Below, in pieces: positions 1 to 64,000 of a stretch of DNA of 64,000 nucleotides. The translations under genes and the position numbers were made by a program. How positions within the stretch are numbered: the first letter of the stretch is position 1; the number at the start of each line of letters is the position of its first letter. Under the pieces are notes generated by a model, which had not been told where the DNA came from, did not search any database, and saw only the letters and a list, made by a program, of their open reading frames with translations. The DNA comes from BD1-7 clade bacterium (GTDB lineage: Bacteria > Pseudomonadota > Gammaproteobacteria > Pseudomonadales > DT-91): NCBI GenBank assembly GCA_902705835.1, contig CACSIN010000029.1, positions 126,477 to 190,476 on the forward strand, written 5' to 3'.

Positions 1-33
1 CCAAGTGAGTGTACATCGATAAAAATCCGAATT

Positions 34-62
34 GCGCCGCAATTTACCAAATCGTGCGGCGC
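34..62. repeat. Inverted repeat at window edge
   Basis: GCGCCGCA (34-41) pairs perfectly with TGCGGCGC (55-62) across 13 bases. There is no clear T-run after it on the plus strand. It may belong to the end of a gene lying before the window or to the leader of yebG. Function is not assigned. Confidence 0.45.
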
Positions 63-115
63 AGAACACGCAGAAACCATGAAAAATAGGCTTGAACCGT
101 AACGCGATTACTATA

Positions 116-131
116 CTATATATTTATACAG
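116..131 (+). promoter_or_regulatory. LexA (SOS) box upstream of yebG
   Basis: CTATATATTTATACAG differs at two positions from the gammaproteobacterial consensus CTGTATATATATACAG and ends 29 bases before the yebG start. In E. coli yebG is a LexA-repressed SOS gene, so the site and the gene identity support each other. LexA control here is inferred. Confidence 0.8.
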
Positions 132-160
132 TAACTTTACAATTCAAACGAGGTCATCCC

Positions 161-448
161 ATGGCTTTAATCCCTATGTGGAAATGCGATAGAGACGGAA
201 AGTTGTTTGACGATAAAAAAGAAGCGGAAAAACACGACAAGCTGCTCGAACTAGCAGCAAACATTAGCGCCTGGTTAGAAGAGAGCGTCGGCGGGCTTGA
301 CGAGGATACCGTCGAAAATATCGGTATGCTTATGGCAACCAATAAAGATTTGCTGATGCAGGCCTTGAAGGGTAAGCCTGAAGTGTTGTTGCTGGAAAAT
401 ACTGAATCAGATGATGACGACAGCAATGTAACGGCGATTTCTGCTTAA
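161..448 (+). CDS. yebG: YebG family DNA-damage-inducible protein
   Basis: A 95-residue protein resembling E. coli YebG: an N-terminal segment with a KKEAEKHDKLLE helix, a central acidic helical region, and an acidic C-terminal tail (ESDDDDS). YebG is a small SOS-induced protein whose biochemical role is poorly defined. The ATG at 161 is preferred over the upstream ATG at 92 because it has an AGG-type ribosome binding site (about 148-153), lies downstream of the LexA box, and gives the usual family length. The gene appears monocistronic and converges on the MaoC-like gene. Confidence 0.85.
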   Translation: MALIPMWKCDRDGKLFDDKKEAEKHDKLLELAANISAWLEESVGGLDEDTVENIGMLMATNKDLLMQALKGKPEVLLLENTESDDDDSNVTAISA

Positions 449-525
449 ACAGCAGCAATCAACAAGCCAGGCCGCAATAATAAGTCTGCTGCTTGCTAGA
501 TTTCGTAGAAAGCCGCTGAAAATCT

Positions 526-549
526 CTGGCAGTGATATCACACTGCCAG
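526..549. terminator. Hairpin between convergent yebG and MaoC genes
   Basis: CTGGCAGTG (526-534) and CACTGCCAG (541-549) form a perfect 9-bp stem with a 6-base loop. Read on the minus strand it is followed by a short T-rich stretch (GATTTTC), so it may end the MaoC transcript. The T-run is weak. Confidence 0.5.
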
Positions 550-565
550 AACAGCCGTAATGAAT

Positions 566-1027
566 TTATTCGGCAGGAAAATAACGTGAGATGGTATCTG
601 CGATACATGCCGGCTTGTCATGGCCTTCAATCTCAACGGTAACTCGCACCACTGACTGAATTCCACCTTTCAGTTCTTCAGCACTGACAATCTCACCGCG
701 GCCACGAATACGTGAACCCACCGCAACTGGTGATGGAAAACGCACACGATCCAAGCCAACGTTTACCCCCATTTTGATGCCTTGAACATCAATCAACTCG
801 GGTAAAAACAAATTCACCAAAGACAATGTCAAATAACCGTGCGCGATACAGGCTCCAAAAGGGCCGTCTTTAGCTTTTTCTGGATCAACATGGATCCACT
901 GGTGATCACCCGTCGCGTCGGCAAACAAGTTGATACGCTCCTGATCAATCGTTATCCATTCGGTCGCCCCAAGATCGGCACCTACGTTATCCAGGAGTTC
1001 GTGAGGAGTTTTGAAAACCGTTGTCAT
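566..1027 (-). CDS. MaoC-like (R)-specific enoyl-CoA hydratase family protein
   Basis: A 153-residue single hot-dog domain protein. The hydratase-2 type motif is visible as FADATGDHQWIHVD, with the catalytic Asp and His pair in D-x4-H spacing, followed by GPFGACIAHGYLTLSL. The usual Asn-Pro between Asp and His is replaced by Gln-Trp, as in NodN-like members. Family members hydrate trans-2-enoyl-CoAs in fatty acid, polyester or steroid side-chain metabolism. The substrate is unknown; a role in steroid catabolism is inferred from neighbours. The start has AAGG 8 bases upstream. It is a single gene flanked by terminator-like hairpins. Confidence 0.8.
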   Translation of the reverse strand: MTTVFKTPHELLDNVGADLGATEWITIDQERINLFADATGDHQWIHVDPEKAKDGPFGACIAHGYLTLSLVNLFLPELIDVQGIKMGVNVGLDRVRFPSPVAVGSRIRGRGEIVSAEELKGGIQSVVRVTVEIEGHDKPACIADTISRYFPAE

Positions 1028-1061
1028 AACTAAGCCTTTTACTTTTACTTCTAATTCAACG

Positions 1062-1090
1062 AAAAACGGGCAGAGATTGTATCCTGCCCG
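1062..1090 (-). terminator. Rho-independent terminator of the lipoprotein gene
   Basis: On the minus strand CGGGCAG, a 10-base loop, CTGCCCG and then TTTTTCG form a canonical intrinsic terminator 55 bases after the lipoprotein gene that ends at 1146. Confidence 0.85.
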
Positions 1091-1145
1091 CTTTAGGGAT
1101 TAAACCGTAATGTTCCATGACCACGTCGATGGCCATGTTCATTGA

Positions 1146-2207
1146 TCACAACTTGGCGTCGACTTTCAATATTGGAATATATTCATAGGCAGCAGGTGTT
1201 TTTGATGTATCCAGCTCTCCACGATCAAATAGACCACCCATATAAGTTTGAGACCTGAAAAACAACGATGTCAGACGTGCAGGGTTACTTGTGGTCAATA
1301 TCTCATTCGATTGCACATGTTCAAAATTGTCAAATGAACCATCACCATTAGCCAACTCAACATTAGTTGTTGCTGTACCGTCTTTAACGCGCGTCATTCT
1401 AACTTGAATCTGGGTGTCTGATTCATCCGCTTTGCGGGCTTCCATATAGATCGTTGAAGATCCATCTTTCACTGGGAAGTTATTGCTACGACCTGCATTT
1501 GTTTCAATCACATAATCGAAACAGCTGACGCTATATGTTTCTGCTGCTGTAACACGACTTTGATAAAGCGGCGACTCGTCAACTTCAACGACTCCGCTGA
1601 TAACTTGCAGAATATCCCCCCCTGAAAGCTCAACCGTCTCCATATTTTCGACCCTGGTTTCCGGCGTCAATGGCGCAATCTTAATTGCACGAGTCGTACT
1701 TTTTTCGGTCGATCGATCTGCTAGAAAACCGTATTCAATCTGAGCTTCTCGCTGTAATCGGTTATTGCCAGAGAACTGCCACTTTGTAGTGCCGACAATT
1801 GTCGTCAATTCATCATCAACACCATGATTAACATTGGCCACACCGCTTTTATTGACAACATCGACAACATCCGGATTAGGATCACCACACGTGTGAACAC
1901 TCAACCGAGAGATCCCGTCAGGCTGCTCAACTTGCTCGATACGCGAGATGCTGCGTTGTTTAATGATACTAGTTGCATAGTTGTTATCAATATCCGTTCG
2001 TGCAGTCGTTTTATCCTGCACTAATAACCAATAACCGGAATAATCGACAGGAACCACATCGCCTTCATTCGCCGGCTTCTGTTTAATCTGAGTTTTGTAC
2101 GCTGAATAGTTATTAAACAACGGTTCTTGCAAACTCCCGTTGTCATTTTCACATGCCGCAAGGAGTGCAACAGACGCAATTCCCAGGCTCCTTACGAAGT
2201 TTTTCAT
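1146..2207 (-). CDS. Putative lipoprotein of unknown function
   Basis: A 353-residue protein starting at the ATG at 2207, which has a strong ribosome binding site (CGGAGAATAATA). It begins with a lipoprotein signal sequence, MKNFVRSLGIASVALLAAC, with the lipobox LAAC near residue 19, so it is probably exported and lipidated. A longer open frame reaches 2429, but that extension lacks a signal sequence and ribosome binding site. The mature part is polar and probably beta-rich, with no recognised motif. The divergent neighbour is the coiled-coil gene at 2443; a terminator follows. No function is assigned. Confidence 0.7.
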   Translation of the reverse strand: MKNFVRSLGIASVALLAACENDNGSLQEPLFNNYSAYKTQIKQKPANEGDVVPVDYSGYWLLVQDKTTARTDIDNNYATSIIKQRSISRIEQVEQPDGISRLSVHTCGDPNPDVVDVVNKSGVANVNHGVDDELTTIVGTTKWQFSGNNRLQREAQIEYGFLADRSTEKSTTRAIKIAPLTPETRVENMETVELSGGDILQVISGVVEVDESPLYQSRVTAAETYSVSCFDYVIETNAGRSNNFPVKDGSSTIYMEARKADESDTQIQVRMTRVKDGTATTNVELANGDGSFDNFEHVQSNEILTTSNPARLTSLFFRSQTYMGGLFDRGELDTSKTPAAYEYIPILKVDAKL

Positions 2208-2442
2208 TATTATTCTCCGAGTTTTTTCACCATTATCTTGATTCGGCATAAGCTTGTAAAACGATTTACCGGCACAAACAAACATGATTAACACATTTCG
2301 ACGATAGTTTTGTGCTGTGACGGCTGTATCGGCGTTTTTCTCAATTGCCATACCGGTATGTTCGAAAATACTTTTAACGAAACTTTTCAGCAGTAAACAG
2401 TTTCTAAAGGTGCCCAGCAATTTATCCAATGAGGCGAGTGAT

Positions 2443-2706
2443 ATGACCTTGAAAGATTCTCTGGAAAAAAGTTATAAAGAGTTACAACAAGAACGAGATG
2501 AACTGCGTGTGCAGATGCATTTAGCCAGCATGGATGCCAAAGATTCATGGGATGATTTGGAACACAAGTGGGATGCTCTATCCTTGAAACTTGCCAACGC
2601 TGGCGACGCAGCCAGCCAAGCCAGTCAAGAGATCGAAACAGCCATCGATATGTTGGCAGAAGAAATCAAAAACGGCTACAAGCGTATTCGCGATTCTCTG
2701 CACTAA
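2443..2706 (+). CDS. Small coiled-coil protein
   Basis: An 87-residue, highly charged, predicted all-helical protein (for example KSYKELQQERDELRVQMHLA, then WDDLEHKWDALSLKLANAG), probably a coiled coil. The ATG at 2443 has GAGGCG 7 bases upstream and is preferred over the longer frame beginning at 2317. No signal peptide or membrane segment is seen, so it is likely cytoplasmic. Similar short helical proteins are common hypothetical proteins in gammaproteobacteria. A strong terminator follows. Confidence 0.65.
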   Translation: MTLKDSLEKSYKELQQERDELRVQMHLASMDAKDSWDDLEHKWDALSLKLANAGDAASQASQEIETAIDMLAEEIKNGYKRIRDSLH

Positions 2707-2727
2707 AGGTGTCTATATCTCAATACT

Positions 2728-2754
2728 AAAAAAGGCTCCCTAGGGAGCCTTTTT
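2728..2754 (+). terminator. Intrinsic terminator
   Basis: AAAAGGCTCCC followed directly by TAGGGAGCCTTTT is a strong GC-rich stem with A/T flanks. It lies between the coiled-coil gene (ends 2706) and the P450 gene (ends 2805 on the other strand) and could act in both directions. Confidence 0.85.
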
Positions 2755-2804
2755 ATTGCTGCACAATATCAATCCATGCTATTCGCAGCATCAAACGCAG
2801 TTAT

Positions 2805-4184
2805 CTATCCACGTTTCTTCAATGTTAATGGAATACCATCATGCGGCTTCGGTAACGGCATGTAATCCATTTTCGGATCGTAATTCTCCGGTGTTGCATA
2901 GTCATACGCAGAAACAAACTGATGCATAAACAACTTCGATACCATGATCGCAAAGTGCATACCAATGCACTTATGCGCGCCGCCACCAAATGGCATGTAG
3001 CAGAAACTATGGTTCTTTTGCTCAGCGCGGTGCGGCGCAAAACGCTCAGGGTCAAATTTGTCCGGGTCAGTCCAGAACTCAGGCAATCGGTGGTTATAGG
3101 TCGGCGCAATAAACAAAATGGTATTCGCCGGGATTCGGTATCCACCTAATTCGCACTCACGAATGGTACGACGCTGCATCATCGGCACCGATGGGTGCAA
3201 GCGCAGAGATTCATAAAAAACCAACTCGCTGATAACGCACTCATCAAGGTCATCGTAGTTCAGCGCAGGCTTATTAAAGCCTTCAATTTCTTCACGCAGA
3301 CGTTGCTGCCATTCCGGATGTTTGGCTGTGTAGTAAACCATATGGCACAGCGCAGATGTCGTTGTATCGTGCGCGGCGAACAGCAAGAAAACCATCTGAT
3401 CAATAATCTCGTCTACTGGGAAGTAATTGCCTTCATCATCACGTTCATTACTCAAATATGTGAGCGTATCAGTGCCTTCTGTGCCGCGGCGTTGTTCAAT
3501 CAATTTGCGGAAAAAATCACGTTGATAACGGATACCATCTTTACCACGTTTGTATTTGCCGCCTGGAATTTCTTTTCTGACCAGTGCCAACAAACCATCA
3601 GTCGAATCAATGAATGATTTGATTAAGCGGCTAGCTTCATCACCATCGAGATCATCAATACCTAAGAACACTTTTGACGCGACATCCAGAAGGGTTTTCT
3701 TAACCGCTGGAAAAAACACAAATTTGTCCATGCCCGCAAACTGTTTGATATTCTTTTCCAATACCGGGTTCATCATCTCAACATAGGTACGCATTGCGTC
3801 GTTTTTGAACGCAGACTGAAACATCCGGCGCAACGGGCGATGATCATCGAAATCAGACAATAGAATCGTATCGGGATACATCGTCGCAAGTGTCTTGTCG
3901 TAACCCATACGTGCTGAGAAGTTCTTGGTTTTGTCGATGTAGATTTCACGGTAGTTATCAGCACCGACTATCAGCAAACCGTCCTGCCCGCCCATACGGA
4001 TCCGGCTGACCTCACCATAGGTTTTGTAATGATGATCGATGACATTGTGCAGGTCTTTCATGATCGGCACGGCCTTACCAAAGAACGGCAACCCATATTC
4101 CCCGGGAATATGCTTCAGGTCATGGTTGTCTTCTTCGTTCATGTAAGACTTATCGATGGTAGTTTTTTTTATCGCAGACGACAT
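2805..4184 (-). CDS. Cytochrome P450
   Basis: A 459-residue soluble P450. Visible hallmarks are the I-helix oxygen-binding segment AAHDTTTS (about 271-278), the K-helix ExxR as ESLR (about 325-328), and the heme loop FGGGAHKCIG with the cysteine ligand near 406. There is no N-terminal membrane anchor, so it needs separate redox partners; none is adjacent. Substrate cannot be read from sequence; a sterol or steroid is plausible from context. The ATG at 4184 is chosen because GAGGAG lies 10 bases upstream; a TTG at 4202 is possible. The promoter region is shared with hemN and holds FNR-type boxes. Confidence 0.9.
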   Translation of the reverse strand: MSSAIKKTTIDKSYMNEEDNHDLKHIPGEYGLPFFGKAVPIMKDLHNVIDHHYKTYGEVSRIRMGGQDGLLIVGADNYREIYIDKTKNFSARMGYDKTLATMYPDTILLSDFDDHRPLRRMFQSAFKNDAMRTYVEMMNPVLEKNIKQFAGMDKFVFFPAVKKTLLDVASKVFLGIDDLDGDEASRLIKSFIDSTDGLLALVRKEIPGGKYKRGKDGIRYQRDFFRKLIEQRRGTEGTDTLTYLSNERDDEGNYFPVDEIIDQMVFLLFAAHDTTTSALCHMVYYTAKHPEWQQRLREEIEGFNKPALNYDDLDECVISELVFYESLRLHPSVPMMQRRTIRECELGGYRIPANTILFIAPTYNHRLPEFWTDPDKFDPERFAPHRAEQKNHSFCYMPFGGGAHKCIGMHFAIMVSKLFMHQFVSAYDYATPENYDPKMDYMPLPKPHDGIPLTLKKRG

Positions 4185-4243
4185 GGGCAATGGACTCCTC
4201 AAATATTTCCTTTTTAAGCTAACGCAAGCGGGATCTAAAAATT

Positions 4244-4257
4244 TTGTTTCAGATCAA
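4244..4257. promoter_or_regulatory. FNR/Anr-type box proximal to the P450 gene
   Basis: TTGTTTCAGATCAA matches the FNR consensus TTGATNNNNATCAA at nine of the ten conserved positions. It is centred about 66 bases upstream of the P450 ATG and about 104 bases upstream of the hemN ATG. It could act on either gene; inference only. Confidence 0.55.
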
Positions 4258-4286
4258 AAAGGCAGTGAGGGAGGGCAAAAACAACC

Positions 4287-4300
4287 TTGATCCAGATCAA
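4287..4300. promoter_or_regulatory. FNR/Anr box upstream of hemN
   Basis: TTGATCCAGATCAA is a perfect FNR consensus palindrome, 54 bases before the hemN start at 4355. Oxygen-independent coproporphyrinogen oxidase genes are classical FNR/Anr targets, and the fnr-type regulator itself is the next gene. Confidence 0.88.
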
Positions 4301-4354
4301 GCATTAGCAACATGGCCTGAGTTACCATGGTCGAAAGACGGAGCAATAGTGCCT

Positions 4355-5758
4355 ATGACTTTTACAATCCAACAGAATATTCCGGTTGTTCACTGGGATA
4401 AGGCACTGATCGAGAAATATGATTGCCGCGGTCCGCGATACACTTCGTATCCAACGGCAACTGAATTTAACGATCAGTATACAGTGAGTGATTATGAGCA
4501 GGCTTTGCGGAAGGTCAAAGAACAACCTTTCGAACCACTTTCTGTCTATCTGCACATCCCGTTTTGCCATGACATTTGCTATTACTGCGCCTGTAATAAG
4601 ATCGTTACGCGCAACCAAGACGTTGCCGATACCTACCTCAACTACCTTGAAAAAGAAATGCGTCTGATTCATAACGTACTCGGCCGTAAACGCAATATCA
4701 ATCAATTGCACTTGGGTGGCGGCACACCCACATTTCTTAACCCGGCTCAGATGACACGGTTGATTCATATGCTGTCGACCTACTTCCAGCTCAGTGAGAG
4801 CGACGATAGGGAATACAGCATTGAGATTGACCCACGAACAGTTACACCGGATACACTGGCATTACTAAAAGGCTTAGGATTCAACCGCATAAGCTTGGGC
4901 GTACAGGATTTTTCTCCACAGGTTCAGCAAGCAATCAATCGAGTAAACCCCGTCGATATGGTCGAAGGCTTAATGGTGGCCGCTCGTAACTACGGTTATA
5001 CCTCGATCAACTTCGACCTCATCTACGGTCTACCCCACCAGACGGCCGCCTCGCTAAAAGAAACCATCGAATCGGTGATTGCACTATCTCCCGACCGTAT
5101 TGCATTTTATAATTACGCACATCTGCCAGAACGCTTCACCTCGCAACGTGCCATCGATCGAATGGCCCTGCCGGATGCCGACGAAAAACTATTAATGCTC
5201 AATACCATTAGCGACCTATTCAGTGACGCAGGATATGTATATATTGGCATGGATCATTTCGTCAAACCGGAAGACCCCATGGCTCAAGCACAGCGCCGCG
5301 GCAGACTTCAACGTAATTTCCAGGGCTATTCCATCGCACGCTCTACCAATATGCTTGGGCTGGGCGTATCGTCAATCAGCTCTGTCAGCGATACCTTTGC
5401 ACAAAATTGTAAAGAAGTGACTGCATACTACGAAGCTCTGGATAACGGCGTATTACCCATTGAGCGAGGTGTTAAGGCGTCTGAAGACGACAAGCGCCGT
5501 GCTTACGTCATCATGCATTTAATTTCCAACCTGCAACTGTCATTTGCAGAGTGGGAAAAGACTTTCGGCGATCGTTTTTCCGATTATTTTGCGGAAGAAC
5601 TAAATGAACTGGACCTCATGCAGCAGGATGCTCTCGTAGAAATCAACGCAGGCAATATAGAAGTGCTTGCAAAAGGGCGATCAATGCTGCGCAATATCTG
5701 CATGGTGTTTGATATCTACCACAGTCCGTCAAAACAATTATATTCCAAGGTAATTTAG
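4355..5758 (+). CDS. hemN: Oxygen-independent coproporphyrinogen III dehydrogenase HemN
   Basis: A 467-residue radical SAM enzyme that converts coproporphyrinogen III to protoporphyrinogen IX without oxygen, in the cytoplasm. The cluster motif CHDICYYCAC is at residues 71-80 (three SAM-cluster cysteines plus the family's fourth). The N-terminus (HWDKALIEKYDCRGPRYTSY) matches HemN proteins, which fixes the start at 4355 rather than 4244. The SAM-binding LGGGTP and the YNYAHLP segment are present. The fnr-type gene starts one base after its stop, so the two are likely cotranscribed. A perfect FNR box precedes it, giving induction at low oxygen and heme supply for the cbb3 oxidase downstream. 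Confidence 0.95.
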   Translation: MTFTIQQNIPVVHWDKALIEKYDCRGPRYTSYPTATEFNDQYTVSDYEQALRKVKEQPFEPLSVYLHIPFCHDICYYCACNKIVTRNQDVADTYLNYLEKEMRLIHNVLGRKRNINQLHLGGGTPTFLNPAQMTRLIHMLSTYFQLSESDDREYSIEIDPRTVTPDTLALLKGLGFNRISLGVQDFSPQVQQAINRVNPVDMVEGLMVAARNYGYTSINFDLIYGLPHQTAASLKETIESVIALSPDRIAFYNYAHLPERFTSQRAIDRMALPDADEKLLMLNTISDLFSDAGYVYIGMDHFVKPEDPMAQAQRRGRLQRNFQGYSIARSTNMLGLGVSSISSVSDTFAQNCKEVTAYYEALDNGVLPIERGVKASEDDKRRAYVIMHLISNLQLSFAEWEKTFGDRFSDYFAEELNELDLMQQDALVEINAGNIEVLAKGRSMLRNICMVFDIYHSPSKQLYSKVI

Positions 5759-5759
5759 G

Positions 5760-6536
5760 ATGCTGTTAGCCACCGAACACTCAGAACCAAAATCCGCCGA
5801 CGCCAAAGCGAAGCAGAGCGCTTCTTGCCCACATAATCATTCGGTGAGCTGCTTGGATTGCCGCATGGGTAAAATTTGCCTACCTGTTGCGCTAAAAGAC
5901 TCCGATATTGTCGAACTTGACGAAATCGTCAAACGCGGCCGTATCCTGCAAAAAGGCGATCATATCTTTCGTGCATCCGATGCTTTTTCATCGGTTTACG
6001 CGATCCGTTCAGGTTATGTCAAAACCTACCGCCTGACCGAAGATGGCGAAGAACAAATCACCGGTTTTTACTTCCCCGGCGAAGTCGTTGGTATGGATGG
6101 CATCAGCAAGTCGAAACATCAAAGTAGTGCAAAAGCGTTGGAGAGCGCCGCCGTCTGTGAAATTCCTTTTGGACAGTTTCAAAATCTGACGCTTAAAATG
6201 CCACACCTCCAAACCCATTTTTTTCAACTTATGAGTCAGGAAATCACCGAAGAACAACAATTGGTGACACTGCTTAGTAAGAAAAACGCAGAAGAACGTA
6301 TCGCGACCTTTTTGCTAACAATATCTGCACGTAACGCGGCTCGTAGCATGTCTGCTACTAACTTCCGGCTACCGATGTCACGCACCGAAATGGGTAACTT
6401 TCTTGGTCTGACCGTTGAAACTGTGAGCCGTACCTTGAGCCGGTTTGCCAAACAGCACTTGATTGATCTGAATCAGAAAGAAGTTTCGATTGTTGAGGTT
6501 GAAAAGCTCAGATTGACAGCCAATCTTGATAGCTAA
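5760..6536 (+). CDS. fnr: FNR/Anr oxygen-sensing transcription regulator
   Basis: A 258-residue Crp/Fnr-family regulator of the [4Fe-4S] class. Cysteines at 23, 31, 34 and 40 plus C133 provide the ligands seen in FNR (three N-terminal cysteines plus a central one). The cyclic-nucleotide-like domain follows, then a helix-turn-helix whose recognition helix contains E220, S223 and R224 (VETVSR), matching the E-SR residues that read the TTGAT half site. It should control hemN, ccoN and the other FNR-type boxes in the window. It is adjacent to hemN, the order seen in many gammaproteobacteria. The name anr would be equally suitable. Confidence 0.93.
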   Translation: MLLATEHSEPKSADAKAKQSASCPHNHSVSCLDCRMGKICLPVALKDSDIVELDEIVKRGRILQKGDHIFRASDAFSSVYAIRSGYVKTYRLTEDGEEQITGFYFPGEVVGMDGISKSKHQSSAKALESAAVCEIPFGQFQNLTLKMPHLQTHFFQLMSQEITEEQQLVTLLSKKNAEERIATFLLTISARNAARSMSATNFRLPMSRTEMGNFLGLTVETVSRTLSRFAKQHLIDLNQKEVSIVEVEKLRLTANLDS

Positions 6537-6907
6537 TAACAACACCTGAAATGGCTGCGGTTTTATAAAGTAAGAATCAACAGAAAAAAGGAAGCCGCGC
6601 AGAGGCGAAAAATCGGCGAAAACCCTGACTATTCGGCGTGTTAATTGGCACGTAGCCAGACATTCAGGCGCTTCGCGCGCCCGCCTCTGTCTTCAATATC
6701 AGGCATGCTTCTGCAAAATGCACTTGAATTACCGCCAAATGAATCTTAAATGAAGTAAACATCTGAAATAGAGTCGAAATCTTAGACTTAAAGCAACATA
6801 TTGGCGGCACCATTAGCCAAAGTCTTAATTTCGCTCAAAACATACGCATAGCAACCCACATAAACTAATAATGACAGGTTGCTATACACAACAGGAGGAT
6901 TTGTCGT
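6537..6907. other. Intergenic region without a recognised gene
   Basis: These 371 bases hold no convincing coding frame. Seen are a dispersed inverted repeat CAGAGGCG/CGCCTCTG about 80 bases apart near 6599-6690, and an 8-bp inverted repeat next to the following gene. No clear terminator for fnr was found. Confidence 0.5.
6848..6885 (+). repeat. Inverted repeat in the leader of the Yip1-family gene
   Basis: ATAGCAAC (6848-6855) pairs perfectly with GTTGCTAT (6878-6885) across 22 bases. It ends about 22 bases before the ATG and just ahead of the GGAGGA ribosome binding site, so it could fold in the leader RNA or bind a protein. Confidence 0.4.
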
Positions 6908-7504
6908 ATGTTGAACCCGCTCGCCTTTCTTTATAACCCACAAACTCAGTGGAAAACGTTTGCTGACACACCCGCTAGCAAATTCAGCTTTTACTCGACG
7001 TACCCGTTTATCATGTCACTACTGCCCAGTATCGCTTGGTACTACGGCACCACCCAGATTGGCTGGAGCGTTGATGGCGAAAACACCGTTAAGCTGACCG
7101 AATCCAGCGCGATGGTCATCGCTGCATTGATGTATGTTGCATTAATCGGTGCCGTTATTGCTGTTGGGTATTCAGTTCATTGGATGGCAAAAACCTATGG
7201 TAGCGAGACAACCGTATTTAAAGGCATCGCCTTAAGTGCATTTGCAGCGACACCTTTCTTTATCTTTGGGGCTAGCGGGTTTTACCCCAGTATCTGGATC
7301 GACTTGATCCTGTTTATGGTCTGCATATGCTGGTCTGTATACCTTTTATATACGGGCATCCCAATCGCGATGAAGATTCCTGACGATCGCGGTTTTATGT
7401 ATGCCAGCGCCATTCTCTCAGTAGGTATGGTGATCTTTCTGGTTTTACTAGGCTCGAGCGTCATTCTTTGGGAAATGGGCGCCGCCCCAGTATTCACCGA
7501 CTAG
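6908..7504 (+). CDS. Yip1 family integral membrane protein
   Basis: A 198-residue protein with about five hydrophobic segments: roughly residues 32-50, 70-95, 108-125, 132-150 and 165-190. The N-terminal NPLAFLYNPQTQWKTFAD and the overall pattern match the bacterial Yip1/DUF1282 family, whose role is not established. A strong ribosome binding site (GGAGGA) precedes the ATG. It is a single gene with an inverted repeat ahead of it and a terminator behind. No link to its neighbours is evident apart from position. Confidence 0.75.
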   Translation: MLNPLAFLYNPQTQWKTFADTPASKFSFYSTYPFIMSLLPSIAWYYGTTQIGWSVDGENTVKLTESSAMVIAALMYVALIGAVIAVGYSVHWMAKTYGSETTVFKGIALSAFAATPFFIFGASGFYPSIWIDLILFMVCICWSVYLLYTGIPIAMKIPDDRGFMYASAILSVGMVIFLVLLGSSVILWEMGAAPVFTD

Positions 7505-7519
7505 CCATTATCATTTGGG

Positions 7520-7564
7520 CTCTCTGATCCTTTACGCATCCGCGAAAAATCAGAGAGTGCTTTT
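7520..7564 (+). terminator. Probable terminator after the Yip1-family gene
   Basis: CTCTCTGAT (7520-7528) and ATCAGAGAG (7549-7557) form a 9-bp stem with a 20-base loop, followed by TGCTTTTA. Confidence 0.65.
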
Positions 7565-7678
7565 ATAGCCTTTCCCCACACGCATCCCGTTTTTACTACC
7601 TGAACCTGACCACGCATGAACTAATTCAACTCAATCACTCTAATTTTGCATCGGTTAAAATAGGGAGTTTGCCGGATT

Positions 7679-8581
7679 ATGAATGGCGTGATCGATGTTG
7701 CCGTGATGTATTTTTTACCCGTCACATTAGCCCTTATTACCTTTTCAATGGGGCTCAGCCTAACTACCCCAGATTTCAAGGCACTTGCTGAGCACCCCAA
7801 AGTCGCGTTTGTCGGCTTGTTCGGCCAACTGCTTGCCCTGCCTCTTTTGGCATTTGTGATTGCTGGCCTGTTCCGCTTGCCTCCGGCATTCGCGATTGGG
7901 CTCGTTTTGGTTGCGTCATGCCCTGGCGGTATTCATTCCAACCTCTTCACGAGTCTCGCCAAGGGAGATGTTGCACTCTCTGTCGCACTGACAACAATCA
8001 GCGGCTTATTTTGCCTGTTCACACTGCCCTTTTACGTTTATCTATCCACACAGCTGTTCAGTGGCAGCGCTGAAATTGTTAGTTTGTCGGTGAGTGAAAC
8101 CATCCTCCAACTTTTAGTCATCGTGATCGCTCCTCTTTTAATCGGTATGGCCATTCGAGCCCGTTACATACGCATTGCGCGACCACTAGAAAAGGTATCC
8201 AAAACGCTCGCAGTCATTATGCTGATAGGCATTGTTGTTGGATCGCTGGCTAGCGGCTGGGGAAACATCGTCGACCACACATGGGAGGTTGGAATCGCAG
8301 TCATGGCTTTGAATATCAGTGCCATGTTGGTAGGTGCTGGCTTGGCTAGACTTTACGACCTGCCCGGCAAGCAGATCATCACGATAACGATGGAAGTCGG
8401 CGTACAAAACACCACACTTGCGTTCGGGATATCAATGGCACTTCTAAATAACTTCCTGATCGGTGTACCTGCTATTATTTACGCCATACTCGTTTATGCA
8501 TCAGCCAGTTGTGTTATCGGCATTGGTCGGTACAGCCAACGGAATAGCAAAAACTTATTTCGTACAGCAACCGCCTATTAA
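7679..8581 (+). CDS. Bile acid:sodium symporter family (BASS) transporter
   Basis: A 300-residue membrane protein with about nine or ten hydrophobic segments. The family signature region is recognisable as LVLVASCPGGIHSNLFTSLA near residues 78-97, a conserved crossover region of BASS carriers. Members import bile acids, organic anions or pantoate with sodium. Import of a steroid acid is attractive because kshA lies next to it (convergent) and other steroid genes are nearby, but the substrate is not proven. The ribosome binding site GGGAG is somewhat distant (about 12 bases) from the ATG. A second family member is at 32176-33018. Confidence 0.88.
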   Translation: MNGVIDVAVMYFLPVTLALITFSMGLSLTTPDFKALAEHPKVAFVGLFGQLLALPLLAFVIAGLFRLPPAFAIGLVLVASCPGGIHSNLFTSLAKGDVALSVALTTISGLFCLFTLPFYVYLSTQLFSGSAEIVSLSVSETILQLLVIVIAPLLIGMAIRARYIRIARPLEKVSKTLAVIMLIGIVVGSLASGWGNIVDHTWEVGIAVMALNISAMLVGAGLARLYDLPGKQIITITMEVGVQNTTLAFGISMALLNNFLIGVPAIIYAILVYASASCVIGIGRYSQRNSKNLFRTATAY

Positions 8582-8661
8582 TCGGTGCAATCGCTAGGTC
8601 AAAAATCCCCCGTTTTTTACACAAACTAGAAAACTAGACGTAAAATCTCTCACTCAAAACC

Positions 8662-8692
8662 AAAAAACGCAGCTCTAAAAGCTGCGTTTTTT
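8662..8692. terminator. Bidirectional terminator between BASS gene and kshA
   Basis: AAAAAACGCAGC (8662-8673), an 8-base loop and GCTGCGTTTTTT (8681-8692) form a perfect stem with A- and T-tracts, located between convergent genes. Confidence 0.85.
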
Positions 8693-8770
8693 ATATAAAC
8701 CCAAACGGCGATCCGGCCTGCACTCCCATACACCCTAGCGGGAACAGCAGACAATGACTTCGCCGTCAGA

Positions 8771-9802
8771 TCAACCGACGTTTTTCAACGGCACATCACC
8801 GCCAGCTTTAGACTCATCGTAATCAGCATAATAGGTTGCGTACCAACGACGGAATTTAGCAATTGGGCCATCACCATCACAAAGAATGGGCAAAGGGCGG
8901 TAGATTTTGTTTTCCCAAATTGGGGTGTCTTCATCTAACTGTTTAAGAATGTCAGCCTTTATTGCTGCATTAACACCACCTGTTGGCACTTTTCCATCAA
9001 CTTTCTTCTGAATGAAGCCAAAGTTAACTTCAACGTATTCTTGATCGATGGGCGTAATCAAACCCAGCAACACAGTATCGCAAATACCGCTGAAGTAGGT
9101 CACGGTTTGGCCCGCTCCAAAGTTACAGAAGGCGATTTTGCCATCAACCAAGCCACGCGGCGTGTTCATTTTACTGGTTAGTTCCACACGGCGGCTGTAC
9201 TTACCAAACTCAGCGTCTTGTACATCCGGAATATGTGCGGTGCCATGCACATACATAAAGTGCGCTGGATCAGCACCATTCTCAGCGATATCCTGAATAT
9301 GCGTGCGAATTTTTTTACAGTGATTCTCGATTTCACCCCATTCTTCATTATCAAACTGAGCTTCCTCAATGGATTCAACATCCCAAAGCGGCTCAACAGA
9401 TGAGTCCGGGTGATACCAAACAAAGATACTCTGGTTACGCTCACAAACATGGTATTTTGGAATGCACTGGTTATCTTTCACTTTCGGTGGAATATTTTTT
9501 GCGTAAGGAACATCGGTACAAAACCCTTCCGTATTGAATTTCCAACCGTGGAAAGGACAAACAATATCCTCACCGGAAACTTCACCACCTTTGCCCATAA
9601 ACTCGTGGATACCATGACCTAAATGGGCGCCCATGTGCGGACAATATGCGTCTAGGCAGCTAACTTCACCGGATTCTGTGCGAAAAAGCACCATCTCTTT
9701 ACCAAAATAATGGATGGGTTTTGCTTGTCCTGACTGTAACTCGTCCGAGTAAGAAACATGAAACCAGCCATACGGCATCGGCATTGGATAGCGTGAGGAC
9801 AT
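8771..9802 (-). CDS. kshA: 3-ketosteroid 9-alpha-monooxygenase oxygenase component KshA
   Basis: A 343-residue Rieske non-heme iron oxygenase. The Rieske ligands are C54-P-H56 and C82-P-F-H85; the mononuclear iron site is D178-P-A-H181-x4-H186 (DPAHFMYVHG). This pattern and length match KshA, which hydroxylates carbon 9 of 3-ketosteroids; together with delta-1-dehydrogenation this opens ring B. The reductase partner KshB is not in the window. The ATG at 9802 has AGGAGAGAG just upstream; an in-frame extension to 9868 lacks support. It is divergent from ccoN and shares a region containing an FNR-type box, so oxygen-linked control is possible. Confidence 0.9.
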   Translation of the reverse strand: MSSRYPMPMPYGWFHVSYSDELQSGQAKPIHYFGKEMVLFRTESGEVSCLDAYCPHMGAHLGHGIHEFMGKGGEVSGEDIVCPFHGWKFNTEGFCTDVPYAKNIPPKVKDNQCIPKYHVCERNQSIFVWYHPDSSVEPLWDVESIEEAQFDNEEWGEIENHCKKIRTHIQDIAENGADPAHFMYVHGTAHIPDVQDAEFGKYSRRVELTSKMNTPRGLVDGKIAFCNFGAGQTVTYFSGICDTVLLGLITPIDQEYVEVNFGFIQKKVDGKVPTGGVNAAIKADILKQLDEDTPIWENKIYRPLPILCDGDGPIAKFRRWYATYYADYDESKAGGDVPLKNVG

Positions 9803-9876
9803 AACTCTCTCCTGATGGGTGTCTTTTGACTTTCTGTTTACGGGCCCTATTCTTTCTTCTGAACACATTTTTGACT

Positions 9877-9890
9877 TTGATCTAGGTCAT
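9877..9890. promoter_or_regulatory. FNR/Anr-type box between kshA and ccoN
   Basis: TTGATCTAGGTCAT has one perfect half site and two mismatches in the other (consensus TTGATNNNNATCAA). It ends 56 bases before the ccoN start and lies 75 bases upstream of the kshA start. FNR/Anr control of ccoN operons is well established; an effect on kshA is inference. Confidence 0.7.
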
Positions 9891-9946
9891 GGATTCTCTA
9901 CATTTAAAGTGGAGAATGGCCGGACGACAATAAGGAGACCCTATCG

Positions 9947-11374
9947 ATGTCGGATCACCCTTCATATAACTATAAGGTCGTTCGCCAGTTTTCAGTGATG
10001 ACCGTGATTTGGGGCGTTGTTGGAATGCTGGTTGGCGTTCTGATTGCGGCCCAGATGGCCTGGCCTGCGCTTAATTTTGATACGCCTTGGTTCAGCTTTG
10101 GCCGTTTGCGTCCTTTGCATACCAATGCGGTAATCTTCGCTTTTGGTGGTTGTGCATTATTCGCTACGTCACTTTATATCGTGCAGCGGACGTCCTATAC
10201 CCGTCTGATATCCGACAAACTCGCCGCCTGTGTATTCTGGGGCTGGCAATTGGTTATCGTCTTAGCGGTCATCACCTTACCCATGGGATATACGTCTACC
10301 AAAGAGTATGCCGAACTAGAATGGCCTATCGACATTCTAATTGCTGTCGTCTGGGTACTTTATGCGGTGTTGTTCTTCGGCACGATTGCAAAGCGTAAAA
10401 CCTCCCATATTTATGTGGCCAACTGGTTCTTTGGTGCCTTTATTATCGCGGTCGCGATGCTCCATATTGTCAACAGCGCAGCTATTCCTGTTACCGCCAC
10501 CAAATCGTATTCAGCTTACGCTGGCACCATCGATGCCATGATTCAATGGTGGTACGGGCACAACGCTGTGGGCTTTTTCCTAACAGCCGGTTTCTTAGGC
10601 ATGATGTATTACTATGTGCCGAAGCAAGCAGAACGCCCAATTTACTCTTACCGCCTGTCTATTGTTCACTTTTGGGCACTGATTGCGGTATACATCTGGG
10701 CTGGCCCTCACCACCTGCACTACACCGCTTTGCCTGATTGGGCACAAAGTGTCGGTATGGTGATGTCATTGATCCTGCTCGCGCCATCTTGGGGTGGCAT
10801 GATCAACGGTGTAATGACACTCAGTGGCGCATGGCACAAACTACGTACCGATCCTATCTTGCGCTTCTTGGTCGTTTCCCTGTCGTTCTACGGTATGTCG
10901 ACGTTCGAAGGCCCAATGATGTCGATTAAAACCGTTAACTCCTTGTCTCACTTCACCGACTGGACTATCGGCCATGTACATTCAGGTGCCTTAGGCTGGG
11001 TTGCCATGATCTCTATTGGCGCTATGTACCACACGATCCCGGTTCTGTGGAACCAAAAACAAATGTACAGCATGCGCTTGGTTAACGTGCATTTCTGGTT
11101 ATCAACCATCGGTGTGGTTCTATACATCGCATCCATGTGGATCAACGGCCTCATGCAAGGTTTGATGTGGCGCGCTTATAACGTTGACGGAACACTGACC
11201 TACTCCTTTGTCGAGTCCGTTATTGCCAGCTACCCCGGTTACTACGCACGTCTACTCGGTGGATTCATGTTCTTCTCGGGCATGTTGCTAATGACTTACA
11301 ACATGGTGATGACTATCAAAGCAGCCCCTGAATCCGATGGCGCTGCCTCAAACAACATGGAGCCAGCACAATGA
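9947..11374 (+). CDS. ccoN: cbb3-type cytochrome c oxidase subunit I CcoN
   Basis: A 475-residue polytopic heme-copper oxidase catalytic subunit (12 or more membrane segments) that reduces oxygen with high affinity and pumps protons. Typical CcoN features are [20 protein letters not shown] near the N-terminus (heme b ligand region), [17 protein letters not shown] (copper B and tyrosine region) and [13 protein letters not shown] (heme ligands). Its AAGGAG ribosome binding site is clear. It leads the operon ccoNOQP-GHIS, with an FNR-type box upstream, so it should be expressed at low oxygen under the neighbouring FNR/Anr. Confidence 0.97.
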
Positions 11375-11979
11375 AGCACGAACGTATTGAAAAAAATATT
11401 GGCTTGATGATGGTTTTCATCACGCTGGTGATCAGCGTTGGTGCTCTGGTTGAAATTGTTCCGCTGTTTTTTGGCAAGAGCACGACCACCCCCGTCGCCG
11501 GCTTAAAGCCACCAAACGCTATGCAATTGGAAGGCCGTGATATTTATATCCGAGAAGGTTGCCACGTATGCCATACACAGATGATTCGTCCATTACGGGC
11601 AGAAACCGAGCGCTACGGTCATTACTCTGTAGCTGGTGAATCCGTCTATGAGCACCCTTTTTTGTGGGGCTCTAAACGCACAGGGCCTGACTTAGCGCGT
11701 GTTGGCGGTCGTTACAGCGACGACTGGCATAAGTTACACCTATACAACCCTCGAGACGTAGTACCAGGTTCCAACATGCCTGCCTACCCATGGCTATGGG
11801 AAAACACCATTGACGGCAGCCTGACAGGCAGAAAAATGGCGGCTTTGCGTATCGTTGGCGTACCTTACACTGACGAACAAATCGCCGGAGCCCAGGCCAA
11901 AACCGATGGCCAACTCGAAATTGAAGCCCTGGTGCAATACCTGCAACAGTTGGGCACAGTACTGAAACATAAGCGATAG
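11371..11979 (+). CDS. ccoO: cbb3-type cytochrome c oxidase subunit II CcoO
   Basis: A 202-residue monoheme cytochrome c subunit anchored by one N-terminal membrane helix (about residues 10-33). The heme motif is CHVCH within [18 protein letters not shown], the family signature. A methionine in [10 protein letters not shown] is the likely distal ligand. It passes electrons to CcoN in the periplasm. The ATG overlaps the ccoN stop (ATGA), indicating translational coupling. Confidence 0.97.
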
Positions 11980-11992
11980 GGGGCCGACCACT

Positions 11993-12145
11993 ATGGATCT
12001 AGATATAAACACCGTCCGCTCGATTTTAACCCTGTTGTTATTTATCGGTTTTGTCACCCTTTGCTTGCTGGTTATCGTTCGTGAACGCCACGCCTACGAC
12101 GATGCTGCTGAAATCCCTTTCAAGGAGCCAGATAATAATGAATAG
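11993..12145 (+). CDS. ccoQ: cbb3-type cytochrome c oxidase small subunit CcoQ
   Basis: A 50-residue protein beginning MDLDINTVRSILTLLLF, with one membrane helix (about residues 10-29) followed by a charged tail (RERHAYDDAAEIPFKEP). Size, topology, the RERH tail and position between ccoO and ccoP identify CcoQ, which stabilises the interaction of CcoP with CcoNO. It overlaps the ccoP start by 8 bases, and the ccoP ribosome binding site (AAGGAG) lies inside its last codons. Confidence 0.93.
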   Translation: MDLDINTVRSILTLLLFIGFVTLCLLVIVRERHAYDDAAEIPFKEPDNNE

Positions 12146-13034
12146 CTTTTGGAGTGTTTGGGTCATTGTGCTGACACTCGGCACTATCGCCGGTGTCACG
12201 TGGTTGCTATTTGCTAACCGCCACAAAGAAGATACGGAAGACAACCAACTCACTAGCCATGTCTATGATGGCGTTGAAGAATACGATAATCCCCTACCCG
12301 CTTGGTGGTTTAACTTATTCCTAGGCACCATCATATTCGCAGGTATCTACCTATGTTTATACCCGGGGTTAGGCAACTTCAAAGGCCTATTGGGTTGGTC
12401 ATCAACTGGCCAATGGCAGGAACGCGTTGACAAAGCCGATGCGAAATTCGAAGAAGAAGTCAAAGCCTTTAAAGACGTACCCGCTGCGCAGTTATCTCAA
12501 GACTACAAAGCCGTACGCATGGGTGAGCGCCTGTACAAGAGCTATTGCTCTTCATGCCACGGCCCGAATGCGCAAGGCGGCTATGCATTCCCGAACCTAA
12601 CCGATGACCACTGGATCTGGGGCGGCACCGCAGCAGATATCACAACGACACTAACCAACGGTCGTCAGGCCAATATGCCTCCGATGGTTGCGCTGCTTGG
12701 CAATGATCTCGATCCTATGATCGACCTCGTTCAACAAATTGCGCAAGTCAAAGATATCAGCAAGTTAAAAGATGAACCCATGTATACCAAGTTTCAGCAA
12801 GTTTGCGCAGCATGCCACGGCCCAGAAGCCAAAGGCAATCCGCTGCTAGGCTCTGCAAACCTGACATCAGGTGTTTGGTTATACGGTGGCACCAAGGAAG
12901 ATATTAAGCTGACCCTGACTCAGGGCCGCAACGGACAAATGCCAGCATTTAAGGATATTCTCTCGCCTGAGCGTATTCACTTGCTTGTCGCTTTCCTACT
13001 ATCTTTCCAAGAGCAGCAGCCCGCGTCTAACTAA
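12138..13034 (+). CDS. ccoP: cbb3-type cytochrome c oxidase diheme subunit III CcoP
   Basis: A 298-residue membrane-anchored diheme cytochrome c. Two hydrophobic segments precede the heme domains (near residues 5-25 and 58-77; DNPLPAWWFNLF is the family signature). The heme motifs are CSSCH and CAACH. It receives electrons from soluble cytochromes and relays them to CcoO. The ATG at 12138 is used because AAGGAG lies just upstream and the CcoP-like N-terminus begins there; a longer frame runs back to 12051 through ccoQ. Confidence 0.96.
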   Translation: MNSFWSVWVIVLTLGTIAGVTWLLFANRHKEDTEDNQLTSHVYDGVEEYDNPLPAWWFNLFLGTIIFAGIYLCLYPGLGNFKGLLGWSSTGQWQERVDKADAKFEEEVKAFKDVPAAQLSQDYKAVRMGERLYKSYCSSCHGPNAQGGYAFPNLTDDHWIWGGTAADITTTLTNGRQANMPPMVALLGNDLDPMIDLVQQIAQVKDISKLKDEPMYTKFQQVCAACHGPEAKGNPLLGSANLTSGVWLYGGTKEDIKLTLTQGRNGQMPAFKDILSPERIHLLVAFLLSFQEQQPASN

Positions 13035-13058
13035 GACGCGAGCGGCTGAGGGGTTGTA

Positions 13059-14423
13059 ATGTCCAAGAAAGAGTCGCTCTACCAGAGTCGTAAAAAGATC
13101 TATCCGAAGCTCATCAGCGGTTTCTACCAACGCTGGCGTCGAATTTTTGGTATCGCTGTCTACGGGTTGTTTTTTCTTGTGCCGTGGATCAACCTAGACG
13201 ACCGACCGATAGTGTATTTCGATCTGGCTCAGCGACAATTTCACCTACTAGGTCTGAACTTTTGGCCTCAGGATTTCATGTTCCTGGCTTGGTTTTTGAT
13301 CATTGCAGCCTATTCACTTTTTACCTTTACTAATATTGCCGGCCGCCTCTGGTGTGGTTTTTTATGCCCGCAAACTATCTGGACCCTCGCCTTCGTTTGG
13401 GTTGAAGATAAAATTGAAGGTAACTCCTATCACCGCAAAAAGATCGACCAGCAGGATAAACTAACAGCCAACCAACGCGCTAAACGCGTTGCGAAGTACG
13501 TTGTATGGCTACTGATGGCACTGTTAACCGGAGCCACGTTTGTTTCCTATTTTTACCCTGCACGCGAGCTTTATCCAGCATTGCTTAGCGGTGACATAAC
13601 GCTGACACCACTGGTGTGGGTTGGCATCTTCACCTACCTGACGTTCATTGATGCTGCGGTTCTTCGCGAGCAAGTCTGCATTTATATGTGCCCGTATGCA
13701 CGCTTCCAAAGCGTTATGTATGACGAAAATACGCTGGCGGTTGCATACAACCCTGATATCGGCGAACCCAGAGCTTCCTTGAAAGCCCAAAAAAGTGGCA
13801 AGATTGAAAATGCCGGCGGCTGCATCGACTGCTCACTATGTGTGCAAGTTTGCCCAACGGGTATCGATATCCGCGACGGAATGCAGATAGACTGCATCAA
13901 TTGCGGCTTGTGCGTTGATGCTTGTGCAGATGTTATGGAATCTGTCGATCGCCCCAAAAACCTCATTACGTTTAACACACTGAACCGTTTAAACGGCAAA
14001 GAAACGCACTTAATCAGGCCGAGAACAGTGGGTTATTCCATTGTGCTATTCGCCATGATCACACTCTTCACGACCATGCTGTTTAATCGTGTCGCGGTTG
14101 AAGCTTCGGTGATTCGTGAACGCGATCGTATTTATCGCGTCAATGCACAACATGAAGTCTCTAATTACTACTTACTCAAAATTGCCAATAAATCGCAAGA
14201 GGACCAGAGCTATACCGTCAATATCGAGACCGAAGGGTTCAAACTCGCGAAATCGCCGGTTGTTACCTTGAAGAAGGGACAGATGGTAGAACGGCCATTG
14301 ACGGTGCTTAGCCCGCAAAAAGACCCGGGCAGTTACCCGATCACGTTTGAAGTTATTTCAACAAAAGACCAAAGCATACTGAAAACGATAGAATCACGTT
14401 ATATATTCCCTAGCCAACGCTAG
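13059..14423 (+). CDS. ccoG: Cytochrome c oxidase accessory protein CcoG (RdxA/FixG)
   Basis: A 454-residue membrane protein with several N-terminal helices, two ferredoxin-type [4Fe-4S] motifs (CIDCSLCVQVCP and CINCGLCVDAC, about residues 259-290), further conserved cysteines (GFLCPQTIW and CIYMCPYARFQ), and a C-terminal periplasmic immunoglobulin-like domain. CcoG has been implicated in copper reduction for assembly of the cbb3 copper B site. It follows ccoP by 24 bases with a GAGGGG ribosome binding site. Confidence 0.95.
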   Translation: MSKKESLYQSRKKIYPKLISGFYQRWRRIFGIAVYGLFFLVPWINLDDRPIVYFDLAQRQFHLLGLNFWPQDFMFLAWFLIIAAYSLFTFTNIAGRLWCGFLCPQTIWTLAFVWVEDKIEGNSYHRKKIDQQDKLTANQRAKRVAKYVVWLLMALLTGATFVSYFYPARELYPALLSGDITLTPLVWVGIFTYLTFIDAAVLREQVCIYMCPYARFQSVMYDENTLAVAYNPDIGEPRASLKAQKSGKIENAGGCIDCSLCVQVCPTGIDIRDGMQIDCINCGLCVDACADVMESVDRPKNLITFNTLNRLNGKETHLIRPRTVGYSIVLFAMITLFTTMLFNRVAVEASVIRERDRIYRVNAQHEVSNYYLLKIANKSQEDQSYTVNIETEGFKLAKSPVVTLKKGQMVERPLTVLSPQKDPGSYPITFEVISTKDQSILKTIESRYIFPSQR

Positions 14424-14444
14424 CTCGACAAAAAGTGGTGCCCT

Positions 14445-14960
14445 ATGCCAACGCAAGATCTTGATCAATTACCCTGGTACCGTCAGTTTTGGCCATGGTT
14501 TTTGATCGCACTGCCGGGCAGTGTTGTTATTGCCAGCCTTTGGCTGGTATTTATATCGTTCAAACATGCAGATTCGGTTGTTTCAGATAACTACTACAAA
14601 GAAGGCCTGGCTATCAGTCAGGTCGTAGAAGATTTGAAACGCGCGACCAATCTTGGCTTGCAAGCTAATCTAGCAATGAACCACGGCGTTCTCACCGTGA
14701 GTTTACAATCAGAGCAGCCTCTAAAAGACGATCAAAATCTACCGATCGGCATCGCCCTGCTACACCCAGCGGATAAAGCCTTAGACCATCGCGTTATTGC
14801 CAAACCGATTGGCAACTATGTGTATATCGCTGAGATCGGAGACATTCCGGCAGGCCGTTGGTACATGGATATTTATTCACAGAAAGAGGCGGATAACTGG
14901 CGATTAAAAGGTGAGCTTTATGCTCCCTTTGACAAGGCCATTTTGTCGGCAGACCAATAA
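14445..14960 (+). CDS. ccoH: cbb3 oxidase assembly protein FixH/CcoH
   Basis: A 171-residue protein with one N-terminal membrane helix (residues about 16-38) and a periplasmic domain. The segment after the helix, with DSVVSDNYYKEGLAI, is the conserved FixH motif. CcoH is needed for stable assembly of the cbb3 oxidase and interacts with CcoNOP. It lies 21 bases after ccoG and 3 bases before ccoI. Confidence 0.93.
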   Translation: MPTQDLDQLPWYRQFWPWFLIALPGSVVIASLWLVFISFKHADSVVSDNYYKEGLAISQVVEDLKRATNLGLQANLAMNHGVLTVSLQSEQPLKDDQNLPIGIALLHPADKALDHRVIAKPIGNYVYIAEIGDIPAGRWYMDIYSQKEADNWRLKGELYAPFDKAILSADQ

Positions 14961-14963
14961 ATA

Positions 14964-17444
14964 ATGGCCACCTCAGCTTGTTACCATTGCGGTGAACCTG
15001 TACCCAAAACATGCCACTATCGGGCTACATTAGACGGTCAGGATTGCGAATTTTGTTGCCCTGCCTGCCTTGCTATTGCTCAAACAATTCACGGTAGTGG
15101 TTTGGACAAATACTATGTCCAAAGGGATTCAAACGCCTTTACCCCAGGACAGCAGGCAGTAAAAGCTGACTACATTTTGTGGGATGACCCAAAACTCAAT
15201 GCCGAGTTTGTGAATGTCAGCAACGAGATTACCAAAGCTCAACTCTACATCGAGGGCATGCATTGCACATCGTGTGCGTGGTTGATCGAAAAGTATCTGC
15301 AGCAGTTTGAAAATGCCAACGCTCGCGTAAATTACCAAGAGCAAGTACTCACCATCAGTTGGCCGTCTGACACCTACACTGTCAGCGCGTTTATGCAAGC
15401 GATTGCAGATCTTGGCTATACACCGCATCCCTATGAAGCTGATCGGGTAGAGCTCATTGAAAAGGCCAGTCAGCGCAGCCAAATAAAACGTATCGGTATT
15501 ACCGCAATTCTTATGATGCAATTAGGGATGCTCGCCGGCAGTGTCTATGCCGGAGACTACTGGGGCATCTCAGACAGCCAGCGTCAGCTACTGCATGCGT
15601 TTGGCTTGCTATTCTCATTGCCATTATTGTATTTCAGCGCACAGCCGTTTCTAACATCTGCCTGGCATAGCCTAAAAAACCGTCGAATTAATATGGACGT
15701 CAATATATCGCTGGCCATTCTCGGCTTATACGGCGGCTCTATCACCAGTATTATTCAAGAAACTGGCGATGTGTATTTTGATTCTATCGCCATGTTGTGC
15801 CTGTTTATACTCATCGCACGGTACATTGAATTTCGCTCACGCTACCGTCTGCGGCAAAATACCGGTCTTGTTCCCAAGGTCGCCAAAAAGCAGGTTAACA
15901 CCCGCTATGAAGATACCCTGATTGCCGATTTGATCGTTGACGACGTCGTCATGGTCAATCAGGGAGAAACGATTCCTATTGATGGCACTGTTGTCAGCGG
16001 GATGAGCTCTGCCGACGAATCCATGTTAACCGGGGAGTCCAGCGCTATCAGCAAAAAGGCCGGTGACGCGGTATTTGCTGGTAGTATCAATCATGACGGC
16101 ATTATCCATATTCAAGTTTCGCAGCTGGCATCAAACTGCCTAATACGGCAGATTGAACAAGCATGCACAAGCGACAGTGGCGCTAAACCGGTAGTGGACG
16201 ATGAAGACACTCTCTTTGCCGGCGCATTTACCGCCATCGTTTTATTACTCGCAATGTTGACGTTCATTGCTTGGCAATGGATCGACCCTGCTCGAGCTTT
16301 CTGGGTCGCACTCTCCGTTTTAGTGATTAGCTGCCCGTGCGCGCTCTCTCTAGCTGCGCCAACAGCGCGAAGCACAGTACAGTTTCAGTTACGACGCCAG
16401 GGCATCATCGTCAGGGGTGCACACGTCATCGATACATTGAATAAAATCACACAGTGTTTCTTCGATAAAACCGGCACGCTCACGCGCGGTAGCTACCAGA
16501 TCACCGCCATTGAAAATCGCAGTGATCTAAACAATGAACGGCTCTTGAATATTGCCGCTCGATTGGAACAGCATTCCAGCCATCCCATTGCGTCCGCTTT
16601 CACCACTCAGCAACACGCCACTTCATCCAACAAAAAAGTCACAGGGCTTGATGATTCGCCGGCGCAGTCATTCAATGTCGTACCCAACCAAGGGGTCGAA
16701 GGCGTTATTGATGGCGAAACTTACCGCCTTGGCAGCCTGCACTATTGCCAGCAATGGCATGCGGGCAAAGTACCGCCGGATCAGCAGCTTCTTTGGGTCG
16801 GTTTATGCACACAAACACAAATGCTAGCGTGGTTTTGTTTACAAGATAACCTTCGTGCAGATGCTCCTGAAGTCGTTAGGTTTTTGCGTGAGCAAGGGAT
16901 TGATATGGGCATAATTAGTGGCGACAGCTCCGGTGAAGTTGCCAGTGTCGCTGCTGTTCTCGGTATCGACGATTGGCAAAAAAGCATGACCAGCGAACAG
17001 AAGCAGCAGTATTTGCAACAGCATCAACATGCTGGCGCAGTCACAATGATGGTTGGCGATGGCATCAACGATGCGCCCTCGCTGGCGGGGAGTCACCTAT
17101 CAGTCACCTTGGCGAATGCTTCAGATTGGCTAAAAAGCCAGACCGATCTGATTTTGATCAATAACAGCCTCGCAGGCATCGAACAATCGATGACGGCTGC
17201 CCGACGCTACCAACGTATCTACCGACAGAATTTCATTTGGGCACTGACCTATAACTTTGCCGCGATACCGATTGCGATGGCAGGTTTTATTACCCCGTTA
17301 TGGGCGGCTGTCGGTATGTCCTTCAGTTCTATTCTGGTTGTGTTAAATTCCCAGCGTTTATTAACCCGACAGAAGCCAGCGGCCAAAAAGGCAGTAAAAC
17401 AGCCGCCCGCTCCCGCGCCTCTAGCATTTAAGGAGAGCCACTGA
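14964..17444 (+). CDS. ccoI: Copper-translocating P-type ATPase CcoI (FixI)
   Basis: An 826-residue P1B-type ATPase that supplies copper for cbb3 oxidase maturation. It has an N-terminal cysteine-rich region (CYHCGEPVP; CEFCCPAC), a metal-binding CTSC at 101-104, the intramembrane metal site SCPCALSL, the phosphorylation motif DKTGTLT, the SSHPIA motif and the hinge GDGINDAPSL. The N-terminal zinc-ribbon-like region and operon position distinguish CcoI from general copper exporters. The ATG follows the ccoH stop by 3 bases, and its stop overlaps the start of ccoS. Confidence 0.95.
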   Translation: MATSACYHCGEPVPKTCHYRATLDGQDCEFCCPACLAIAQTIHGSGLDKYYVQRDSNAFTPGQQAVKADYILWDDPKLNAEFVNVSNEITKAQLYIEGMHCTSCAWLIEKYLQQFENANARVNYQEQVLTISWPSDTYTVSAFMQAIADLGYTPHPYEADRVELIEKASQRSQIKRIGITAILMMQLGMLAGSVYAGDYWGISDSQRQLLHAFGLLFSLPLLYFSAQPFLTSAWHSLKNRRINMDVNISLAILGLYGGSITSIIQETGDVYFDSIAMLCLFILIARYIEFRSRYRLRQNTGLVPKVAKKQVNTRYEDTLIADLIVDDVVMVNQGETIPIDGTVVSGMSSADESMLTGESSAISKKAGDAVFAGSINHDGIIHIQVSQLASNCLIRQIEQACTSDSGAKPVVDDEDTLFAGAFTAIVLLLAMLTFIAWQWIDPARAFWVALSVLVISCPCALSLAAPTARSTVQFQLRRQGIIVRGAHVIDTLNKITQCFFDKTGTLTRGSYQITAIENRSDLNNERLLNIAARLEQHSSHPIASAFTTQQHATSSNKKVTGLDDSPAQSFNVVPNQGVEGVIDGETYRLGSLHYCQQWHAGKVPPDQQLLWVGLCTQTQMLAWFCLQDNLRADAPEVVRFLREQGIDMGIISGDSSGEVASVAAVLGIDDWQKSMTSEQKQQYLQQHQHAGAVTMMVGDGINDAPSLAGSHLSVTLANASDWLKSQTDLILINNSLAGIEQSMTAARRYQRIYRQNFIWALTYNFAAIPIAMAGFITPLWAAVGMSFSSILVVLNSQRLLTRQKPAAKKAVKQPPAPAPLAFKESH

Positions 17445-17596
17445 TGGAAAGTCTCTACATTCTCATTCCCATTGCTGCGCTGTTTGTCATCGTCGCTATC
17501 GGTCTCTTTATCTGGTCGGTTGAAAGCCGACAGTTTGACGACCTTGACCGCGAAGCCCGCCGCATTCTTGAAGACGACGATATTGCTGATAAATAA
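17444..17596 (+). CDS. ccoS: cbb3 oxidase maturation protein CcoS
   Basis: A 50-residue protein with one membrane helix (about residues 4-25) followed by SVESRQFDDLDREARRIL, the characteristic CcoS tail. CcoS is required for cofactor insertion into the cbb3 oxidase. Its ATG overlaps the ccoI stop by one base and has AAGGAG upstream; its stop overlaps the next ATG (TAATG). Confidence 0.95.
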   Translation: MESLYILIPIAALFVIVAIGLFIWSVESRQFDDLDREARRILEDDDIADK

Positions 17597-18309
17597 TGAC
17601 TTACTCTCTACTCGCCGCTGCATTTGGCATCGGGCTGCTTAGTACCAGCCACTGTATTTTTATGTGTGGCGGTATCGCCTCAGCACTTTCAGCCAATGTT
17701 ACCGGCGTCGGTTTTCAACGTTTTGCGCGACTCGCACTGTTTCATCTCGGCAGAATATCCTGTTACGCGTTATTAGGTTTTTTTGTGGCCAGTATTCTCT
17801 CGGTTGCTGCTGACCAATATAAATTAGTGGGTATTACACTGCGCCATGTCGCCGCGTTCATGATGATCATGATCGGTTTTTATATCGCTGGCGCCGGCCG
17901 CTTTATTAAATTTATTGAAAAGCGCTTCAGTTTTATTTGGTCATCACTACAACCGCTGGTGCAACGCTATATCGGCATGAAAAAGATCCACCATGCGTAT
18001 CTATTGGGGTTTCTATGGGGCTTTTTACCGTGCGGGGTCATCTATAGCACGTTGATTTGGGCAAGTAGCTCCGCCGACGGACTTAATGCCAGTGTGCTTA
18101 TGTTTGTGTTTGGATTGGGCACGCTACCTGGGTTTTTAGCACTCGGCGTTATTCAACAGCCATTAATGAAATTGATGCGCTCGAAGCATGCAAAGTGGCT
18201 AGTTGGCATGGCCTTTATTCTGTTCGGAATTTGGACACTCGCGAGTTTTTACTACCCCATGCTGATGGGGGGTGGAGCACATAACCACAGCAGCCATATG
18301 ATGCACTAA
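17596..18309 (+). CDS. TauE/SafE-like (UreH-domain) membrane protein of the cco cluster
   Basis: A 237-residue membrane protein with about six hydrophobic segments. The conserved starts of the two repeat halves are visible: STSHCIFMCGGIASAL near residue 16 and LGFLWGFLPCGVIYSTLIWA near 135, with the Cys-Gly and Pro-Cys-Gly motifs typical of the family next to cbb3 genes. Family members have been proposed to act in metal or sulfur compound transport or oxidase maturation; the role is not settled. One-base overlap with ccoS makes it the last gene of the operon. Histidines cluster at the C-terminus (HNHSSHMMH). Confidence 0.85.
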   Translation: MTYSLLAAAFGIGLLSTSHCIFMCGGIASALSANVTGVGFQRFARLALFHLGRISCYALLGFFVASILSVAADQYKLVGITLRHVAAFMMIMIGFYIAGAGRFIKFIEKRFSFIWSSLQPLVQRYIGMKKIHHAYLLGFLWGFLPCGVIYSTLIWASSSADGLNASVLMFVFGLGTLPGFLALGVIQQPLMKLMRSKHAKWLVGMAFILFGIWTLASFYYPMLMGGGAHNHSSHMMH

Positions 18310-18334
18310 TGCAGAGACGGTTTAGCAAAACGCC

Positions 18335-18808
18335 CTAAACGCTAGTCGATACAGACAGCGCTTTATGGCCAACCAGCATTAGAATATTGCCATCTAAATC
18401 ATAAAATTCAGCCTGCACTTTACCGCCAACATCATACTCAGGCTGGCCTGGCTGCTCGGTTGGCAACCCAACAAACTCAACATCTCGAGCGATGAGATCA
18501 TTGTAGGTTTGCTTGAAGTCATCAGTTTCGATCGCAATTCCCGTGCTGTAACCCATAAAGCTTTCGGTATCACAATTGCAGACTGCCTCAAGAATTAATT
18601 CAGAGGTACCAAGTGCAAACGCAACCCGCTGCGTGCACTCATCTATCCATCGGATGGGCAGACCTATCACGTCACGGTAAAACGCCAACGCTGATTGCCA
18701 ACGGCGGCTATAGATACAAACCGAAGACAGCGTAAAATGCAGTTTTGCTGGCACGTCGGTCAATGATTCTCCAGTCGTCATAATCAGGCTCATGTTACTA
18801 CTCATCAT
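18335..18808 (-). CDS. VOC (glyoxalase/dioxygenase) superfamily protein
   Basis: A 157-residue protein with a single vicinal-oxygen-chelate module pair: LSSVCIYSRRWQSALAFYRDVIGLPIR at the start and AEFYDLDGNILMLVG at the end, the usual beta-alpha-beta-beta-beta pattern. Candidate metal ligands include the Glu/Asp residues near the ends of the strands, but no specific enzyme can be named. The start is uncertain: ATGs lie at 18808, 18805, 18793 and 18781, and none has a strong ribosome binding site. It is convergent with the cco operon. Confidence 0.75.
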   Translation of the reverse strand: MMSSNMSLIMTTGESLTDVPAKLHFTLSSVCIYSRRWQSALAFYRDVIGLPIRWIDECTQRVAFALGTSELILEAVCNCDTESFMGYSTGIAIETDDFKQTYNDLIARDVEFVGLPTEQPGQPEYDVGGKVQAEFYDLDGNILMLVGHKALSVSTSV

Positions 18809-19272
18809 AGCGTGTTATTCATACCCGACAGGTACCTGACTGGTGCGGAAAATTTCAAGCCCGCACCAACTATCGGATGTTTATTGTTGCAGACAAGCAT
18901 GCACCGGCACTCGTCACCGGTAACAGCAAATCCTAAATTGTTTGAATGACAAAAGTAGGAAAAATTCGTGTTAAATTAAAGACGTTTTTGTCACGTACCG
19001 TTCACACAAAGAACACCACACGCCCTCATCAGAAAACAATGGAGAAAAGTAACTGCGCAGGGTTTTAAAGGGCTGAACAAGGGGTAGCTAGGACGGGAAG
19101 AACAGGAATAAAGGCCGAACGATAGAAAAAATAGCGTAACAGGAACAAAGGACCGTCATTGAATATCAACGTCAGGTTTTGATGCGACGCCAGCCGTCGG
19201 TGTTGACGAGCATAGCGTCCCAGTTACGAACGGAACGAGAATAAGATAGCTGCTTAAGAAGATACAGTAATC
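18809..19272. other. Intergenic region without a recognised gene
   Basis: These 464 bases contain no convincing coding frame. Two inverted repeats stand out: TGGTGCGG/CCGCACCA (18841-18868, 12-base loop), upstream of the VOC gene, and TGACAAAA/TTTTGTCA (18947-18993, 31 bases apart, AT-rich spacer). Either might be regulatory; nothing else is recognised. Confidence 0.5.
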
Positions 19273-19767
19273 CTATGCACTTTCAGAGAAGTTTCCCGCC
19301 AGAAAGGCTGCTTTCTTAATATCAAGTGCATGCCACTGCTCATCGGTAAGATGACGTTCGGCATAGAAAAAAAGCTTTTTTTGCTCATTGTCTGCATGTT
19401 GCAAATGGTGCTTAACAAATCGATCGGCAGAACGAATCAAAGCCGCTCGAAACCCAGTTCTATCACCACGATCAATCTGGGCATAAACAAGCTCCGCGAG
19501 GTCATCGAGAATTTGATGGTCCTCGATCATATGGTACAACACGCTCTTATAATCGCCAGCATTCTCAGTCGACAACAGGCAGTTCATTACCTGCTCTTCC
19601 ATATAGTGATGTATACCATCACTGAAGGCGACAATCTCATCCAAAAGCACACGCAGTGAATTCAAATGCTCCGGCGTTTGAGCATTCTGAGCTTTGCGCT
19701 GCAATTGAACCAGCAGAGCTGCCATAGCTCGATGATCTTGTTTCAACTCGTCAATGATAGCAACCAC
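19273..19767 (-). CDS. Hemerythrin-like HHE domain protein
   Basis: A 164-residue four-helix protein carrying the hemerythrin ligand pattern: H12, H53/H54 with E57/E58 (HHYMEEQ), H79-x4-H84 (HMIEDH) and HHLQHADNEQ with H120/H121/H124 and D126. Such proteins bind a di-iron centre and act in oxygen or NO sensing, storage or iron handling. The GTG at 19767 is chosen because GAGGTG lies just upstream; the frame stays open to an ATG at 19875, which would place an inverted repeat inside the coding region. A perfect FNR box precedes it, suggesting induction at low oxygen or by NO. Confidence 0.78.
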   Translation of the reverse strand: MVAIIDELKQDHRAMAALLVQLQRKAQNAQTPEHLNSLRVLLDEIVAFSDGIHHYMEEQVMNCLLSTENAGDYKSVLYHMIEDHQILDDLAELVYAQIDRGDRTGFRAALIRSADRFVKHHLQHADNEQKKLFFYAERHLTDEQWHALDIKKAAFLAGNFSESA

Positions 19768-19822
19768 AGAATTCACCTCGATTTGTCCATGATGAAGCAT
19801 AGCAAACGCCCTATTCAGTGTT

Positions 19823-19842
19823 TTGACCTGCATCAAGGTCAA
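19823..19842. promoter_or_regulatory. Palindrome upstream of the hemerythrin-like gene
   Basis: TTGACCT (19823-19829) and AGGTCAA (19836-19842) are perfect 7-bp arms around 6 bases. The element lies between the FNR box and the GTG start at 19767. It may be a second operator; it also resembles a widely spaced FNR/Dnr half-site pair. Function unproven. Confidence 0.4.
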
Positions 19843-19898
19843 ATCGCTCAAACAATATGAAGTGCCGCTGATCACTCAGATTTGCGCCAGATCACTCG

Positions 19899-19912
19899 TT
19901 GATTTACATCAA
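19899..19912. promoter_or_regulatory. FNR/Anr/Dnr box upstream of the hemerythrin-like gene
   Basis: TTGATTTACATCAA is a perfect FNR-family consensus palindrome. It is 131 bases upstream of the chosen GTG start of the hemerythrin-like gene and about 219 bases before hsaC, so the hemerythrin-like gene is the more likely target. Confidence 0.78.
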
Positions 19913-20130
19913 AGAAAGCCGGTGCGCCATCCCCTAAAGTTAAGCCGATCACGATTTTAAGAATTCTCGGCGCTTGCCGGCATATTCCGACGTTAAGAAC
20001 ACTGCAAAGAAGCATCAGGGCTGCTTCCGGTGGATTTTTACACCGTGTGCATTTTATACAGACCATCGTCAATGTGTCAGACCAAGAACCGGAAAATAAA
20101 GATAGAAAAGCATAAGTCACAGGAGTTCTC

Positions 20131-21039
20131 ATGCGAATCAAAGCGTTGGGATATATCATCATCGAAGCCACAAACCCCGCCGCTTGGCAGGGTTTTATGG
20201 AAGATACCGTCGGCATGATGCTGGCGCCATCCATGGACAACAGCAACAACCTGTATTTCAAAATGGACGAATACAGCTGGCGCTTTCGCGTAGAACAATC
20301 GGATAAAGATTGTCTGTCATACGCAGGCTGGGAGTTGGTTGATAAAACAGCGTTTGATCAGGCATTAGCCGAACTTGATACCGCAGGCACAAGCTATGAG
20401 CGACTCAGCGCAGAAGCTTGCGAAGAAAAAGGAATTCGCGAAGGCATTGGCCTTAAAGATCCGGGCGGCAACTATCTGGAACTTTTTTACCAGATGAAAC
20501 TGGATTACCAACGATTGATATCCAAAGTTGGGGTTCCAAACTTTTTGACCGGGTATCACGGCGACATGGGCCTAGGCCATTGGGTGCTGCCAACATCATC
20601 ATTCGACGAGTGTTACGCATTTTATAAAGATGTGCTCGGCTTTGGCGACGTGGATTACATGCACTTCCACTTTAACCCTGACCCGCAAGATCCAGGACAG
20701 GGCCTCCACTTCATGCATGTTGATAACCCACGCCATCACAGCTTGGCCATTTACCAAGATCCAAATCCTCCCGAATCAAACTGTGTGCATTTGATGGTTG
20801 AAGTCGATGATATGGATGAAGTCGGATACTTCATTGATCGCTGTAAACAAAATGACGTACCGATTGTTTCTACTCTTGGCCGCCACACTAACGACCTGAT
20901 GATTTCTGTTTATGTTGCAACCCCCGGTGGATTTGCTCTGGAGTTTGGTTGTGACGGCGTGCAAGTGGATTGGGAAGACTACAAACCAACGACTTCTTCC
21001 GTGCCTTCCTTATGGGGTCATGAGTGGAACCACGGCTAA
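20131..21039 (+). CDS. hsaC: 3,4-DHSA 4,5-dioxygenase HsaC (extradiol ring cleavage)
   Basis: A 302-residue two-module type I extradiol dioxygenase. Iron ligands are H150 (GLGH), H220 (CVHLMVEV) and E271 (LEFGC), with the catalytic histidine in RHHSLAI. The C-terminal half (TLGRHTNDLMISVY, TPGGF, EFGCDGVQVDW, SLWGHEW) closely matches HsaC/BphC-type steroid enzymes as I recall them. HsaC opens the catecholic A ring of 3,4-dihydroxy-9,10-seconandrost-1,3,5(10)-triene-9,17-dione. The ATG follows a strong ribosome binding site (ACAGGAG). hsaA follows after 30 bases, so they form an operon. Confidence 0.93.
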   Translation: MRIKALGYIIIEATNPAAWQGFMEDTVGMMLAPSMDNSNNLYFKMDEYSWRFRVEQSDKDCLSYAGWELVDKTAFDQALAELDTAGTSYERLSAEACEEKGIREGIGLKDPGGNYLELFYQMKLDYQRLISKVGVPNFLTGYHGDMGLGHWVLPTSSFDECYAFYKDVLGFGDVDYMHFHFNPDPQDPGQGLHFMHVDNPRHHSLAIYQDPNPPESNCVHLMVEVDDMDEVGYFIDRCKQNDVPIVSTLGRHTNDLMISVYVATPGGFALEFGCDGVQVDWEDYKPTTSSVPSLWGHEWNHG

Positions 21040-21069
21040 TTGAAGAATCAGAATATAAGAGGACAAATT

Positions 21070-22248
21070 ATGTTAGATAAAGTCAGTTTACAGGAACAAA
21101 TTCGTCAGAGCGCACGCGATCTGGTTCCCGCTATCCGAACTCGTCAAAATGAAACCGCCCAACTGGGTCGCCTACCGGATGCAACGATCGACGCCATGCA
21201 AGAAGCTGGTTTTTTCCGCATCATGCAACCAAAGCGTTTTGGTGGTTATGAGCTGGATCCACAAGATTTCTTTGATGTACAGCAGACCTTGGCTGAAGGC
21301 TGCATGTCTACCGCATGGGTTCTAGGCGTTGTTGCTATCCATAACTGGCAACTCGGCATGTTTGCAGACCAAGCGCAACAAGACGTCTGGGGCGACGATG
21401 ACAGCGTATTGATCTCATCGTCATATATGCCAGTTGGCAAAGTTGAAATCGTCGACGGCGGCTACATGTTGTCCGGTCATTGGGGTTTCTCTTCAGGCTC
21501 CAAGCATTGTCAGTGGGCATTTCTTGGCGCCATGATCCCTTCCGAAGGCGCACCGGATTACCGCACCTTTTTGGTTCCACTGGGCGACTACGAAATTGTC
21601 GATAACTGGGATGTGAGCGGTTTGGAAGGCACTGGCTCCAACGACATCGTGATCAGAGAACCTGTGTTCGTTCCCGAACATCGTACCCACAAATCTGTCG
21701 ACGGGTTCACTGGTCAAAACCCCGGTTGCGCTGAAAATACCGCACCAAGCTTTACACTACCATTTGGTCAAATCTTTACCCGCGCAGTCGCATGCTCATC
21801 AATTGGTGCGCTACAAGGCGTCGTTAACAACTATGTTGATGTACAAAAAGACCGCGTCGGTTTGAATGATGGCGCTAAAATTGCGCAAGACCCGAATGCG
21901 CAGATGGCACTGGCTGAAGCGATTGCCTGTATCGAAGAATGTCGTGCAATCCTTAAAGACGATTTGGACTTTTTCACTCACCATGCCAACAACGGTCTTG
22001 AGCTCGATATTAATGAACGTATTCGTCGCCGTTTCAACGCTTCTCGTATTTCACGTAAATGCGCAGACTCCGTTAATGAATTGTTCATCGCCTGCGGTGC
22101 CCAAGGTATTTTCCGTGGTCACCCACTCAACCGCGCATGGCTCGATATCAACGCTGGCCGCTCACACGTTGCCAACAACCCGTTCAAGTTTGGTCGCAAC
22201 CTGGGGGGAACTTTGCTGGGTCTACCAAACACGGATTTCTTCCTGTAA
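21070..22248 (+). CDS. hsaA: 3-HSA hydroxylase oxygenase HsaA (flavin-dependent monooxygenase)
   Basis: A 392-residue protein of the acyl-CoA dehydrogenase-fold, FMN-dependent monooxygenase group. It has the N-terminal helical domain (ATIDAMQEAGFFRIMQPKRF), a central beta domain (SGHWGFSSGSKHCQWA; GLEGTGSND) and a C-terminal helical domain ending in AWLDINAGRSHVANNP. HsaA hydroxylates 3-HSA to the catechol cleaved by HsaC; a flavin reductase (HsaB) is needed but not in the window. The ATG at 21070 has AGAGGA upstream; a TTG at 21040 directly after hsaC is less likely. A terminator follows. Confidence 0.92.
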   Translation: MLDKVSLQEQIRQSARDLVPAIRTRQNETAQLGRLPDATIDAMQEAGFFRIMQPKRFGGYELDPQDFFDVQQTLAEGCMSTAWVLGVVAIHNWQLGMFADQAQQDVWGDDDSVLISSSYMPVGKVEIVDGGYMLSGHWGFSSGSKHCQWAFLGAMIPSEGAPDYRTFLVPLGDYEIVDNWDVSGLEGTGSNDIVIREPVFVPEHRTHKSVDGFTGQNPGCAENTAPSFTLPFGQIFTRAVACSSIGALQGVVNNYVDVQKDRVGLNDGAKIAQDPNAQMALAEAIACIEECRAILKDDLDFFTHHANNGLELDINERIRRRFNASRISRKCADSVNELFIACGAQGIFRGHPLNRAWLDINAGRSHVANNPFKFGRNLGGTLLGLPNTDFFL

Positions 22249-22265
22249 ATCCATTTCGCACTTAT

Positions 22266-22300
22266 AATGGCGGGCCACTTGGCCTGCCATTTATTTCATT
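22266..22300 (+). terminator. Terminator after hsaCA
   Basis: AATGGCGGGCC (22266-22276), loop ACTT, GGCCTGCCATT (22281-22291) form an 11-bp stem with one G-U pair, followed by TATTTCATTTG. It separates hsaA from the truncated hemoglobin gene and may be partial. Confidence 0.75.
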
Positions 22301-22333
22301 TGCCATTGCAGGCACAGTAACGAGGAGCAAGCA

Positions 22334-22735
22334 ATGAGCCAGAAAACACCCTATGAGCTTATGGGTAAAGAAGAAGGTATTCGCGCTTTCGCTGCCGCAT
22401 TCTACGATGCAATGGACGAATTACCCGAAGCCGAGCATGTTCGCAAAATGCATGCTCAATCTCTCACCGATATCAAAGAAAAGTTGTTTGAATACTTAAA
22501 CGGCTGGTTTGGTGGCCCACATTTGTATCAAGAAAAGTACGGTTCGATTTGCCTGACTGACCCGCACAAGCCTTACAAAATTTCGGAAAGCGCCCGTGAT
22601 GAATGGCTGTTATGCTGGGATAAAGCCTTGGATACGGTTGGTGCTTCTGACGAACTCAGAACGATGCTGAAAGATCCTATTTTCAGAATGGCTGATTTCA
22701 TGGTTAATGATCGAGAAGACACCAAAGCGAGTTAA
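22334..22735 (+). CDS. Group II truncated hemoglobin-like protein
   Basis: A 133-residue globin-fold protein. The group II signature is visible: YELMGKEEGIRAFAAAFYDAMDE in the A-B helices, KEKLFEYLNGWFGGP in the E helix, then YGSICLTDPHKPYKIS, where the histidine before the F helix and the WLLCWDKAL G helix match trHbII. These proteins bind oxygen or NO in the cytoplasm. A good ribosome binding site (GAGGAG) precedes the ATG. It lies 85 bases after hsaA in the same direction but behind a terminator-like hairpin; a second terminator follows. Confidence 0.87.
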   Translation: MSQKTPYELMGKEEGIRAFAAAFYDAMDELPEAEHVRKMHAQSLTDIKEKLFEYLNGWFGGPHLYQEKYGSICLTDPHKPYKISESARDEWLLCWDKALDTVGASDELRTMLKDPIFRMADFMVNDREDTKAS

Positions 22736-22773
22736 AACCATCATTGGCTGGCTTGGCTGTATCCAAACCCATT

Positions 22774-22803
22774 GAGTAGCGGCTCTTTCGCTACTCCTTT
22801 CTA
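22774..22803 (+). terminator. Terminator after the truncated hemoglobin gene
   Basis: GAGTAGCG (22774-22781) and CGCTACTC (22789-22796) with a 7-base loop, followed by CTTTCTATT. Confidence 0.72.
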
Positions 22804-22815
22804 TTGAGGATGACT

Positions 22816-23067
22816 ATGTCTTTGCTTACAACTTCTGCACTCATGCAATTCTTTGGATGGGCCACGTTAATTAACTTTTTGATCCTCGCGGTTGCTACGC
22901 TCTCCATTGTCTTGATGCGTGACACAATGATCGACATTCACTCTAAAATGTTTGGGATAGAAAAAAACCAGCTACCGGCAATGTATTTTAGGTACCTGGC
23001 TAATTACAAAATAGCGACAGTCGTATTCTGCTTTGTCCCTTGGCTTGCGCTAACGATCATTAGCTAA
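22816..23067 (+). CDS. DUF6868-like small membrane protein
   Basis: An 83-residue protein with two hydrophobic segments (about 10-33 and 60-80) around a conserved-looking middle (RDTMIDIHSKMFGI and YFRYLANYKIA). As I recall, this fits the DUF6868 family of unknown function. The ATG at 22816 has TTGAGGATG upstream at proper spacing. Its last 18 bases overlap the end of the convergent secreted-protein gene. Confidence 0.68.
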   Translation: MSLLTTSALMQFFGWATLINFLILAVATLSIVLMRDTMIDIHSKMFGIEKNQLPAMYFRYLANYKIATVVFCFVPWLALTIIS

Positions 23068-23328
23068 AGCGAATTTTCGAGATGTTCCCAGCTTCACGGA
23101 TTTTAACGAACTGTCAGCATATTGCTCCGCAGAGGAGTGCCTGCAAATCGTTGTTTTGGTGAAGCTACGATTCAAACATTGATGTGAGGCGACTTCAGAA
23201 TTAAAGCTGTTACCTCGCATGCCTACATCATTTCGATCCTGATAACTCTTCGGGCCCGCCATCAACAATGTACTGGCACCTGCTAAACTGGCGACAACGA
23301 CGATATTTCGTATAACGTTGGTCTTCAT
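23050..23328 (-). CDS. Small secreted protein, paralogue A
   Basis: A 92-residue protein with a Sec signal peptide (hydrophobic residues about 8-23, cleavage after LLMAG or nearby). The mature part is basic and contains two cysteines (SHQCLNRSF, TICRHSS). RSFTK and the near C-terminal SVKLGT are shared with the adjacent gene at 23411-23698, marking a tandem duplication. GAGGGG lies 6 bases before the ATG. No known domain was recognised. Its 3' end overlaps the convergent DUF6868-like gene. Confidence 0.6.
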   Translation of the reverse strand: MKTNVIRNIVVVASLAGASTLLMAGPKSYQDRNDVGMRGNSFNSEVASHQCLNRSFTKTTICRHSSAEQYADSSLKSVKLGTSRKFALANDR

Positions 23329-23410
23329 AAGAATCCCCTCAGTGTGATTGGTTGTTTTTCATACAACTCACTTAAGTCTATGCAGTGTTTCAGAACTGCG
23401 AAAGTACGAC

Positions 23411-23698
23411 TTAACGCATACCGAACGTCTCGGCCTCAATATGATGGCGCAGCCCTCTTTTCGTATTTGTTCCTAGCTTTACGGGTTTTACGGCAACCAA
23501 AGAGCTATTAGATGCAATACTGATGCGGTTTTTACTAAAACTTCGTTGCTTGTACGTCACCGGATTTACCGTCTGTGTATTTGTATCGGCACGGTATTTA
23601 GCCGATTGAAAATTTTTACCTCCGGCCTGCGCACTCGCGGCAAATGTCAAAATCAACGCAGATATGCTTGTAAGAGTTGCTAATTTCAATGTTTTCAT
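23411..23698 (-). CDS. Small secreted protein, paralogue B
   Basis: A 95-residue protein with a clear signal peptide (MKTLKLATLTSISALILTF, cleavage likely after ASAQA). The mature part is basic and lacks cysteines. It shares AGGKNFQ/AGPKSYQ-like, RSFSK and PVKLGT segments with paralogue A, 82 bases downstream on the same strand. AGGA lies 9 bases before the ATG. Function is unknown. Confidence 0.62.
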   Translation of the reverse strand: MKTLKLATLTSISALILTFAASAQAGGKNFQSAKYRADTNTQTVNPVTYKQRSFSKNRISIASNSSLVAVKPVKLGTNTKRGLRHHIEAETFGMR

Positions 23699-23839
23699 GG
23701 GGCTATCCTGATATTTGTCATCGCAGTAAATAGGTACAGTGATATCCTAAGATAGCCGCGCTGATATATTAAATTGATTGTATCTATATTTTTGATAGTA
23801 AATATCAATCGACAATCTCTCTATGGATATGACCGCTGT

Positions 23840-24369
23840 ATGATCACTATAGAAACGGGTGATATTACCCGCTGTGCTGACGATGTGATCGTAAACGCTG
23901 CAAACACTAGCCTGTTTGGCGGTGGCGGTGTTGATGGTACAATTCATAACGCAGCTGGCCCAGAATTGCGTCAATACTGTCAAAAAATGGCTGAGACCAA
24001 GGGTGTTCGATGCCCTATCGGAGATGCGCGTATTACCTCCACATTTAACCCGCCTAGCCGGCATATCATTCACACCGTCGGCCCCGCACCGATACAGACC
24101 CGCAACACTTGCTCACCAGTGCTTATCGAAATAGCCTCATAATTGCAAAAAAACCGGGGTTCAAAAGTATTTCCTTTCCCGCTATATCTTGTGGGGTTTA
24201 CCACTATCCACACCACAAAGCCGCAGAAATCGCACTTAGAACTTGTGCCGGACCCGACTGGCAAGATCTACAAATTCGTTTTGTGCTTTTCTCAGCCGAC
24301 GTATTCGAAGCATGGCAAAATGCGGCACGAACGTTAGAGCTGGGTAGTTGTGTTGTGGTAAAATCGTGA
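23840..24369 (+). pseudogene. Macrodomain (ADP-ribose-binding) gene with a frameshift
   Basis: The first frame (23840-24142) begins MITIETGDITRCADDVIVNA and includes NAANTSLFGGGGVDGTIH and IIHTVGP, the diagnostic ADP-ribose loop. The rest continues in another frame (about 24100-24369) with [27 protein letters not shown] and the C-terminal helix, exactly where a macrodomain should continue. The frames differ by one base near 24080-24110, so a 1-base deletion (or a sequencing error) splits the gene. An intact version would be about 175 residues, an O-acetyl-ADP-ribose deacetylase-like hydrolase. Confidence 0.82.
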
Positions 24370-24454
24370 CACATGCCGCACCAAATCAAATGTGGGAGTA
24401 TGGATGCCACCCACGGTAGAAATAAAATCGCCCGATAATTTCGCAAGGTGAGGA

Positions 24455-25615
24455 ATGGAAATACTGTCCCCAGAGATCACTTATAATACTGACTATCAGC
24501 CTCGAGAAATCAGCTTCAATGACTTGTTGCTTACTCTCTATCAAGGGTGCAAGTCGTCCGACGGGTTTGTCGACTTTATTCAAGCAATGCAAAACCGCTA
24601 TAACTTGAGTGGCGTTGCAATGACGGCCGTTGATAATGTCACCCATCAACTATCCAAGACCTGGATTTGTGGCATTCCGGAATCGTTGCTTGAGTGGTAT
24701 TTAGAAGAAGATCGTATGTATCGAGATCCCATGCGCCTTCGTCTACAGAAGCAGCAACTTGATCGCTTCGACGTACTCAGCATAGAAGAGCCTGGAAAAA
24801 CACTTGATGAAGTGCTCAATCTTGGAGAGTTCAACCATGTTGCAGAAACGCGCGACATGGTTGATCTTGCCGGTCTACATATCTATTCATCCGCGAACGA
24901 AAGCATGGGGCTATATTTACATCGCAACCGCACCGTAGGGGCCTTTTCACCCGATCAAGCGGAAGAGCTGCACCAGTTAGTCCCGCACATACGCCAGGCG
25001 ATGGAACTTTATCGAGGTTTATATGAGAAGAATGTCGAAGCGATGGGGCTTGCTCAAGCATTAGAATCCATCGAAAGTCCACTTTTGATCGTCAACCAAT
25101 TTCTACGCGTTTGTTTCGTCAATAGACCGGCTAAGGCACTCATCGACACCTGCGATCAAATGCATATTACCGATCAAACGCTCTCGTTTTCTGAGCCTGA
25201 ATATCAACAACAGCTTGCCCGTTACATGCAAAGCGTCTTTACCGACAATGTATCCATCTCCGCGCCCCCAATGATAACTGTGCTACGCCCAGGCAAGCCG
25301 TCGTTTAGGCTCGCACTGTCACCGATCAGTACAGGTGTCGATGATGAAAGAGCTCATTGTTTGATGCTACAGGTACTGCCACCAAATAACGAAGAATCGC
25401 CAGAATGGCAGTGTATCAGTGAAAAAATGGGGTTATCCAAAGCTGAAGCTCGGGTTTGTGAAGCCCTCTGCGATGGCTTATCAATCAAAGATATCGCCAA
25501 CAAGCTCAATCGTCAGGAAAGTACGGTGAGAAGTAATTTGAAGTCTGCGTTTTCGAAAACCGGCCATCATAGTCAATCACAGCTGGTCGCGGCGATCTAC
25601 CGATGCTGCCGGTAA
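24455..25615 (+). CDS. LuxR-family transcriptional regulator
   Basis: A 386-residue regulator with a long N-terminal region that probably contains GAF/PAS-like sensing modules (for example YNLSGVAMTAVDN and ESIESPLLIVNQFLRVCFVN near residues 50 and 208) and a C-terminal LuxR helix-turn-helix: LSKAEARVCEALCDGLSIKD, IANKLNRQESTVRSNLKSAF, SKTG (about 325-370). The ATG has AAGGTGAGGA upstream. It lies near the hsaCA genes. Its length and type resemble TeiR/TesR, the LuxR-type activators of steroid degradation in Comamonas, but this link is only inference. Confidence 0.85.
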   Translation: MEILSPEITYNTDYQPREISFNDLLLTLYQGCKSSDGFVDFIQAMQNRYNLSGVAMTAVDNVTHQLSKTWICGIPESLLEWYLEEDRMYRDPMRLRLQKQQLDRFDVLSIEEPGKTLDEVLNLGEFNHVAETRDMVDLAGLHIYSSANESMGLYLHRNRTVGAFSPDQAEELHQLVPHIRQAMELYRGLYEKNVEAMGLAQALESIESPLLIVNQFLRVCFVNRPAKALIDTCDQMHITDQTLSFSEPEYQQQLARYMQSVFTDNVSISAPPMITVLRPGKPSFRLALSPISTGVDDERAHCLMLQVLPPNNEESPEWQCISEKMGLSKAEARVCEALCDGLSIKDIANKLNRQESTVRSNLKSAFSKTGHHSQSQLVAAIYRCCR

Positions 25616-25634
25616 CACAAGCTAGCAGAGCATT

Positions 25635-25652
25635 AGCGGCTAAATAGCCGCT
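25635..25652. terminator. Hairpin between convergent luxR and coxC
   Basis: AGCGGCT (25635-25641), loop AAAT, AGCCGCT (25646-25652) is a perfect 7-bp stem that reaches the coxC stop codon. No T-run follows in either direction, so termination is uncertain. Confidence 0.4.
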
Positions 25653-26545
25653 CAGAACCAGTAAACAAAAAAGAACAACATAATCCAAACAACATCAACA
25701 AAGTGCCAATACCAAGCAACGCCTTGAAACGCAAAATGACGCTCAGGGGTAAAATGGCCCAAAGCACACCTCACCAAAATCACCGCGAGCATCGTCACGC
25801 CGATGGTAACATGCGCTCCGTGAAAGCCCGTCAATAAGAAAAACATACTGCCATAAACACCCGAATTGAGCGTTAAACCGCGCTCGGTATAACTTTCATA
25901 ATACTCAAACGCCTGACAACCAAGAAACGTTGCACCCAGCAGAATGGTAAGCACCATCCAAAACAGCAACGCTTTACGTTTGTTGTGTTTGAGCGCATGG
26001 TGCGCCATCGTAATCGTGCCACCGCTGGACAGCAGCAGTAACGTATTCAACACAGGAATTCCTGATGGGGAGGCAGCCTCTTTAGCACCAAGAAATTGCG
26101 TGTTATCTGGGTTGCTGATCAGCGGCCAGACGGCGGAAAAGTCCGGCCAGATCAGAATATTTGTTAGCGGATAAATATCCCCGCCAAGCAGAGGAATACT
26201 CCAAATACGTGTAAAAAACAGAGAGCCAAAGAATGTACTAAAAAAGAAGACTTCTGAGGTTATAAACCAAATCATTCCGCGTCGAAACGCCGTGCCTTCC
26301 AATCCTTGATAAGCACCATTTTTGTTCTCAGTAATAACTTTGGCAAACCAACCAAACATCATCATCACAATGATCAAAAATCCAACAAAAAATATGTATG
26401 GGCCATACCATTTGTAATGTAACCAGTTACCCAAGCCCACAAAAAAGCAGAATAACCCGATACTGGCAACAATGGGCCAATGGCTGGGTTCAGGCACGTA
26501 GTAACGTGGTTGCGCATCTGCATCATGATTCTGCATGTATGTCAC
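25652..26545 (-). CDS. coxC: Cytochrome c oxidase subunit III
   Basis: A 297-residue membrane protein with about seven helices. It carries the subunit III signatures: FWFITSEVFFFSTFFGSLFF-like helix (TSEVFFFSTFFG), FLLTGFHGAHVTIG and the C-terminal WYWHFVDVVWIMLFFFVYW. It belongs to the caa3/aa3 oxidase encoded just upstream (coxB-coxA-ctaG-coxC) and stabilises the catalytic core. The start is 6 bases after the ctaG stop. It is the last gene of the operon. Confidence 0.95.
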   Translation of the reverse strand: MTYMQNHDADAQPRYYVPEPSHWPIVASIGLFCFFVGLGNWLHYKWYGPYIFFVGFLIIVMMMFGWFAKVITENKNGAYQGLEGTAFRRGMIWFITSEVFFFSTFFGSLFFTRIWSIPLLGGDIYPLTNILIWPDFSAVWPLISNPDNTQFLGAKEAASPSGIPVLNTLLLLSSGGTITMAHHALKHNKRKALLFWMVLTILLGATFLGCQAFEYYESYTERGLTLNSGVYGSMFFLLTGFHGAHVTIGVTMLAVILVRCALGHFTPERHFAFQGVAWYWHFVDVVWIMLFFFVYWF

Positions 26546-26551
26546 CCCTGT

Positions 26552-27079
26552 CTAACGCTCATACAATGTATAAGAAAGTGTTAGCGTCGAATACGCTTCT
26601 GGTATATCCGGCGATATCGACAAAACCAAAGGCAATACTGCAGATTCCCCGGCACCTAACGTTTGTTCAGTGAAACAAAAACATTCCATTTTGATAACGT
26701 ACTGCGCCAGTTCCGTCGGCGTTACATTGGCAATAGCCTGGATCGTCTGCGACTGATCGCCGTGATTAGTCGCATGAAAGTCAATGTGATATTCCTTGCC
26801 CGGCTCAACGCTCATTGAGGGTTGTTTCGTAAAAAACGTCCAGTCTATGCCGTTGTTGGTTACCACCATTTGCAAGTTTACTGGGTTCACCGCCACACCC
26901 GATGACGATTGCATTTGCTGTGGGCCGTCTGCAATTTTGCCGTTAATACCCAACGCCTGGCACAAGGTGTCGTAAAGTGGAACCAATGCAAACGCAAAGG
27001 CAAACATAAAAACAACACCCAGCAGCAGCCATGCTAGCACCCGAGATTTGCGCTTTTCAATCGTCGTTGTCTGTTCCAT
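26552..27079 (-). CDS. ctaG: Cytochrome c oxidase assembly protein CtaG (Cox11)
   Basis: A 175-residue protein with one N-terminal membrane helix (about 13-33) and a periplasmic copper-binding domain. The copper motif CFCFTEQ is present, after PFEP-like elements typical of Cox11 (VMKMECFCFTEQ-type region, then LPLVLSISPDIPEAY). It inserts copper into the copper B site of subunit I. It lies 10 bases after coxA in the oxidase operon. Confidence 0.94.
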   Translation of the reverse strand: MEQTTTIEKRKSRVLAWLLLGVVFMFAFAFALVPLYDTLCQALGINGKIADGPQQMQSSSGVAVNPVNLQMVVTNNGIDWTFFTKQPSMSVEPGKEYHIDFHATNHGDQSQTIQAIANVTPTELAQYVIKMECFCFTEQTLGAGESAVLPLVLSISPDIPEAYSTLTLSYTLYER

Positions 27080-27089
27080 ATTCCACTCC

Positions 27090-28697
27090 CTATTTCACTT
27101 CGGGTGGAACTTGAAAACTGTGATAAGGCGGCGGGGAAGGCAGCGTCCATTCCAAGCCCTCGGCGCCGTCCCAAACCTGATTATCAACACGTTTGCCCTT
27201 ACGAATCGTCCAGATCACATTATAGAAGAATAACAACTGGGCAAAGCCGAAGAAAAAAGCACCGACAGTCATCAATGCGTTAAAGTCCGTAAACATCAAT
27301 GCATAATCCGGGATCCGCCGCGGCATGCCCGCCAACCCAACAAAGTGCATCGGAAAAAACGTCACATTGACGAAGATCGCACTGAGCCAAAAATGCCACT
27401 TTGCTATTACTTCGTTGTACATACGCCCGCACCACTTGGGCAACCAATAATAAATACCGGCCGTCAACGCGAAAACCGAACCTGGTACCAACACATAGTG
27501 AAAGTGGCCGACCACAAAGTAAGTATCCTGATATTGGAAATCAGCCGGCGCAATCGCCAACATCAACCCAGTGAAACCGCCAAAGGTAAACAGAAAAATA
27601 AACGCCAGTGAGAATAACATCGGGGCTTCAAAGCTGAGTGACCCGCGCCATATTGTCGCGACCCAGTTGAAAATTTTCACACCTGTCGGCACAGCAATCA
27701 ACATGGTCGTATACATAAAGAAAAGCTCTGCAGAAAGCGGCATTCCGGCAGTAAACATATGATGCGCCCAAACGATGTACGACAACAAGGCAATGGCAAT
27801 CGTCGCATGAACCATATTGTGATAGCCGAAGAGTTTCTTGCGTGCGAAGGTTGGGATAACGCTCGAAACAATACCAAACGCCGGCAAAATCAGTACATAC
27901 ACCTCTGGGTGACCAAAAAACCAGAATAAATGCTGGAATAGCACCGGATCACCACCGCCGGCCGCATCAAAAAAGCTGGTGCCAAAATTCCGGTCAAACA
28001 GCATCATGGTTACTGCTCCAGCAAGAACCGGCATGATAGCTAGCAGCAGAAATGCCGTAATCAGCCAAGTCCATGCAAACATAGGTAGCTTGTACCACGT
28101 CATACCTGGCGCGCGCAGTGTCCAGATCGTTACGACAATATTCAATGCACCCAGTATTGAAGAGATACCCAACATATGGATGGAGAAAATGAAGAAGTCT
28201 GTACTTGGTGGCGCATAGGTCGTGGAAAGCGGTGCATAGAACGTCCATCCGAAATTCGGACCGCCGCCATCCATGGCAAACGTACTCGCCATCAAGAGAA
28301 ACGCGAAAGGCAAAATCCAAAAGCTTAGATTATTCAACCGCGGCAAGGCCATATCGGGTGCGCCGATCATCATCGGAATCTGCCAGTTTGCGAGCCCAAC
28401 ACCTGCTGGCATTAAAAATCCGAAAATCATGATCAGACCATGCATGGTCGTCAATGTGTTATAGAGATTCGGATCAACCAGAGCCAGACCAGGCGCGAAC
28501 AACTCGGTACGAATGATAAGCGCCTGAATCCCGGCAAAAATAAATGTGCCCATGGCGAACCACAGGTAAAGTGTGCCGATATCCTTGTGGTTTGTGGTAA
28601 ATACCCAACGCTTGATATACGCGAGCACACCAGAGCCGTGGTCATGATGGTGATGCTCAGGGTTGTGAGGATCTTGCGCCTGCATTTCCGTGGTCAT
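27090..28697 (-). CDS. coxA: Cytochrome c oxidase subunit I (aa3/caa3 type)
   Basis: A 535-residue catalytic subunit with 12 membrane helices. Visible are TTMHGLIMIF (heme a ligand region), WFFGHPEVYVLILPAFG (copper B histidine, cross-linked tyrosine and proton-channel glutamate), AHHMFTAGM (copper B histidines) and VVGHFHYVLVPGS (heme ligands). The N-terminus has a histidine-rich stretch (PEHHHHDHGSG). It overlaps the coxB stop by 4 bases. It is the aerobic counterpart of the high-affinity cbb3 oxidase in the same window. Confidence 0.97.
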   Translation of the reverse strand: MTTEMQAQDPHNPEHHHHDHGSGVLAYIKRWVFTTNHKDIGTLYLWFAMGTFIFAGIQALIIRTELFAPGLALVDPNLYNTLTTMHGLIMIFGFLMPAGVGLANWQIPMMIGAPDMALPRLNNLSFWILPFAFLLMASTFAMDGGGPNFGWTFYAPLSTTYAPPSTDFFIFSIHMLGISSILGALNIVVTIWTLRAPGMTWYKLPMFAWTWLITAFLLLAIMPVLAGAVTMMLFDRNFGTSFFDAAGGGDPVLFQHLFWFFGHPEVYVLILPAFGIVSSVIPTFARKKLFGYHNMVHATIAIALLSYIVWAHHMFTAGMPLSAELFFMYTTMLIAVPTGVKIFNWVATIWRGSLSFEAPMLFSLAFIFLFTFGGFTGLMLAIAPADFQYQDTYFVVGHFHYVLVPGSVFALTAGIYYWLPKWCGRMYNEVIAKWHFWLSAIFVNVTFFPMHFVGLAGMPRRIPDYALMFTDFNALMTVGAFFFGFAQLLFFYNVIWTIRKGKRVDNQVWDGAEGLEWTLPSPPPYHSFQVPPEVK

Positions 28698-29848
28698 TTC
28701 TGCACTACCTGTATCGCCTGACGTCTCTTTTTCACCTGATCCGGCGTCACTAAGTCACCGGTATTGTTTTCCCAGGCATTCCGTTCGTAAGTAATAACCG
28801 CAGCCATATCGGCATCTGTCAGTTGGTTCGCGTACGATTGCATCGCCGAACCTTTTACCCCTCTTAACACCAGATCAATATGTTCATCAGGGTTACCACC
28901 AACGGCAACGGAGCTCCCTTTGAGTGCCGGAAATAACTTGCCAATGCCCTCACCGTTAAAGCCATGGCAACCTGCACAATTCTGTTCGTAGACTTGTTTA
29001 CCTCGATCCAACGCAGTCATCATGTTCCAGTCACTGACCGCCTGTTCGTACTTGTATTGCCCTTCATGTTTTGCCACCCAGCTATCGAATTCTGGCTGAC
29101 TGACTGCTTGTACCACGATCGGCATAAAGCCGTGATTAACACCACAAAGCTCCGCACATTGCCCACGATAGGTACCTGGTTCTTCAATATATGCCACTGC
29201 CTCATGGAGAAATCCGGGAATAGCATCACGCTTAACGCTGAACGCCGGCACCCACCAGCTATGAATAACATCTGTTGATGTCACCAAAAATCGCACTTTT
29301 TGGTTAATCGGCAGCACTACTGGATTGTCAACTTCCAACAGATACCATTCAGTTTTTGGCCCTTGATTGTAGATTTGATCCAGTGGTGTTTTGAGCCGAC
29401 TGAAGAAAGATATGTTTTGATCTAGGTACTCGTATTGCCACTTCCATTGCGACCCTGTGACCTTGACCGTCACATCCGCCTCACTAAAATCGTTCATACG
29501 TATCAGTACGTTGGTTGCAGGCCACGCCATACCAGCGAGAATAAAAAACGGAATGACCGTCCACACAATCTCAAGCCAAAGATGCTCATGCGTGTCACCG
29601 ACGTCGCCTTTGTATTTAGAGTGCCTGAACTTGAACATTGAGTAGATCAAGGCACCGTAGACAATGATCGCAATCACTAGACAAAAGCCCATGATGATCA
29701 TATGTAAATCAAAAACATCCCGGCTTATCGGCGTGACGCCCGGAGTCATATTCAGCTGCCATTCGGCTCTTGCGGGTAAACCTGCTAATAACAGCAGCCC
29801 GGCGGCCAAGCAGCGACGGATTTTATAGTTGTTCACAAGACTATCCAT
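28694..29848 (-). CDS. coxB: Cytochrome c oxidase subunit II with fused cytochrome c domain
   Basis: A 384-residue protein: signal sequence ending near LPARA, two membrane helices, a cupredoxin domain with the CuA motif CAELCGVNHGFM (about 231-242) and a C-terminal cytochrome c domain with CAGCH (about 291-295). This fusion defines a caa3-type oxidase. The start is uncertain: the ATG at 29848 puts the signal peptide at the N-terminus, while an ATG at 29887 overlaps the upstream stop (TGATG) and would add 13 residues. It is cotranscribed with the tetraheme cytochrome gene upstream. Confidence 0.93.
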   Translation of the reverse strand: MDSLVNNYKIRRCLAAGLLLLAGLPARAEWQLNMTPGVTPISRDVFDLHMIIMGFCLVIAIIVYGALIYSMFKFRHSKYKGDVGDTHEHLWLEIVWTVIPFFILAGMAWPATNVLIRMNDFSEADVTVKVTGSQWKWQYEYLDQNISFFSRLKTPLDQIYNQGPKTEWYLLEVDNPVVLPINQKVRFLVTSTDVIHSWWVPAFSVKRDAIPGFLHEAVAYIEEPGTYRGQCAELCGVNHGFMPIVVQAVSQPEFDSWVAKHEGQYKYEQAVSDWNMMTALDRGKQVYEQNCAGCHGFNGEGIGKLFPALKGSSVAVGGNPDEHIDLVLRGVKGSAMQSYANQLTDADMAAVITYERNAWENNTGDLVTPDQVKKRRQAIQVVQK

Positions 29849-29886
29849 GTTTGCCGTATATACCCATTTAATGCAATTGAATGCCA

Positions 29887-31581
29887 TCACCAAAGATCAA
29901 AGTCTTTGCCTTCTTGGCTTTTCTGTACCAGATACTTCACTGCTGCAATAATTTCTGATTTGGTGCAGGTTTCACATCCGCCATTGGCAGGCATCGATTT
30001 GTATCCATGCATTGTGTGGCTAATCAGAACTTCCATATTTTTTTCAAGAATTGGCTTCCAGGCATCGATGTCACCAATCTTCGGCGCATCGTCTTTGCCA
30101 CTGTCATGACACGAAGCACAATGATCCTCATACGCTGTTTTTCCAACCGCAACACTCGTACGTTGCGGGCGGCTGCGTTTAGTTGGGTGTTTGAATTCTT
30201 CCCAGTAGCTTGGGCCGAAGCTGTGATACAGCACGTAATCAACCGCATTACGGATCTGTTGATCCGTGCAACTTTCACACGCGCCACGCGCAGGCATGTT
30301 GTTGTAGCCATCAATAACGTGGCGATATAACGCGTTTAAACCTTTATTGGTGAGCCTGTATTCCCAGGTCGCCTCATCGCCAATTTTAGGCGCACCGGTT
30401 TCGCCATTCACATGACAGATTGAACAGACGTTTTCGAACACTTGATGACCACTGGCCAGTGTATTCTGAGAGGCTTTGTAATGACCGACAGGTCTTGGAT
30501 CATCGCTCACTACCGACATCAGGTAATCAACAATCGCATCCTGATCATCTTTCGTCAGATAGCGCAGGCTGTCATGGTTTGCTTCTTCCATCGGCCCGCG
30601 CACATCGCCCGCGTTATTGATCAACTTGCCTTCAATGAATACATCCGACACTTCAAAGTGTGGAATTTTACCTAACCCGCGACGTGTAATATCCGGTGCC
30701 CAATAACCTTCAACAAATGCACCCGTCAGATGATATTTTGCTTTTTCTGCACCGAGTACATTCAATGGGCTGTGGCACATCGCACAATGGCCGAGCCCCT
30801 CGACGATATAACGCCCTCGGTTCCAACGTTCGGATTGGTTTTTATCATTTTGGTAACCACCCACCATCGGCCTAAAATACAGCTTCTTCCATACACTTTG
30901 AAAAAGCCGAACATTAATTGGGAATGGCAAGGTATCGCCTTGATCCAATCGAGACACTTGAGGAATCACCTGTAAATAGGCCCAAAGATCACGCAGGTCG
31001 TCGTTCGAGACTTGCGTAAAATAGACATAGGGAAAAGCAGGAAAGTAGTTTCGTCCGTGCACATCGATGCCATAGCGCATAGCATCGCGGAATTTTTCAA
31101 AACGCCATTGACCGATACCTGTTTGCTTATCTGGCGTAATGTTCGGGGTATAAAACGTGCCAAAAGGCGTGGGAATCGGCAATCCGCCAGAAAATGGAAT
31201 CGCGTTCGATTCTTTGGCGGTATGACAGGCAATGCAATCACCCAGTTGCGCAATATACTCGCCACGTTTTATTTGCGCTGTTTTCTCAGCGGTTAAGCCA
31301 CGAACAACCGGATATTCAGGATATCGATTGATCAACTCGATGGCCAAATTCTGTGCATTAAATGCTTCATCTTCACTTGCCTGCGACTGAGCAGGCATAA
31401 GAACAAAAAGCAAAGACAGCCAGTAAAGCCTGTTTTTACGCTGAATTAGCCGATTAGCATGCGCTTTAATTGGCTTTCTTGTCTGTAGGCTAACGCACCG
31501 ACTCGTGTGATGAAATAATTCCACCAAATGCTTCGCAACACGATGATGTGTATGTGCCACAATCCCCTGAATAGTCGTCAT
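29887..31581 (-). CDS. Tetraheme cytochrome c (AdhB-like diheme half plus c5-like diheme half)
   Basis: A 564-residue exported protein. Four heme motifs are seen: CIACH (116-120), CAMCH (266-270), CSICH (386-390) and CASCH (488-492). The first half resembles the cytochrome subunit of membrane alcohol/gluconate dehydrogenases (FSGGLPIPTPFGTFYTPNIT is typical). The second half is a tandem of two cytochrome c5-like domains, each with MPA-G-C-x2-C (MPARGACESC, MPANGGCETC). A hydrophobic signal lies at about residues 51-68, so the true start may be later than 31581. It precedes coxB directly and probably delivers electrons to the caa3 oxidase. Confidence 0.88.
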   Translation of the reverse strand: MTTIQGIVAHTHHRVAKHLVELFHHTSRCVSLQTRKPIKAHANRLIQRKNRLYWLSLLFVLMPAQSQASEDEAFNAQNLAIELINRYPEYPVVRGLTAEKTAQIKRGEYIAQLGDCIACHTAKESNAIPFSGGLPIPTPFGTFYTPNITPDKQTGIGQWRFEKFRDAMRYGIDVHGRNYFPAFPYVYFTQVSNDDLRDLWAYLQVIPQVSRLDQGDTLPFPINVRLFQSVWKKLYFRPMVGGYQNDKNQSERWNRGRYIVEGLGHCAMCHSPLNVLGAEKAKYHLTGAFVEGYWAPDITRRGLGKIPHFEVSDVFIEGKLINNAGDVRGPMEEANHDSLRYLTKDDQDAIVDYLMSVVSDDPRPVGHYKASQNTLASGHQVFENVCSICHVNGETGAPKIGDEATWEYRLTNKGLNALYRHVIDGYNNMPARGACESCTDQQIRNAVDYVLYHSFGPSYWEEFKHPTKRSRPQRTSVAVGKTAYEDHCASCHDSGKDDAPKIGDIDAWKPILEKNMEVLISHTMHGYKSMPANGGCETCTKSEIIAAVKYLVQKSQEGKDFDLW

Positions 31582-31763
31582 TGGTTTGCCCGATAATCCT
31601 TCAAACTGTTAGCAACCCTGCGGAACCCCGCTTGATTTTCTAAGACTAGTTGAAAATTTTGACTTCGTGGAAACCGAAAAATAGTTTATAACGCCAAGCC
31701 TATTGGCCTTCTTGCTGCCTTTACGTAAGATGCAAATTGTTTGTCGTTACCAGAAATCCATTA

Positions 31764-32162
31764 ATGAAAATGTCGATACGCATCTGCATGCTTCTAACTG
31801 CCGTTAGCCTGATCACAAACGTACAGGCATTAGAAACACGCTGGATTAAAGAAAAGCCCTGGCACGAACAGCCGGTGTTAACCGATACCAATAAGCTCGG
31901 GTGGTTATCAGGTAACTATGCCAACAAACTTGCAACAGCCGCCGATTGGCTGAGAAGGAGCCCCGTCGCAGTTGCTGCGGTGCATGACGAAGGCTCTGTG
32001 GATGCGCTTAAGCCGTATGCCGAACGGCTGGTTTTTTGCGTTGATCAGTCGGCTGAATCCATGCACTTTACCTATGAGATGACGGATGTCGCAACAACCT
32101 GCATGGCGGTATTTGGATGGCTACCCACCGAGGAAGAGCAGCCTATGGATCGCGCTGAGTAG
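31764..32162 (+). CDS. Exported protein of unknown function
   Basis: A 132-residue protein with a signal peptide (MKMSIRICMLLTAVSLITNV, cleavage likely after VQA). The mature part contains KEKPWHEQPVLTD and two cysteines (LVFCVDQ, TTCMAVFGW) that might form a disulphide. The ATG at 31764 puts the signal sequence at the N-terminus; an in-frame start at 31737 is possible. Neither has a strong ribosome binding site. It is divergent from the tetraheme cytochrome gene and converges on a BASS transporter gene. No family was recognised. Confidence 0.6.
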   Translation: MKMSIRICMLLTAVSLITNVQALETRWIKEKPWHEQPVLTDTNKLGWLSGNYANKLATAADWLRRSPVAVAAVHDEGSVDALKPYAERLVFCVDQSAESMHFTYEMTDVATTCMAVFGWLPTEEEQPMDRAE

Positions 32163-32175
32163 TGTCTTTTTCCGG

Positions 32176-33018
32176 CTAGAGAAAACGCCTCACAAGCACG
32201 GCTGGAATCGCAGCCAACACCATAGCAACGGTATAAACAGTGGGAGCACCGACAAGCGTCGGGTCTTTCATCAGATTGACAGCAATAAAAAACGCCAATG
32301 CGCCATTTTGAATGCCAACCTCAATCATCATCGTAAACTTATCCCGCTGAGACGCTTTAATAATTCGCCCGGCAAACCACCCACTTGCCATTGCTAAGCC
32401 CAATAAAACCATGGTTGCAACACCCGTGGTGGCGAACGAACGCACAATATTGCCCCAGTTTTGATACCACAAAATCGCAACAACGATAAAAAATACCCCA
32501 CTCGACAGACTAACAACGCCGGTTTCGATGCGACGACTGAGACCCGGCGCCAAACCGCGCAGCAGCATACCCACGGCCACAGGCAGCAAGGTATGCAACG
32601 CGATATCTTCGACCGTCGAAAAAAATGACAAGGTCACGCCTGAGCCTTGATAACCCAGCAATGGGGCGACACTCAAAAACACAATCGGAATCGTCACCAC
32701 ACTGACCAAACTATTGATCGCAGTTAAGCTCACCGAAAGCGCTGTATTTCCTTGCCCGAGGCGAGTAAAAAAATTCGAGGTTGAACCACTCGGGCAAAGA
32801 GCAACCAGCAGCAATCCTGCTGCTGCCGCAGCGCCCAAACCAAACCCTAGGGCTACCGCGATTGCAAGCGAGGGCAGCAATAGCATTTGAGCCGCTAAAC
32901 TCGCCAATGTAATACGCGGCTGACGCATCAGGCGCGTAAAATCCTGCCATCGAAGACCTAGCCCCATGGCGAACATCATCAGTATTAGTGCCGAAGAGAG
33001 AAGCCATTGCAGTTGCAT
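32176..33018 (-). CDS. Second bile acid:sodium symporter family (BASS) transporter
   Basis: A 280-residue membrane protein with about nine hydrophobic segments. LLLVALCPSGSTSNFFTRLGQ (near residues 90-109) is the BASS crossover region, and MIEVGIQNGALAFFIA near 232 is the second conserved segment, matching MEVGVQNTTLAFGIS in the carrier at 7679. The proteins are clearly related but divergent. AGGAA lies about 10 bases before the ATG. A steroid acid or other organic anion is a plausible substrate, but this is not shown. Confidence 0.86.
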   Translation of the reverse strand: MQLQWLLSSALILMMFAMGLGLRWQDFTRLMRQPRITLASLAAQMLLLPSLAIAVALGFGLGAAAAAGLLLVALCPSGSTSNFFTRLGQGNTALSVSLTAINSLVSVVTIPIVFLSVAPLLGYQGSGVTLSFFSTVEDIALHTLLPVAVGMLLRGLAPGLSRRIETGVVSLSSGVFFIVVAILWYQNWGNIVRSFATTGVATMVLLGLAMASGWFAGRIIKASQRDKFTMMIEVGIQNGALAFFIAVNLMKDPTLVGAPTVYTVAMVLAAIPAVLVRRFL

Positions 33019-33169
33019 ATTGACGAATTCCTAACCGTTTATCTGCTGGCAAACATAACCAATACCCGCACGTTTATCTAACGTCGGTCAGAAAATGTTA
33101 CCTCTCGGGTTCACTGCCGAGATGCTTTCCTATACTTGCGAGACGCCTCCCAAACACGAGAACAACCGG

Positions 33170-33451
33170 ATGACTTCGCAACACAAAAGCCTGGCTCGCC
33201 GTTTTTTCGATTTTTGGCAATACAATACCGGCATATCACATTTGCCTGATGCCTGCTGTCCACACCGGCGCCGTTTTTTAAAACCCTACCAAGCACGCCT
33301 GAAAATCGTTCGGGATTATTGGTTGTACTTTCTTGCCGCTATCCTGATTTTGGAAATAGCAGCCCCATTTGCCGTCGCCGGCTTTCTGGCAAGCTCCTTT
33401 TGGAGTATCGGGTTTCTGGAAGAAACACCCTATCCCGACTGGATGCAATAG
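33170..33451 (+). CDS. Small membrane protein of unknown function
   Basis: A 93-residue protein with a basic N-terminal half (SLARRFFDFWQYNTGISHLP, then CCPHRRRFLKPYQARLK) and one hydrophobic helix (about 54-76, YFLAAILILEIAAPFAVAGF). The start at 33170 has GAGAAC upstream; a longer frame reaches 33095. It precedes the GMC dehydrogenase small-subunit gene by 109 bases on the same strand and could be part of that unit, but no family is recognised. Confidence 0.5.
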   Translation: MTSQHKSLARRFFDFWQYNTGISHLPDACCPHRRRFLKPYQARLKIVRDYWLYFLAAILILEIAAPFAVAGFLASSFWSIGFLEETPYPDWMQ

Positions 33452-33560
33452 GCCGACCACGATTAAAAGCATCGCTCCTGCCAATTTGGTTCTGACAGAA
33501 ATTGATGTAGTCTTGTCGATAGATTTCAACAACCGACCGGCTGTGTCGCTGTGATCGCTC

Positions 33561-34151
33561 ATGAAAAAAACTACACCTACTAATAACATTGATGATGGTA
33601 TTCTGATTCGGCGTCGTACTGTTCTTAAAGTTGGCATGCTTTCATGTGCAACGCTTCTCAGTAGTGGGCTGGTAGCGACACAAACAGGCTGTAGCGCACA
33701 ACAAGCTGCTGCCGGTTTCCTGATTCTACGCCCTCAAGATCTCGTCACATTGAGTGCTCTTACCCCAGCTATTATCGGCTTACCACCAACGAATGAAGCG
33801 CCCGGTCAATCACCAAACAACCGCGAAGCACAAATTCAGAGCAGTCTCGTCGATTTTGATGCCATGGCCAGCCGGTTATCACCATTTGCCCAAAAAGAGC
33901 TGATGTTACTGTTTAATCTCTTGGCAATGTTACCGGCACGGTGGGTATTAACCGGCTCACCCCGCGCGTTGACTGCGCTTTCTCAGACGGACATTACACA
34001 GATACTCAGTTCCTGGCGCGATTCTTCACTCGGTTTGAAACGTAAAGCCTATCTTGCGATAACACGAATGACCCAAATCAATTGGTACAGCAGCCTTAGT
34101 CGAACATCCCATACCGGCTACCCTGGCCCCAACGCAATCGTCGGGAGCTAG
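33561..34151 (+). CDS. Tat-signal small subunit of a GMC-type dehydrogenase
   Basis: A 196-residue protein with a twin-arginine signal (RRRTVLKVG near residues 17-25), a hydrophobic stretch and a lipobox-like QTGC. Position directly before a GMC flavoprotein (4-base gap) and its size match the small subunit that accompanies membrane-bound FAD-GMC dehydrogenases (gluconate dehydrogenase subunit 3-like). The signal probably carries the flavoprotein to the periplasm as a folded complex. No cofactor motif is visible in the mature part. Function is inferred mainly from context. Confidence 0.68.
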   Translation: MKKTTPTNNIDDGILIRRRTVLKVGMLSCATLLSSGLVATQTGCSAQQAAAGFLILRPQDLVTLSALTPAIIGLPPTNEAPGQSPNNREAQIQSSLVDFDAMASRLSPFAQKELMLLFNLLAMLPARWVLTGSPRALTALSQTDITQILSSWRDSSLGLKRKAYLAITRMTQINWYSSLSRTSHTGYPGPNAIVGS

Positions 34152-34154
34152 ACA

Positions 34155-35738
34155 ATGACATTACCGACCATCACAGGCATCAAAGACATCTACGCCGAAA
34201 ATCCGGATTGGTTAGTCACCGATGCAAACACACTCACACCTGGCACCAAGATCGACGCCGATATCCTTATCATTGGCAGTGGCGCTGGCGGCGGCATAAG
34301 TGCAGGCATATTGAGCCAGGCAGGCTTCAAGGTTGTTATTCTTGAGGAAGGCCCGCTAAAAACGGTCACCGATTTTCGAATGCAGGAAAACCAGGCTTAT
34401 CATGATCTTTATCAAGAAGCCGGCGCACGCATGACCAAAGATCAAACCATCAGCCTGCTACAAGGTCGCTGCGTCGGCGGCACTACCGTGATTAACTGGA
34501 CCTCAGCATTTCGAACACCACAAAAGACGCTGGAATACTGGGCCAGCGAATTTGGCGTAAAAGGGCTTGATGAGGCAGCGCTTGCCCCGTGGTTTGAGAA
34601 AATCGAAGAACAACTCGGCATCAGCCCATGGTTGTTAGCCAATGCCAACAACAATGCACTCAAGCTGGGTTGCCACAAACTCGGTATCGAAGCCGAGCCC
34701 ATTCCACGAAATGTCAAAGGCTGCTGGAATTTGGGATACTGCGGCATGGGGTGTCCAACCAATGCCAAACAATCCATGTTGATCACCACGATTCCTGATG
34801 CCTTGAATCATGGTGCCCAGCTGATCTTCAATGCCCGCGCCGAAACCTTAACCCGCGACGGCGACAAAGCGACCGGAGCCAAGGTTCATGCAACGACTGC
34901 ATCAAACGCGTTTACAATCAATGCGCGGCATACCATCGTTGCTGCTGGCGCCATCAACGGCCCTGGCCTGCTTTTACGGTCACAATTGCCTGACCCACAC
35001 ACACGCATCGGCAAACGCACCTTTATCCACCCGACGCCTTTCAGTTTTGCCCAGTTTGATGAAACTATTGCCCCGTATTACGGCGCGCCACAATCCATCT
35101 ACACAGATCACTTCATCTGGAAACAAGGGGTCAGCGGCCCGATGGGCTATAAACTTGAGGTTCCGCCACTGCATCCGGGGTTTACTGCAGCACTGCTCTG
35201 CGGTGATGGCCTGGCTCATTATGAAGCAATGAGCCAGTTGCCCCACCTACAGAGTGTTCTGGCGCTATTGCGCGATGGTTTTCATCCACAAAGCCAAGGC
35301 GGTAACATAGAGCTGAGTGACCAAGGCACACCACTACTCGATTACCCCATCACGGATTATATCTGGGACGGAATTAAACGCGCACACCGAAGCATGGCCG
35401 AAATCCAGTTTGCTGCCGGTGCCAAACGCGTCAAACTGGCCCACGCCAAGGCCCGCTGGCAATCCAGCTTTGCAGATATGCTAAAAGAAATCGAGCAGCT
35501 CACTTACCAAAAATACGACGTATTGATTGGCAGCGCACATTTGATGGGGGGCTGTGGCATGGGAGAAGACCCAACAACCAGTGTGGTTAACAGCGATTGC
35601 CGTTACCACCATCTGGATCAACTCTCAGTGATTGATGGCTCGGTATTTCCGACCAGCATAGGTACCAATCCTCAACTATCGATCTATGCATTAGCAGCCA
35701 AACAAGCTACAAAACTGGCACAACAGCTGCGTTCCTGA
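34155..35738 (+). CDS. GMC family FAD-dependent oxidoreductase
   Basis: A 527-residue flavoprotein with the FAD-binding GSGAGGG at residues 41-47, GRCVGGTTVINW (GMC signature 1 region), GCWNLGYCGMGCPTNAKQ, IVAAGAINGPGLLL (signature 2 region) and the C-terminal active-site region SAHLMGGCGMG followed by GTNPQLSIYALA. No signal peptide is seen; export with the Tat small subunit is likely. Members oxidise alcohols, sugars or sterols and feed electrons to cytochromes. The substrate is unknown; a 3-hydroxysteroid is a possibility given the region. The neighbouring DUF3365 gene follows after 66 bases. Confidence 0.88.
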   Translation: MTLPTITGIKDIYAENPDWLVTDANTLTPGTKIDADILIIGSGAGGGISAGILSQAGFKVVILEEGPLKTVTDFRMQENQAYHDLYQEAGARMTKDQTISLLQGRCVGGTTVINWTSAFRTPQKTLEYWASEFGVKGLDEAALAPWFEKIEEQLGISPWLLANANNNALKLGCHKLGIEAEPIPRNVKGCWNLGYCGMGCPTNAKQSMLITTIPDALNHGAQLIFNARAETLTRDGDKATGAKVHATTASNAFTINARHTIVAAGAINGPGLLLRSQLPDPHTRIGKRTFIHPTPFSFAQFDETIAPYYGAPQSIYTDHFIWKQGVSGPMGYKLEVPPLHPGFTAALLCGDGLAHYEAMSQLPHLQSVLALLRDGFHPQSQGGNIELSDQGTPLLDYPITDYIWDGIKRAHRSMAEIQFAAGAKRVKLAHAKARWQSSFADMLKEIEQLTYQKYDVLIGSAHLMGGCGMGEDPTTSVVNSDCRYHHLDQLSVIDGSVFPTSIGTNPQLSIYALAAKQATKLAQQLRS

Positions 35739-35804
35739 TCCAGTCGCTATGTGCGCTAAGCGTTAGCCGGTAAGCTGTTATTCGTCGGCCCCAGAGATCG
35801 TATT

Positions 35805-36416
35805 ATGAGAACCAGATACCTACCTGTTTTATTCGCTTTTGCCAGTGCGGGGGCACTGGCACACGACACCGCAACATCAGTGGCAGAACCAAACAACATC
35901 AATCACTTGCGTGAACAAGCCCAGTCACTGACGCAGCAATTTGTATCTCAGTTGAAACCACAGTTGAAAGCCGCCTTACAACAAGGCGGCCCAGTCAATG
36001 CGATTGAAGTCTGCGCTGACGTCGCCCCGCAGATTACCCAACAGCTGTCGACAGACAGTGGCTGGGCAATCAAAAGGGTCAGTTTGAATACGCGCAACCC
36101 CGCTGCCACACCCGATCAGTGGGAAAAAACACAACTATTGGATTTCGAAAAACGCCTCGAAAGCGGTGACGCAGCCAAGGCATTGAATGCAGAAATCATC
36201 GATAACGGTAACTACCGCTTTATGCAAGCCCAAGTCACCGGAGGCGTTTGTTTAACCTGCCACGGCACAAATTTGGCGCCTGCCGTAACCTCTGCATTAC
36301 AACACCACTACCCGAATGATCAGGCAACTGGATACGAACTGGGCGCCATTCGTGGCGCGATCAGTCTCAGCAAACACCTCGGTCAAACCAACACGTCAGC
36401 GACGCGCCAGCATTAA
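35805..36416 (+). CDS. DUF3365 (Tll0287-like) periplasmic heme protein
   Basis: A 203-residue exported protein with a signal peptide ending near residue 19 (GALA-HDT). It has the DUF3365 layout: an N-terminal helical part with AIEVCADVAPQI, then VSLNTRNPAATPDQWE and a single c-type heme motif CLTCH at 149-153 (GGVCLTCHG). Such domains are found in redox sensors and small cytochromes. It may take part in periplasmic electron transfer with the GMC dehydrogenase or the tetraheme cytochrome, by proximity only. Its last bases overlap the end of the convergent acyltransferase gene by 4. Confidence 0.82.
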   Translation: MRTRYLPVLFAFASAGALAHDTATSVAEPNNINHLREQAQSLTQQFVSQLKPQLKAALQQGGPVNAIEVCADVAPQITQQLSTDSGWAIKRVSLNTRNPAATPDQWEKTQLLDFEKRLESGDAAKALNAEIIDNGNYRFMQAQVTGGVCLTCHGTNLAPAVTSALQHHYPNDQATGYELGAIRGAISLSKHLGQTNTSATRQH

Positions 36417-37846
36417 CCATTGCTGGCAACATCACCCTCTAAGGCGTCAAAGCTATTTTGTAACGCCTGTCGATACGCATCATGATTTGGCAACGTCGAA
36501 GGGCAACCCACAAAGCTGATATTAATGCGGTCTTCAGTACTCGAAATAACATGAAATAACGTCATAGTGGGCGCAAGAAACCCTAGCCCGATGTAATCTA
36601 CCAAGCGTGCACCACAAAAATAGACCGGAGCCTGTAGACCAGGCACGTTAGACGCCACGGTGTTGACGATGGGCGGTAGTTTATTCAACACGCCATTCTC
36701 AACCAGCCGTGTCGCCCCCCATTTCAGCAATGCAGGGTAGATATTGTCAATTACGGACAAAAACGCTTTCGGCCCAAGCTTGCGACTCCCTGATTTACTC
36801 TCACTCGCCGCACCTGAAATCGCGTGCAAACGATGTTTTGGCGACTCAATCTGGCTGTAGAGGCGAACAAAGGCAAAGTTAAACTGATTGCCAATCTCAT
36901 GGTTGGCGTTTTCCTTACGGGTATCAATTGGAATACCGGCCACCAGGCTTTGCTCAGGCAAACAGTCGTTATCCAACATCCATTCACGCATTGCGCCGGC
37001 GATAACACACAAGGCGATGTCATTGATGGTGGCATCGGTTTTCTTTGCCAGCTTACGCACCGCTTTGCTATCTAATCCAATATGGCCAATAACACGCTCA
37101 TTGTCGGGCACAGTGTTTAATACTGTTGGCGGAACACCCCCAGTTGTTTTTTCCACTGTTTGCTCAGCATCTTTTTCGCCATCGCTGCGCAGTAGCTTGG
37201 GCAAAATTCCAGTTAAGCTGGCGGTCATTTTCAATGGCCGTGCAAGGTTATGCCAGTAGGCGCGGTAATAACGCGACATAAAGCTTGGCTGCTGGTAATG
37301 CTCTTGTTGATCGGGCATTTCTTCGATCAAACGTTCCGCATCGGTATTCGCCGAAAGCGTATGCAATGACGTAAATAAACGCATGGCCGTTTTACCGTCC
37401 GCAACCGCATGGTGAAGCTTGATCAGCAAACCGACACAGCCTTCAGGATGACCTTCCAATCCATCGAGCCCTTCAATATACATGGCCTCCCATAAAGGTT
37501 TATCCATCGGAAGTGGTCGCGCATGAAAGGTTTCGGCCAGTTCGTATACTTGCTGCCAATCGTGGGGTTTAGGCAGAGCAACACGCTCAAGGTGATGACT
37601 CAAAGAAAAATTATCATCGGTTACCCAATAAGGATTATCTACTCCAAATGCGAGGGCCTGGGATTTGCATTTCAGAATCGGTAATTGGTGTTCGATAATA
37701 TCGCTAAGCAGCGATTTCGCGGCATCAAAGCCAAAGCTGCCCGGCGCCGCGGTTGATGGATCATAGACAAACAAAGCACCAATATGCAGCGGGAAATTAA
37801 ACATATCCCCGAGCATCATTACGCCATCCAGGCCATTTAATTGTTT
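36413..37846 (-). CDS. Wax ester synthase/diacylglycerol acyltransferase (WS/DGAT)
   Basis: A 477-residue member of the bifunctional WS/DGAT family. The active-site motif HHAVADG (HHxxxDG) is visible within LIKLHHAVADGKTAM, and the C-terminal ENGVLNKLPPIVNTVASNVP region with NVPGL is typical. The N-terminus KQLNGLDGVMM also matches the family (L-S-x-x-D-x). It makes neutral storage lipids from acyl-CoA and alcohols or diacylglycerol, a common trait of marine hydrocarbon and steroid degraders. A GTG at 37846 with AAGGA upstream is preferred to the longer frame from 37894. Confidence 0.88.
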   Translation of the reverse strand, partial: KQLNGLDGVMMLGDMFNFPLHIGALFVYDPSTAAPGSFGFDAAKSLLSDIIEHQLPILKCKSQALAFGVDNPYWVTDDNFSLSHHLERVALPKPHDWQQVYELAETFHARPLPMDKPLWEAMYIEGLDGLEGHPEGCVGLLIKLHHAVADGKTAMRLFTSLHTLSANTDAERLIEEMPDQQEHYQQPSFMSRYYRAYWHNLARPLKMTASLTGILPKLLRSDGEKDAEQTVEKTTGGVPPTVLNTVPDNERVIGHIGLDSKAVRKLAKKTDATINDIALCVIAGAMREWMLDNDCLPEQSLVAGIPIDTRKENANHEIGNQFNFAFVRLYSQIESPKHRLHAISGAASESKSGSRKLGPKAFLSVIDNIYPALLKWGATRLVENGVLNKLPPIVNTVASNVPGLQAPVYFCGARLVDYIGLGFLAPTMTLFHVISSTEDRINISFVGCPSTLPNHDAYRQALQNSFDALEGDVASNG

Positions 37847-37953
37847 CACAGTGGTAATTCCTTCAAAAGACAACTGCGGCCATTGTACGCACATATGCCT
37901 GACGATTTAAAAGCAACTTGGAGAAAGATTAAAACGAACGGTCAACAAACGAG

Positions 37954-39102
37954 TTAATCGAGGCGCTTTTTAAACCGGGCCATGCTAATAACGAGCATAA
38001 CCACCATAAATCCAACCAGCCACAGGGCGTCGCTGGTAAAATCACTCCATCCGGCATCTTTCAGCACGACGCCGCGCACCATACGAACGAAGTGTGTCAC
38101 CGGCAGGATTTCGGCGATCCACTGTGCCGGCTTTGGCATGCTGACGTAAGGAAACATAAAACCTGACAGTAGAATGGACGGTAGCATCACAAAAATTGTC
38201 ATTTGCATCGATTGCCGCTGTGTTTTGGCCACCGTCGAGATGAATAACCCTAATGTTAATGCGGATAAAACAAATAATAAGGTTGTGGATAACAACACCC
38301 AGACACTGCCGATCATAGGTACATCAAACAGCAAATAACCAACCCCCAATATCAGCCCCATTTGCAGCAAACCGACAAACAGGTATGGGAAGATCTTGCC
38401 AATCATGAGCTCCATCGGCCGCACCGGTGTCGCTATCAAGAATTCTAAATTGCCACGCTCACGCTCACGCACAATGGCGGATGATGTAAACATCACCATT
38501 GTCATGTTCAATATAACCGCGACCAGCCCAGGCACGATATGCACCGGTGTGCGCTGTTCCGGATTGAAATACAGCACAACCTGAAAACGGTTCGGGGTTC
38601 TGTTATCTGCGCTGTCTTTGGGCAGTGGCAATACCGGTAAATTACGCAGACTTTTGATCACATTGGCGACGGTAATGTCGGTGCCATCAGCAATCCACTG
38701 CGCAAACTCACGCTGCGTATCGCGGTGCTGGGGCGGGTACTGGCCATTTTGCCAAGCCTGATACTGCTGATAGCGCTGATTCAAATCGGCGGGAATAATT
38801 AATACGGCTTTCACATCACCGCGAGTAATGGCTATTTCACCCTCTGCGACACTGTGATAGCTTTCAACAAAATCAACAATCTGCGTCGCCTTAACGGTTT
38901 CAACAATACGCCGACTCAGTTCAGTTTGGCTTAAATCAATAATTCCCGCAGGAACATGCCGAATATTCGTGTTGATCGCGTAACCAAACAACACCAATTG
39001 CACGATAGGAATCATCACAATCATCGCGAATGTCATGTGATCACGGCGTAGCTGGACTAATTCCTTAAAAATAATCGCTTTGATTCGCCATAGAGACTTC
39101 AT
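37954..39102 (-). CDS. ABC-2 type exporter permease
   Basis: A 382-residue permease: one N-terminal helix (about 20-40), a large extracytoplasmic domain, and five C-terminal helices. Family signatures include RRDHMTFAMIVMIPIVQLVL at the start and EREHGTLE-like ERGNLEFLIATPVRPMELM near residue 215. The ATG at 39102 overlaps the stop of the ATPase gene (ATGA). It forms an export system with the ATPase and the HlyD-like protein upstream, similar to YbhFSR/YhiI-type systems that export drugs or lipophilic compounds. Confidence 0.9.
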   Translation of the reverse strand: MKSLWRIKAIIFKELVQLRRDHMTFAMIVMIPIVQLVLFGYAINTNIRHVPAGIIDLSQTELSRRIVETVKATQIVDFVESYHSVAEGEIAITRGDVKAVLIIPADLNQRYQQYQAWQNGQYPPQHRDTQREFAQWIADGTDITVANVIKSLRNLPVLPLPKDSADNRTPNRFQVVLYFNPEQRTPVHIVPGLVAVILNMTMVMFTSSAIVRERERGNLEFLIATPVRPMELMIGKIFPYLFVGLLQMGLILGVGYLLFDVPMIGSVWVLLSTTLLFVLSALTLGLFISTVAKTQRQSMQMTIFVMLPSILLSGFMFPYVSMPKPAQWIAEILPVTHFVRMVRGVVLKDAGWSDFTSDALWLVGFMVVMLVISMARFKKRLD

Positions 39103-40058
39103 GAGCGCACCTGTGTTGCCGCAACAGCACCGGTACAATTCACAAACACATCTTCAAGACTGGCATGCACCTGCGTCAAATGTCGCTTTTGACCATCTAC
39201 TAAGGCTGATTGCTGCCTTAACCAGGTAATTGGATCCTGAACTCGGTTGTTCACCAATACTCGCAGGCGGATGCCTTGTTGCGCAGCGGAGATCACATCA
39301 TCAAGGCGCAGCAGGTGCTGTTTTAACTGACGTAAATCGGTGCCATCTATTTCGATTACGTTAGCCTGCAAATCATGCATCAATTTCTGAGGTGACCCTT
39401 CGGCACGCAAAACACCGGCCTCCAGTATCGCCAAGCTGACACACCGTTCCGCTTCATCCATATAATGCGTCGATACTAGTATCGTTGTACCCGCATCGGA
39501 TAAATCGAACAGCTGCTCCCAAAAACTGCGCCGATTTTCTGGGTCAACCGCTGAGGTCGGTTCATCCAAAAACAGCAACTGGGGCTTATGCAAGGTTGCC
39601 GCAGCTAATGCTAATCGTTGGCGCTGGCCACCGCTCAGGCTTCCTGCTTGTTCGTGAGCCTTGGCGTTCAAATCATAGATACTCAGGAGTTCTTCAAGCC
39701 GCGCTTTTTGTTGACGATGACTAAGGCCATAAACATTCGCAACGAATTTGAGGTTTTCAGATACCGTTAATTCGGTATAGAGAGAGAACGTCTGAGTCAT
39801 GTAACCAACATGTGTACGCAACGCTTCCGCCTGAGCCGGTAACGATAGCCCCAACACAGTTGCAGCGCCCTCCGTCGGCTCTAGCAATCCTAACAACATC
39901 CGTATCGTGGTCGATTTGCCACAGCCGTTAGGCCCTAAAAAGCCATAAATACAACCTTTGGGAATCTGTAAATCGAGCTTGTCTACGGCGGTAAACTTGC
40001 CGAATCGCCGAGTTAGCTGGCGAGTTTCAATCGCCAGATCGTTGGTTGTATCCATCAT
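39099..40058 (-). CDS. ABC exporter ATP-binding protein
   Basis: A 319-residue ATPase with Walker A GPNGCGKST (about 41-49), the signature LSGGQRQRL, Walker B LLFLDEPTSAVDP and the H-loop STHYMDEAERC. The C-terminal extension is typical of ABC-2 drug-export ATPases. It powers the adjacent permease. The gene overlaps both neighbours by 4 bases, so translation is coupled. A second ATG lies one codon after the first. Confidence 0.94.
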   Translation of the reverse strand: MMDTTNDLAIETRQLTRRFGKFTAVDKLDLQIPKGCIYGFLGPNGCGKSTTIRMLLGLLEPTEGAATVLGLSLPAQAEALRTHVGYMTQTFSLYTELTVSENLKFVANVYGLSHRQQKARLEELLSIYDLNAKAHEQAGSLSGGQRQRLALAAATLHKPQLLFLDEPTSAVDPENRRSFWEQLFDLSDAGTTILVSTHYMDEAERCVSLAILEAGVLRAEGSPQKLMHDLQANVIEIDGTDLRQLKQHLLRLDDVISAAQQGIRLRVLVNNRVQDPITWLRQQSALVDGQKRHLTQVHASLEDVFVNCTGAVAATQVRS

Positions 40059-41062
40059 CGCGAAGGCTCGCTAGACGTATTGTTCGACTGCGACGCCATC
40101 TTGCTTGGCTCCGGCAATACAACCTGAACAGGTACGCCACTCGGTAACGCACGGGCATCATCACCGAGCCGTACTTCTGCCAGATAGACCAGCCGCGTTC
40201 GTTCTTCGCGATTTAATGCAAAATAAGGCGTAAATGCAGGTTCTGTTGATATCCATGCCAATCGCCCAGTGAATGTCTTGGCAACCCCATCAACATGCAC
40301 AGGTAGCATATCACCGATGCTAACTTCGGCGCGAAGCGGCTCAGGCACATAGATGCGCGCATAAGGCCCTCCGGCCAAAAGAATCGCAACGGGGCTGCCG
40401 GTAGTTACTCGCTCCCCCAAATTCCAGGGCAAGGTATCCAGCCAGCCATCACGGGTAGCGAATACAGACAGTTTGTCGAGGATGACGCTTTGTAAGTTTA
40501 CATTAGCACGCGCCGCCGCTACTTCAGCCGCGCCTTGTTCCAAGTCTTCTATTCGTGTGCCATTGACGAGTTCGAGCAATTGTTGTCTGAAATTTTCACG
40601 ATTCGCGGAGGCTTCATCGAGTCGGGCCAATGCCTGGTCTCTGTCATTTTTAGAGGCCAATTGTTGATCTGCCAATGGCTTAATGCGCTGATATTCAATC
40701 CGCGCCAGCGCTTCAGCGGCTTCGGCATTGGCGAAACGTGCGCGCGCAGCTTCGACATCTTCAATACGCGCTCCGTTGATTAATTTAGTCATGTTGGCTT
40801 GTGCTTGGCCGAGCTGCCCACTGGCGTTATCCACTTGCGCCGACTGCTGACGCGGATCCAACTGCACGAGTAGCTGCCCGGCTTCCACCCACTGGCCTTC
40901 AGCAACCGGTAAAGCGACTACGAGTTCATTGGCTGTCGCGGTTAATGCCACTCTGTCGCGTTCCAAGGTGCCTAGCGCGGTGCGAGAATCCTGATCAGAG
41001 CATGCCAACAAACCTAACGCGATAGTTATTGCCAGCGCAGACAAACAGAACTTCCGGTGCAT
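40055..41062 (-). CDS. HlyD-like membrane fusion lipoprotein
   Basis: A 335-residue periplasmic adaptor. The ATG at 41062 has AAGGGA 6 bases upstream and starts a lipoprotein signal (MHRKFCLSALAITIALGLLA with the cysteine next). It has the biotinyl-lipoyl-like half motif VAEGQWVEAGQLLVQLD, a long coiled-coil hairpin (about residues 70-190; ANMTKLINGARIEDVEAARA repeated as VNGTRIEDLEQGAAEVAAA), and the second lipoyl half RDGWLDTLPWNLGERV. It links the ABC exporter to the outer membrane. A longer open frame to 41161 lacks a signal sequence. Confidence 0.9.
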   Translation of the reverse strand: MHRKFCLSALAITIALGLLACSDQDSRTALGTLERDRVALTATANELVVALPVAEGQWVEAGQLLVQLDPRQQSAQVDNASGQLGQAQANMTKLINGARIEDVEAARARFANAEAAEALARIEYQRIKPLADQQLASKNDRDQALARLDEASANRENFRQQLLELVNGTRIEDLEQGAAEVAAARANVNLQSVILDKLSVFATRDGWLDTLPWNLGERVTTGSPVAILLAGGPYARIYVPEPLRAEVSIGDMLPVHVDGVAKTFTGRLAWISTEPAFTPYFALNREERTRLVYLAEVRLGDDARALPSGVPVQVVLPEPSKMASQSNNTSSEPSR

Positions 41063-41300
41063 AGTCATTCCCTTACTGGCGCATTGCCTCAATCGTGCCG
41101 AATTCCCCATCAACGCAGAGTATAGTTGCCCACGGCGGGAACGAAGGTCTGCAGAACACATTCGTTATCACATTGTGAATAACAATAACGCGCGTTTTCA
41201 TCCATACGGTGCAAGATTTCTATACACACTTGTTGTTTAATATCGCCCGCTCAATTGCCGCTACTGAGCATAGAGAGACTGTTCGAACTACGGGGGTTCT

Positions 41301-41984
41301 ATGAAACTACTACACATCACTACTGTTGCCTTACTGCTAATCTGCACCCAGGCTTTCGCACTGGATGCGGAAGAACAACGCTACGTTCAATTGATCAATG
41401 AACAAGGCGTGCGAGGCATCAAAGAAGCCTCTAAATACATGTATAAATACCATGAAGATCATCAACAAGTATTGGATCAGCTAGCGGAGCAATTGATCCA
41501 GCGCTCACCTACCGCAACAAAACATGATATCGATGGGTTAGCATGGGCCACCAAAGCGCTGTCCCAATCAGGCAACGGCCGCTACTACACAATGCTGAAA
41601 CAAATCGCTGAAAGTGACGCCCCGAAAAAGCTAAGAAAGTACGCCAAAAAAGCCTACAAAACCTTAAAAGAACCGAAAGGCGAGCAGTATCAACATGGAA
41701 TGGCGGAAAAGATTGCGCCGGCGGCGAAATCAACCGTAAAACATGGAGAAGGGACGTTTTCAGATATCGCCCGCGGTATGACGCTGGAGGAAGTCAAAAA
41801 TCGTTTGGGCGAGCCGGATACTTGGGAGGTTTATAAAAACCGTAAAAAATGGGCGCCCTATAGCTACAAAGGCGGCGATACCGTGCGCCAAAAAGCGACC
41901 TATGATGGGCAAGGACAAATTATATTCAGCAACACCGACCGTTATTCCGGCAACTATATTGTGTCTGAAATCATCCCAAAATAG
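41301..41984 (+). CDS. Exported protein with C-terminal BamE-like motif
   Basis: A 227-residue protein with a signal peptide (MKLLHITTVALLLICTQAFA). The middle (about 25-120) is helical and lysine-rich, reminiscent of HEAT-like or repeat helices. The C-terminus contains IARGMTLEEVKNRLGEPD, the start of a SmpA/BamE-like fold, ending YIVSEIIPK. Function is unknown; it is probably periplasmic. It is divergent from the ABC exporter operon, and a structured region follows its stop. Confidence 0.7.
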   Translation: MKLLHITTVALLLICTQAFALDAEEQRYVQLINEQGVRGIKEASKYMYKYHEDHQQVLDQLAEQLIQRSPTATKHDIDGLAWATKALSQSGNGRYYTMLKQIAESDAPKKLRKYAKKAYKTLKEPKGEQYQHGMAEKIAPAAKSTVKHGEGTFSDIARGMTLEEVKNRLGEPDTWEVYKNRKKWAPYSYKGGDTVRQKATYDGQGQIIFSNTDRYSGNYIVSEIIPK

Positions 41985-41985
41985 G

Positions 41986-42046
41986 TTGAAACCACCCAGC
42001 CATACACAGACGTTCACGGTTTATACTGAGTGTCTGTGTGTTTCAA
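41986..42046. terminator. Nested inverted repeats, possible terminator
   Basis: TTGAAAC (41986-41992) pairs with GTTTCAA (42040-42046), and ACACAGAC (42004-42011) pairs with GTCTGTGT (42032-42039), giving a continuous right arm and an 11-base left bulge. It lies between the exported protein gene and a short convergent gene. There is no strong T-run. Confidence 0.45.
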
Positions 42047-42081
42047 GGCAACCACGCTACGCTTCATAGCCGCTTGCGCCA

Positions 42082-42192
42082 TCAGCCAACAATAACCATC
42101 CACTCATACCATCGCGCCAGAGCAATCCCTCCCATCGCCCCAGTTACCGCCAAAAATGCCAGCGAAACCGCAAACTCTTTGAAACTACCCAT
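42082..42192 (-). CDS. 36-residue single-span membrane protein
   Basis: A short frame translating to MGSFKEFAVSLAFLAVTGAM followed by GGIALARWYEWMVIVG. An ideal ribosome binding site AAGGAG stands 5 bases before the ATG. The sequence has a charged N-terminus, a glycine/alanine-rich hydrophobic span and an aromatic end, like small stress or complex-associated membrane proteins. No homologue is recognised. It lies alone on the minus strand in a 426-base gap. Confidence 0.55.
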   Translation of the reverse strand: MGSFKEFAVSLAFLAVTGAMGGIALARWYEWMVIVG

Positions 42193-42410
42193 GTGCGCTC
42201 CTTGCAGGGTGATTCATCATATTCAACACTGAGGCTAGGCCACAGTACCGGTTTTACCGAGGATTTAACGGACTTTTCGATGATCGTCATTAAACGGTAT
42301 CGAATTCGTTATCAGATATTGAGTCACATCAACAGCATTCTGATGATCTGCTTGATACACTGGTAGAACAGTCAACGTGCTTCAGCGCTCTCAATGAGCA
42401 AGGATGGTAT

Positions 42411-42719
42411 ATGAAACAGGTTTACACCCACTCGAATCTTGCCCTAGTTAACCGCGCCAAAGAATTACTCGAAGGCGCTGAAGTTCCTTGTAAAGTACAG
42501 CACGAATTTTCCACCTTTAGTGTTGGCGAAATTGCATCCATCGATTGCTGGCCTGAACTGTGGGTGCTCAACGACGCCGATGAACAGCGCGCCACCGAAG
42601 TCTTATCGATCATCACTGACCCGGCTGAACACAGCCAATGGCAGTGCCCGGAATGCGACGAAAAAAATGATGATAGTTTCGAAATATGTTGGCAGTGCAG
42701 CCATGAAAAAACGGCCTGA
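42411..42719 (+). CDS. DUF2007 domain protein with C-terminal zinc ribbon
   Basis: A 102-residue cytoplasmic protein. The N-terminal part (VYTHSNLALVNRAKELLEGA, then VLNDADEQRATEVL) is the DUF2007 'putative signal transducing protein' fold. The C-terminus carries a four-cysteine zinc ribbon, CPECDEKNDDSFEICWQC. AAGGA lies about 8 bases before the ATG. Function is unknown; a protein-protein or nucleic-acid contact by the ribbon is possible. recQ follows 119 bases later. Confidence 0.78.
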   Translation: MKQVYTHSNLALVNRAKELLEGAEVPCKVQHEFSTFSVGEIASIDCWPELWVLNDADEQRATEVLSIITDPAEHSQWQCPECDEKNDDSFEICWQCSHEKTA

Positions 42720-42838
42720 AGAACCATCAAAATACCGCCACTTAAACAATCAGTAGAATAGCGGTATGATGCGGCGCGTTTACACGACGTAAAACCTAAA
42801 AACACCGGCCACGAAGGCCTCTACTGCTGCTACTCAAC

Positions 42839-44989
42839 ATGTCTGAAACACCCGCCGCACAGGCCATATTACAGCAAACATTCGGCTACCCGGCGTTTCG
42901 GGGCGAGCAGGAATCTATCGTCAACGCCTTGATTGACGGCCAGGATTGCCTCGTATTAATGCCAACCGGCGGCGGCAAGTCCCTGTGTTATCAAATTCCA
43001 GCCTTAGCACGCACCGGCATAGCCGTGGTTGTATCGCCACTAATTGCATTGATGCAAGATCAAGTCGATGCTCTGCAGCAATTAGGTATTCCCGCTGCCT
43101 TCTTAAATTCCACCCTTGATTTCAACGCACAGCGCGCCATTGAGCAACAAATATGGCAAGGCCAGATCAAACTGCTTTACCTTGCCCCTGAACGTCTCAA
43201 AAACGAACAAACGTTAGCACTATTAAAACAATGCCATATCGCCCTATTCGCCATTGACGAGGCCCACTGTGTCTCGCAATGGGGCCATGATTTTCGTGCT
43301 GACTACCTCAGTTTGGGCATTCTGAAAGAGGCGTTCCCCAACGTCCCCCGCATTGCGCTAACAGCGACCGCCGACCAACGCACGCGCGACGAAATTGTCG
43401 AGCGCTTACATTTGCAACAGGCGAAGACCTATATCGCCAGCTTTGATCGCCCCAATATCCAGTACCGCATCACCACCAAGCAGAACACCAAACAGCAGCT
43501 ACTGCGCTTTATTAAAAATGAACACGATGGCGAAAGCGGCGTGATTTATTGTCTTTCGCGCAAAAAAGTTGAGGCAACAGCGGAGTGGTTATGCCAGCAA
43601 GGATTTGATGCCCTGCCTTACCACGCAGGGTTACCCGCAACATTGCGGGCGCATCACCAACAGCGGTTTCTGCGTGAAGACGGCATCATTATGGTGGCAA
43701 CCATTGCCTTCGGCATGGGTATTGATAAGCCCGACGTGCGCTTTGTTGCCCACTTAGATTTACCCAAGAGCCTGGAAGCCTATTATCAAGAAACCGGCCG
43801 TGCCGGACGCGACGGTAATCCATCAACCGCGTGGATGGTTTACGGCCTGCAAGATGTCATCAAACTGCAGCAGATGCTCGATCAAAGCGACGGCAACGAA
43901 CAGTTCAAACGTATTGAACGTCACAAGCTAGACGCCATGCTGGGTCTTTGCGAAATCAACAGTTGCCGACGTCATGCGTTACTCCATTATTTTGGTGAAG
44001 AATCGCCAGAAACCTGCGGAAATTGTGATGCGTGCTTACAACCAGCCCCAACCTGGGACGCCACAACAGCCGCGCAAAAAGCCCTTAGCTGTGCGTACCG
44101 AACAGGCCAGCGTTATGGCGTTGCGCACCTAATTGACGTACTACGCGGCGCCGACAACGATAAAATTCGTCAGGCGGGCCATCAGACGGTATCCACCTAC
44201 GGTATCGGTAAAGATCTAACAGCAAACGAATGGCGCTCAGTATTTCGTCAATTGGTTGCCCGCGGATTTTTGAATGTCGATATGGCTGGCTATGGAGGCA
44301 TACACTTAACGGCGAAAAGCCGACCGGTTTTACGCGGTGACGAAACCCTGCAATTACGTAAAGAAATCCAAGAGAAAACCGCTGGCCAACGCCGAACCAA
44401 GCCCCAAAACCAGTTACGCGAAGAAGATCACGCTCTCTGGGATGCGCTCCGAGGTTGCCGCAAACAACTGGCCGAAGAGCACAACGTGCCACCGTATGTT
44501 ATTTTCCACGACGCAACACTCATGGAAATGATCACCTACCTGCCCACCACAAAACAAGCGCTACTCAACATTAGCGGTGTCGGCCAAAGCAAGCTGGATC
44601 GTTTTGGCCAAGCGTTTCTGACGGTTTTAGAACAATTCGACGACGATCGCCGCAGCCTTGCCTATGATGCCCGCGATGCAGAAATGCACGAGGTATTCAG
44701 CCTGTTTAAAGCAGGAATGGACGTCTCACAGATTAGCCAACAACGCACAATGCCAGTTCATTTGGTTTACGCCCATCTTGCTGAAAAAATCCGAAGCGGC
44801 GACATTGACGTCAGTGAAGTGCTTGATATCACTGATGCTGAAAGACATGTTATCGAAGATAAACTTCTAGAATATGATGCCGACTCGCCAGGATTCAATT
44901 ACCAAGCCGTATTCCAAGCGCTCGATAATGAATACCCAACAGGTCTTATCCGCTGTGTTCATGCAGGAATGACAGCAGAAACCGAATAG
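42839..44989 (+). CDS. recQ: ATP-dependent DNA helicase RecQ
   Basis: A 716-residue superfamily 2 helicase. Motifs are Walker [13 protein letters not shown] box [14 protein letters not shown] (aromatic-rich loop included), SAT-like ALTATAD, and motif [13 protein letters not shown] RecQ zinc-binding region follows ([15 protein letters not shown]), then the winged-helix domain, the HRDC domain ([20 protein letters not shown]) and a further C-terminal helix-turn-helix (from about 620). The length fits the longer Pseudomonas-type RecQ rather than E. coli's. It unwinds DNA in recombination repair. Its stop abuts the convergent GAF gene. Confidence 0.96.
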
Positions 44990-45460
44990 TCAATGTGGGC
45001 GACGCACTCGCTCCGTGCCGAACCCTGCCGATTCAAGCATATGTGCTAGTCGCTTTGCTTCCAGTTCGACATACGTAATATCGTCTATCGAAAACGCTGT
45101 TTTTCGCGGTTTCATGCAACTAAAGTTGACCGTTCCCCATACAGATCCGCCTAAGCATATCGGCGCACTGATATAAGCTTCGAGGGGCAACGACTGATAA
45201 AGAGGGTGATTGTGCAGGGTCGAATCGGAATCTATCGCATTAAGCGCTAGCGTTACACCTGTTTCAACCACTTCCCGGCAATAAGTTTTCTTGAGCGGAA
45301 AAGCCTCATCGGCGACAAAAACACCGGTTTTTGACGATACTGCGACGATTTCATATTGCTCGTCTTGAATGCGGGACACAATGCCCATCGACAGCCCAAG
45401 ACGCTGTCGTCCCTCATCAACGACCCTGTTACATGATTGCCTGAAACCGGGTGGGTACAT
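44990..45460 (-). CDS. GAF domain protein
   Basis: A 156-residue protein that is essentially one GAF domain: GLSMGIVSRIQDEQYEIVAV, YCREVVETGVTLALNAI, YISAPICLGGSVWGTVNFSC and a final helix. Such stand-alone domains bind small molecules or act as partners of signalling proteins. A conserved-looking cysteine (TYCREV) and the Asn-Phe-Ser strand are typical of the phytochrome-like GAF subgroup. AAGGAA lies before the ATG. Ligand and partner are unknown. Confidence 0.83.
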   Translation of the reverse strand: MYPPGFRQSCNRVVDEGRQRLGLSMGIVSRIQDEQYEIVAVSSKTGVFVADEAFPLKKTYCREVVETGVTLALNAIDSDSTLHNHPLYQSLPLEAYISAPICLGGSVWGTVNFSCMKPRKTAFSIDDITYVELEAKRLAHMLESAGFGTERVRRPH

Positions 45461-45907
45461 AGTGAATTCCTTTCTAATCTGACTAAATTAGATCATACGT
45501 TCGTCAAACAAACGACTGTCTGTCTTTTTCATCTGTATTACTGCATAAAAAATAGGAGCTTTACAGGCGGTTGCGGCAAACAAATATTAACAAATACTCA
45601 GCCTAAAAAAGCACCCTTCTGCGAATCAATTTTGGCGTTTCATCCGAGTGTTTTATTACATAGCTGTAAGTATTCTTTTGTACACCATGATAAGGCCTGT
45701 TACACATCAAATTTAGCCAAAATAGATCGTCCATTTGGATGATTTTGATAAGCGTTTTACGCTAGAATTCGGTCTCCCAGGGTCAATATCAACGCTGTTT
45801 GCGTCAAATCAGACTAATCAGTGATAATTGCCAGGGTGGCAACCGAGGTATGACAAACCCACCTTCGTCTTGTCCAACAGTACCCCAAACCATGCAATAG
45901 AATCGCT
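45461..45907. other. Intergenic region between the GAF gene and the ketosteroid dehydrogenase gene
   Basis: These 447 bases separate divergent genes and are AT-rich in the middle. A frame open on the plus strand (45437-45742) has no family features or ribosome binding site and is not accepted. A small inverted repeat AGCG-TTTTA-CGCT occurs near 45753-45765. The region presumably holds promoters for both neighbours, but no site could be fixed. Confidence 0.5.
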
Positions 45908-47620
45908 ATGTTGAAATCTTTGATTGATAAAATTCGCTACCGCGAGCCTTACCAAGAACAACACATGGTCATCGACCAGCCGGATAAATTCCGCTGGGAC
46001 ACAGTGACCGACCTCGCCATTGCTGGATTTGGCGGCGCAGGTGCTGCTTGTGCACTGGAAGCGGAATCCCAAGGATTGAGAACCATGGTGATCGACCGCT
46101 TTCAAGGCGGCGGCGCCACGACGATATCTGGCGGCATCTACTATGCTGGCGGCGGTACTCGAATACAGAAAGAAGCCGGCATCGAAGATAGCCCGGAAAA
46201 CATGTTTAATTATCTGAAACGTGAAGTTCAAGGTGCGGTCAGCGACGATACCTTAAAACAATTCTGCGATCAGAGTGTGGACAACTTTGATTGGATGGAA
46301 GCCAACGGTGTTCCGTTTGACGCCAGCTTTTGCCCCTTCAAAACCTCCTATCCGCCAGATCATTTCTTCTTTTACTACTCCGGTAACGAGTCTTTTGCGC
46401 CTTATAACAAAGACGCAACACCGGCCGCACGTGGTCACCGCGGTCATCGTAAGGGCATCTCCGGCGCGGCTATTTTTGAACCACTACGCGACTCTGTGTT
46501 GAAAAAAGACATCGACGTGCGCACACAAACCAAATTGGTGTCATTACTCACCAACACGGATGGCGATGTTATTGGGCTGAAAGCAATTGAAGTTAAAGAC
46601 AGCTTTTTCGGCAAAATTACCCATCGCGTTCTCAATAAATTATCGACACTGCTTCGCTACATGGCGCTGTACTGGCCGCCACTCTTTAATTTAATGGGCA
46701 TGCTCAGTGAAAAAGTGGAAATGGCCAGCGGCCGCAGCTTGTATGTTCGCGCCAATAAAGGCGTAGTATTGGCAACCGGTGGTTTTTACAGCAACCAAAA
46801 AATGGTCAAGGAGCACGCACCGAACTTTGTTGGCGGCAGCCCGCTTGGCACCCTAGCGGATGACGGTTCTGGTATTAAAATGGCAATCGACCTTGGCGCC
46901 CAATCCGAATTGATGGATAGCGTCTCTGCTTGGCGTTTCATTAACCCACCAACGTCGTTCGCCAAGGGCATTTTGGTCGGTCCATCCGGCAAACGCATCT
47001 GTAACGAACTGTTATATGGCGCGCAAGTTGGTGAGCGCATGATGCGCGATCATGACGGCAAGGCATGGGTCATCCTTGATGAGGCGACCTACAAACAAGC
47101 ACGCAAAGATCTCACCCTCAAGCGCGCACTTTGGTTTCATGTGTTACTCGGCGGAATGTATCTATGGTGTGGCAGCAAAAAAGCCAACTCAATTCGAGGC
47201 TTGGCCGTTAAGCTCGGCGTAGACCCAGAAGCCATGGCCGACTCGGTCAAAGCTTACAACACGGTTGCGCAAAGCGATGATGTTGACCCGATGGGTAAAC
47301 CCAAAGATTTCATGACCGCTATCGAGAATGGTCCGTTTTATGCGATTGATGCATCGTATGACTACTTCTATGTGCCTTGTCCGTCCCTGACATTGGGTGG
47401 CCTGAAAGTAAACGAAGCCTCGGGCGCTGTTGTGACAGAAAACGGCGATGACATCAAAGGGCTGTATGCTATCGGCCGCACCGCGGTGGGCATTCCTTCA
47501 AGAGGCTACGTCAGCGGACTATCCATTGCAGACTGCGTCTTTTCTGGTCGCAGGGCGGCTCGCCATGCAGCGGAAAACAGTAACACTGTGGTCGACTTTC
47601 AGCAGGCAACCGGCACCTAA
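45908..47620 (+). CDS. 3-ketosteroid dehydrogenase-like FAD flavoprotein (KstD/TesI type)
   Basis: A 570-residue flavoprotein of the fumarate reductase/KstD superfamily. It has an N-terminal FAD dinucleotide motif IAGFGGAGAACALEAESQG (about 38-56), GGATTISGGIYYAGGGT, the ADP-contact GVVLATGGF, and a C-terminal GLYAIGRTAVGIPSRGYVSG loop. Such enzymes introduce the delta-1 or delta-4 double bond in ring A of 3-ketosteroids. The ISGGIYYAGGGTRIQKEAG segment seems closer to the delta-4(5-alpha) type, but this cannot be settled by eye. Start choice is uncertain (ATG also at 45965). A strong terminator follows. Confidence 0.78.
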   Translation: MLKSLIDKIRYREPYQEQHMVIDQPDKFRWDTVTDLAIAGFGGAGAACALEAESQGLRTMVIDRFQGGGATTISGGIYYAGGGTRIQKEAGIEDSPENMFNYLKREVQGAVSDDTLKQFCDQSVDNFDWMEANGVPFDASFCPFKTSYPPDHFFFYYSGNESFAPYNKDATPAARGHRGHRKGISGAAIFEPLRDSVLKKDIDVRTQTKLVSLLTNTDGDVIGLKAIEVKDSFFGKITHRVLNKLSTLLRYMALYWPPLFNLMGMLSEKVEMASGRSLYVRANKGVVLATGGFYSNQKMVKEHAPNFVGGSPLGTLADDGSGIKMAIDLGAQSELMDSVSAWRFINPPTSFAKGILVGPSGKRICNELLYGAQVGERMMRDHDGKAWVILDEATYKQARKDLTLKRALWFHVLLGGMYLWCGSKKANSIRGLAVKLGVDPEAMADSVKAYNTVAQSDDVDPMGKPKDFMTAIENGPFYAIDASYDYFYVPCPSLTLGGLKVNEASGAVVTENGDDIKGLYAIGRTAVGIPSRGYVSGLSIADCVFSGRRAARHAAENSNTVVDFQQATGT

Positions 47621-47652
47621 TATCCAACAACCGAACACGACAAGTTAAATTT

Positions 47653-47684
47653 ACACGGGGTCTTATGACCCCGTGTTTGTTTGT
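47653..47684 (+). terminator. Terminator after the ketosteroid dehydrogenase-like gene
   Basis: ACACGGGGTC (47653-47662), loop TTAT, GACCCCGTGT (47667-47676) and then TTGTTTGT make a strong intrinsic terminator. Confidence 0.88.
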
Positions 47685-47804
47685 GCTGGCTTGACCGCCT
47701 TGTTATGATCCCTACAGGCAAATAATGCGTGATTAGAGTCACATAACGATAATGCTCAATGCCGCCACAATGACATTAGTAACAAAGACACAAGGTTGAA
47801 GGAT

Positions 47805-48926
47805 ATGCTCCGACAGTATCTGCCAGTGATTATACTGTTCGTATCATTCGGCATATTATCCGCCCAGGCACAATCACCCGCCCCCTCTGTCGCAGATCTA
47901 CAAACCCAGCTAAGTGCTATCGATGGTGAGATACAACAGCAAACAGCGCGGAATGAAACTTTCACTAAAGATTTAGCCACGTTAAAAAAGACGGCCCGCA
48001 ATCTGAAAACTGAGGTTTTGAATCAGCAAATTGCGCTGAAACAGTTGGATCGCCAAGCGAAAAAAATTCGAGTTTTATCAGCAAACCCCGACAGTGCAGA
48101 AACCCAAGAAAAACTCAATAAAGTTGCCTATCGACGCAAGGTTACTGAGCTGGAGCTAGCCAACAATGAACAATTACAGGCCCTAAAGCAGGCTGATATC
48201 CAATCCCTAAAAGACCGTATCGCCCTGCAAAACCGTGCTATTACAGACTTACAACGCAAGCAACGCCGTTTGCAGAGCCAACAGCAACAGTTACTCAGCC
48301 AACAGAAAAAACAAGCCGAAGAAAATCAACGACAAGCCAAAATTGCCCGCCAACGAGAAGTTGAGGCTGCCGCCGAAAGACAGCGCCAATTAGCCTTGAA
48401 GAAATCCAACTCTGAAAAGCTGCAACACCAACTGCAACAGCAACAACTCGATCAGCAAAATCGAGCCCGAGAGCAAGAAAAAAATCGCCTAGCAGCAAAA
48501 CGACAAGCTAAAGAGCGCGCAGCCGTGCAGCAACAAGAAATGACAGACCAAAGCTTCGTCGACAAACAACAACGTTTAATTGCCGAAAATGCACACCTAC
48601 CACAAGCTGAAGCAGCACTGAATATTGCCAAAGCCTGGGCTCAAGACCCATTGGATGACGCCCCCAAATACGGCCATCAATTAACACTCATGGTGAGCAA
48701 CCCATCAGGCAGCAAAGCCAACCCCATCGCCGAACTACAGCATCTAGGTAACAATCAGTACACAGGCCGCCTGAAGATCAAAAAGGGCCGCCAAGAGTTT
48801 ATCGTCGGCGACCATAAATACACCAAATTGGTTGCCAAACACTTCAACAATCTTGAATGTATCGTTGTGGTGGATGCCCGCGGAAACCGTCCAGAGTTCA
48901 AGCTCATGGTTGCACCGGATATTTGA
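47805..48926 (+). CDS. Exported glutamine-rich coiled-coil protein
   Basis: A 373-residue protein with a signal peptide (MLRQYLPVIILFVSFGILSA, cleavage near AQA). Residues about 30-260 form a long, Gln- and Lys/Arg-rich coiled coil (LQRKQRRLQSQQQQLLSQQK). The last 110 residues look globular (LTLMVSNPSGSKANPIAELQ; ECIVVVDARGNRPEFKLMV). The coiled part resembles EnvC- or TolA-like proteins, but no LytM or TolA domain is seen. It is probably periplasmic or surface-linked. AAGG lies about 10 bases before this ATG; a TTG at 47796 is possible. Confidence 0.68.
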   Translation: MLRQYLPVIILFVSFGILSAQAQSPAPSVADLQTQLSAIDGEIQQQTARNETFTKDLATLKKTARNLKTEVLNQQIALKQLDRQAKKIRVLSANPDSAETQEKLNKVAYRRKVTELELANNEQLQALKQADIQSLKDRIALQNRAITDLQRKQRRLQSQQQQLLSQQKKQAEENQRQAKIARQREVEAAAERQRQLALKKSNSEKLQHQLQQQQLDQQNRAREQEKNRLAAKRQAKERAAVQQQEMTDQSFVDKQQRLIAENAHLPQAEAALNIAKAWAQDPLDDAPKYGHQLTLMVSNPSGSKANPIAELQHLGNNQYTGRLKIKKGRQEFIVGDHKYTKLVAKHFNNLECIVVVDARGNRPEFKLMVAPDI

Positions 48927-48992
48927 TATCCCCCTGTCAGAGTTGATTTCTGATAGAATGAACGGGTTTATATCCAGAATGAAGTAAGCCCG

Positions 48993-49490
48993 ATGAGCGA
49001 CCAGAAAACCCGAGAATTTACCGAAAAAACCCTCACGCCACTGTTGATCAGCTCAATTGGCATCGCAAAGGCGGAGCTTACTGATGATGAGTTCAACAAA
49101 CTCGATATCCCTGCCCTTCAGCGCTATACCTTTCTGCTTGCTGAATGTGTTCCGGTTGAATACCTGATTGATAAAAATTTTGTGCGTCACGGCATTCACG
49201 GACTGATTAGTGGCTGGCCGGTGGAACAGACTGTCATGCATGTGTTCTTACTGTACATCTACCGTCTTAGCGAACGCAGCTCCAAGCACCCGCTAGAAAA
49301 AGGTGTGATTCGCCAACAAATTCTCGGTGTTTTACCGATTTTTGAATCTGCTACCGAAAAAGGCTTGATCGCACTCGACGCTTACGACCGCAATGCTGAT
49401 GCCCTCGCACATGTTGCGGACGATACGCCAGAAGTACCGGCAATTTTTAACGCCCTCGCAGTAGAGTACAGTAAACACGAACCGCAATAA
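48993..49490 (+). CDS. Conserved-looking cytoplasmic protein of unknown function
   Basis: A 165-residue protein, mostly helical by composition, without a signal peptide or membrane helix. Segments such as FLLAECVPVEYLIDKNFVRH and YIYRLSERSSKHPLEKGVI suggest a compact fold, but no family is recognised. A TerB-like gene follows 11 bases later on the same strand, so the two probably form an operon. The ATG has a weak AAG-type site upstream. Confidence 0.6.
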   Translation: MSDQKTREFTEKTLTPLLISSIGIAKAELTDDEFNKLDIPALQRYTFLLAECVPVEYLIDKNFVRHGIHGLISGWPVEQTVMHVFLLYIYRLSERSSKHPLEKGVIRQQILGVLPIFESATEKGLIALDAYDRNADALAHVADDTPEVPAIFNALAVEYSKHEPQ

Positions 49491-49501
49491 CGAGATCCCC
49501 G

Positions 49502-49951
49502 ATGATTAAAGCCATTCAGCAGTTTTTTGAGCAAAGCCTGACATCCACAAGCCCCCACTCAGAAGACGAATTGAATCTGGCAACGGCGGCATTGCTCGTT
49601 GAAGTGATGGTGGCAGATGATCACGGCGGCGAGCTTGAGCGGGCGCAACTGATCAAACTGTTGGAAAATGAATTCGATGTCGCTGCCGGTCATGTCGAAG
49701 AATTACTGGCTCATGCTGAAGCATCCGTGAAAGAATCGAACGATCTGTATCAGTTCACCCGCCAAATCAACGACAACTTCCAATACCCGGAAAAAACCCA
49801 TCTGATCGAAGCACTATGGCGCATTGCTTATGCCGATGGCCGATTAGATAAATACGAAGAGTATACGATTCGTAAAATCAGTGAACTGCTGTATGTCCAC
49901 CACAATGATTTTATCAAAGCTAAAATAACGGCTCGGTCATCAAACGCTTAG
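49502..49951 (+). CDS. TerB-family (tellurite resistance/co-chaperone-like) protein
   Basis: A 149-residue all-helical protein with the TerB pattern: LNLATAALLVEVMVADDHGG with the acidic loop, ERAQLIKLLENEF, and the second repeat ALWRIAYADGRLDKYEEYTI. The acidic residues in the two loops are typical metal-binding candidates. Single-domain TerB-like proteins are widespread and not necessarily linked to tellurite; the role is unknown. It likely shares a transcript with the gene at 48993. Confidence 0.82.
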   Translation: MIKAIQQFFEQSLTSTSPHSEDELNLATAALLVEVMVADDHGGELERAQLIKLLENEFDVAAGHVEELLAHAEASVKESNDLYQFTRQINDNFQYPEKTHLIEALWRIAYADGRLDKYEEYTIRKISELLYVHHNDFIKAKITARSSNA

Positions 49952-50016
49952 TCAGCAGGGCCGATAAATCACACAGACCCCGCTATCAAATCTGTTGTAG
50001 CCAATACTACCAACCG

Positions 50017-50517
50017 CTATGCCCAGCTTTCTTGCGGAACATCTGTAATTCGCTTCACGTGCCAGCTTTCGGCATGCAAGCTGTGCTTTTTACTGCTGCC
50101 AGTGCAATGCAAGGCCATATTATCCACCCAGCCCTCATAAGGCAGGCGAATCCGCGCAGACAACAAGGCAGACAATCCCCCTTGGGTGTCCTCCTCATCA
50201 ACTAACACGGCATGCTCACCGTTGGCATCGGTATAACGCATCACTAAGCCGATGGGTTTTCCCGGCGCGAATGAACAACGCACCCAAAGGCTGACATCAA
50301 GGTCGAGGAATTGCTGTGTTTTATTGGGTGTCTCTTTTTTATCGGATTTACGGCCGGATAAGCTAAAACCTTTGTCCGAATGTTTCTTCTGCGTTTTGGT
50401 TGATTGTGCTTTTGCCAGGCGCCACAACGCATCGGCATAATAGCGCTGAGGTACGTCGACCAGACAATAGCCACACAACAGCCCAATCGGTAGCTTTTCC
50501 ATAAGCTTCGCATTCAT
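50017..50517 (-). CDS. Protein of unknown function
   Basis: A 166-residue protein without signal peptide or clear membrane span. The N-terminal part (MEKLPIGLLCGYCLVDVPQR) is hydrophobic, the middle is lysine-rich (KTQKKHSDKGFSLSGRKSDK), and the C-terminal part looks beta-rich (LDVSLWVRCSFAPGKPIGLV). No family is recognised. The ribosome binding site is weak, and its ATG overlaps the TGA of a short upstream frame that resembles the end of a VOC protein. Confidence 0.5.
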   Translation of the reverse strand: MNAKLMEKLPIGLLCGYCLVDVPQRYYADALWRLAKAQSTKTQKKHSDKGFSLSGRKSDKKETPNKTQQFLDLDVSLWVRCSFAPGKPIGLVMRYTDANGEHAVLVDEEDTQGGLSALLSARIRLPYEGWVDNMALHCTGSSKKHSLHAESWHVKRITDVPQESWA

Positions 50518-50703
50518 GCTTCACACCCTGTGGTTATTTTTTGAGACCGATGTACATCGCACCCATCGGGGTCATAAATATAGGCGTATTGGCAACGACC
50601 TCAACCACCATATGGCGATAGGATTAGTCTTTTTGGCAATAATAATTCTGTCATCTTATGATGAAAATGTAGCGCATTAGCCGCCAGCCGGTCGATATTG
50701 GCA

Positions 50704-50731
50704 TTGAAACCGATAAAACCCCGAGTATACT
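50704..50731 (+). promoter_or_regulatory. Predicted sigma-70 promoter of the lpxL-type gene
   Basis: TTGAAA (50704-50709), a 16-base spacer and TATACT (50726-50731) are close to the -35 and -10 consensus. The expected transcript would start near 50738, giving a leader of about 28 bases to the ATG at 50766. Confidence 0.6.
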
Positions 50732-50765
50732 TTCAGCTTTTTACGTTGCACCAAAACTGCCTACA

Positions 50766-51698
50766 ATGAAAATAAATCCGCTCTATCATCCGAAGTACTT
50801 TCCGACTTGGATTGCCTTGTTTTTAATGCGTTGCCTGGTCAGCCTGCCGCTACCAATTTGGCAAAAGATCGGGGTGGGTATCGGCTTGGTGCTGAATAAA
50901 TTCGCTAAAAGTCGCCGCGGCGTTGCTGAGGTCAACGTCGATCTTGCGTTCCCGGATCTGAGTCCGCAAGACAAAGACGCCATGGTCAAAAAGATCGTCA
51001 TCAACACTACATTGGGCATTCTTGAGGCCTTTTACAGTTGGTGGGCCAGTGATAAAGACGTCGAGCGTCGAAGCACAGTCAAAAACCTGGATATCCTCGA
51101 AGACGCACTCAAAGATGACCGCGGCGTTTTGTTAGTCGGCGCTCACTTTAGTACGTTAGATCTATCAGGCCGGGTAATGGGCGTTCGCAAGAAAGTCGAC
51201 ATTACCTATCGTGCACAAGACAAAAATCCGGTGTTCAATCATGTGATGAATACCTGTCGCCAACAACACTTCAAACACCTGATAGAAAAACGCGAAATGC
51301 GAAAAATGGTGCGAAACCTGAAAAAGGGTGAAGTGGTTTGGTATGCACCGGATCAAGACTTTGGCCGTAAGGGGTCTGTTTTTGCCCCTTTTTTTGGTGT
51401 TGATACCGCCACCATCACAACCATCGGCAAGCTGGTCAAGGTCACAGGGGCTAAAGTCTTGTTCTTTAGCCACTTTCGCTACGGTACCGGCAAAGATACC
51501 CATTACGTCGGCACCGTATTGGATCCGTTTAACGACGGCTTCAATGATGATGACGTAAACAATGCAACGCTATTGAATAAAGCACTGGAAGATGTGCTGC
51601 GCCAAGAAGACCCGACCCAATATTTTTGGGTACACAAACGTTTTAAAACACGCCCGGATCCATCCGAGCCGAGCCCTTACAAAAAAAAGGCAAACTAA
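50766..51698 (+). CDS. Lipid A biosynthesis acyltransferase (LpxL/HtrB family)
   Basis: A 310-residue inner-membrane-associated acyltransferase. It starts HPKYFPTWIALFLMRCLVSL, typical of HtrB, and has the catalytic H-x4-D motif as HFSTLD (about residues 126-131) after GVLLVG. KGEVVWYAPDQDFG and the C-terminal QYFWVHKRFKTRP are further family signatures. It adds a secondary acyl chain to lipid A from acyl-ACP. The substrate position (LpxL or LpxM type) cannot be fixed. A good sigma-70 promoter precedes it. Confidence 0.92.
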   Translation: MKINPLYHPKYFPTWIALFLMRCLVSLPLPIWQKIGVGIGLVLNKFAKSRRGVAEVNVDLAFPDLSPQDKDAMVKKIVINTTLGILEAFYSWWASDKDVERRSTVKNLDILEDALKDDRGVLLVGAHFSTLDLSGRVMGVRKKVDITYRAQDKNPVFNHVMNTCRQQHFKHLIEKREMRKMVRNLKKGEVVWYAPDQDFGRKGSVFAPFFGVDTATITTIGKLVKVTGAKVLFFSHFRYGTGKDTHYVGTVLDPFNDGFNDDDVNNATLLNKALEDVLRQEDPTQYFWVHKRFKTRPDPSEPSPYKKKAN

Positions 51699-51878
51699 CT
51701 TCATCGCGCTATCATGGGGTGCGAATAAGCGCCGGGGTACAGCACCCTCGTCACGAACCCGACAGAGATAAGCCCTGATATTTCTGCATTGCCACCGATG
51801 TTAGACAATCGGGGGAAATGCGGCCCTCTACAAACAACACGTACCAAGCCAGATTTACCAAGAGTAAATACGTTCGGA

Positions 51879-54308
51879 TTAGTCCGAAACACTCATTGAG
51901 CGGTACCTTTCTGGTTTTTCATCCTCATCCACTTCTCTACGCCGTTTTTCCTTACCTCCAAACATCACAACCAGCAGCGCGGGCGTCACTAGAAGATCAA
52001 TCAACAGGGCCAATACCGTAATCAGCGCGAGCGTCGTGCCAAACATCTGAAAAGATTTTATCGACGAAACAACGTTACCAAATGATGCTGAGCTGTAGAT
52101 GATGGTTGTGATCAAAAGCGCAGGGCCACAATCACGCACGGATATCATTGCCGATCTGGCAACACTGTTTCGGTTTTGATACGCCTGTTTAAAGTGGAAC
52201 AAATAGTGAAGCGTGTCATCCACGACCAACCCTAAAGCAATTGCACCGACGCTGATCGTCGTTTGATCCAGCGGCCAATCAACGAATACCATTACATTCA
52301 TCACAAGCACTATCGGCAGCAAATTCGGAATCATGCTAACCAACCCGATACGCAGGCTTTTCATCATGATGCCCATCAAAATAATAATGGTGACTAACGC
52401 AATAGCGTAGCTCTTCAACATCGAGCTCAACGCACGCGGTATCGATTCACCAAGCAAGGCCGTCAATCCCGTTACCACCGCACTATTTTCACCGAATTCG
52501 GATATTAGCAGTTTGTCGATTTCACCCAATACCTCATGATAAACAACGCCGTCTGCATAGGTCATTTTTAAGGTCAGTCGGGCATAACGAAAATCACTAT
52601 CAACCACATCGAGCAGATCATCACCGTTCGATATTTCGAATATCAACAACTCCTGTGCAATCAAATCCGCCTGATCGGGAATCACGTAAGCCGTCGGGTC
52701 ATTCTCATTGAGGGCTTTGTGGGTTTCTTTGATGATATTCAATACAGAATACGGCGTATCAAAATCAACTCCGGCAATATGGGTATGTGTTAACGCATCA
52801 CTGAGACGCTCCAGCTTTTGCAAAAATTCAGGTTTCAAAACCCCGTTATCAACACCACTATCAATCAAAACTTCAAAATTACCCGCTCCATGATAGTCGG
52901 CATCATAACGAAGCTGATCACTAACAATCGGCGCATCGGGTGGAAATACCGCAAGAATATCGTCAGAAAATCGAAGCTGAGTCGCATGCCAGACGCCGCC
53001 AACCAGCGCAACGACCGCCACCGCCGATATAACACGGGCGTGCTCGATCGACAGTCGAACACACGCGTTCGTTAATGTATTTACCCACTGTAGCGCCCGT
53101 AAATTTTGATTCACAGGTTTGATGCGAGAGACAGCCAATAACGCAGGAATCAACGTGACACTGAGCATCAAAGCCGTAAACACCGCGATCGCAGTGAAAA
53201 CGCCGAGGTCAGTAATAGATGCAAGATCAGCCGCAACAAACGATAAAAAGCCCGCACCCGTCGTTAAACTCGTCAGCAACACAGCTGGGGCAGAAACACT
53301 TACCGCATTCAAAACGGCTTCTTTTTTCATACCGTAATCAGTGTAATAACGGTAAAACAAGCTAAGAATGTGCACCGAGTCAGCGACGCCAATCGCCACT
53401 AAAATCGCCGGCAGTGATCCCATGGTTAGGGTATAAGGCGTGCCTGTTAATGCCATCATGCCGATGGCGACAATCAAGGATCCATTAATCACAGCCAAGG
53501 GAATTAACATCCCTGATACACGACGAAAGAAAACAAACAAAAATAAAAGTGTTAGCGTAAACGCCAAACCTGTTGTTAATCCGGTATCACTGAGAATCAA
53601 ACGATTTAGCGTCTCTTGGATCACCGGGTTACCTGCCAACACAGTGCGCGTATTGGTTCGCTCACTAAAGCTATTTAACTGCGAACGTATGGCGCGAACC
53701 GCTTCATCTTTTTTATCTTGATCAATGGCCACAAACTGACCACTTACCGGATCTTTCACCTGCGTTTGAAGTTCAACGATAAGCGCTAATGCATTCCCCT
53801 GAGCACTGATCAGCCGATTATAATAATTGGGTGATGCTAGTAAATAATCCTCAAGCGTCTCTTGCGGCCATCGTTGTTTAAAGCCTACCTGAGGGTAATC
53901 TTCCAACAATTCTTCCACGATTAATTCACCGTCAACACCATAGGTGTAACGCGCATTCATCGTGCTCGTAATCTCATGCACATAAGGCTCAGTAGATTCG
54001 AGCAACTGCTGCAAAGCGGCAATGTTAGCTATCGCGTCTTTATCCACGCCATTGTCTGCATTCACACTGACCAGAATTACATCATCAGAACCAAAGTGTG
54101 CCTGAAACGTATCAAAGTGCTGCCGTATGGGGTCATCTTTATGCAATCTTGCCTCAACAGAGGTATCCATCGTCAAGTTTGCCATGCTGAGTATCATAGC
54201 GACCATGATCAGGCCGGTTGTGACAATAACCCAAATTGCGTAGCGATAGCTGAAATCGGCCCACAATCGAAAGGCCCTTTGTAAATAGGTATCGGGTAGC
54301 GTCCCCAT
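51879..54308 (-). CDS. RND superfamily (MMPL/HAE3-type) exporter
   Basis: An 809-residue membrane protein with the duplicated RND layout: helix 1 (about 27-47), a large periplasmic loop, helices 2-6 (about 245-400), a second helix and loop, and helices 8-12 (about 640-790). GDDxxH-like pieces are visible as AIGVADSVHILSLFYRYY in the first half and ALGLVVDDTLHYLFHFKQ in the second, the conserved proton-relay Asp-His region of HAE3/MmpL proteins. Substrates in this group include lipids, hopanoids and sterols. No adaptor or outer-membrane gene is adjacent. GGAG lies before the ATG. Confidence 0.88.
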   Translation of the reverse strand: MGTLPDTYLQRAFRLWADFSYRYAIWVIVTTGLIMVAMILSMANLTMDTSVEARLHKDDPIRQHFDTFQAHFGSDDVILVSVNADNGVDKDAIANIAALQQLLESTEPYVHEITSTMNARYTYGVDGELIVEELLEDYPQVGFKQRWPQETLEDYLLASPNYYNRLISAQGNALALIVELQTQVKDPVSGQFVAIDQDKKDEAVRAIRSQLNSFSERTNTRTVLAGNPVIQETLNRLILSDTGLTTGLAFTLTLLFLFVFFRRVSGMLIPLAVINGSLIVAIGMMALTGTPYTLTMGSLPAILVAIGVADSVHILSLFYRYYTDYGMKKEAVLNAVSVSAPAVLLTSLTTGAGFLSFVAADLASITDLGVFTAIAVFTALMLSVTLIPALLAVSRIKPVNQNLRALQWVNTLTNACVRLSIEHARVISAVAVVALVGGVWHATQLRFSDDILAVFPPDAPIVSDQLRYDADYHGAGNFEVLIDSGVDNGVLKPEFLQKLERLSDALTHTHIAGVDFDTPYSVLNIIKETHKALNENDPTAYVIPDQADLIAQELLIFEISNGDDLLDVVDSDFRYARLTLKMTYADGVVYHEVLGEIDKLLISEFGENSAVVTGLTALLGESIPRALSSMLKSYAIALVTIIILMGIMMKSLRIGLVSMIPNLLPIVLVMNVMVFVDWPLDQTTISVGAIALGLVVDDTLHYLFHFKQAYQNRNSVARSAMISVRDCGPALLITTIIYSSASFGNVVSSIKSFQMFGTTLALITVLALLIDLLVTPALLVVMFGGKEKRRREVDEDEKPERYRSMSVSD

Positions 54309-54420
54309 GAATAACTCCGTTCAATAAGATAGTGGATCACGCGAATAGAAAAGCATATTCAAAGGCCAGCGTAGCCTTGCAGGAATTCAATAAGTAGTCT
54401 CGATACCCGCGTATCGATTC

Positions 54421-54432
54421 TGCATATATGCA
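54421..54432. promoter_or_regulatory. Palindrome in the RND/LysR intergenic region
   Basis: TGCATATATGCA is a perfect 12-bp palindrome between the divergent RND exporter and LysR regulator genes. It may be an operator or simply part of an AT-rich promoter. Confidence 0.35.
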
Positions 54433-54478
54433 TATGGATGAGCTAAGAAGAACGGTAAGATATAGAAATGAGCAGAGA

Positions 54479-54515
54479 CTAACGCTCGGAGTTAGGGCTT
54501 GAGTTAGAGTTAGGG
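54479..54515 (+). repeat. GAGTTAG repeats directly upstream of the LysR gene
   Basis: GAGTTAG occurs at 54489-54495, 54501-54507 and 54507-54513, preceded by the inverted copy CTAAC at 54479-54483. The last copy merges with the AGGGA ribosome binding site of the gene starting at 54525. The array could be an autoregulatory binding site or a replication-slippage product. Confidence 0.5.
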
Positions 54516-54524
54516 AAAGAAATA

Positions 54525-55421
54525 ATGAACTGGGACAACATCCGGATATTTACCACCGTGCATGAGTGCGGCTCGATCGGAAAGGCAGCAGCACGGCTTT
54601 CTCTCAATCACAGCACAGTACTACGGCGACTCGATCAACTTGAACAAACATTAGGCGTGAAACTATTCGTACGTTCGACATCGGGCTACCAAATGACCGA
54701 TGCAGCAGAACAACTCCTGGAACACGCAACGACAATGCACGACAGTGCTAACGCGTTTCATCGGGCCGCTGCCGGTAATATTGAAGAAACCACCAGCCCA
54801 ATTCGCATAACCTTGTCGCCGAGCATGGCAACAACCCTGATGCGCAGCATCGTCGAATTCCAAACACAATACCCGCAGTACCAGCTTGATGTCGCCGCAG
54901 ACATCAACTTGAGTGATCTATCTCGCCTAGAAGCCGATGTCGCGATTCGCTACACCAATAACCCACCAGAACACTATGTTGGCCGGCAGGTTTTGAGCCT
55001 GCCGCAAAAGCTCTATGTGAGCCGCCAGTATCTGGCCGAGCACCCATCGATGCATGACGTCAGTGATATTGAAGACTGGGTGGTACTCGCGATGCCCGCG
55101 TTTGGCAATCAATTTGAACAATGGATTGAAAGCCTAGGTGACAAAGGCAGAGTTTCAATCAAAACCAACGCCACAGACCTAGCCATAGAGGCCGTGGCCG
55201 GTGGCGCAGGGGCATGTTTTTTACCCGAGCTGCGAGCCGCTGAACGTACAGAGTTAACGCCCCTAGATTTGGATCCGTTCGATTCGACATTAGGAATCTG
55301 GTTATTGACGCATAAAGATCTTCGCTACCAACCCAGCATCCGTCGCTTTATGCGTTTTATGGCAGAAGATTTACAGAAGAAGTTACCCGAGTACGCCATC
55401 AATACTGGGGAATTCGTCTAG
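54525..55421 (+). CDS. LysR-family transcriptional regulator
   Basis: A 298-residue LTTR. The N-terminal helix-turn-helix is clear: MNWDNIRIFTTVHECGSIGK, AAARLSLNHSTVLRRLDQLE, QTLGVKLFVR. The C-terminal effector domain has the ITLSPSMATTLMRSIVEFQ and VAIRYTNNPPEHYVGRQVL segments of the subgroup that begins with MNWD. The target is unknown; the divergent RND exporter gene is the obvious candidate, as LysR regulators often control a divergent neighbour. Short direct repeats cover its leader. Confidence 0.9.
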   Translation: MNWDNIRIFTTVHECGSIGKAAARLSLNHSTVLRRLDQLEQTLGVKLFVRSTSGYQMTDAAEQLLEHATTMHDSANAFHRAAAGNIEETTSPIRITLSPSMATTLMRSIVEFQTQYPQYQLDVAADINLSDLSRLEADVAIRYTNNPPEHYVGRQVLSLPQKLYVSRQYLAEHPSMHDVSDIEDWVVLAMPAFGNQFEQWIESLGDKGRVSIKTNATDLAIEAVAGGAGACFLPELRAAERTELTPLDLDPFDSTLGIWLLTHKDLRYQPSIRRFMRFMAEDLQKKLPEYAINTGEFV

Positions 55422-55487
55422 CCAAAGCACGAATAGATGCCCAAACCGGATGCCCCGGCAGAAATATAAATGCCCGATTCAAAGGCG

Positions 55488-55515
55488 AAAAAAAAGCGCT
55501 AAACAGCGCTTTTTT
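55488..55515. terminator. Bidirectional terminator between lysR and ilvE
   Basis: AAAAAAGCGCT (55490-55500), loop AAAC, AGCGCTTTTTT (55505-55515) form a perfect stem with A- and T-tracts, between the convergent LysR and ilvE genes. Confidence 0.88.
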
Positions 55516-55536
55516 GAAGGTAACGAGCGTTGGCAA

Positions 55537-56463
55537 TTACTTAACCGCAGTCAACCACTCCGGGTTTTGACTACGACGGCCTTTCACCTGATCAAAATAC
55601 ATTGCCTGCATCTTTGTCGTAATCGGCCCACGAACGCCTTCGCCAATTTTACGCGAATCCAGCTCACGAATCGGCAGTACTTCAGCGGCAGTACCGGTGA
55701 AGAAAGCCTCATCTGCCACGTACACTTCATCACGCGTGATGCGCTTCTCTTCAACTTCTAGGCCTAGCTCTTTGGCGAAGTGGAAGATGGTGTTACGGGT
55801 GATACCGTCAAGGCAGGAAGTCAGCTCTGGCGTGTAGATTTTACCATCGCGGATGATAAAGATATTTTCGCCGCTGCCTTCAGCCACATAACCTTCGTTA
55901 TCCAGCAACAAAGCTTCTTCCGCGCCGCTATCTAGTGCTTCACGCAATGCCAGCATGGAGTTGATGTAATGGCCATTGGCTTTGGCTTTACACATAGAGA
56001 TATTAACGTGGTGACGGGTATACGATGATGTACGAACCTTGATGCCGATTTCACGCGCTTCAGGGCTCATATAAGCCGGCCAATCCCAAGCAGCAACAAT
56101 CACATGTGCTTTAAGGTTATCAGCACGCAGGCCCATACCTTCTGAGCCGTAAAAACACATGGGGCGCAGGTACGCTTCATCCAAGTTGTTTTCACGCACA
56201 ACGGCACGCTGTGCTTCATTCAATTCTTCTTTGCTGTAAGGAACTTCCATCTGCAGAATGTGAGCAGAACGAAACAACCGATCGGTATGCTCATTCAAAC
56301 GGAAGATACATGGGCCTTGGTCAGCCGTGTTGTAGGCACGAACACCTTCAAACACACCCAGGCCATAATGCAGTGTGTGGGTTAAGACGTGGACTTTGGC
56401 ATCTTTCCATGGCACCAATTCACCATCAAACCAAATTACCCCTTCACGATCAGCCATGGACAT
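55537..56463 (-). CDS. ilvE: Branched-chain amino acid aminotransferase IlvE
   Basis: A 308-residue fold-type IV PLP enzyme that transaminates leucine, isoleucine and valine with 2-oxoglutarate. The N-terminus MSMADREGVIWFDGELVPWK matches Pseudomonas IlvE, fixing the start. The PLP lysine lies in KAKANGHYINSM (about residue 160), and GYVAEGSGENIFI and DEAFFTGTAAEV are the class IV signatures. GGAG lies 10 bases before the ATG. It follows glnE on the same strand after 312 bases, an order common in gammaproteobacteria. Confidence 0.96.
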   Translation of the reverse strand: MSMADREGVIWFDGELVPWKDAKVHVLTHTLHYGLGVFEGVRAYNTADQGPCIFRLNEHTDRLFRSAHILQMEVPYSKEELNEAQRAVVRENNLDEAYLRPMCFYGSEGMGLRADNLKAHVIVAAWDWPAYMSPEAREIGIKVRTSSYTRHHVNISMCKAKANGHYINSMLALREALDSGAEEALLLDNEGYVAEGSGENIFIIRDGKIYTPELTSCLDGITRNTIFHFAKELGLEVEEKRITRDEVYVADEAFFTGTAAEVLPIRELDSRKIGEGVRGPITTKMQAMYFDQVKGRRSQNPEWLTAVK

Positions 56464-56775
56464 TGTTTTCTAGCTCCGACTCAAACGACTATTTCAAGAC
56501 CTATAACAAACACGACCACACTCACTTAGGAGGCTCTATCGTATTCGTTGATTTCACGATAAATGTCTCGCACCCTCAACTTACCGGGAGCGAACAACAC
56601 CTGTATTTGCTGCGCTATTGTACTGTTTTTACGCGCATCTGGGTTGTATCAGCTTACTGGCTTCAGGCATTTCCAGCCCGTTCCCACGTTACCGACAACC
56701 GTGATGGCTGCGCAAACGACGATTCACAAACCGCCTAGCCATCACATGAAAAATGCCGGCGATCTGGAACATACG
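56464..56775. other. Intergenic region between glnE and ilvE
   Basis: These 312 bases contain no accepted gene. Frames open on the plus strand here run through ilvE or lack ribosome binding sites. No terminator for glnE or FNR-type box was seen. Confidence 0.5.
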
Positions 56776-59718
56776 TTACTCAACAGCAACATCCAGATTG
56801 GTCCGACATTCATCATCACCTGCACCTAGCAAACGACACCACAGCGCTTTTACAGCCTGTCGGTGACGTAAGAAATCAGCCGCGGGGGCTTCATTTTTCT
56901 CTTGCCTGAGCCCCAATTTATGGCCATAAGAGCGGTACGCTTGATAAGCAGCAACCACATCTCGGCGCTCAAACTCGGTGATCAGACCGGTGTCTGCCAA
57001 CAGTTCGAGTATCCGGATATTGTCGGTAAATCGGGTCAATTCCGGATGTTCGCGCGACCAAGCAAGAACCGCGTACTGTACCATAAATTCAATATCAACG
57101 ATGCCCCAACGGCTGTGTTTTAAATGAAATATCTCGGATGCTGGCGATCTTGCGTAAGTCGGTGCCAGGTTATCGTGCATCTTCTTACGCATTTTGATCA
57201 CTTCACACGCCAGCTCTTCATGTGAACGCTCGCGCATTAAGGTCGCTTTGCGAATTTTTTTGAAACCCTGGCCCACAGCCATTGATCCGGCAACGATACG
57301 GCCACGCACGAGTGCTTGATGCTCCCATGTCCAAGCTTCGTTATCCTGATAACGCTCAAAGGCATCCAGTGAACTTACCAACAAGCCTTTGCCGCCGGAT
57401 GGCCGCAGACGCATATCGACTTCATACAGCTGCCCTAGCTGCGTGCGCGTTGACAACATATGAATGATGCGTTGCCCCAAACGGGTAAAAAATTGGCGGG
57501 AGTCGACGGGCTTGTCGCCATCCGTTGTGCCTTGATCACAGCCCTGATACAAAAATACCAAATCAAGATCCGAGTTATGGCCCAGCTCGATACCGCCCAA
57601 CTTGCCATAGGCAACAACGGCAAAGTTTGTGTCCATACAAGGCTCACCGCTGACTGATGGGCAACCGTGTTTGTTCACCATGAAATCCCAGCTGAGCTGC
57701 AACACATAGTTGAGGATCGCCTCGGCCACATAACTGAGATAATCGGACACTTTAAACAGGGGAAGTTCGCCCGTCGCCTCGGCCACGACAATGTTCATTT
57801 GCCGCGCCAGCTTGAAGTAACGCAGCATATCCATATGGTCTTCGAGATCATCTTCATTGATGCGCAGTGAGTGCTGGCGCAGGCTTTCACGTAATTCGTT
57901 AGGCTCGGGCACATGCCGCAGGCCTTTTTCAGTGAGTAATTCATCCAATAACACTGGGTGATGAATCAACTGCTGCATAACCCAGGTGCTTACGCTGGCA
58001 ATGGTAATCAGGCGATCGAGTGCCTTGGGGTTTTCGTTCAAGAGCACCAAATAAGTCGTACGGCGAAGCACCGACTCCACTAGCTTCACCATCAATTCAA
58101 CCGCGTTAATACGATGGGTTTGCGCCTGCAGGCAGGCCAACATCTGCTCGGCAAATTTATCCACACGTTCACGTGCGACGTCATCGAGCTTGGCGAGTGT
58201 TTTGTTCTCTCGCAGCTCAACTAGGCAGTTGGTTTCATGAGTATCAAAACCATGGGCTTGCAGCTCATCACGAAGCTGCGTCACGTCATCACTGGCCCAT
58301 GCATCCGCCCACGCCTGCTGTACTTCATCAGTTTCTTCGTCAACTTCTTCAACAACGTGGTCAAAGTGTTCACGCACACGGGTACGGTGCACGCCATAGG
58401 CTGCCATAAATGCCGCCCAATCCTCGTACCCTAATGCATAGGCAATGCGCAGCTGGCCATCTTCATCATTGGGTAAACGCTGGGTTTGTTCGTCATTCAA
58501 TGCTTGAATGGCATGCTCTGCATTACGCAAAAACACATACGCGGCGAGTAATTCATCACTGGCGTTTTCAGGTAACGCACCGGCTGTATCGAGGTGTTGA
58601 TACACCTGCCGCAAGCTGCGGGTTTGCAGTTTTTCATCACGACCGCCATATATCAGCTGGTAAGCTTGAGCGATAAATTCAATTTCGCGTATACCACCAG
58701 CACCCAACTTAACATCGTCCTGCTTGCCTAAACGGCGCACTTCACGGGTGATCAAGCTTTTCATATCGCGCAATGCTTGAATGGCTGAGAAGTCGGTATA
58801 ACGGCGATACACAAACGGCCGTAAATCACGCATTAGGGATGCACCCGCTGCACCACCCACCACGTCGCGGGCCTTGATCATGGCGTAGCGTTCCCATTCA
58901 CGACCTTGATCTTCGTAATAGATTTCCATCGCTGCAAAATTCATCGCCAACGCGCCGCTTTGGCCATAGGGGCGCAAACGCATATCAACCCGAAACACAA
59001 AACCGTCAATGGAGACTTTGTCGAGCGATTTGATCAGGCGCTGCCCTAGTCGCGTAAAAAACATCTGATTGGCAAGCGGCTTATCGCCGTTGGTGGTGCC
59101 GCTTTCTTCGAAAGCAAACATCAGATCGATATCCGATGATAAATTCAGCTCATGGGCACCGAGTTTCCCCATGCCCAAAACAACCAGATGCTGAGGCTCA
59201 CCCGATGACTCGCCGATCGGCACACCGTGCTTCTGGGCTAGCTTGTGGTAGTGAAATTCAACTGTTTCGTGGATACAAACATCCGCAAATACCGACAATT
59301 CTTCAACTAACATCCAAGTATCACAAAGCCGGTTGAGATCACGATAGATAAACCGGCTCATCTGCCGGTGGCGTGTTTCGCGTAGCGCTTGATCAAAGCC
59401 GATTTCATCATCGGGCAACCCTGCAAACAAAGCGCTGAATGCCTCCTTCGACATGGGGTGATCAAGCGTATCGCTGACAAGAACATCTAGCAGTATTTGC
59501 GGTTTCCGCGCCCATTGCCGGGCCAGATAATCACTGACTGCCAAACACCGATTTAATCGCGTTAACCGCGCTTTATCGATCAGTTGCTCACTCAATTGGC
59601 AGGCTTGTTCGTCGGTCGCCGCCTCAAAGATGGCTTGCCATGCTTTGCTAATACGGGGCTTCAAAGCATCAGGAAATGCATCTTCCAGAGTTTGTTCAAT
59701 TGTGGCCAGTTCAGTCAC
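56776..59718 (-). CDS. glnE: Bifunctional glutamine synthetase adenylyltransferase/deadenylase GlnE
   Basis: A 980-residue protein with two nucleotidyltransferase domains. The first (deadenylylase half) has GMGKLGAHELNLSSDIDL near residue 191 and FVFRVDMRLRPYG; the second (adenylylase half) has YGKLGGIELGHNSDLDLVF near 690 and YEVDMRLRPSG. Each is followed by a helical GlnD-like domain. GlnE adds or removes AMP on glutamine synthetase in response to PII and glutamine. Length and layout are normal. It appears to be transcribed with ilvE downstream. Confidence 0.97.
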   Translation of the reverse strand: MTELATIEQTLEDAFPDALKPRISKAWQAIFEAATDEQACQLSEQLIDKARLTRLNRCLAVSDYLARQWARKPQILLDVLVSDTLDHPMSKEAFSALFAGLPDDEIGFDQALRETRHRQMSRFIYRDLNRLCDTWMLVEELSVFADVCIHETVEFHYHKLAQKHGVPIGESSGEPQHLVVLGMGKLGAHELNLSSDIDLMFAFEESGTTNGDKPLANQMFFTRLGQRLIKSLDKVSIDGFVFRVDMRLRPYGQSGALAMNFAAMEIYYEDQGREWERYAMIKARDVVGGAAGASLMRDLRPFVYRRYTDFSAIQALRDMKSLITREVRRLGKQDDVKLGAGGIREIEFIAQAYQLIYGGRDEKLQTRSLRQVYQHLDTAGALPENASDELLAAYVFLRNAEHAIQALNDEQTQRLPNDEDGQLRIAYALGYEDWAAFMAAYGVHRTRVREHFDHVVEEVDEETDEVQQAWADAWASDDVTQLRDELQAHGFDTHETNCLVELRENKTLAKLDDVARERVDKFAEQMLACLQAQTHRINAVELMVKLVESVLRRTTYLVLLNENPKALDRLITIASVSTWVMQQLIHHPVLLDELLTEKGLRHVPEPNELRESLRQHSLRINEDDLEDHMDMLRYFKLARQMNIVVAEATGELPLFKVSDYLSYVAEAILNYVLQLSWDFMVNKHGCPSVSGEPCMDTNFAVVAYGKLGGIELGHNSDLDLVFLYQGCDQGTTDGDKPVDSRQFFTRLGQRIIHMLSTRTQLGQLYEVDMRLRPSGGKGLLVSSLDAFERYQDNEAWTWEHQALVRGRIVAGSMAVGQGFKKIRKATLMRERSHEELACEVIKMRKKMHDNLAPTYARSPASEIFHLKHSRWGIVDIEFMVQYAVLAWSREHPELTRFTDNIRILELLADTGLITEFERRDVVAAYQAYRSYGHKLGLRQEKNEAPAADFLRHRQAVKALWCRLLGAGDDECRTNLDVAVE

Positions 59719-59862
59719 GCAAGATCCTCGTTGTCACGCCAGATGAATAGTTGTCACTGCCATGCTACCAATCTCGGCAGCTAGGGGATAGCAGACAGAT
59801 CAAGTGCGGGGAGAATTCGTACAACTGGCAGTACGTATCAAAGGGATATAACAAAAGCTCCA

Positions 59863-61632
59863 TCAAACAGCATGAATCGCCGGAGCCACCCGAAGGATTT
59901 CTTCAATGGTTGTCATACCGGCTTTAACCTTCTGGGCACCGCTGAGGCGCAGCGTTCGCATGCCCTCTTTCATCGCTTGCCGGCGCATACCGCCGAGATC
60001 ACACTGCGGCTGAATAAAGGCCTGTACTTTGGGGCTGGCTTCTAAAATTTCATAGATACCCATACGGCCTAAATAGCCGGTATTTCGGCATTCTAGGCAA
60101 CCGACAGGTTGATAGATCGTTTTCGGGGGGTCGACCTTCCACGGTGCAACAAGATCGTGCCATTGCTGCTCATCGATTTCACCGGGCGCTTTGCAGTGCG
60201 GGCATAGGGTTCTCACCAAACGTTGTGCCATTACGCCAAGCAATGTAGCTCGCACCAAATACGGCTCAAGGCCTACTTCCATCAACCGAGTGATGGCGGT
60301 TGGGGCATCATTGGTGTGCAATGTTGATAATACGAGGTGACCGGTTAATGCCGCTTGCACAGCCATTTGTGCCGTTTCTGCATCACGGATCTCACCAATC
60401 ATGATGATGTCTGGATCTTGACGCAGCAATGAGCGAACACCGGCGGCAAAGTCGAGACCAATAGCGTGATGCACCTGCATCTGATTAAACGAATCTTCGA
60501 TCATCTCGATCGGGTCTTCGATAGAGCATACGTTCACCTGCTCTGTTGCCAAGCCTTTGAGGGTGGAATATAAGGTGGTAGTTTTACCCGACCCTGTTGG
60601 CCCGGTAACCAATACGATACCGTTGGGTTTGGTGGTCATATGTTGCCAACGATCAAAATCTTGATTAGCGAGACCGAGCTGCGAGAAGCTGCGTAATAAA
60701 ACATCCGGATCAAAAATCCGCATCACGAGTTTTTCGCCAAAAGCAGTTGGAATCGTCGATAAACGCAGTTCAACTTCGTTGCCCAAAGGCGTTTTGGTTT
60801 TTAGACGGCCATCCTGCGGTTTACGCTTTTCAGCGATATTCATGCGCCCCATAGTTTTAATACGGCTAATTGAAGCCAACGCAGCATTAATTGGCATGTC
60901 GTAGACCCGGTGTAACACACCATCGATACGAAAACGGATATAACCCACCTCACGGCGCGGCTCAATGTGAATATCACTGGCACGCTGATCGAACGCATAC
61001 TGAAAAATCCAGTCAACTATGGTGACGATATGCTGGTCACCGGCATCCGGATCTTTAATCTCGTTCAGCTCAAGAAAGGCTTCAAGGTTATGGCCTGTGG
61101 AATAACCTTTATTTGCCGTAGCGCCGGAAATGGATTTTGACAGGGCGTAGAATTCAGTGCGATAGCGTTTAATATCAGCCGGGTTGGCAAACACCCGCTC
61201 GACCGGTTTGTTTAAAACGTGTTCAAGATTTTCGATCCAGAGGGATTTAAATGGCTGCTCGCAAGCAACGACAACTCGGTTCGGCCAGACCTCAACAGCA
61301 AGAATATTGTGCTGTTCAGCAAAGGCATATGACATGACAGATGTGATTTTGGCTGCATCAATTTTCAGCGGATCAATATTGAAAAGTGGCAGTTTGGCTT
61401 CAGCGGCCATCCACTCACAGAGAAATTCTGCGGTTAGTTGCTTCGCAGCATCTTGCAGATTCACCAATTGTTGATCAGCAATGTATACCAACGGGTGTTT
61501 ATCCAGATCGCCTTTTCCGCGCGGCAAGGCGATAACTCGATCGGCATCATCTTGCGAGATAAGCCCTTGCTGGCAAAGTTGTGAAAGTAACTGACGAAGG
61601 TCTATGGCTTTTTCAGGCTGTGCTAGATTCAC
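59863..61632 (-). CDS. GspE/PilB family secretion ATPase
   Basis: A 589-residue type II secretion/type IV pilus traffic ATPase. It has an N-terminal GspE-N domain (about 55-160), then the ATPase core with Walker A GPTGSGKTTT (344-353), the Asp box MIGEIRDAETA, Walker B-like and His box TGHLVLSTLHTNDAPTA, and a four-cysteine zinc loop (CPHCKAPG ... CLECRNTGY). It drives pseudopilus or pilus assembly at the inner membrane. No other gsp or pil gene is adjacent, so it is an isolated member; GspE and PilB cannot be separated here. Confidence 0.9.
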   Translation of the reverse strand: MNLAQPEKAIDLRQLLSQLCQQGLISQDDADRVIALPRGKGDLDKHPLVYIADQQLVNLQDAAKQLTAEFLCEWMAAEAKLPLFNIDPLKIDAAKITSVMSYAFAEQHNILAVEVWPNRVVVACEQPFKSLWIENLEHVLNKPVERVFANPADIKRYRTEFYALSKSISGATANKGYSTGHNLEAFLELNEIKDPDAGDQHIVTIVDWIFQYAFDQRASDIHIEPRREVGYIRFRIDGVLHRVYDMPINAALASISRIKTMGRMNIAEKRKPQDGRLKTKTPLGNEVELRLSTIPTAFGEKLVMRIFDPDVLLRSFSQLGLANQDFDRWQHMTTKPNGIVLVTGPTGSGKTTTLYSTLKGLATEQVNVCSIEDPIEMIEDSFNQMQVHHAIGLDFAAGVRSLLRQDPDIIMIGEIRDAETAQMAVQAALTGHLVLSTLHTNDAPTAITRLMEVGLEPYLVRATLLGVMAQRLVRTLCPHCKAPGEIDEQQWHDLVAPWKVDPPKTIYQPVGCLECRNTGYLGRMGIYEILEASPKVQAFIQPQCDLGGMRRQAMKEGMRTLRLSGAQKVKAGMTTIEEILRVAPAIHAV

Positions 61633-61802
61633 TATTAGCTCTCATGGATTGTGGTTATCGCAACCTCTGTTAGATGAGTATGAGCATACTGGTCAGCCAG
61701 ACAAGAAGCCAGTATATCCAGGCAAGTTGATAACTACCCGCGCAACCGGCACAACGCAGTTACGCAAACCAGGCAGACGACTTACAGAGGCTCCATCATC
61801 TT

Positions 61803-63065
61803 ATGGACATGCTCACCAGTTACCATCTCTTATTGATGATTCTTGCTATCGTCTTCGCATTTTTTATGGCTTGGGGTGTGGGCGCTAACGATGTTGCCAA
61901 TGCCATGGCAACGTCCGTAGGCTCCAAAGCGCTCACCATCAAGCACGCCATCATGATCGCCGCCGTGTTCGAGTTTGCCGGTGCTTACCTCGCTGGCGGC
62001 CAAGTTACCAGCACCATTCGTAAAGGTATTATCGACCCCGCCATGTTAGTTGGCCACTCAGACATCTTGGTGATCGGTATGCTGGCGGCGCTTTTGTCGG
62101 CAGGTGTATGGCTATTTATAGCAACACTGCGCGGCTGGCCAGTATCAACAACACATACCATCGTTGGCTCAATTGTCGGCTTTGGGTGTGTTGGTTTAGG
62201 GGTGAATTCCATCGAGTGGAGCAAGGTCGCGCAAATTGGCGCCAGCTGGATCACGTCTCCTATCATCGCTGGCTTCGTTGCATTCTTAATGTATCGCAGT
62301 GTTCGATGGCTAATCATCGATAAAGAAGACGTCTATCAAGCGGCGATGCGATACGTTCCGGTGTATATGTTCATCATGGGGTTCATCATCGCTATGGTGA
62401 CCTTCGTTAAAGGGCTGAAACACGTCGGCCTCGATCTTACGTTTTGGCAATCAGTTGTGCCTTCATTGGTCGTTGCGGCAACTGCAACGGGGGTCGGTAA
62501 GTTCTATCTCAAAAAAGTTGATGCGTTTACCCACCACGGCCACGACAACCACCCGGTAGAGCGGGTTTTTGCCATCTTAATGATTTTCACAGCCTGCTCT
62601 ATGGCATTTGCTCACGGATCAAATGATGTGGCCAATGCGGTTGGCCCTCTTGCTGCTATCTACAGCGTACTCAGCACACCCGATGCCGTAACAGATCAAG
62701 CTGCACTGCCTAGTTGGATCCTTCTCGTCGGTGCCATCGGCATTGTGGTTGGCCTAATGACGTTTGGGTTTCGCGTGATGACTACCGTTGGCCAGCGCAT
62801 TACCGAGCTGAAACCTAGTCGAGGCTTTGCAGCGGAGATATCCGCGGCAACCACGGTTGTTGTTGCCTCCGGTATTGGCTTGCCGATATCCACCACACAA
62901 ACATTGGTGGGCGCAGTGTTAGGTGTTGGTCTTGCACACCATCACAAGTCGGTCGATTGGGGAGTCATTCGTGGCATTGTTCTGTCGTGGTTTGTCACAA
63001 TTCCAGTCGGTGCAGTGCTCTCCATCATCTTTTTCTATATATTAAAAGCCATTCTGGGTGCCTGA
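61803..63065 (+). CDS. Inorganic phosphate transporter, PiT family
   Basis: A 420-residue membrane protein with about ten helices and the internal duplication of PiT carriers: GANDVANAMATSVGSKALT near residue 27 and HGSNDVANAVGPLAAIYS near 274 carry the repeated GxNDVANA signature. VSTTHTIVGSIVGFG and ISTTQTLVGAVLGVG are the second paired motif. It imports phosphate with protons or as metal-phosphate complexes. AGAGG lies upstream of the ATG. It is divergent from the GspE-type gene. No phoU-like gene is adjacent. Confidence 0.93.
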   Translation: MDMLTSYHLLLMILAIVFAFFMAWGVGANDVANAMATSVGSKALTIKHAIMIAAVFEFAGAYLAGGQVTSTIRKGIIDPAMLVGHSDILVIGMLAALLSAGVWLFIATLRGWPVSTTHTIVGSIVGFGCVGLGVNSIEWSKVAQIGASWITSPIIAGFVAFLMYRSVRWLIIDKEDVYQAAMRYVPVYMFIMGFIIAMVTFVKGLKHVGLDLTFWQSVVPSLVVAATATGVGKFYLKKVDAFTHHGHDNHPVERVFAILMIFTACSMAFAHGSNDVANAVGPLAAIYSVLSTPDAVTDQAALPSWILLVGAIGIVVGLMTFGFRVMTTVGQRITELKPSRGFAAEISAATTVVVASGIGLPISTTQTLVGAVLGVGLAHHHKSVDWGVIRGIVLSWFVTIPVGAVLSIIFFYILKAILGA

Positions 63066-63079
63066 ATAAGCTGATATCT

Positions 63080-64000
63080 ATGCAAACATCACTACCAAAT
63101 CTGAAAGCGCGCATGCAGGCGCTGATCGCAACTCCTTCTGTTAGCGCTGTGTCTGATGAATGGGACATGAGCAACCGCCCTGTCATAGACCTTCTCGCCA
63201 GCTGGTTTGAAACGCTCGGGTTTAGCGTTGTGATTCAACCCGTCGGTGATGCGGATAAAAACAAAGCCAATATGATTGCCACGCTGGGATCCGGTGCCGG
63301 CGGCTTGGTGTTAGCTGGCCACACCGACACCGTGCCATTTAACGAAAGTCGCTGGCAGCACAATCCGTTATCGCTCACCGAAGCGGACGATCGTTTTTAT
63401 GGCCTCGGCACCTGCGATATGAAGTGTTTTTTCGCGCTGATTATCGAAGCTGTTTTGCCATTACTGGATCAACCATTGAAACAACCGCTGATTGTTCTGG
63501 CTACCTGCGACGAAGAAAGCACCATGCGTGGTGCCAAGTCACTCACGGAACAATCCCTCGGCAAGCCTCGCGCCGCGATGATTGGCGAACCGACCAGCCT
63601 GAAACCCATCCGGATGCATAAAGGCATCATGATGGAAGCCATTACCGTAACAGGCCAGAGCGGCCACTCTTCTAACCCGGAGTTAGGCCATAACGCGCTG
63701 GATGCCATCCACGACATGATCACCGAGCTGAAAACCCTGCGCACCGAGCTGAAGGATAAGTACCAAAACCCAGCCTTTGCGGTGAACTACCCCACCATGA
63801 ACTTGGGCTGCATCCATGGCGGTGACAACCCCAACCGTATCTGTAACAGCTGCGAACTGCATTTTGATTTTCGGGGATTGCCTGGCATGCAAAATGAAGA
63901 AATTCGCCAACTAATCATGCAGCGCTTACAGCCGATTGCGGATCAACATCAGGTAACGTTAGATCGCCGCGCCTTGTTTGATGGCGTTGAGGCCTTCGAA
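63080..64000 (+). CDS. argE: Acetylornithine deacetylase ArgE (partial, runs off the window)
   Basis: The first 307 residues of an M20-family metallopeptidase-like deacetylase. Visible are the metal site GHTDTVPF (about 80-87), the CDMK aspartate (about 113-116), the DEES glutamates and GEPTSL, plus the dimerisation-domain region GQSGHSS. Length to the window edge, the N-terminal MQALIATPSVS and RFYGLGTCDMKCFF fit ArgE, which removes the acetyl group of N-acetylornithine in arginine synthesis. It starts 14 bases after the phosphate transporter. The ribosome binding site is weak. The stop codon lies beyond 64000. Confidence 0.92.
   Translation, partial: MQTSLPNLKARMQALIATPSVSAVSDEWDMSNRPVIDLLASWFETLGFSVVIQPVGDADKNKANMIATLGSGAGGLVLAGHTDTVPFNESRWQHNPLSLTEADDRFYGLGTCDMKCFFALIIEAVLPLLDQPLKQPLIVLATCDEESTMRGAKSLTEQSLGKPRAAMIGEPTSLKPIRMHKGIMMEAITVTGQSGHSSNPELGHNALDAIHDMITELKTLRTELKDKYQNPAFAVNYPTMNLGCIHGGDNPNRICNSCELHFDFRGLPGMQNEEIRQLIMQRLQPIADQHQVTLDRRALFDGVEAFE

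Follow-up and report, generated by a model that had tools for sequence, protein, structure and literature searches.

The window, that is the whole stretch of 64 000 nucleotides analysed here, contains an hsaC-like gene, an hsaA-like gene and a globin gene in a row on the same strand, preceded by a 255-bp region shared with a divergent hemerythrin gene. Genes were named by family resemblance, and the features of the locus are listed below.

19273..19875, minus strand: gene divergent from hsaC for a protein with a hemerythrin domain (PF01814 in Pfam, 40.4 bits against a cut-off of 25.3)
19899..19912: perfect Fnr/Anr box TTGATTTACATCAA, in the 255-bp region between the hemerythrin gene (minus) and hsaC (plus)
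19935..19940, plus strand: −10-like hexamer TAAAGT, 22 nt past the box (class II spacing), with a predicted transcription start near 19947
20131..21039, plus strand: hsaC-like extradiol dioxygenase (ORF; NCBIfam and Pfam profiles; structure match 2zi8; metal ligands)
21070..22248, plus strand: hsaA-like flavin-dependent monooxygenase, oxygenase subunit (ORF; NCBIfam and Pfam; match 2rfq; member of a clade with Fnr boxes)
22266..22291, plus strand: hairpin in the hsaA–globin gap, 11-bp stem (7 G-C) and 4-nt loop; weak terminator or attenuator candidate
22334..22735, plus strand: group II truncated hemoglobin (ORF; Pfam; alignment; structure matches)

Against the NCBIfam equivalog models, the HsaC-like protein scores 256.8 bits and the HsaA-like protein 384.1 bits, both below the curated cut-off of 450, therefore they are named HsaC-like and HsaA-like only. 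That both fall short is a counterpoint in its own right. The HsaC-like protein also scores 261.2 bits against the biphenyl-diol dioxygenase model of NCBIfam (cut-off 366). The ordinary HsaC of a relative, at 275.3 bits, is likewise below 450, and an ordinary HsaA copy of a relative scores 369.4 bits. Among solved structures the top matches are 2zi8, which is Mycobacterium tuberculosis HsaC (entry named BphC), and 2rfq, a 3-HSA hydroxylase. The hsaC–hsaA pair of the initial annotation is upheld in its reading frames, their positions and their closest structures, and not at the equivalog cut-offs. Aligned to M. tuberculosis HsaC, the protein keeps the metal ligands H150, H220 and E271 and the catalytic H203 and Y261; in M. 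tuberculosis numbering, the iron ligands are His145, His215 and Glu266, and the catalytic residues His200 and Tyr256. At the five DHSA-contact residues given in the available part of PMC2652662, the window HsaC has F, L, Y, V, and W, two of which are those of M. tuberculosis.

The globin is classed as a group II truncated hemoglobin (trHb) from its profile match and alignment. Its sole Pfam match is Bac_globin (PF01152, 89.7 bits, cut-off 21), not the classical globin domain of Vitreoscilla-type globins (PF00042). All 23 aligned globins share Phe B9, Tyr B10, His CD1, the proximal His F8, and Trp G8. The top solved structures are the Agrobacterium 2-on-2 hemoglobin 2xyk and the trHb 4uur, at 88 bits each. 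As first described, the gene lies 85 nt behind hsaA on the same strand with a hairpin between, and coordinates, Pfam and predicted fold all agree.

The hairpin lies in the gap from the hsaA stop to the globin ATG (22249–22333), and the fold of 22245–22336 has an energy of −29 kcal/mol (z −2.98 vs shuffles). It had been called terminator-like; however, the T tract is interrupted (TATTTCATTT), four terminator-like sites were found in a scan of 19800–23200 against a shuffle mean of 3.5, and the hairpin is absent at the same junction in five relatives, one of which (G004) has a shorter hairpin just before the globin. For these reasons its role as a terminator is doubtful. The hairpin is kept in the near-identical genome G003. 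It is not a dispersed repeat, occurring once in the genome at up to three mismatches.

When globin and hsaA match positions were compared over 390 genomes of the order and the loci mapped, a globin directly behind hsaA on the same strand was identified in seven, belonging to three families: G000 (the genome of the window), G003, and G004 (f1), G066, G148, and G211 (f23), and G008 (f4). The distance from hsaA stop to globin start is 11 nt in both G066 and G148, 9 nt in G211, 43 nt in G008, 65 nt in G004, and 85 nt in the window. In all of the seven but G000 and G003, hsaC is immediately preceded by a gene for a KshA-type Rieske oxygenase, which overlaps hsaC by one base at loci L093 and L098; the operon KshA scores 225–238 bits, similar to ordinary KshA. 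With kshA before hsaC in these five genomes, the operon covers the three steps that consume oxygen in the 9,10-seco steroid pathway and adds a globin. The window copy, with no kshA and with a hairpin ahead of the globin, is a counterpoint. In G206, the globin is about 4 kb from hsaA and on the opposite strand. Outside the order, none of 368 other genomes in a thin class-wide draw matches P0002 at E 1e-125.

The same gene order in three families, together with several positions in the globin tree, rules out chance linkage. Conserved linkage, the lack of which the initial annotation had listed among the things that would refute it, is thus present in three families. It is hardly credible that the globin is a separate unit behind the pair with no functional tie in the window: the hairpin inside the 85-nt gap and the many genomes in which close globin relatives are apart from hsaCA would suit such an arrangement, but the spacing of 9–11 nt in three genomes, the linkage in three families, and the co-occurrence with HsaA described below argue against it.

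Likewise, the globin could serve one of the terminal oxidases encoded on either side of it, the cbb3 cluster at 9947–18309 or the aa3-type cluster at 25652–31581. However, the invariant neighbours are hsaC and hsaA, and there is no cbb3 gene in the stretches examined around the operon at the five other linked loci (L093, L097–L100), which rules out the cbb3 oxidase as the constant partner of the globin. A respiratory role is therefore very improbable.

In G001, which is of the same genus as the window, a globin remnant comes after a KshA-like gene, the cbb3 genes, and an ORF resembling hemerythrin (28 % over 154 aa), and hsaCA is absent. The first 23 residues of this globin are missing and it carries a frameshift. 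As the assembly is fragmented, the frameshift could be an assembly error; the missing start is harder to account for in this way. A broken globin where hsaCA is missing is a supporting observation for the reading favoured below.

In an Fnr class II promoter, the centre of the box is near −41.5 and a −10 hexamer follows at a fitting distance; the box and TAAAGT hexamer in the window fit a predicted promoter of this kind. The hemerythrin gene may share the box with hsaC. There are two perfect Fnr boxes in the window, where 0.17 would be expected, and 28 in the 5.06-Mb genome; locus L003 of G003 also has a perfect box. The second box of the window and a candidate regulator are found as follows.

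4244..5758, plus strand: hemN, oxygen-independent coproporphyrinogen III oxidase (TIGR00538, 579.8 bits, cut-off 325); the start may be too early
4287–4300: second perfect Fnr box, at hemN
5760..6536, plus strand: Fnr-type regulator, candidate for the box (NF008365, 282 bits, cut-off 228)

The translation of the regulator contains the N-terminal Cys residues and the recognition-helix motif ETVSRT, the meaning of which is taken partly from the available text of PMC4505428. In the window, the regulator gene and hemN sit 14–16 kb upstream; in G008, their homologues adjoin the operon directly.

Of 124 hsaA matches, 79 loci were examined: all 22 whose hsaA is 59 % or more identical to that of the window (hereafter the clade, the cut having been chosen after the pattern was seen) and 57 others. 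One clade locus, in G285, stops at the contig edge and was dropped from the box count. In the 350 bp ahead of the operon, 20 of 21 clade loci have a box with at most one mismatch vs 2 of 57 others, and 10 of 21 vs none of 57 have a perfect box. The boxed clade loci span nine family codes. In the 12 genomes with both kinds of hsaA, the box is at the clade copy alone in nine and at the other copy alone in none. In the hsaA tree, a supported group of 21 rows consists of 19 with a box, G034 without one, and G285, which is not scorable; widening it by one step to 24 rows brings in G031, which has a box, and G123 and G012, which have none. The two boxed loci among the 57 are C25 hsaA of G000 and the corresponding copy in G003. 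These one-mismatch boxes and the unboxed G034, G123, and G012 are counterpoints to the division.

Since hsaA is often the first gene found at the 57 other loci, and is perhaps inside a longer operon there, the count of perfect boxes was widened to up to 5 kb upstream, giving 11 of 22 clade loci vs 4 of 57 others; one of these four (G377) falls inside kshA. In a permuted-palindrome control, TTGAT gave 13 matches in the clade set vs zero or one for each of nineteen permutations, and 4 in the other set vs zero to two. Of 25 box rows, seven (G000, G003, G211, G066, G148, G051, and G008) have a TAnnnT hexamer exactly 22 nt past the box, and the sixteen other offsets tested gave two in total.

The window pair is not the sole hsaCA of its genome: a further hsaC, 43 % identical, is located next to hsaD-like and hsaE/F/G-like genes, and there are two additional hsaA genes. 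The C25 HsaC of this genome scores 200.9 bits against the HsaC model, less than the window copy, which makes C25 hsaC a doubtful candidate for the canonical one. In G066, G148, and G211 there is an ordinary kshA-hsaC-hsaA and, elsewhere on the same contig, a kshA-hsaC-hsaA-globin, the hsaA of which is 75–78 % identical to that of the window. The two sets split on one branch both in the KshA tree (16 clade, 14 other) and in the HsaC tree (16 clade, 26 other). At the position of M. tuberculosis HsaC Phe294, a DHSA contact, Trp is invariant in the 16 clade proteins and Phe in the 26 others; the C25 HsaC, which is outside this tree, also has Trp. These comparisons suggest that the clade is an isozyme set additional to the ordinary one.

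Such a set might act on a different steroid or another catechol, with Fnr control and the globin being secondary. The clade-wide change of Phe294 to Trp, the two of five pocket residues shared with M. tuberculosis HsaC, and the scores under the HsaC and HsaA cut-offs are consistent with this. However, the ordinary set also differs from M. tuberculosis at three of the five pocket positions, position 294 excepted, the operon KshA scores much like ordinary KshA, and in the linked loci examined duplication is limited to the oxygen-dependent steps. Specialisation for substrate is therefore considered improbable.

Operon globins fall in at least three places in the globin tree, and four label changes are needed to account for its starred branches; on this basis, the globin was probably attached to the operon more than once. 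The protein is short, the bootstrap is unsettled, and the branches to the f23 and G008 proteins are long, so there may instead have been one old linkage with fast divergence. Attachment is not general in the clade either, as hsaA is not directly followed by a globin at 15 of the 22 loci, which is a counterpoint.

Of the 80 genomes with HsaA, 26 have a window-type globin, defined by E ≤ 1e-30 to the window globin, as do 6 of the 310 that lack HsaA (16 of 32 vs 4 of 110 by genus, counted by hand), counts in which species relatedness is still included. This bears out a co-occurrence of HsaA and globin, the genome comparison among the proposed checks. Genomes with other trHbs only show no such association (10 of 80 with HsaA, 70 of 310 without); the operon globins of G008, G066, G148, and G211 are counted as this other type. 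Among genomes with HsaA, the window-type globin is present in 14 of 22 with the clade vs 12 of 58 outside it. That all window-type globins are Fnr-controlled is unsupported, there being a box (at most one mismatch, within about 320 bp) at 6 of 36 unlinked copies, which is above chance yet a minority.

Truncated hemoglobins can react with NO, and Dnr-type regulators recognise the Fnr box. Fnr proteins themselves react with NO too, according to the available part of PMC4771820. The main rival reading draws on these three points: the box would be read by a Dnr-like regulator or by an Fnr that responds to NO, and oxidation of NO by the globin would protect the Fe(II) in HsaC and the KshA Rieske centre. 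It is judged unlikely, as window-type globins track HsaA genes and the regulator in the window has the N-terminal Cys set of an oxygen-sensing Fnr; substrate specialisation, respiration, and the absence of any tie are weaker still.

The reading that we favour, and consider probable, is that the clade is an Fnr-switched set of steroid oxygenase isozymes for low oxygen, with a globin that supplies oxygen to it. Gene order, clade structure, the box with its spacing, and co-occurrence can be read directly from the genomes; from these we infer Fnr binding, induction at low oxygen, and a steroid substrate. The hsaC-hsaA-globin of the window would be the local form of a kshA-hsaC-hsaA-globin operon encoding additional isozymes for the three oxygen-consuming 9,10-seco steroid steps. 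As oxygen drops, Fnr would act on TTGATTTACATCAA at about −41.5 and activate transcription; activation by Fnr at falling oxygen would mean that the set is produced when the ordinary set performs poorly. The globin would be made from this one transcript, which in the window would have to run on past the hairpin. By binding oxygen it may be a buffer or shuttle supplying oxygenases with merely moderate oxygen affinity, which is the least certain step. The oxygen-handling module for steroid catabolism proposed in the initial annotation is thus supported by the linkage in three families, which probably arose repeatedly, and by the co-occurrence with HsaA; within it, the globin may buffer or deliver oxygen or protect against NO. 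The Fnr-box comparison, the kshA partner of the relatives, and the paralogous nature of the pair go beyond that annotation.

Several steps of the 9,10-seco route, by which the steroid nucleus is broken down, require oxygen. According to the available part of the M. tuberculosis HsaC study (PMC2652662), the authors consider that enzyme not adapted to extreme hypoxia; its Km for oxygen is nearly three times below air saturation and almost two orders of magnitude above those of some hypoxic-soil extradiol enzymes, and it was suggested in 2009 that the cell sequesters oxygen for it, with trHbO named. The idea of oxygen supply had therefore already been raised for M. tuberculosis HsaC, and the Fnr box upstream is the main new result here. 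A more specific version is that the Km for oxygen is lowered in the Trp-type HsaC and in the KshA and HsaA that accompany it, that Fnr swaps these enzymes in for the ordinary set, and that trHbs were recruited repeatedly because they dock on them and hand over oxygen. This is put forward tentatively, as somewhat unlikely; if true, it would be a natural, operon-encoded partnership of globin and oxygenase.

The genes are of the same families as KshA, HsaA, and HsaC of the 9,10-seco pathway in M. tuberculosis, the counterparts in Comamonas being TesA/TesB. In the relatives the trio is adjacent, and the HsaC catalytic residues are kept; the differences from M. tuberculosis are the separate clade, the Fnr boxes, the Trp in place of Phe294, and, in seven genomes, the globin in the operon. 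In idea alone, the set resembles the subfamily I.2.C catechol 2,3-dioxygenases, which are low-oxygen enzymes (Kukor and Olsen 1996, cited in the available part of PMC7012976) and a second ring-cleavage isozyme for low oxygen; unlike the present set, they act on toluene catechols, not steroids (PMC7012976). Neither globin nor Fnr is mentioned in the available text of that article (0 occurrences of either term). Similarly, Vitreoscilla hemoglobin (VHb) is a bacterial globin induced at low oxygen and proposed to pass oxygen to an oxygenase, and in the accessible part of PMC3962134 it raised the activity of DNT dioxygenase 2.7-fold in vitro. VHb was added to a foreign dioxygenase, whereas here a globin of a different family, PF01152, sits in the oxygenase operon. 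A literature search of partial coverage returned nothing on a set of steroid oxygenases under Fnr control, nothing joining steroid degradation with a truncated hemoglobin, and nothing joining Anr, low oxygen, and an extradiol dioxygenase.

Sponge isolates of BD1-7, SB113 among them, grow on cholesterol, as reported in the available part of PMC5790920. If the favoured reading is true, it would explain how some marine degraders cope when oxygen is scarce and would suggest how sterols may be used when oxygen is short. It would also provide a concrete client pathway for bacterial truncated hemoglobins, the roles of which are debated.

The hsaC-hsaA-globin locus lies between two terminal oxidase clusters in the window, and with fnr, hemN and hemerythrin genes close by this is a dense oxygen-response neighbourhood. 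The flanking clusters, the nearby Rieske gene and the gene directly 3′ of the globin are as follows.

8771-9868, minus strand, KshA-like Rieske protein
9947-18309, cbb3-type oxidase cluster, one flank of the locus
22816-23067, same strand as the globin, small DUF6868 protein
25652-31581, aa3-type oxidase cluster, other flank of the locus

The DUF6868 gene also occurs in G003, a near-identical genome; in the other linked loci, no match to this protein was found at E 1e-12. In a further genome, G004, a globin fragment of 43 residues is present near the end of contig C3 (L150, from 9590). Homologues of hemN and fnr lie on that stretch too, and the fragment is apparently a decayed second copy.

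Related loci vary in gene content. In G327 and G292, the clade kshA-hsaA pair is present without hsaC or globin (L144 5320-7626 and L145 2447-4765, respectively), with a 1-mismatch Fnr box upstream, and in G234 (L102 6525-8436) hsaC occurs twice in tandem after kshA. A group II intron reverse transcriptase (L092 2677-4347) is located near groEL, a few kb away from the second hsaC of the window's genome.

Elsewhere in the window, at 34155-36416, a GMC oxidoreductase that weakly resembles cholesterol oxidase adjoins a gene of the Tll0287-like heme protein family. G066, G148, and G211 also carry a Tll0287-like gene, there immediately 5′ of the operon that contains the globin (stretches L098 10543-11139 and L100 12120-12728). 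An acyltransferase of the wax ester/triacylglycerol synthase type is encoded at 36413-37894 (304 bits, against a cut-off of 310).

G004 and G001 have orthologues (70-72 %) of the window's KshA-like Rieske protein next to this same locus. When whole genomes were searched, neither the window's own genome, G000, nor G003 contained a KshA_C match above 149 bits; each has 11 matches, the highest scoring 148.8 and 148.0 bits, respectively. The seven other genomes searched gave 225-245 bits. Since G003 appears to be the cholesterol-growing isolate SB11_3, 9alpha-hydroxylation in these two genomes may be carried out by a divergent Rieske enzyme.
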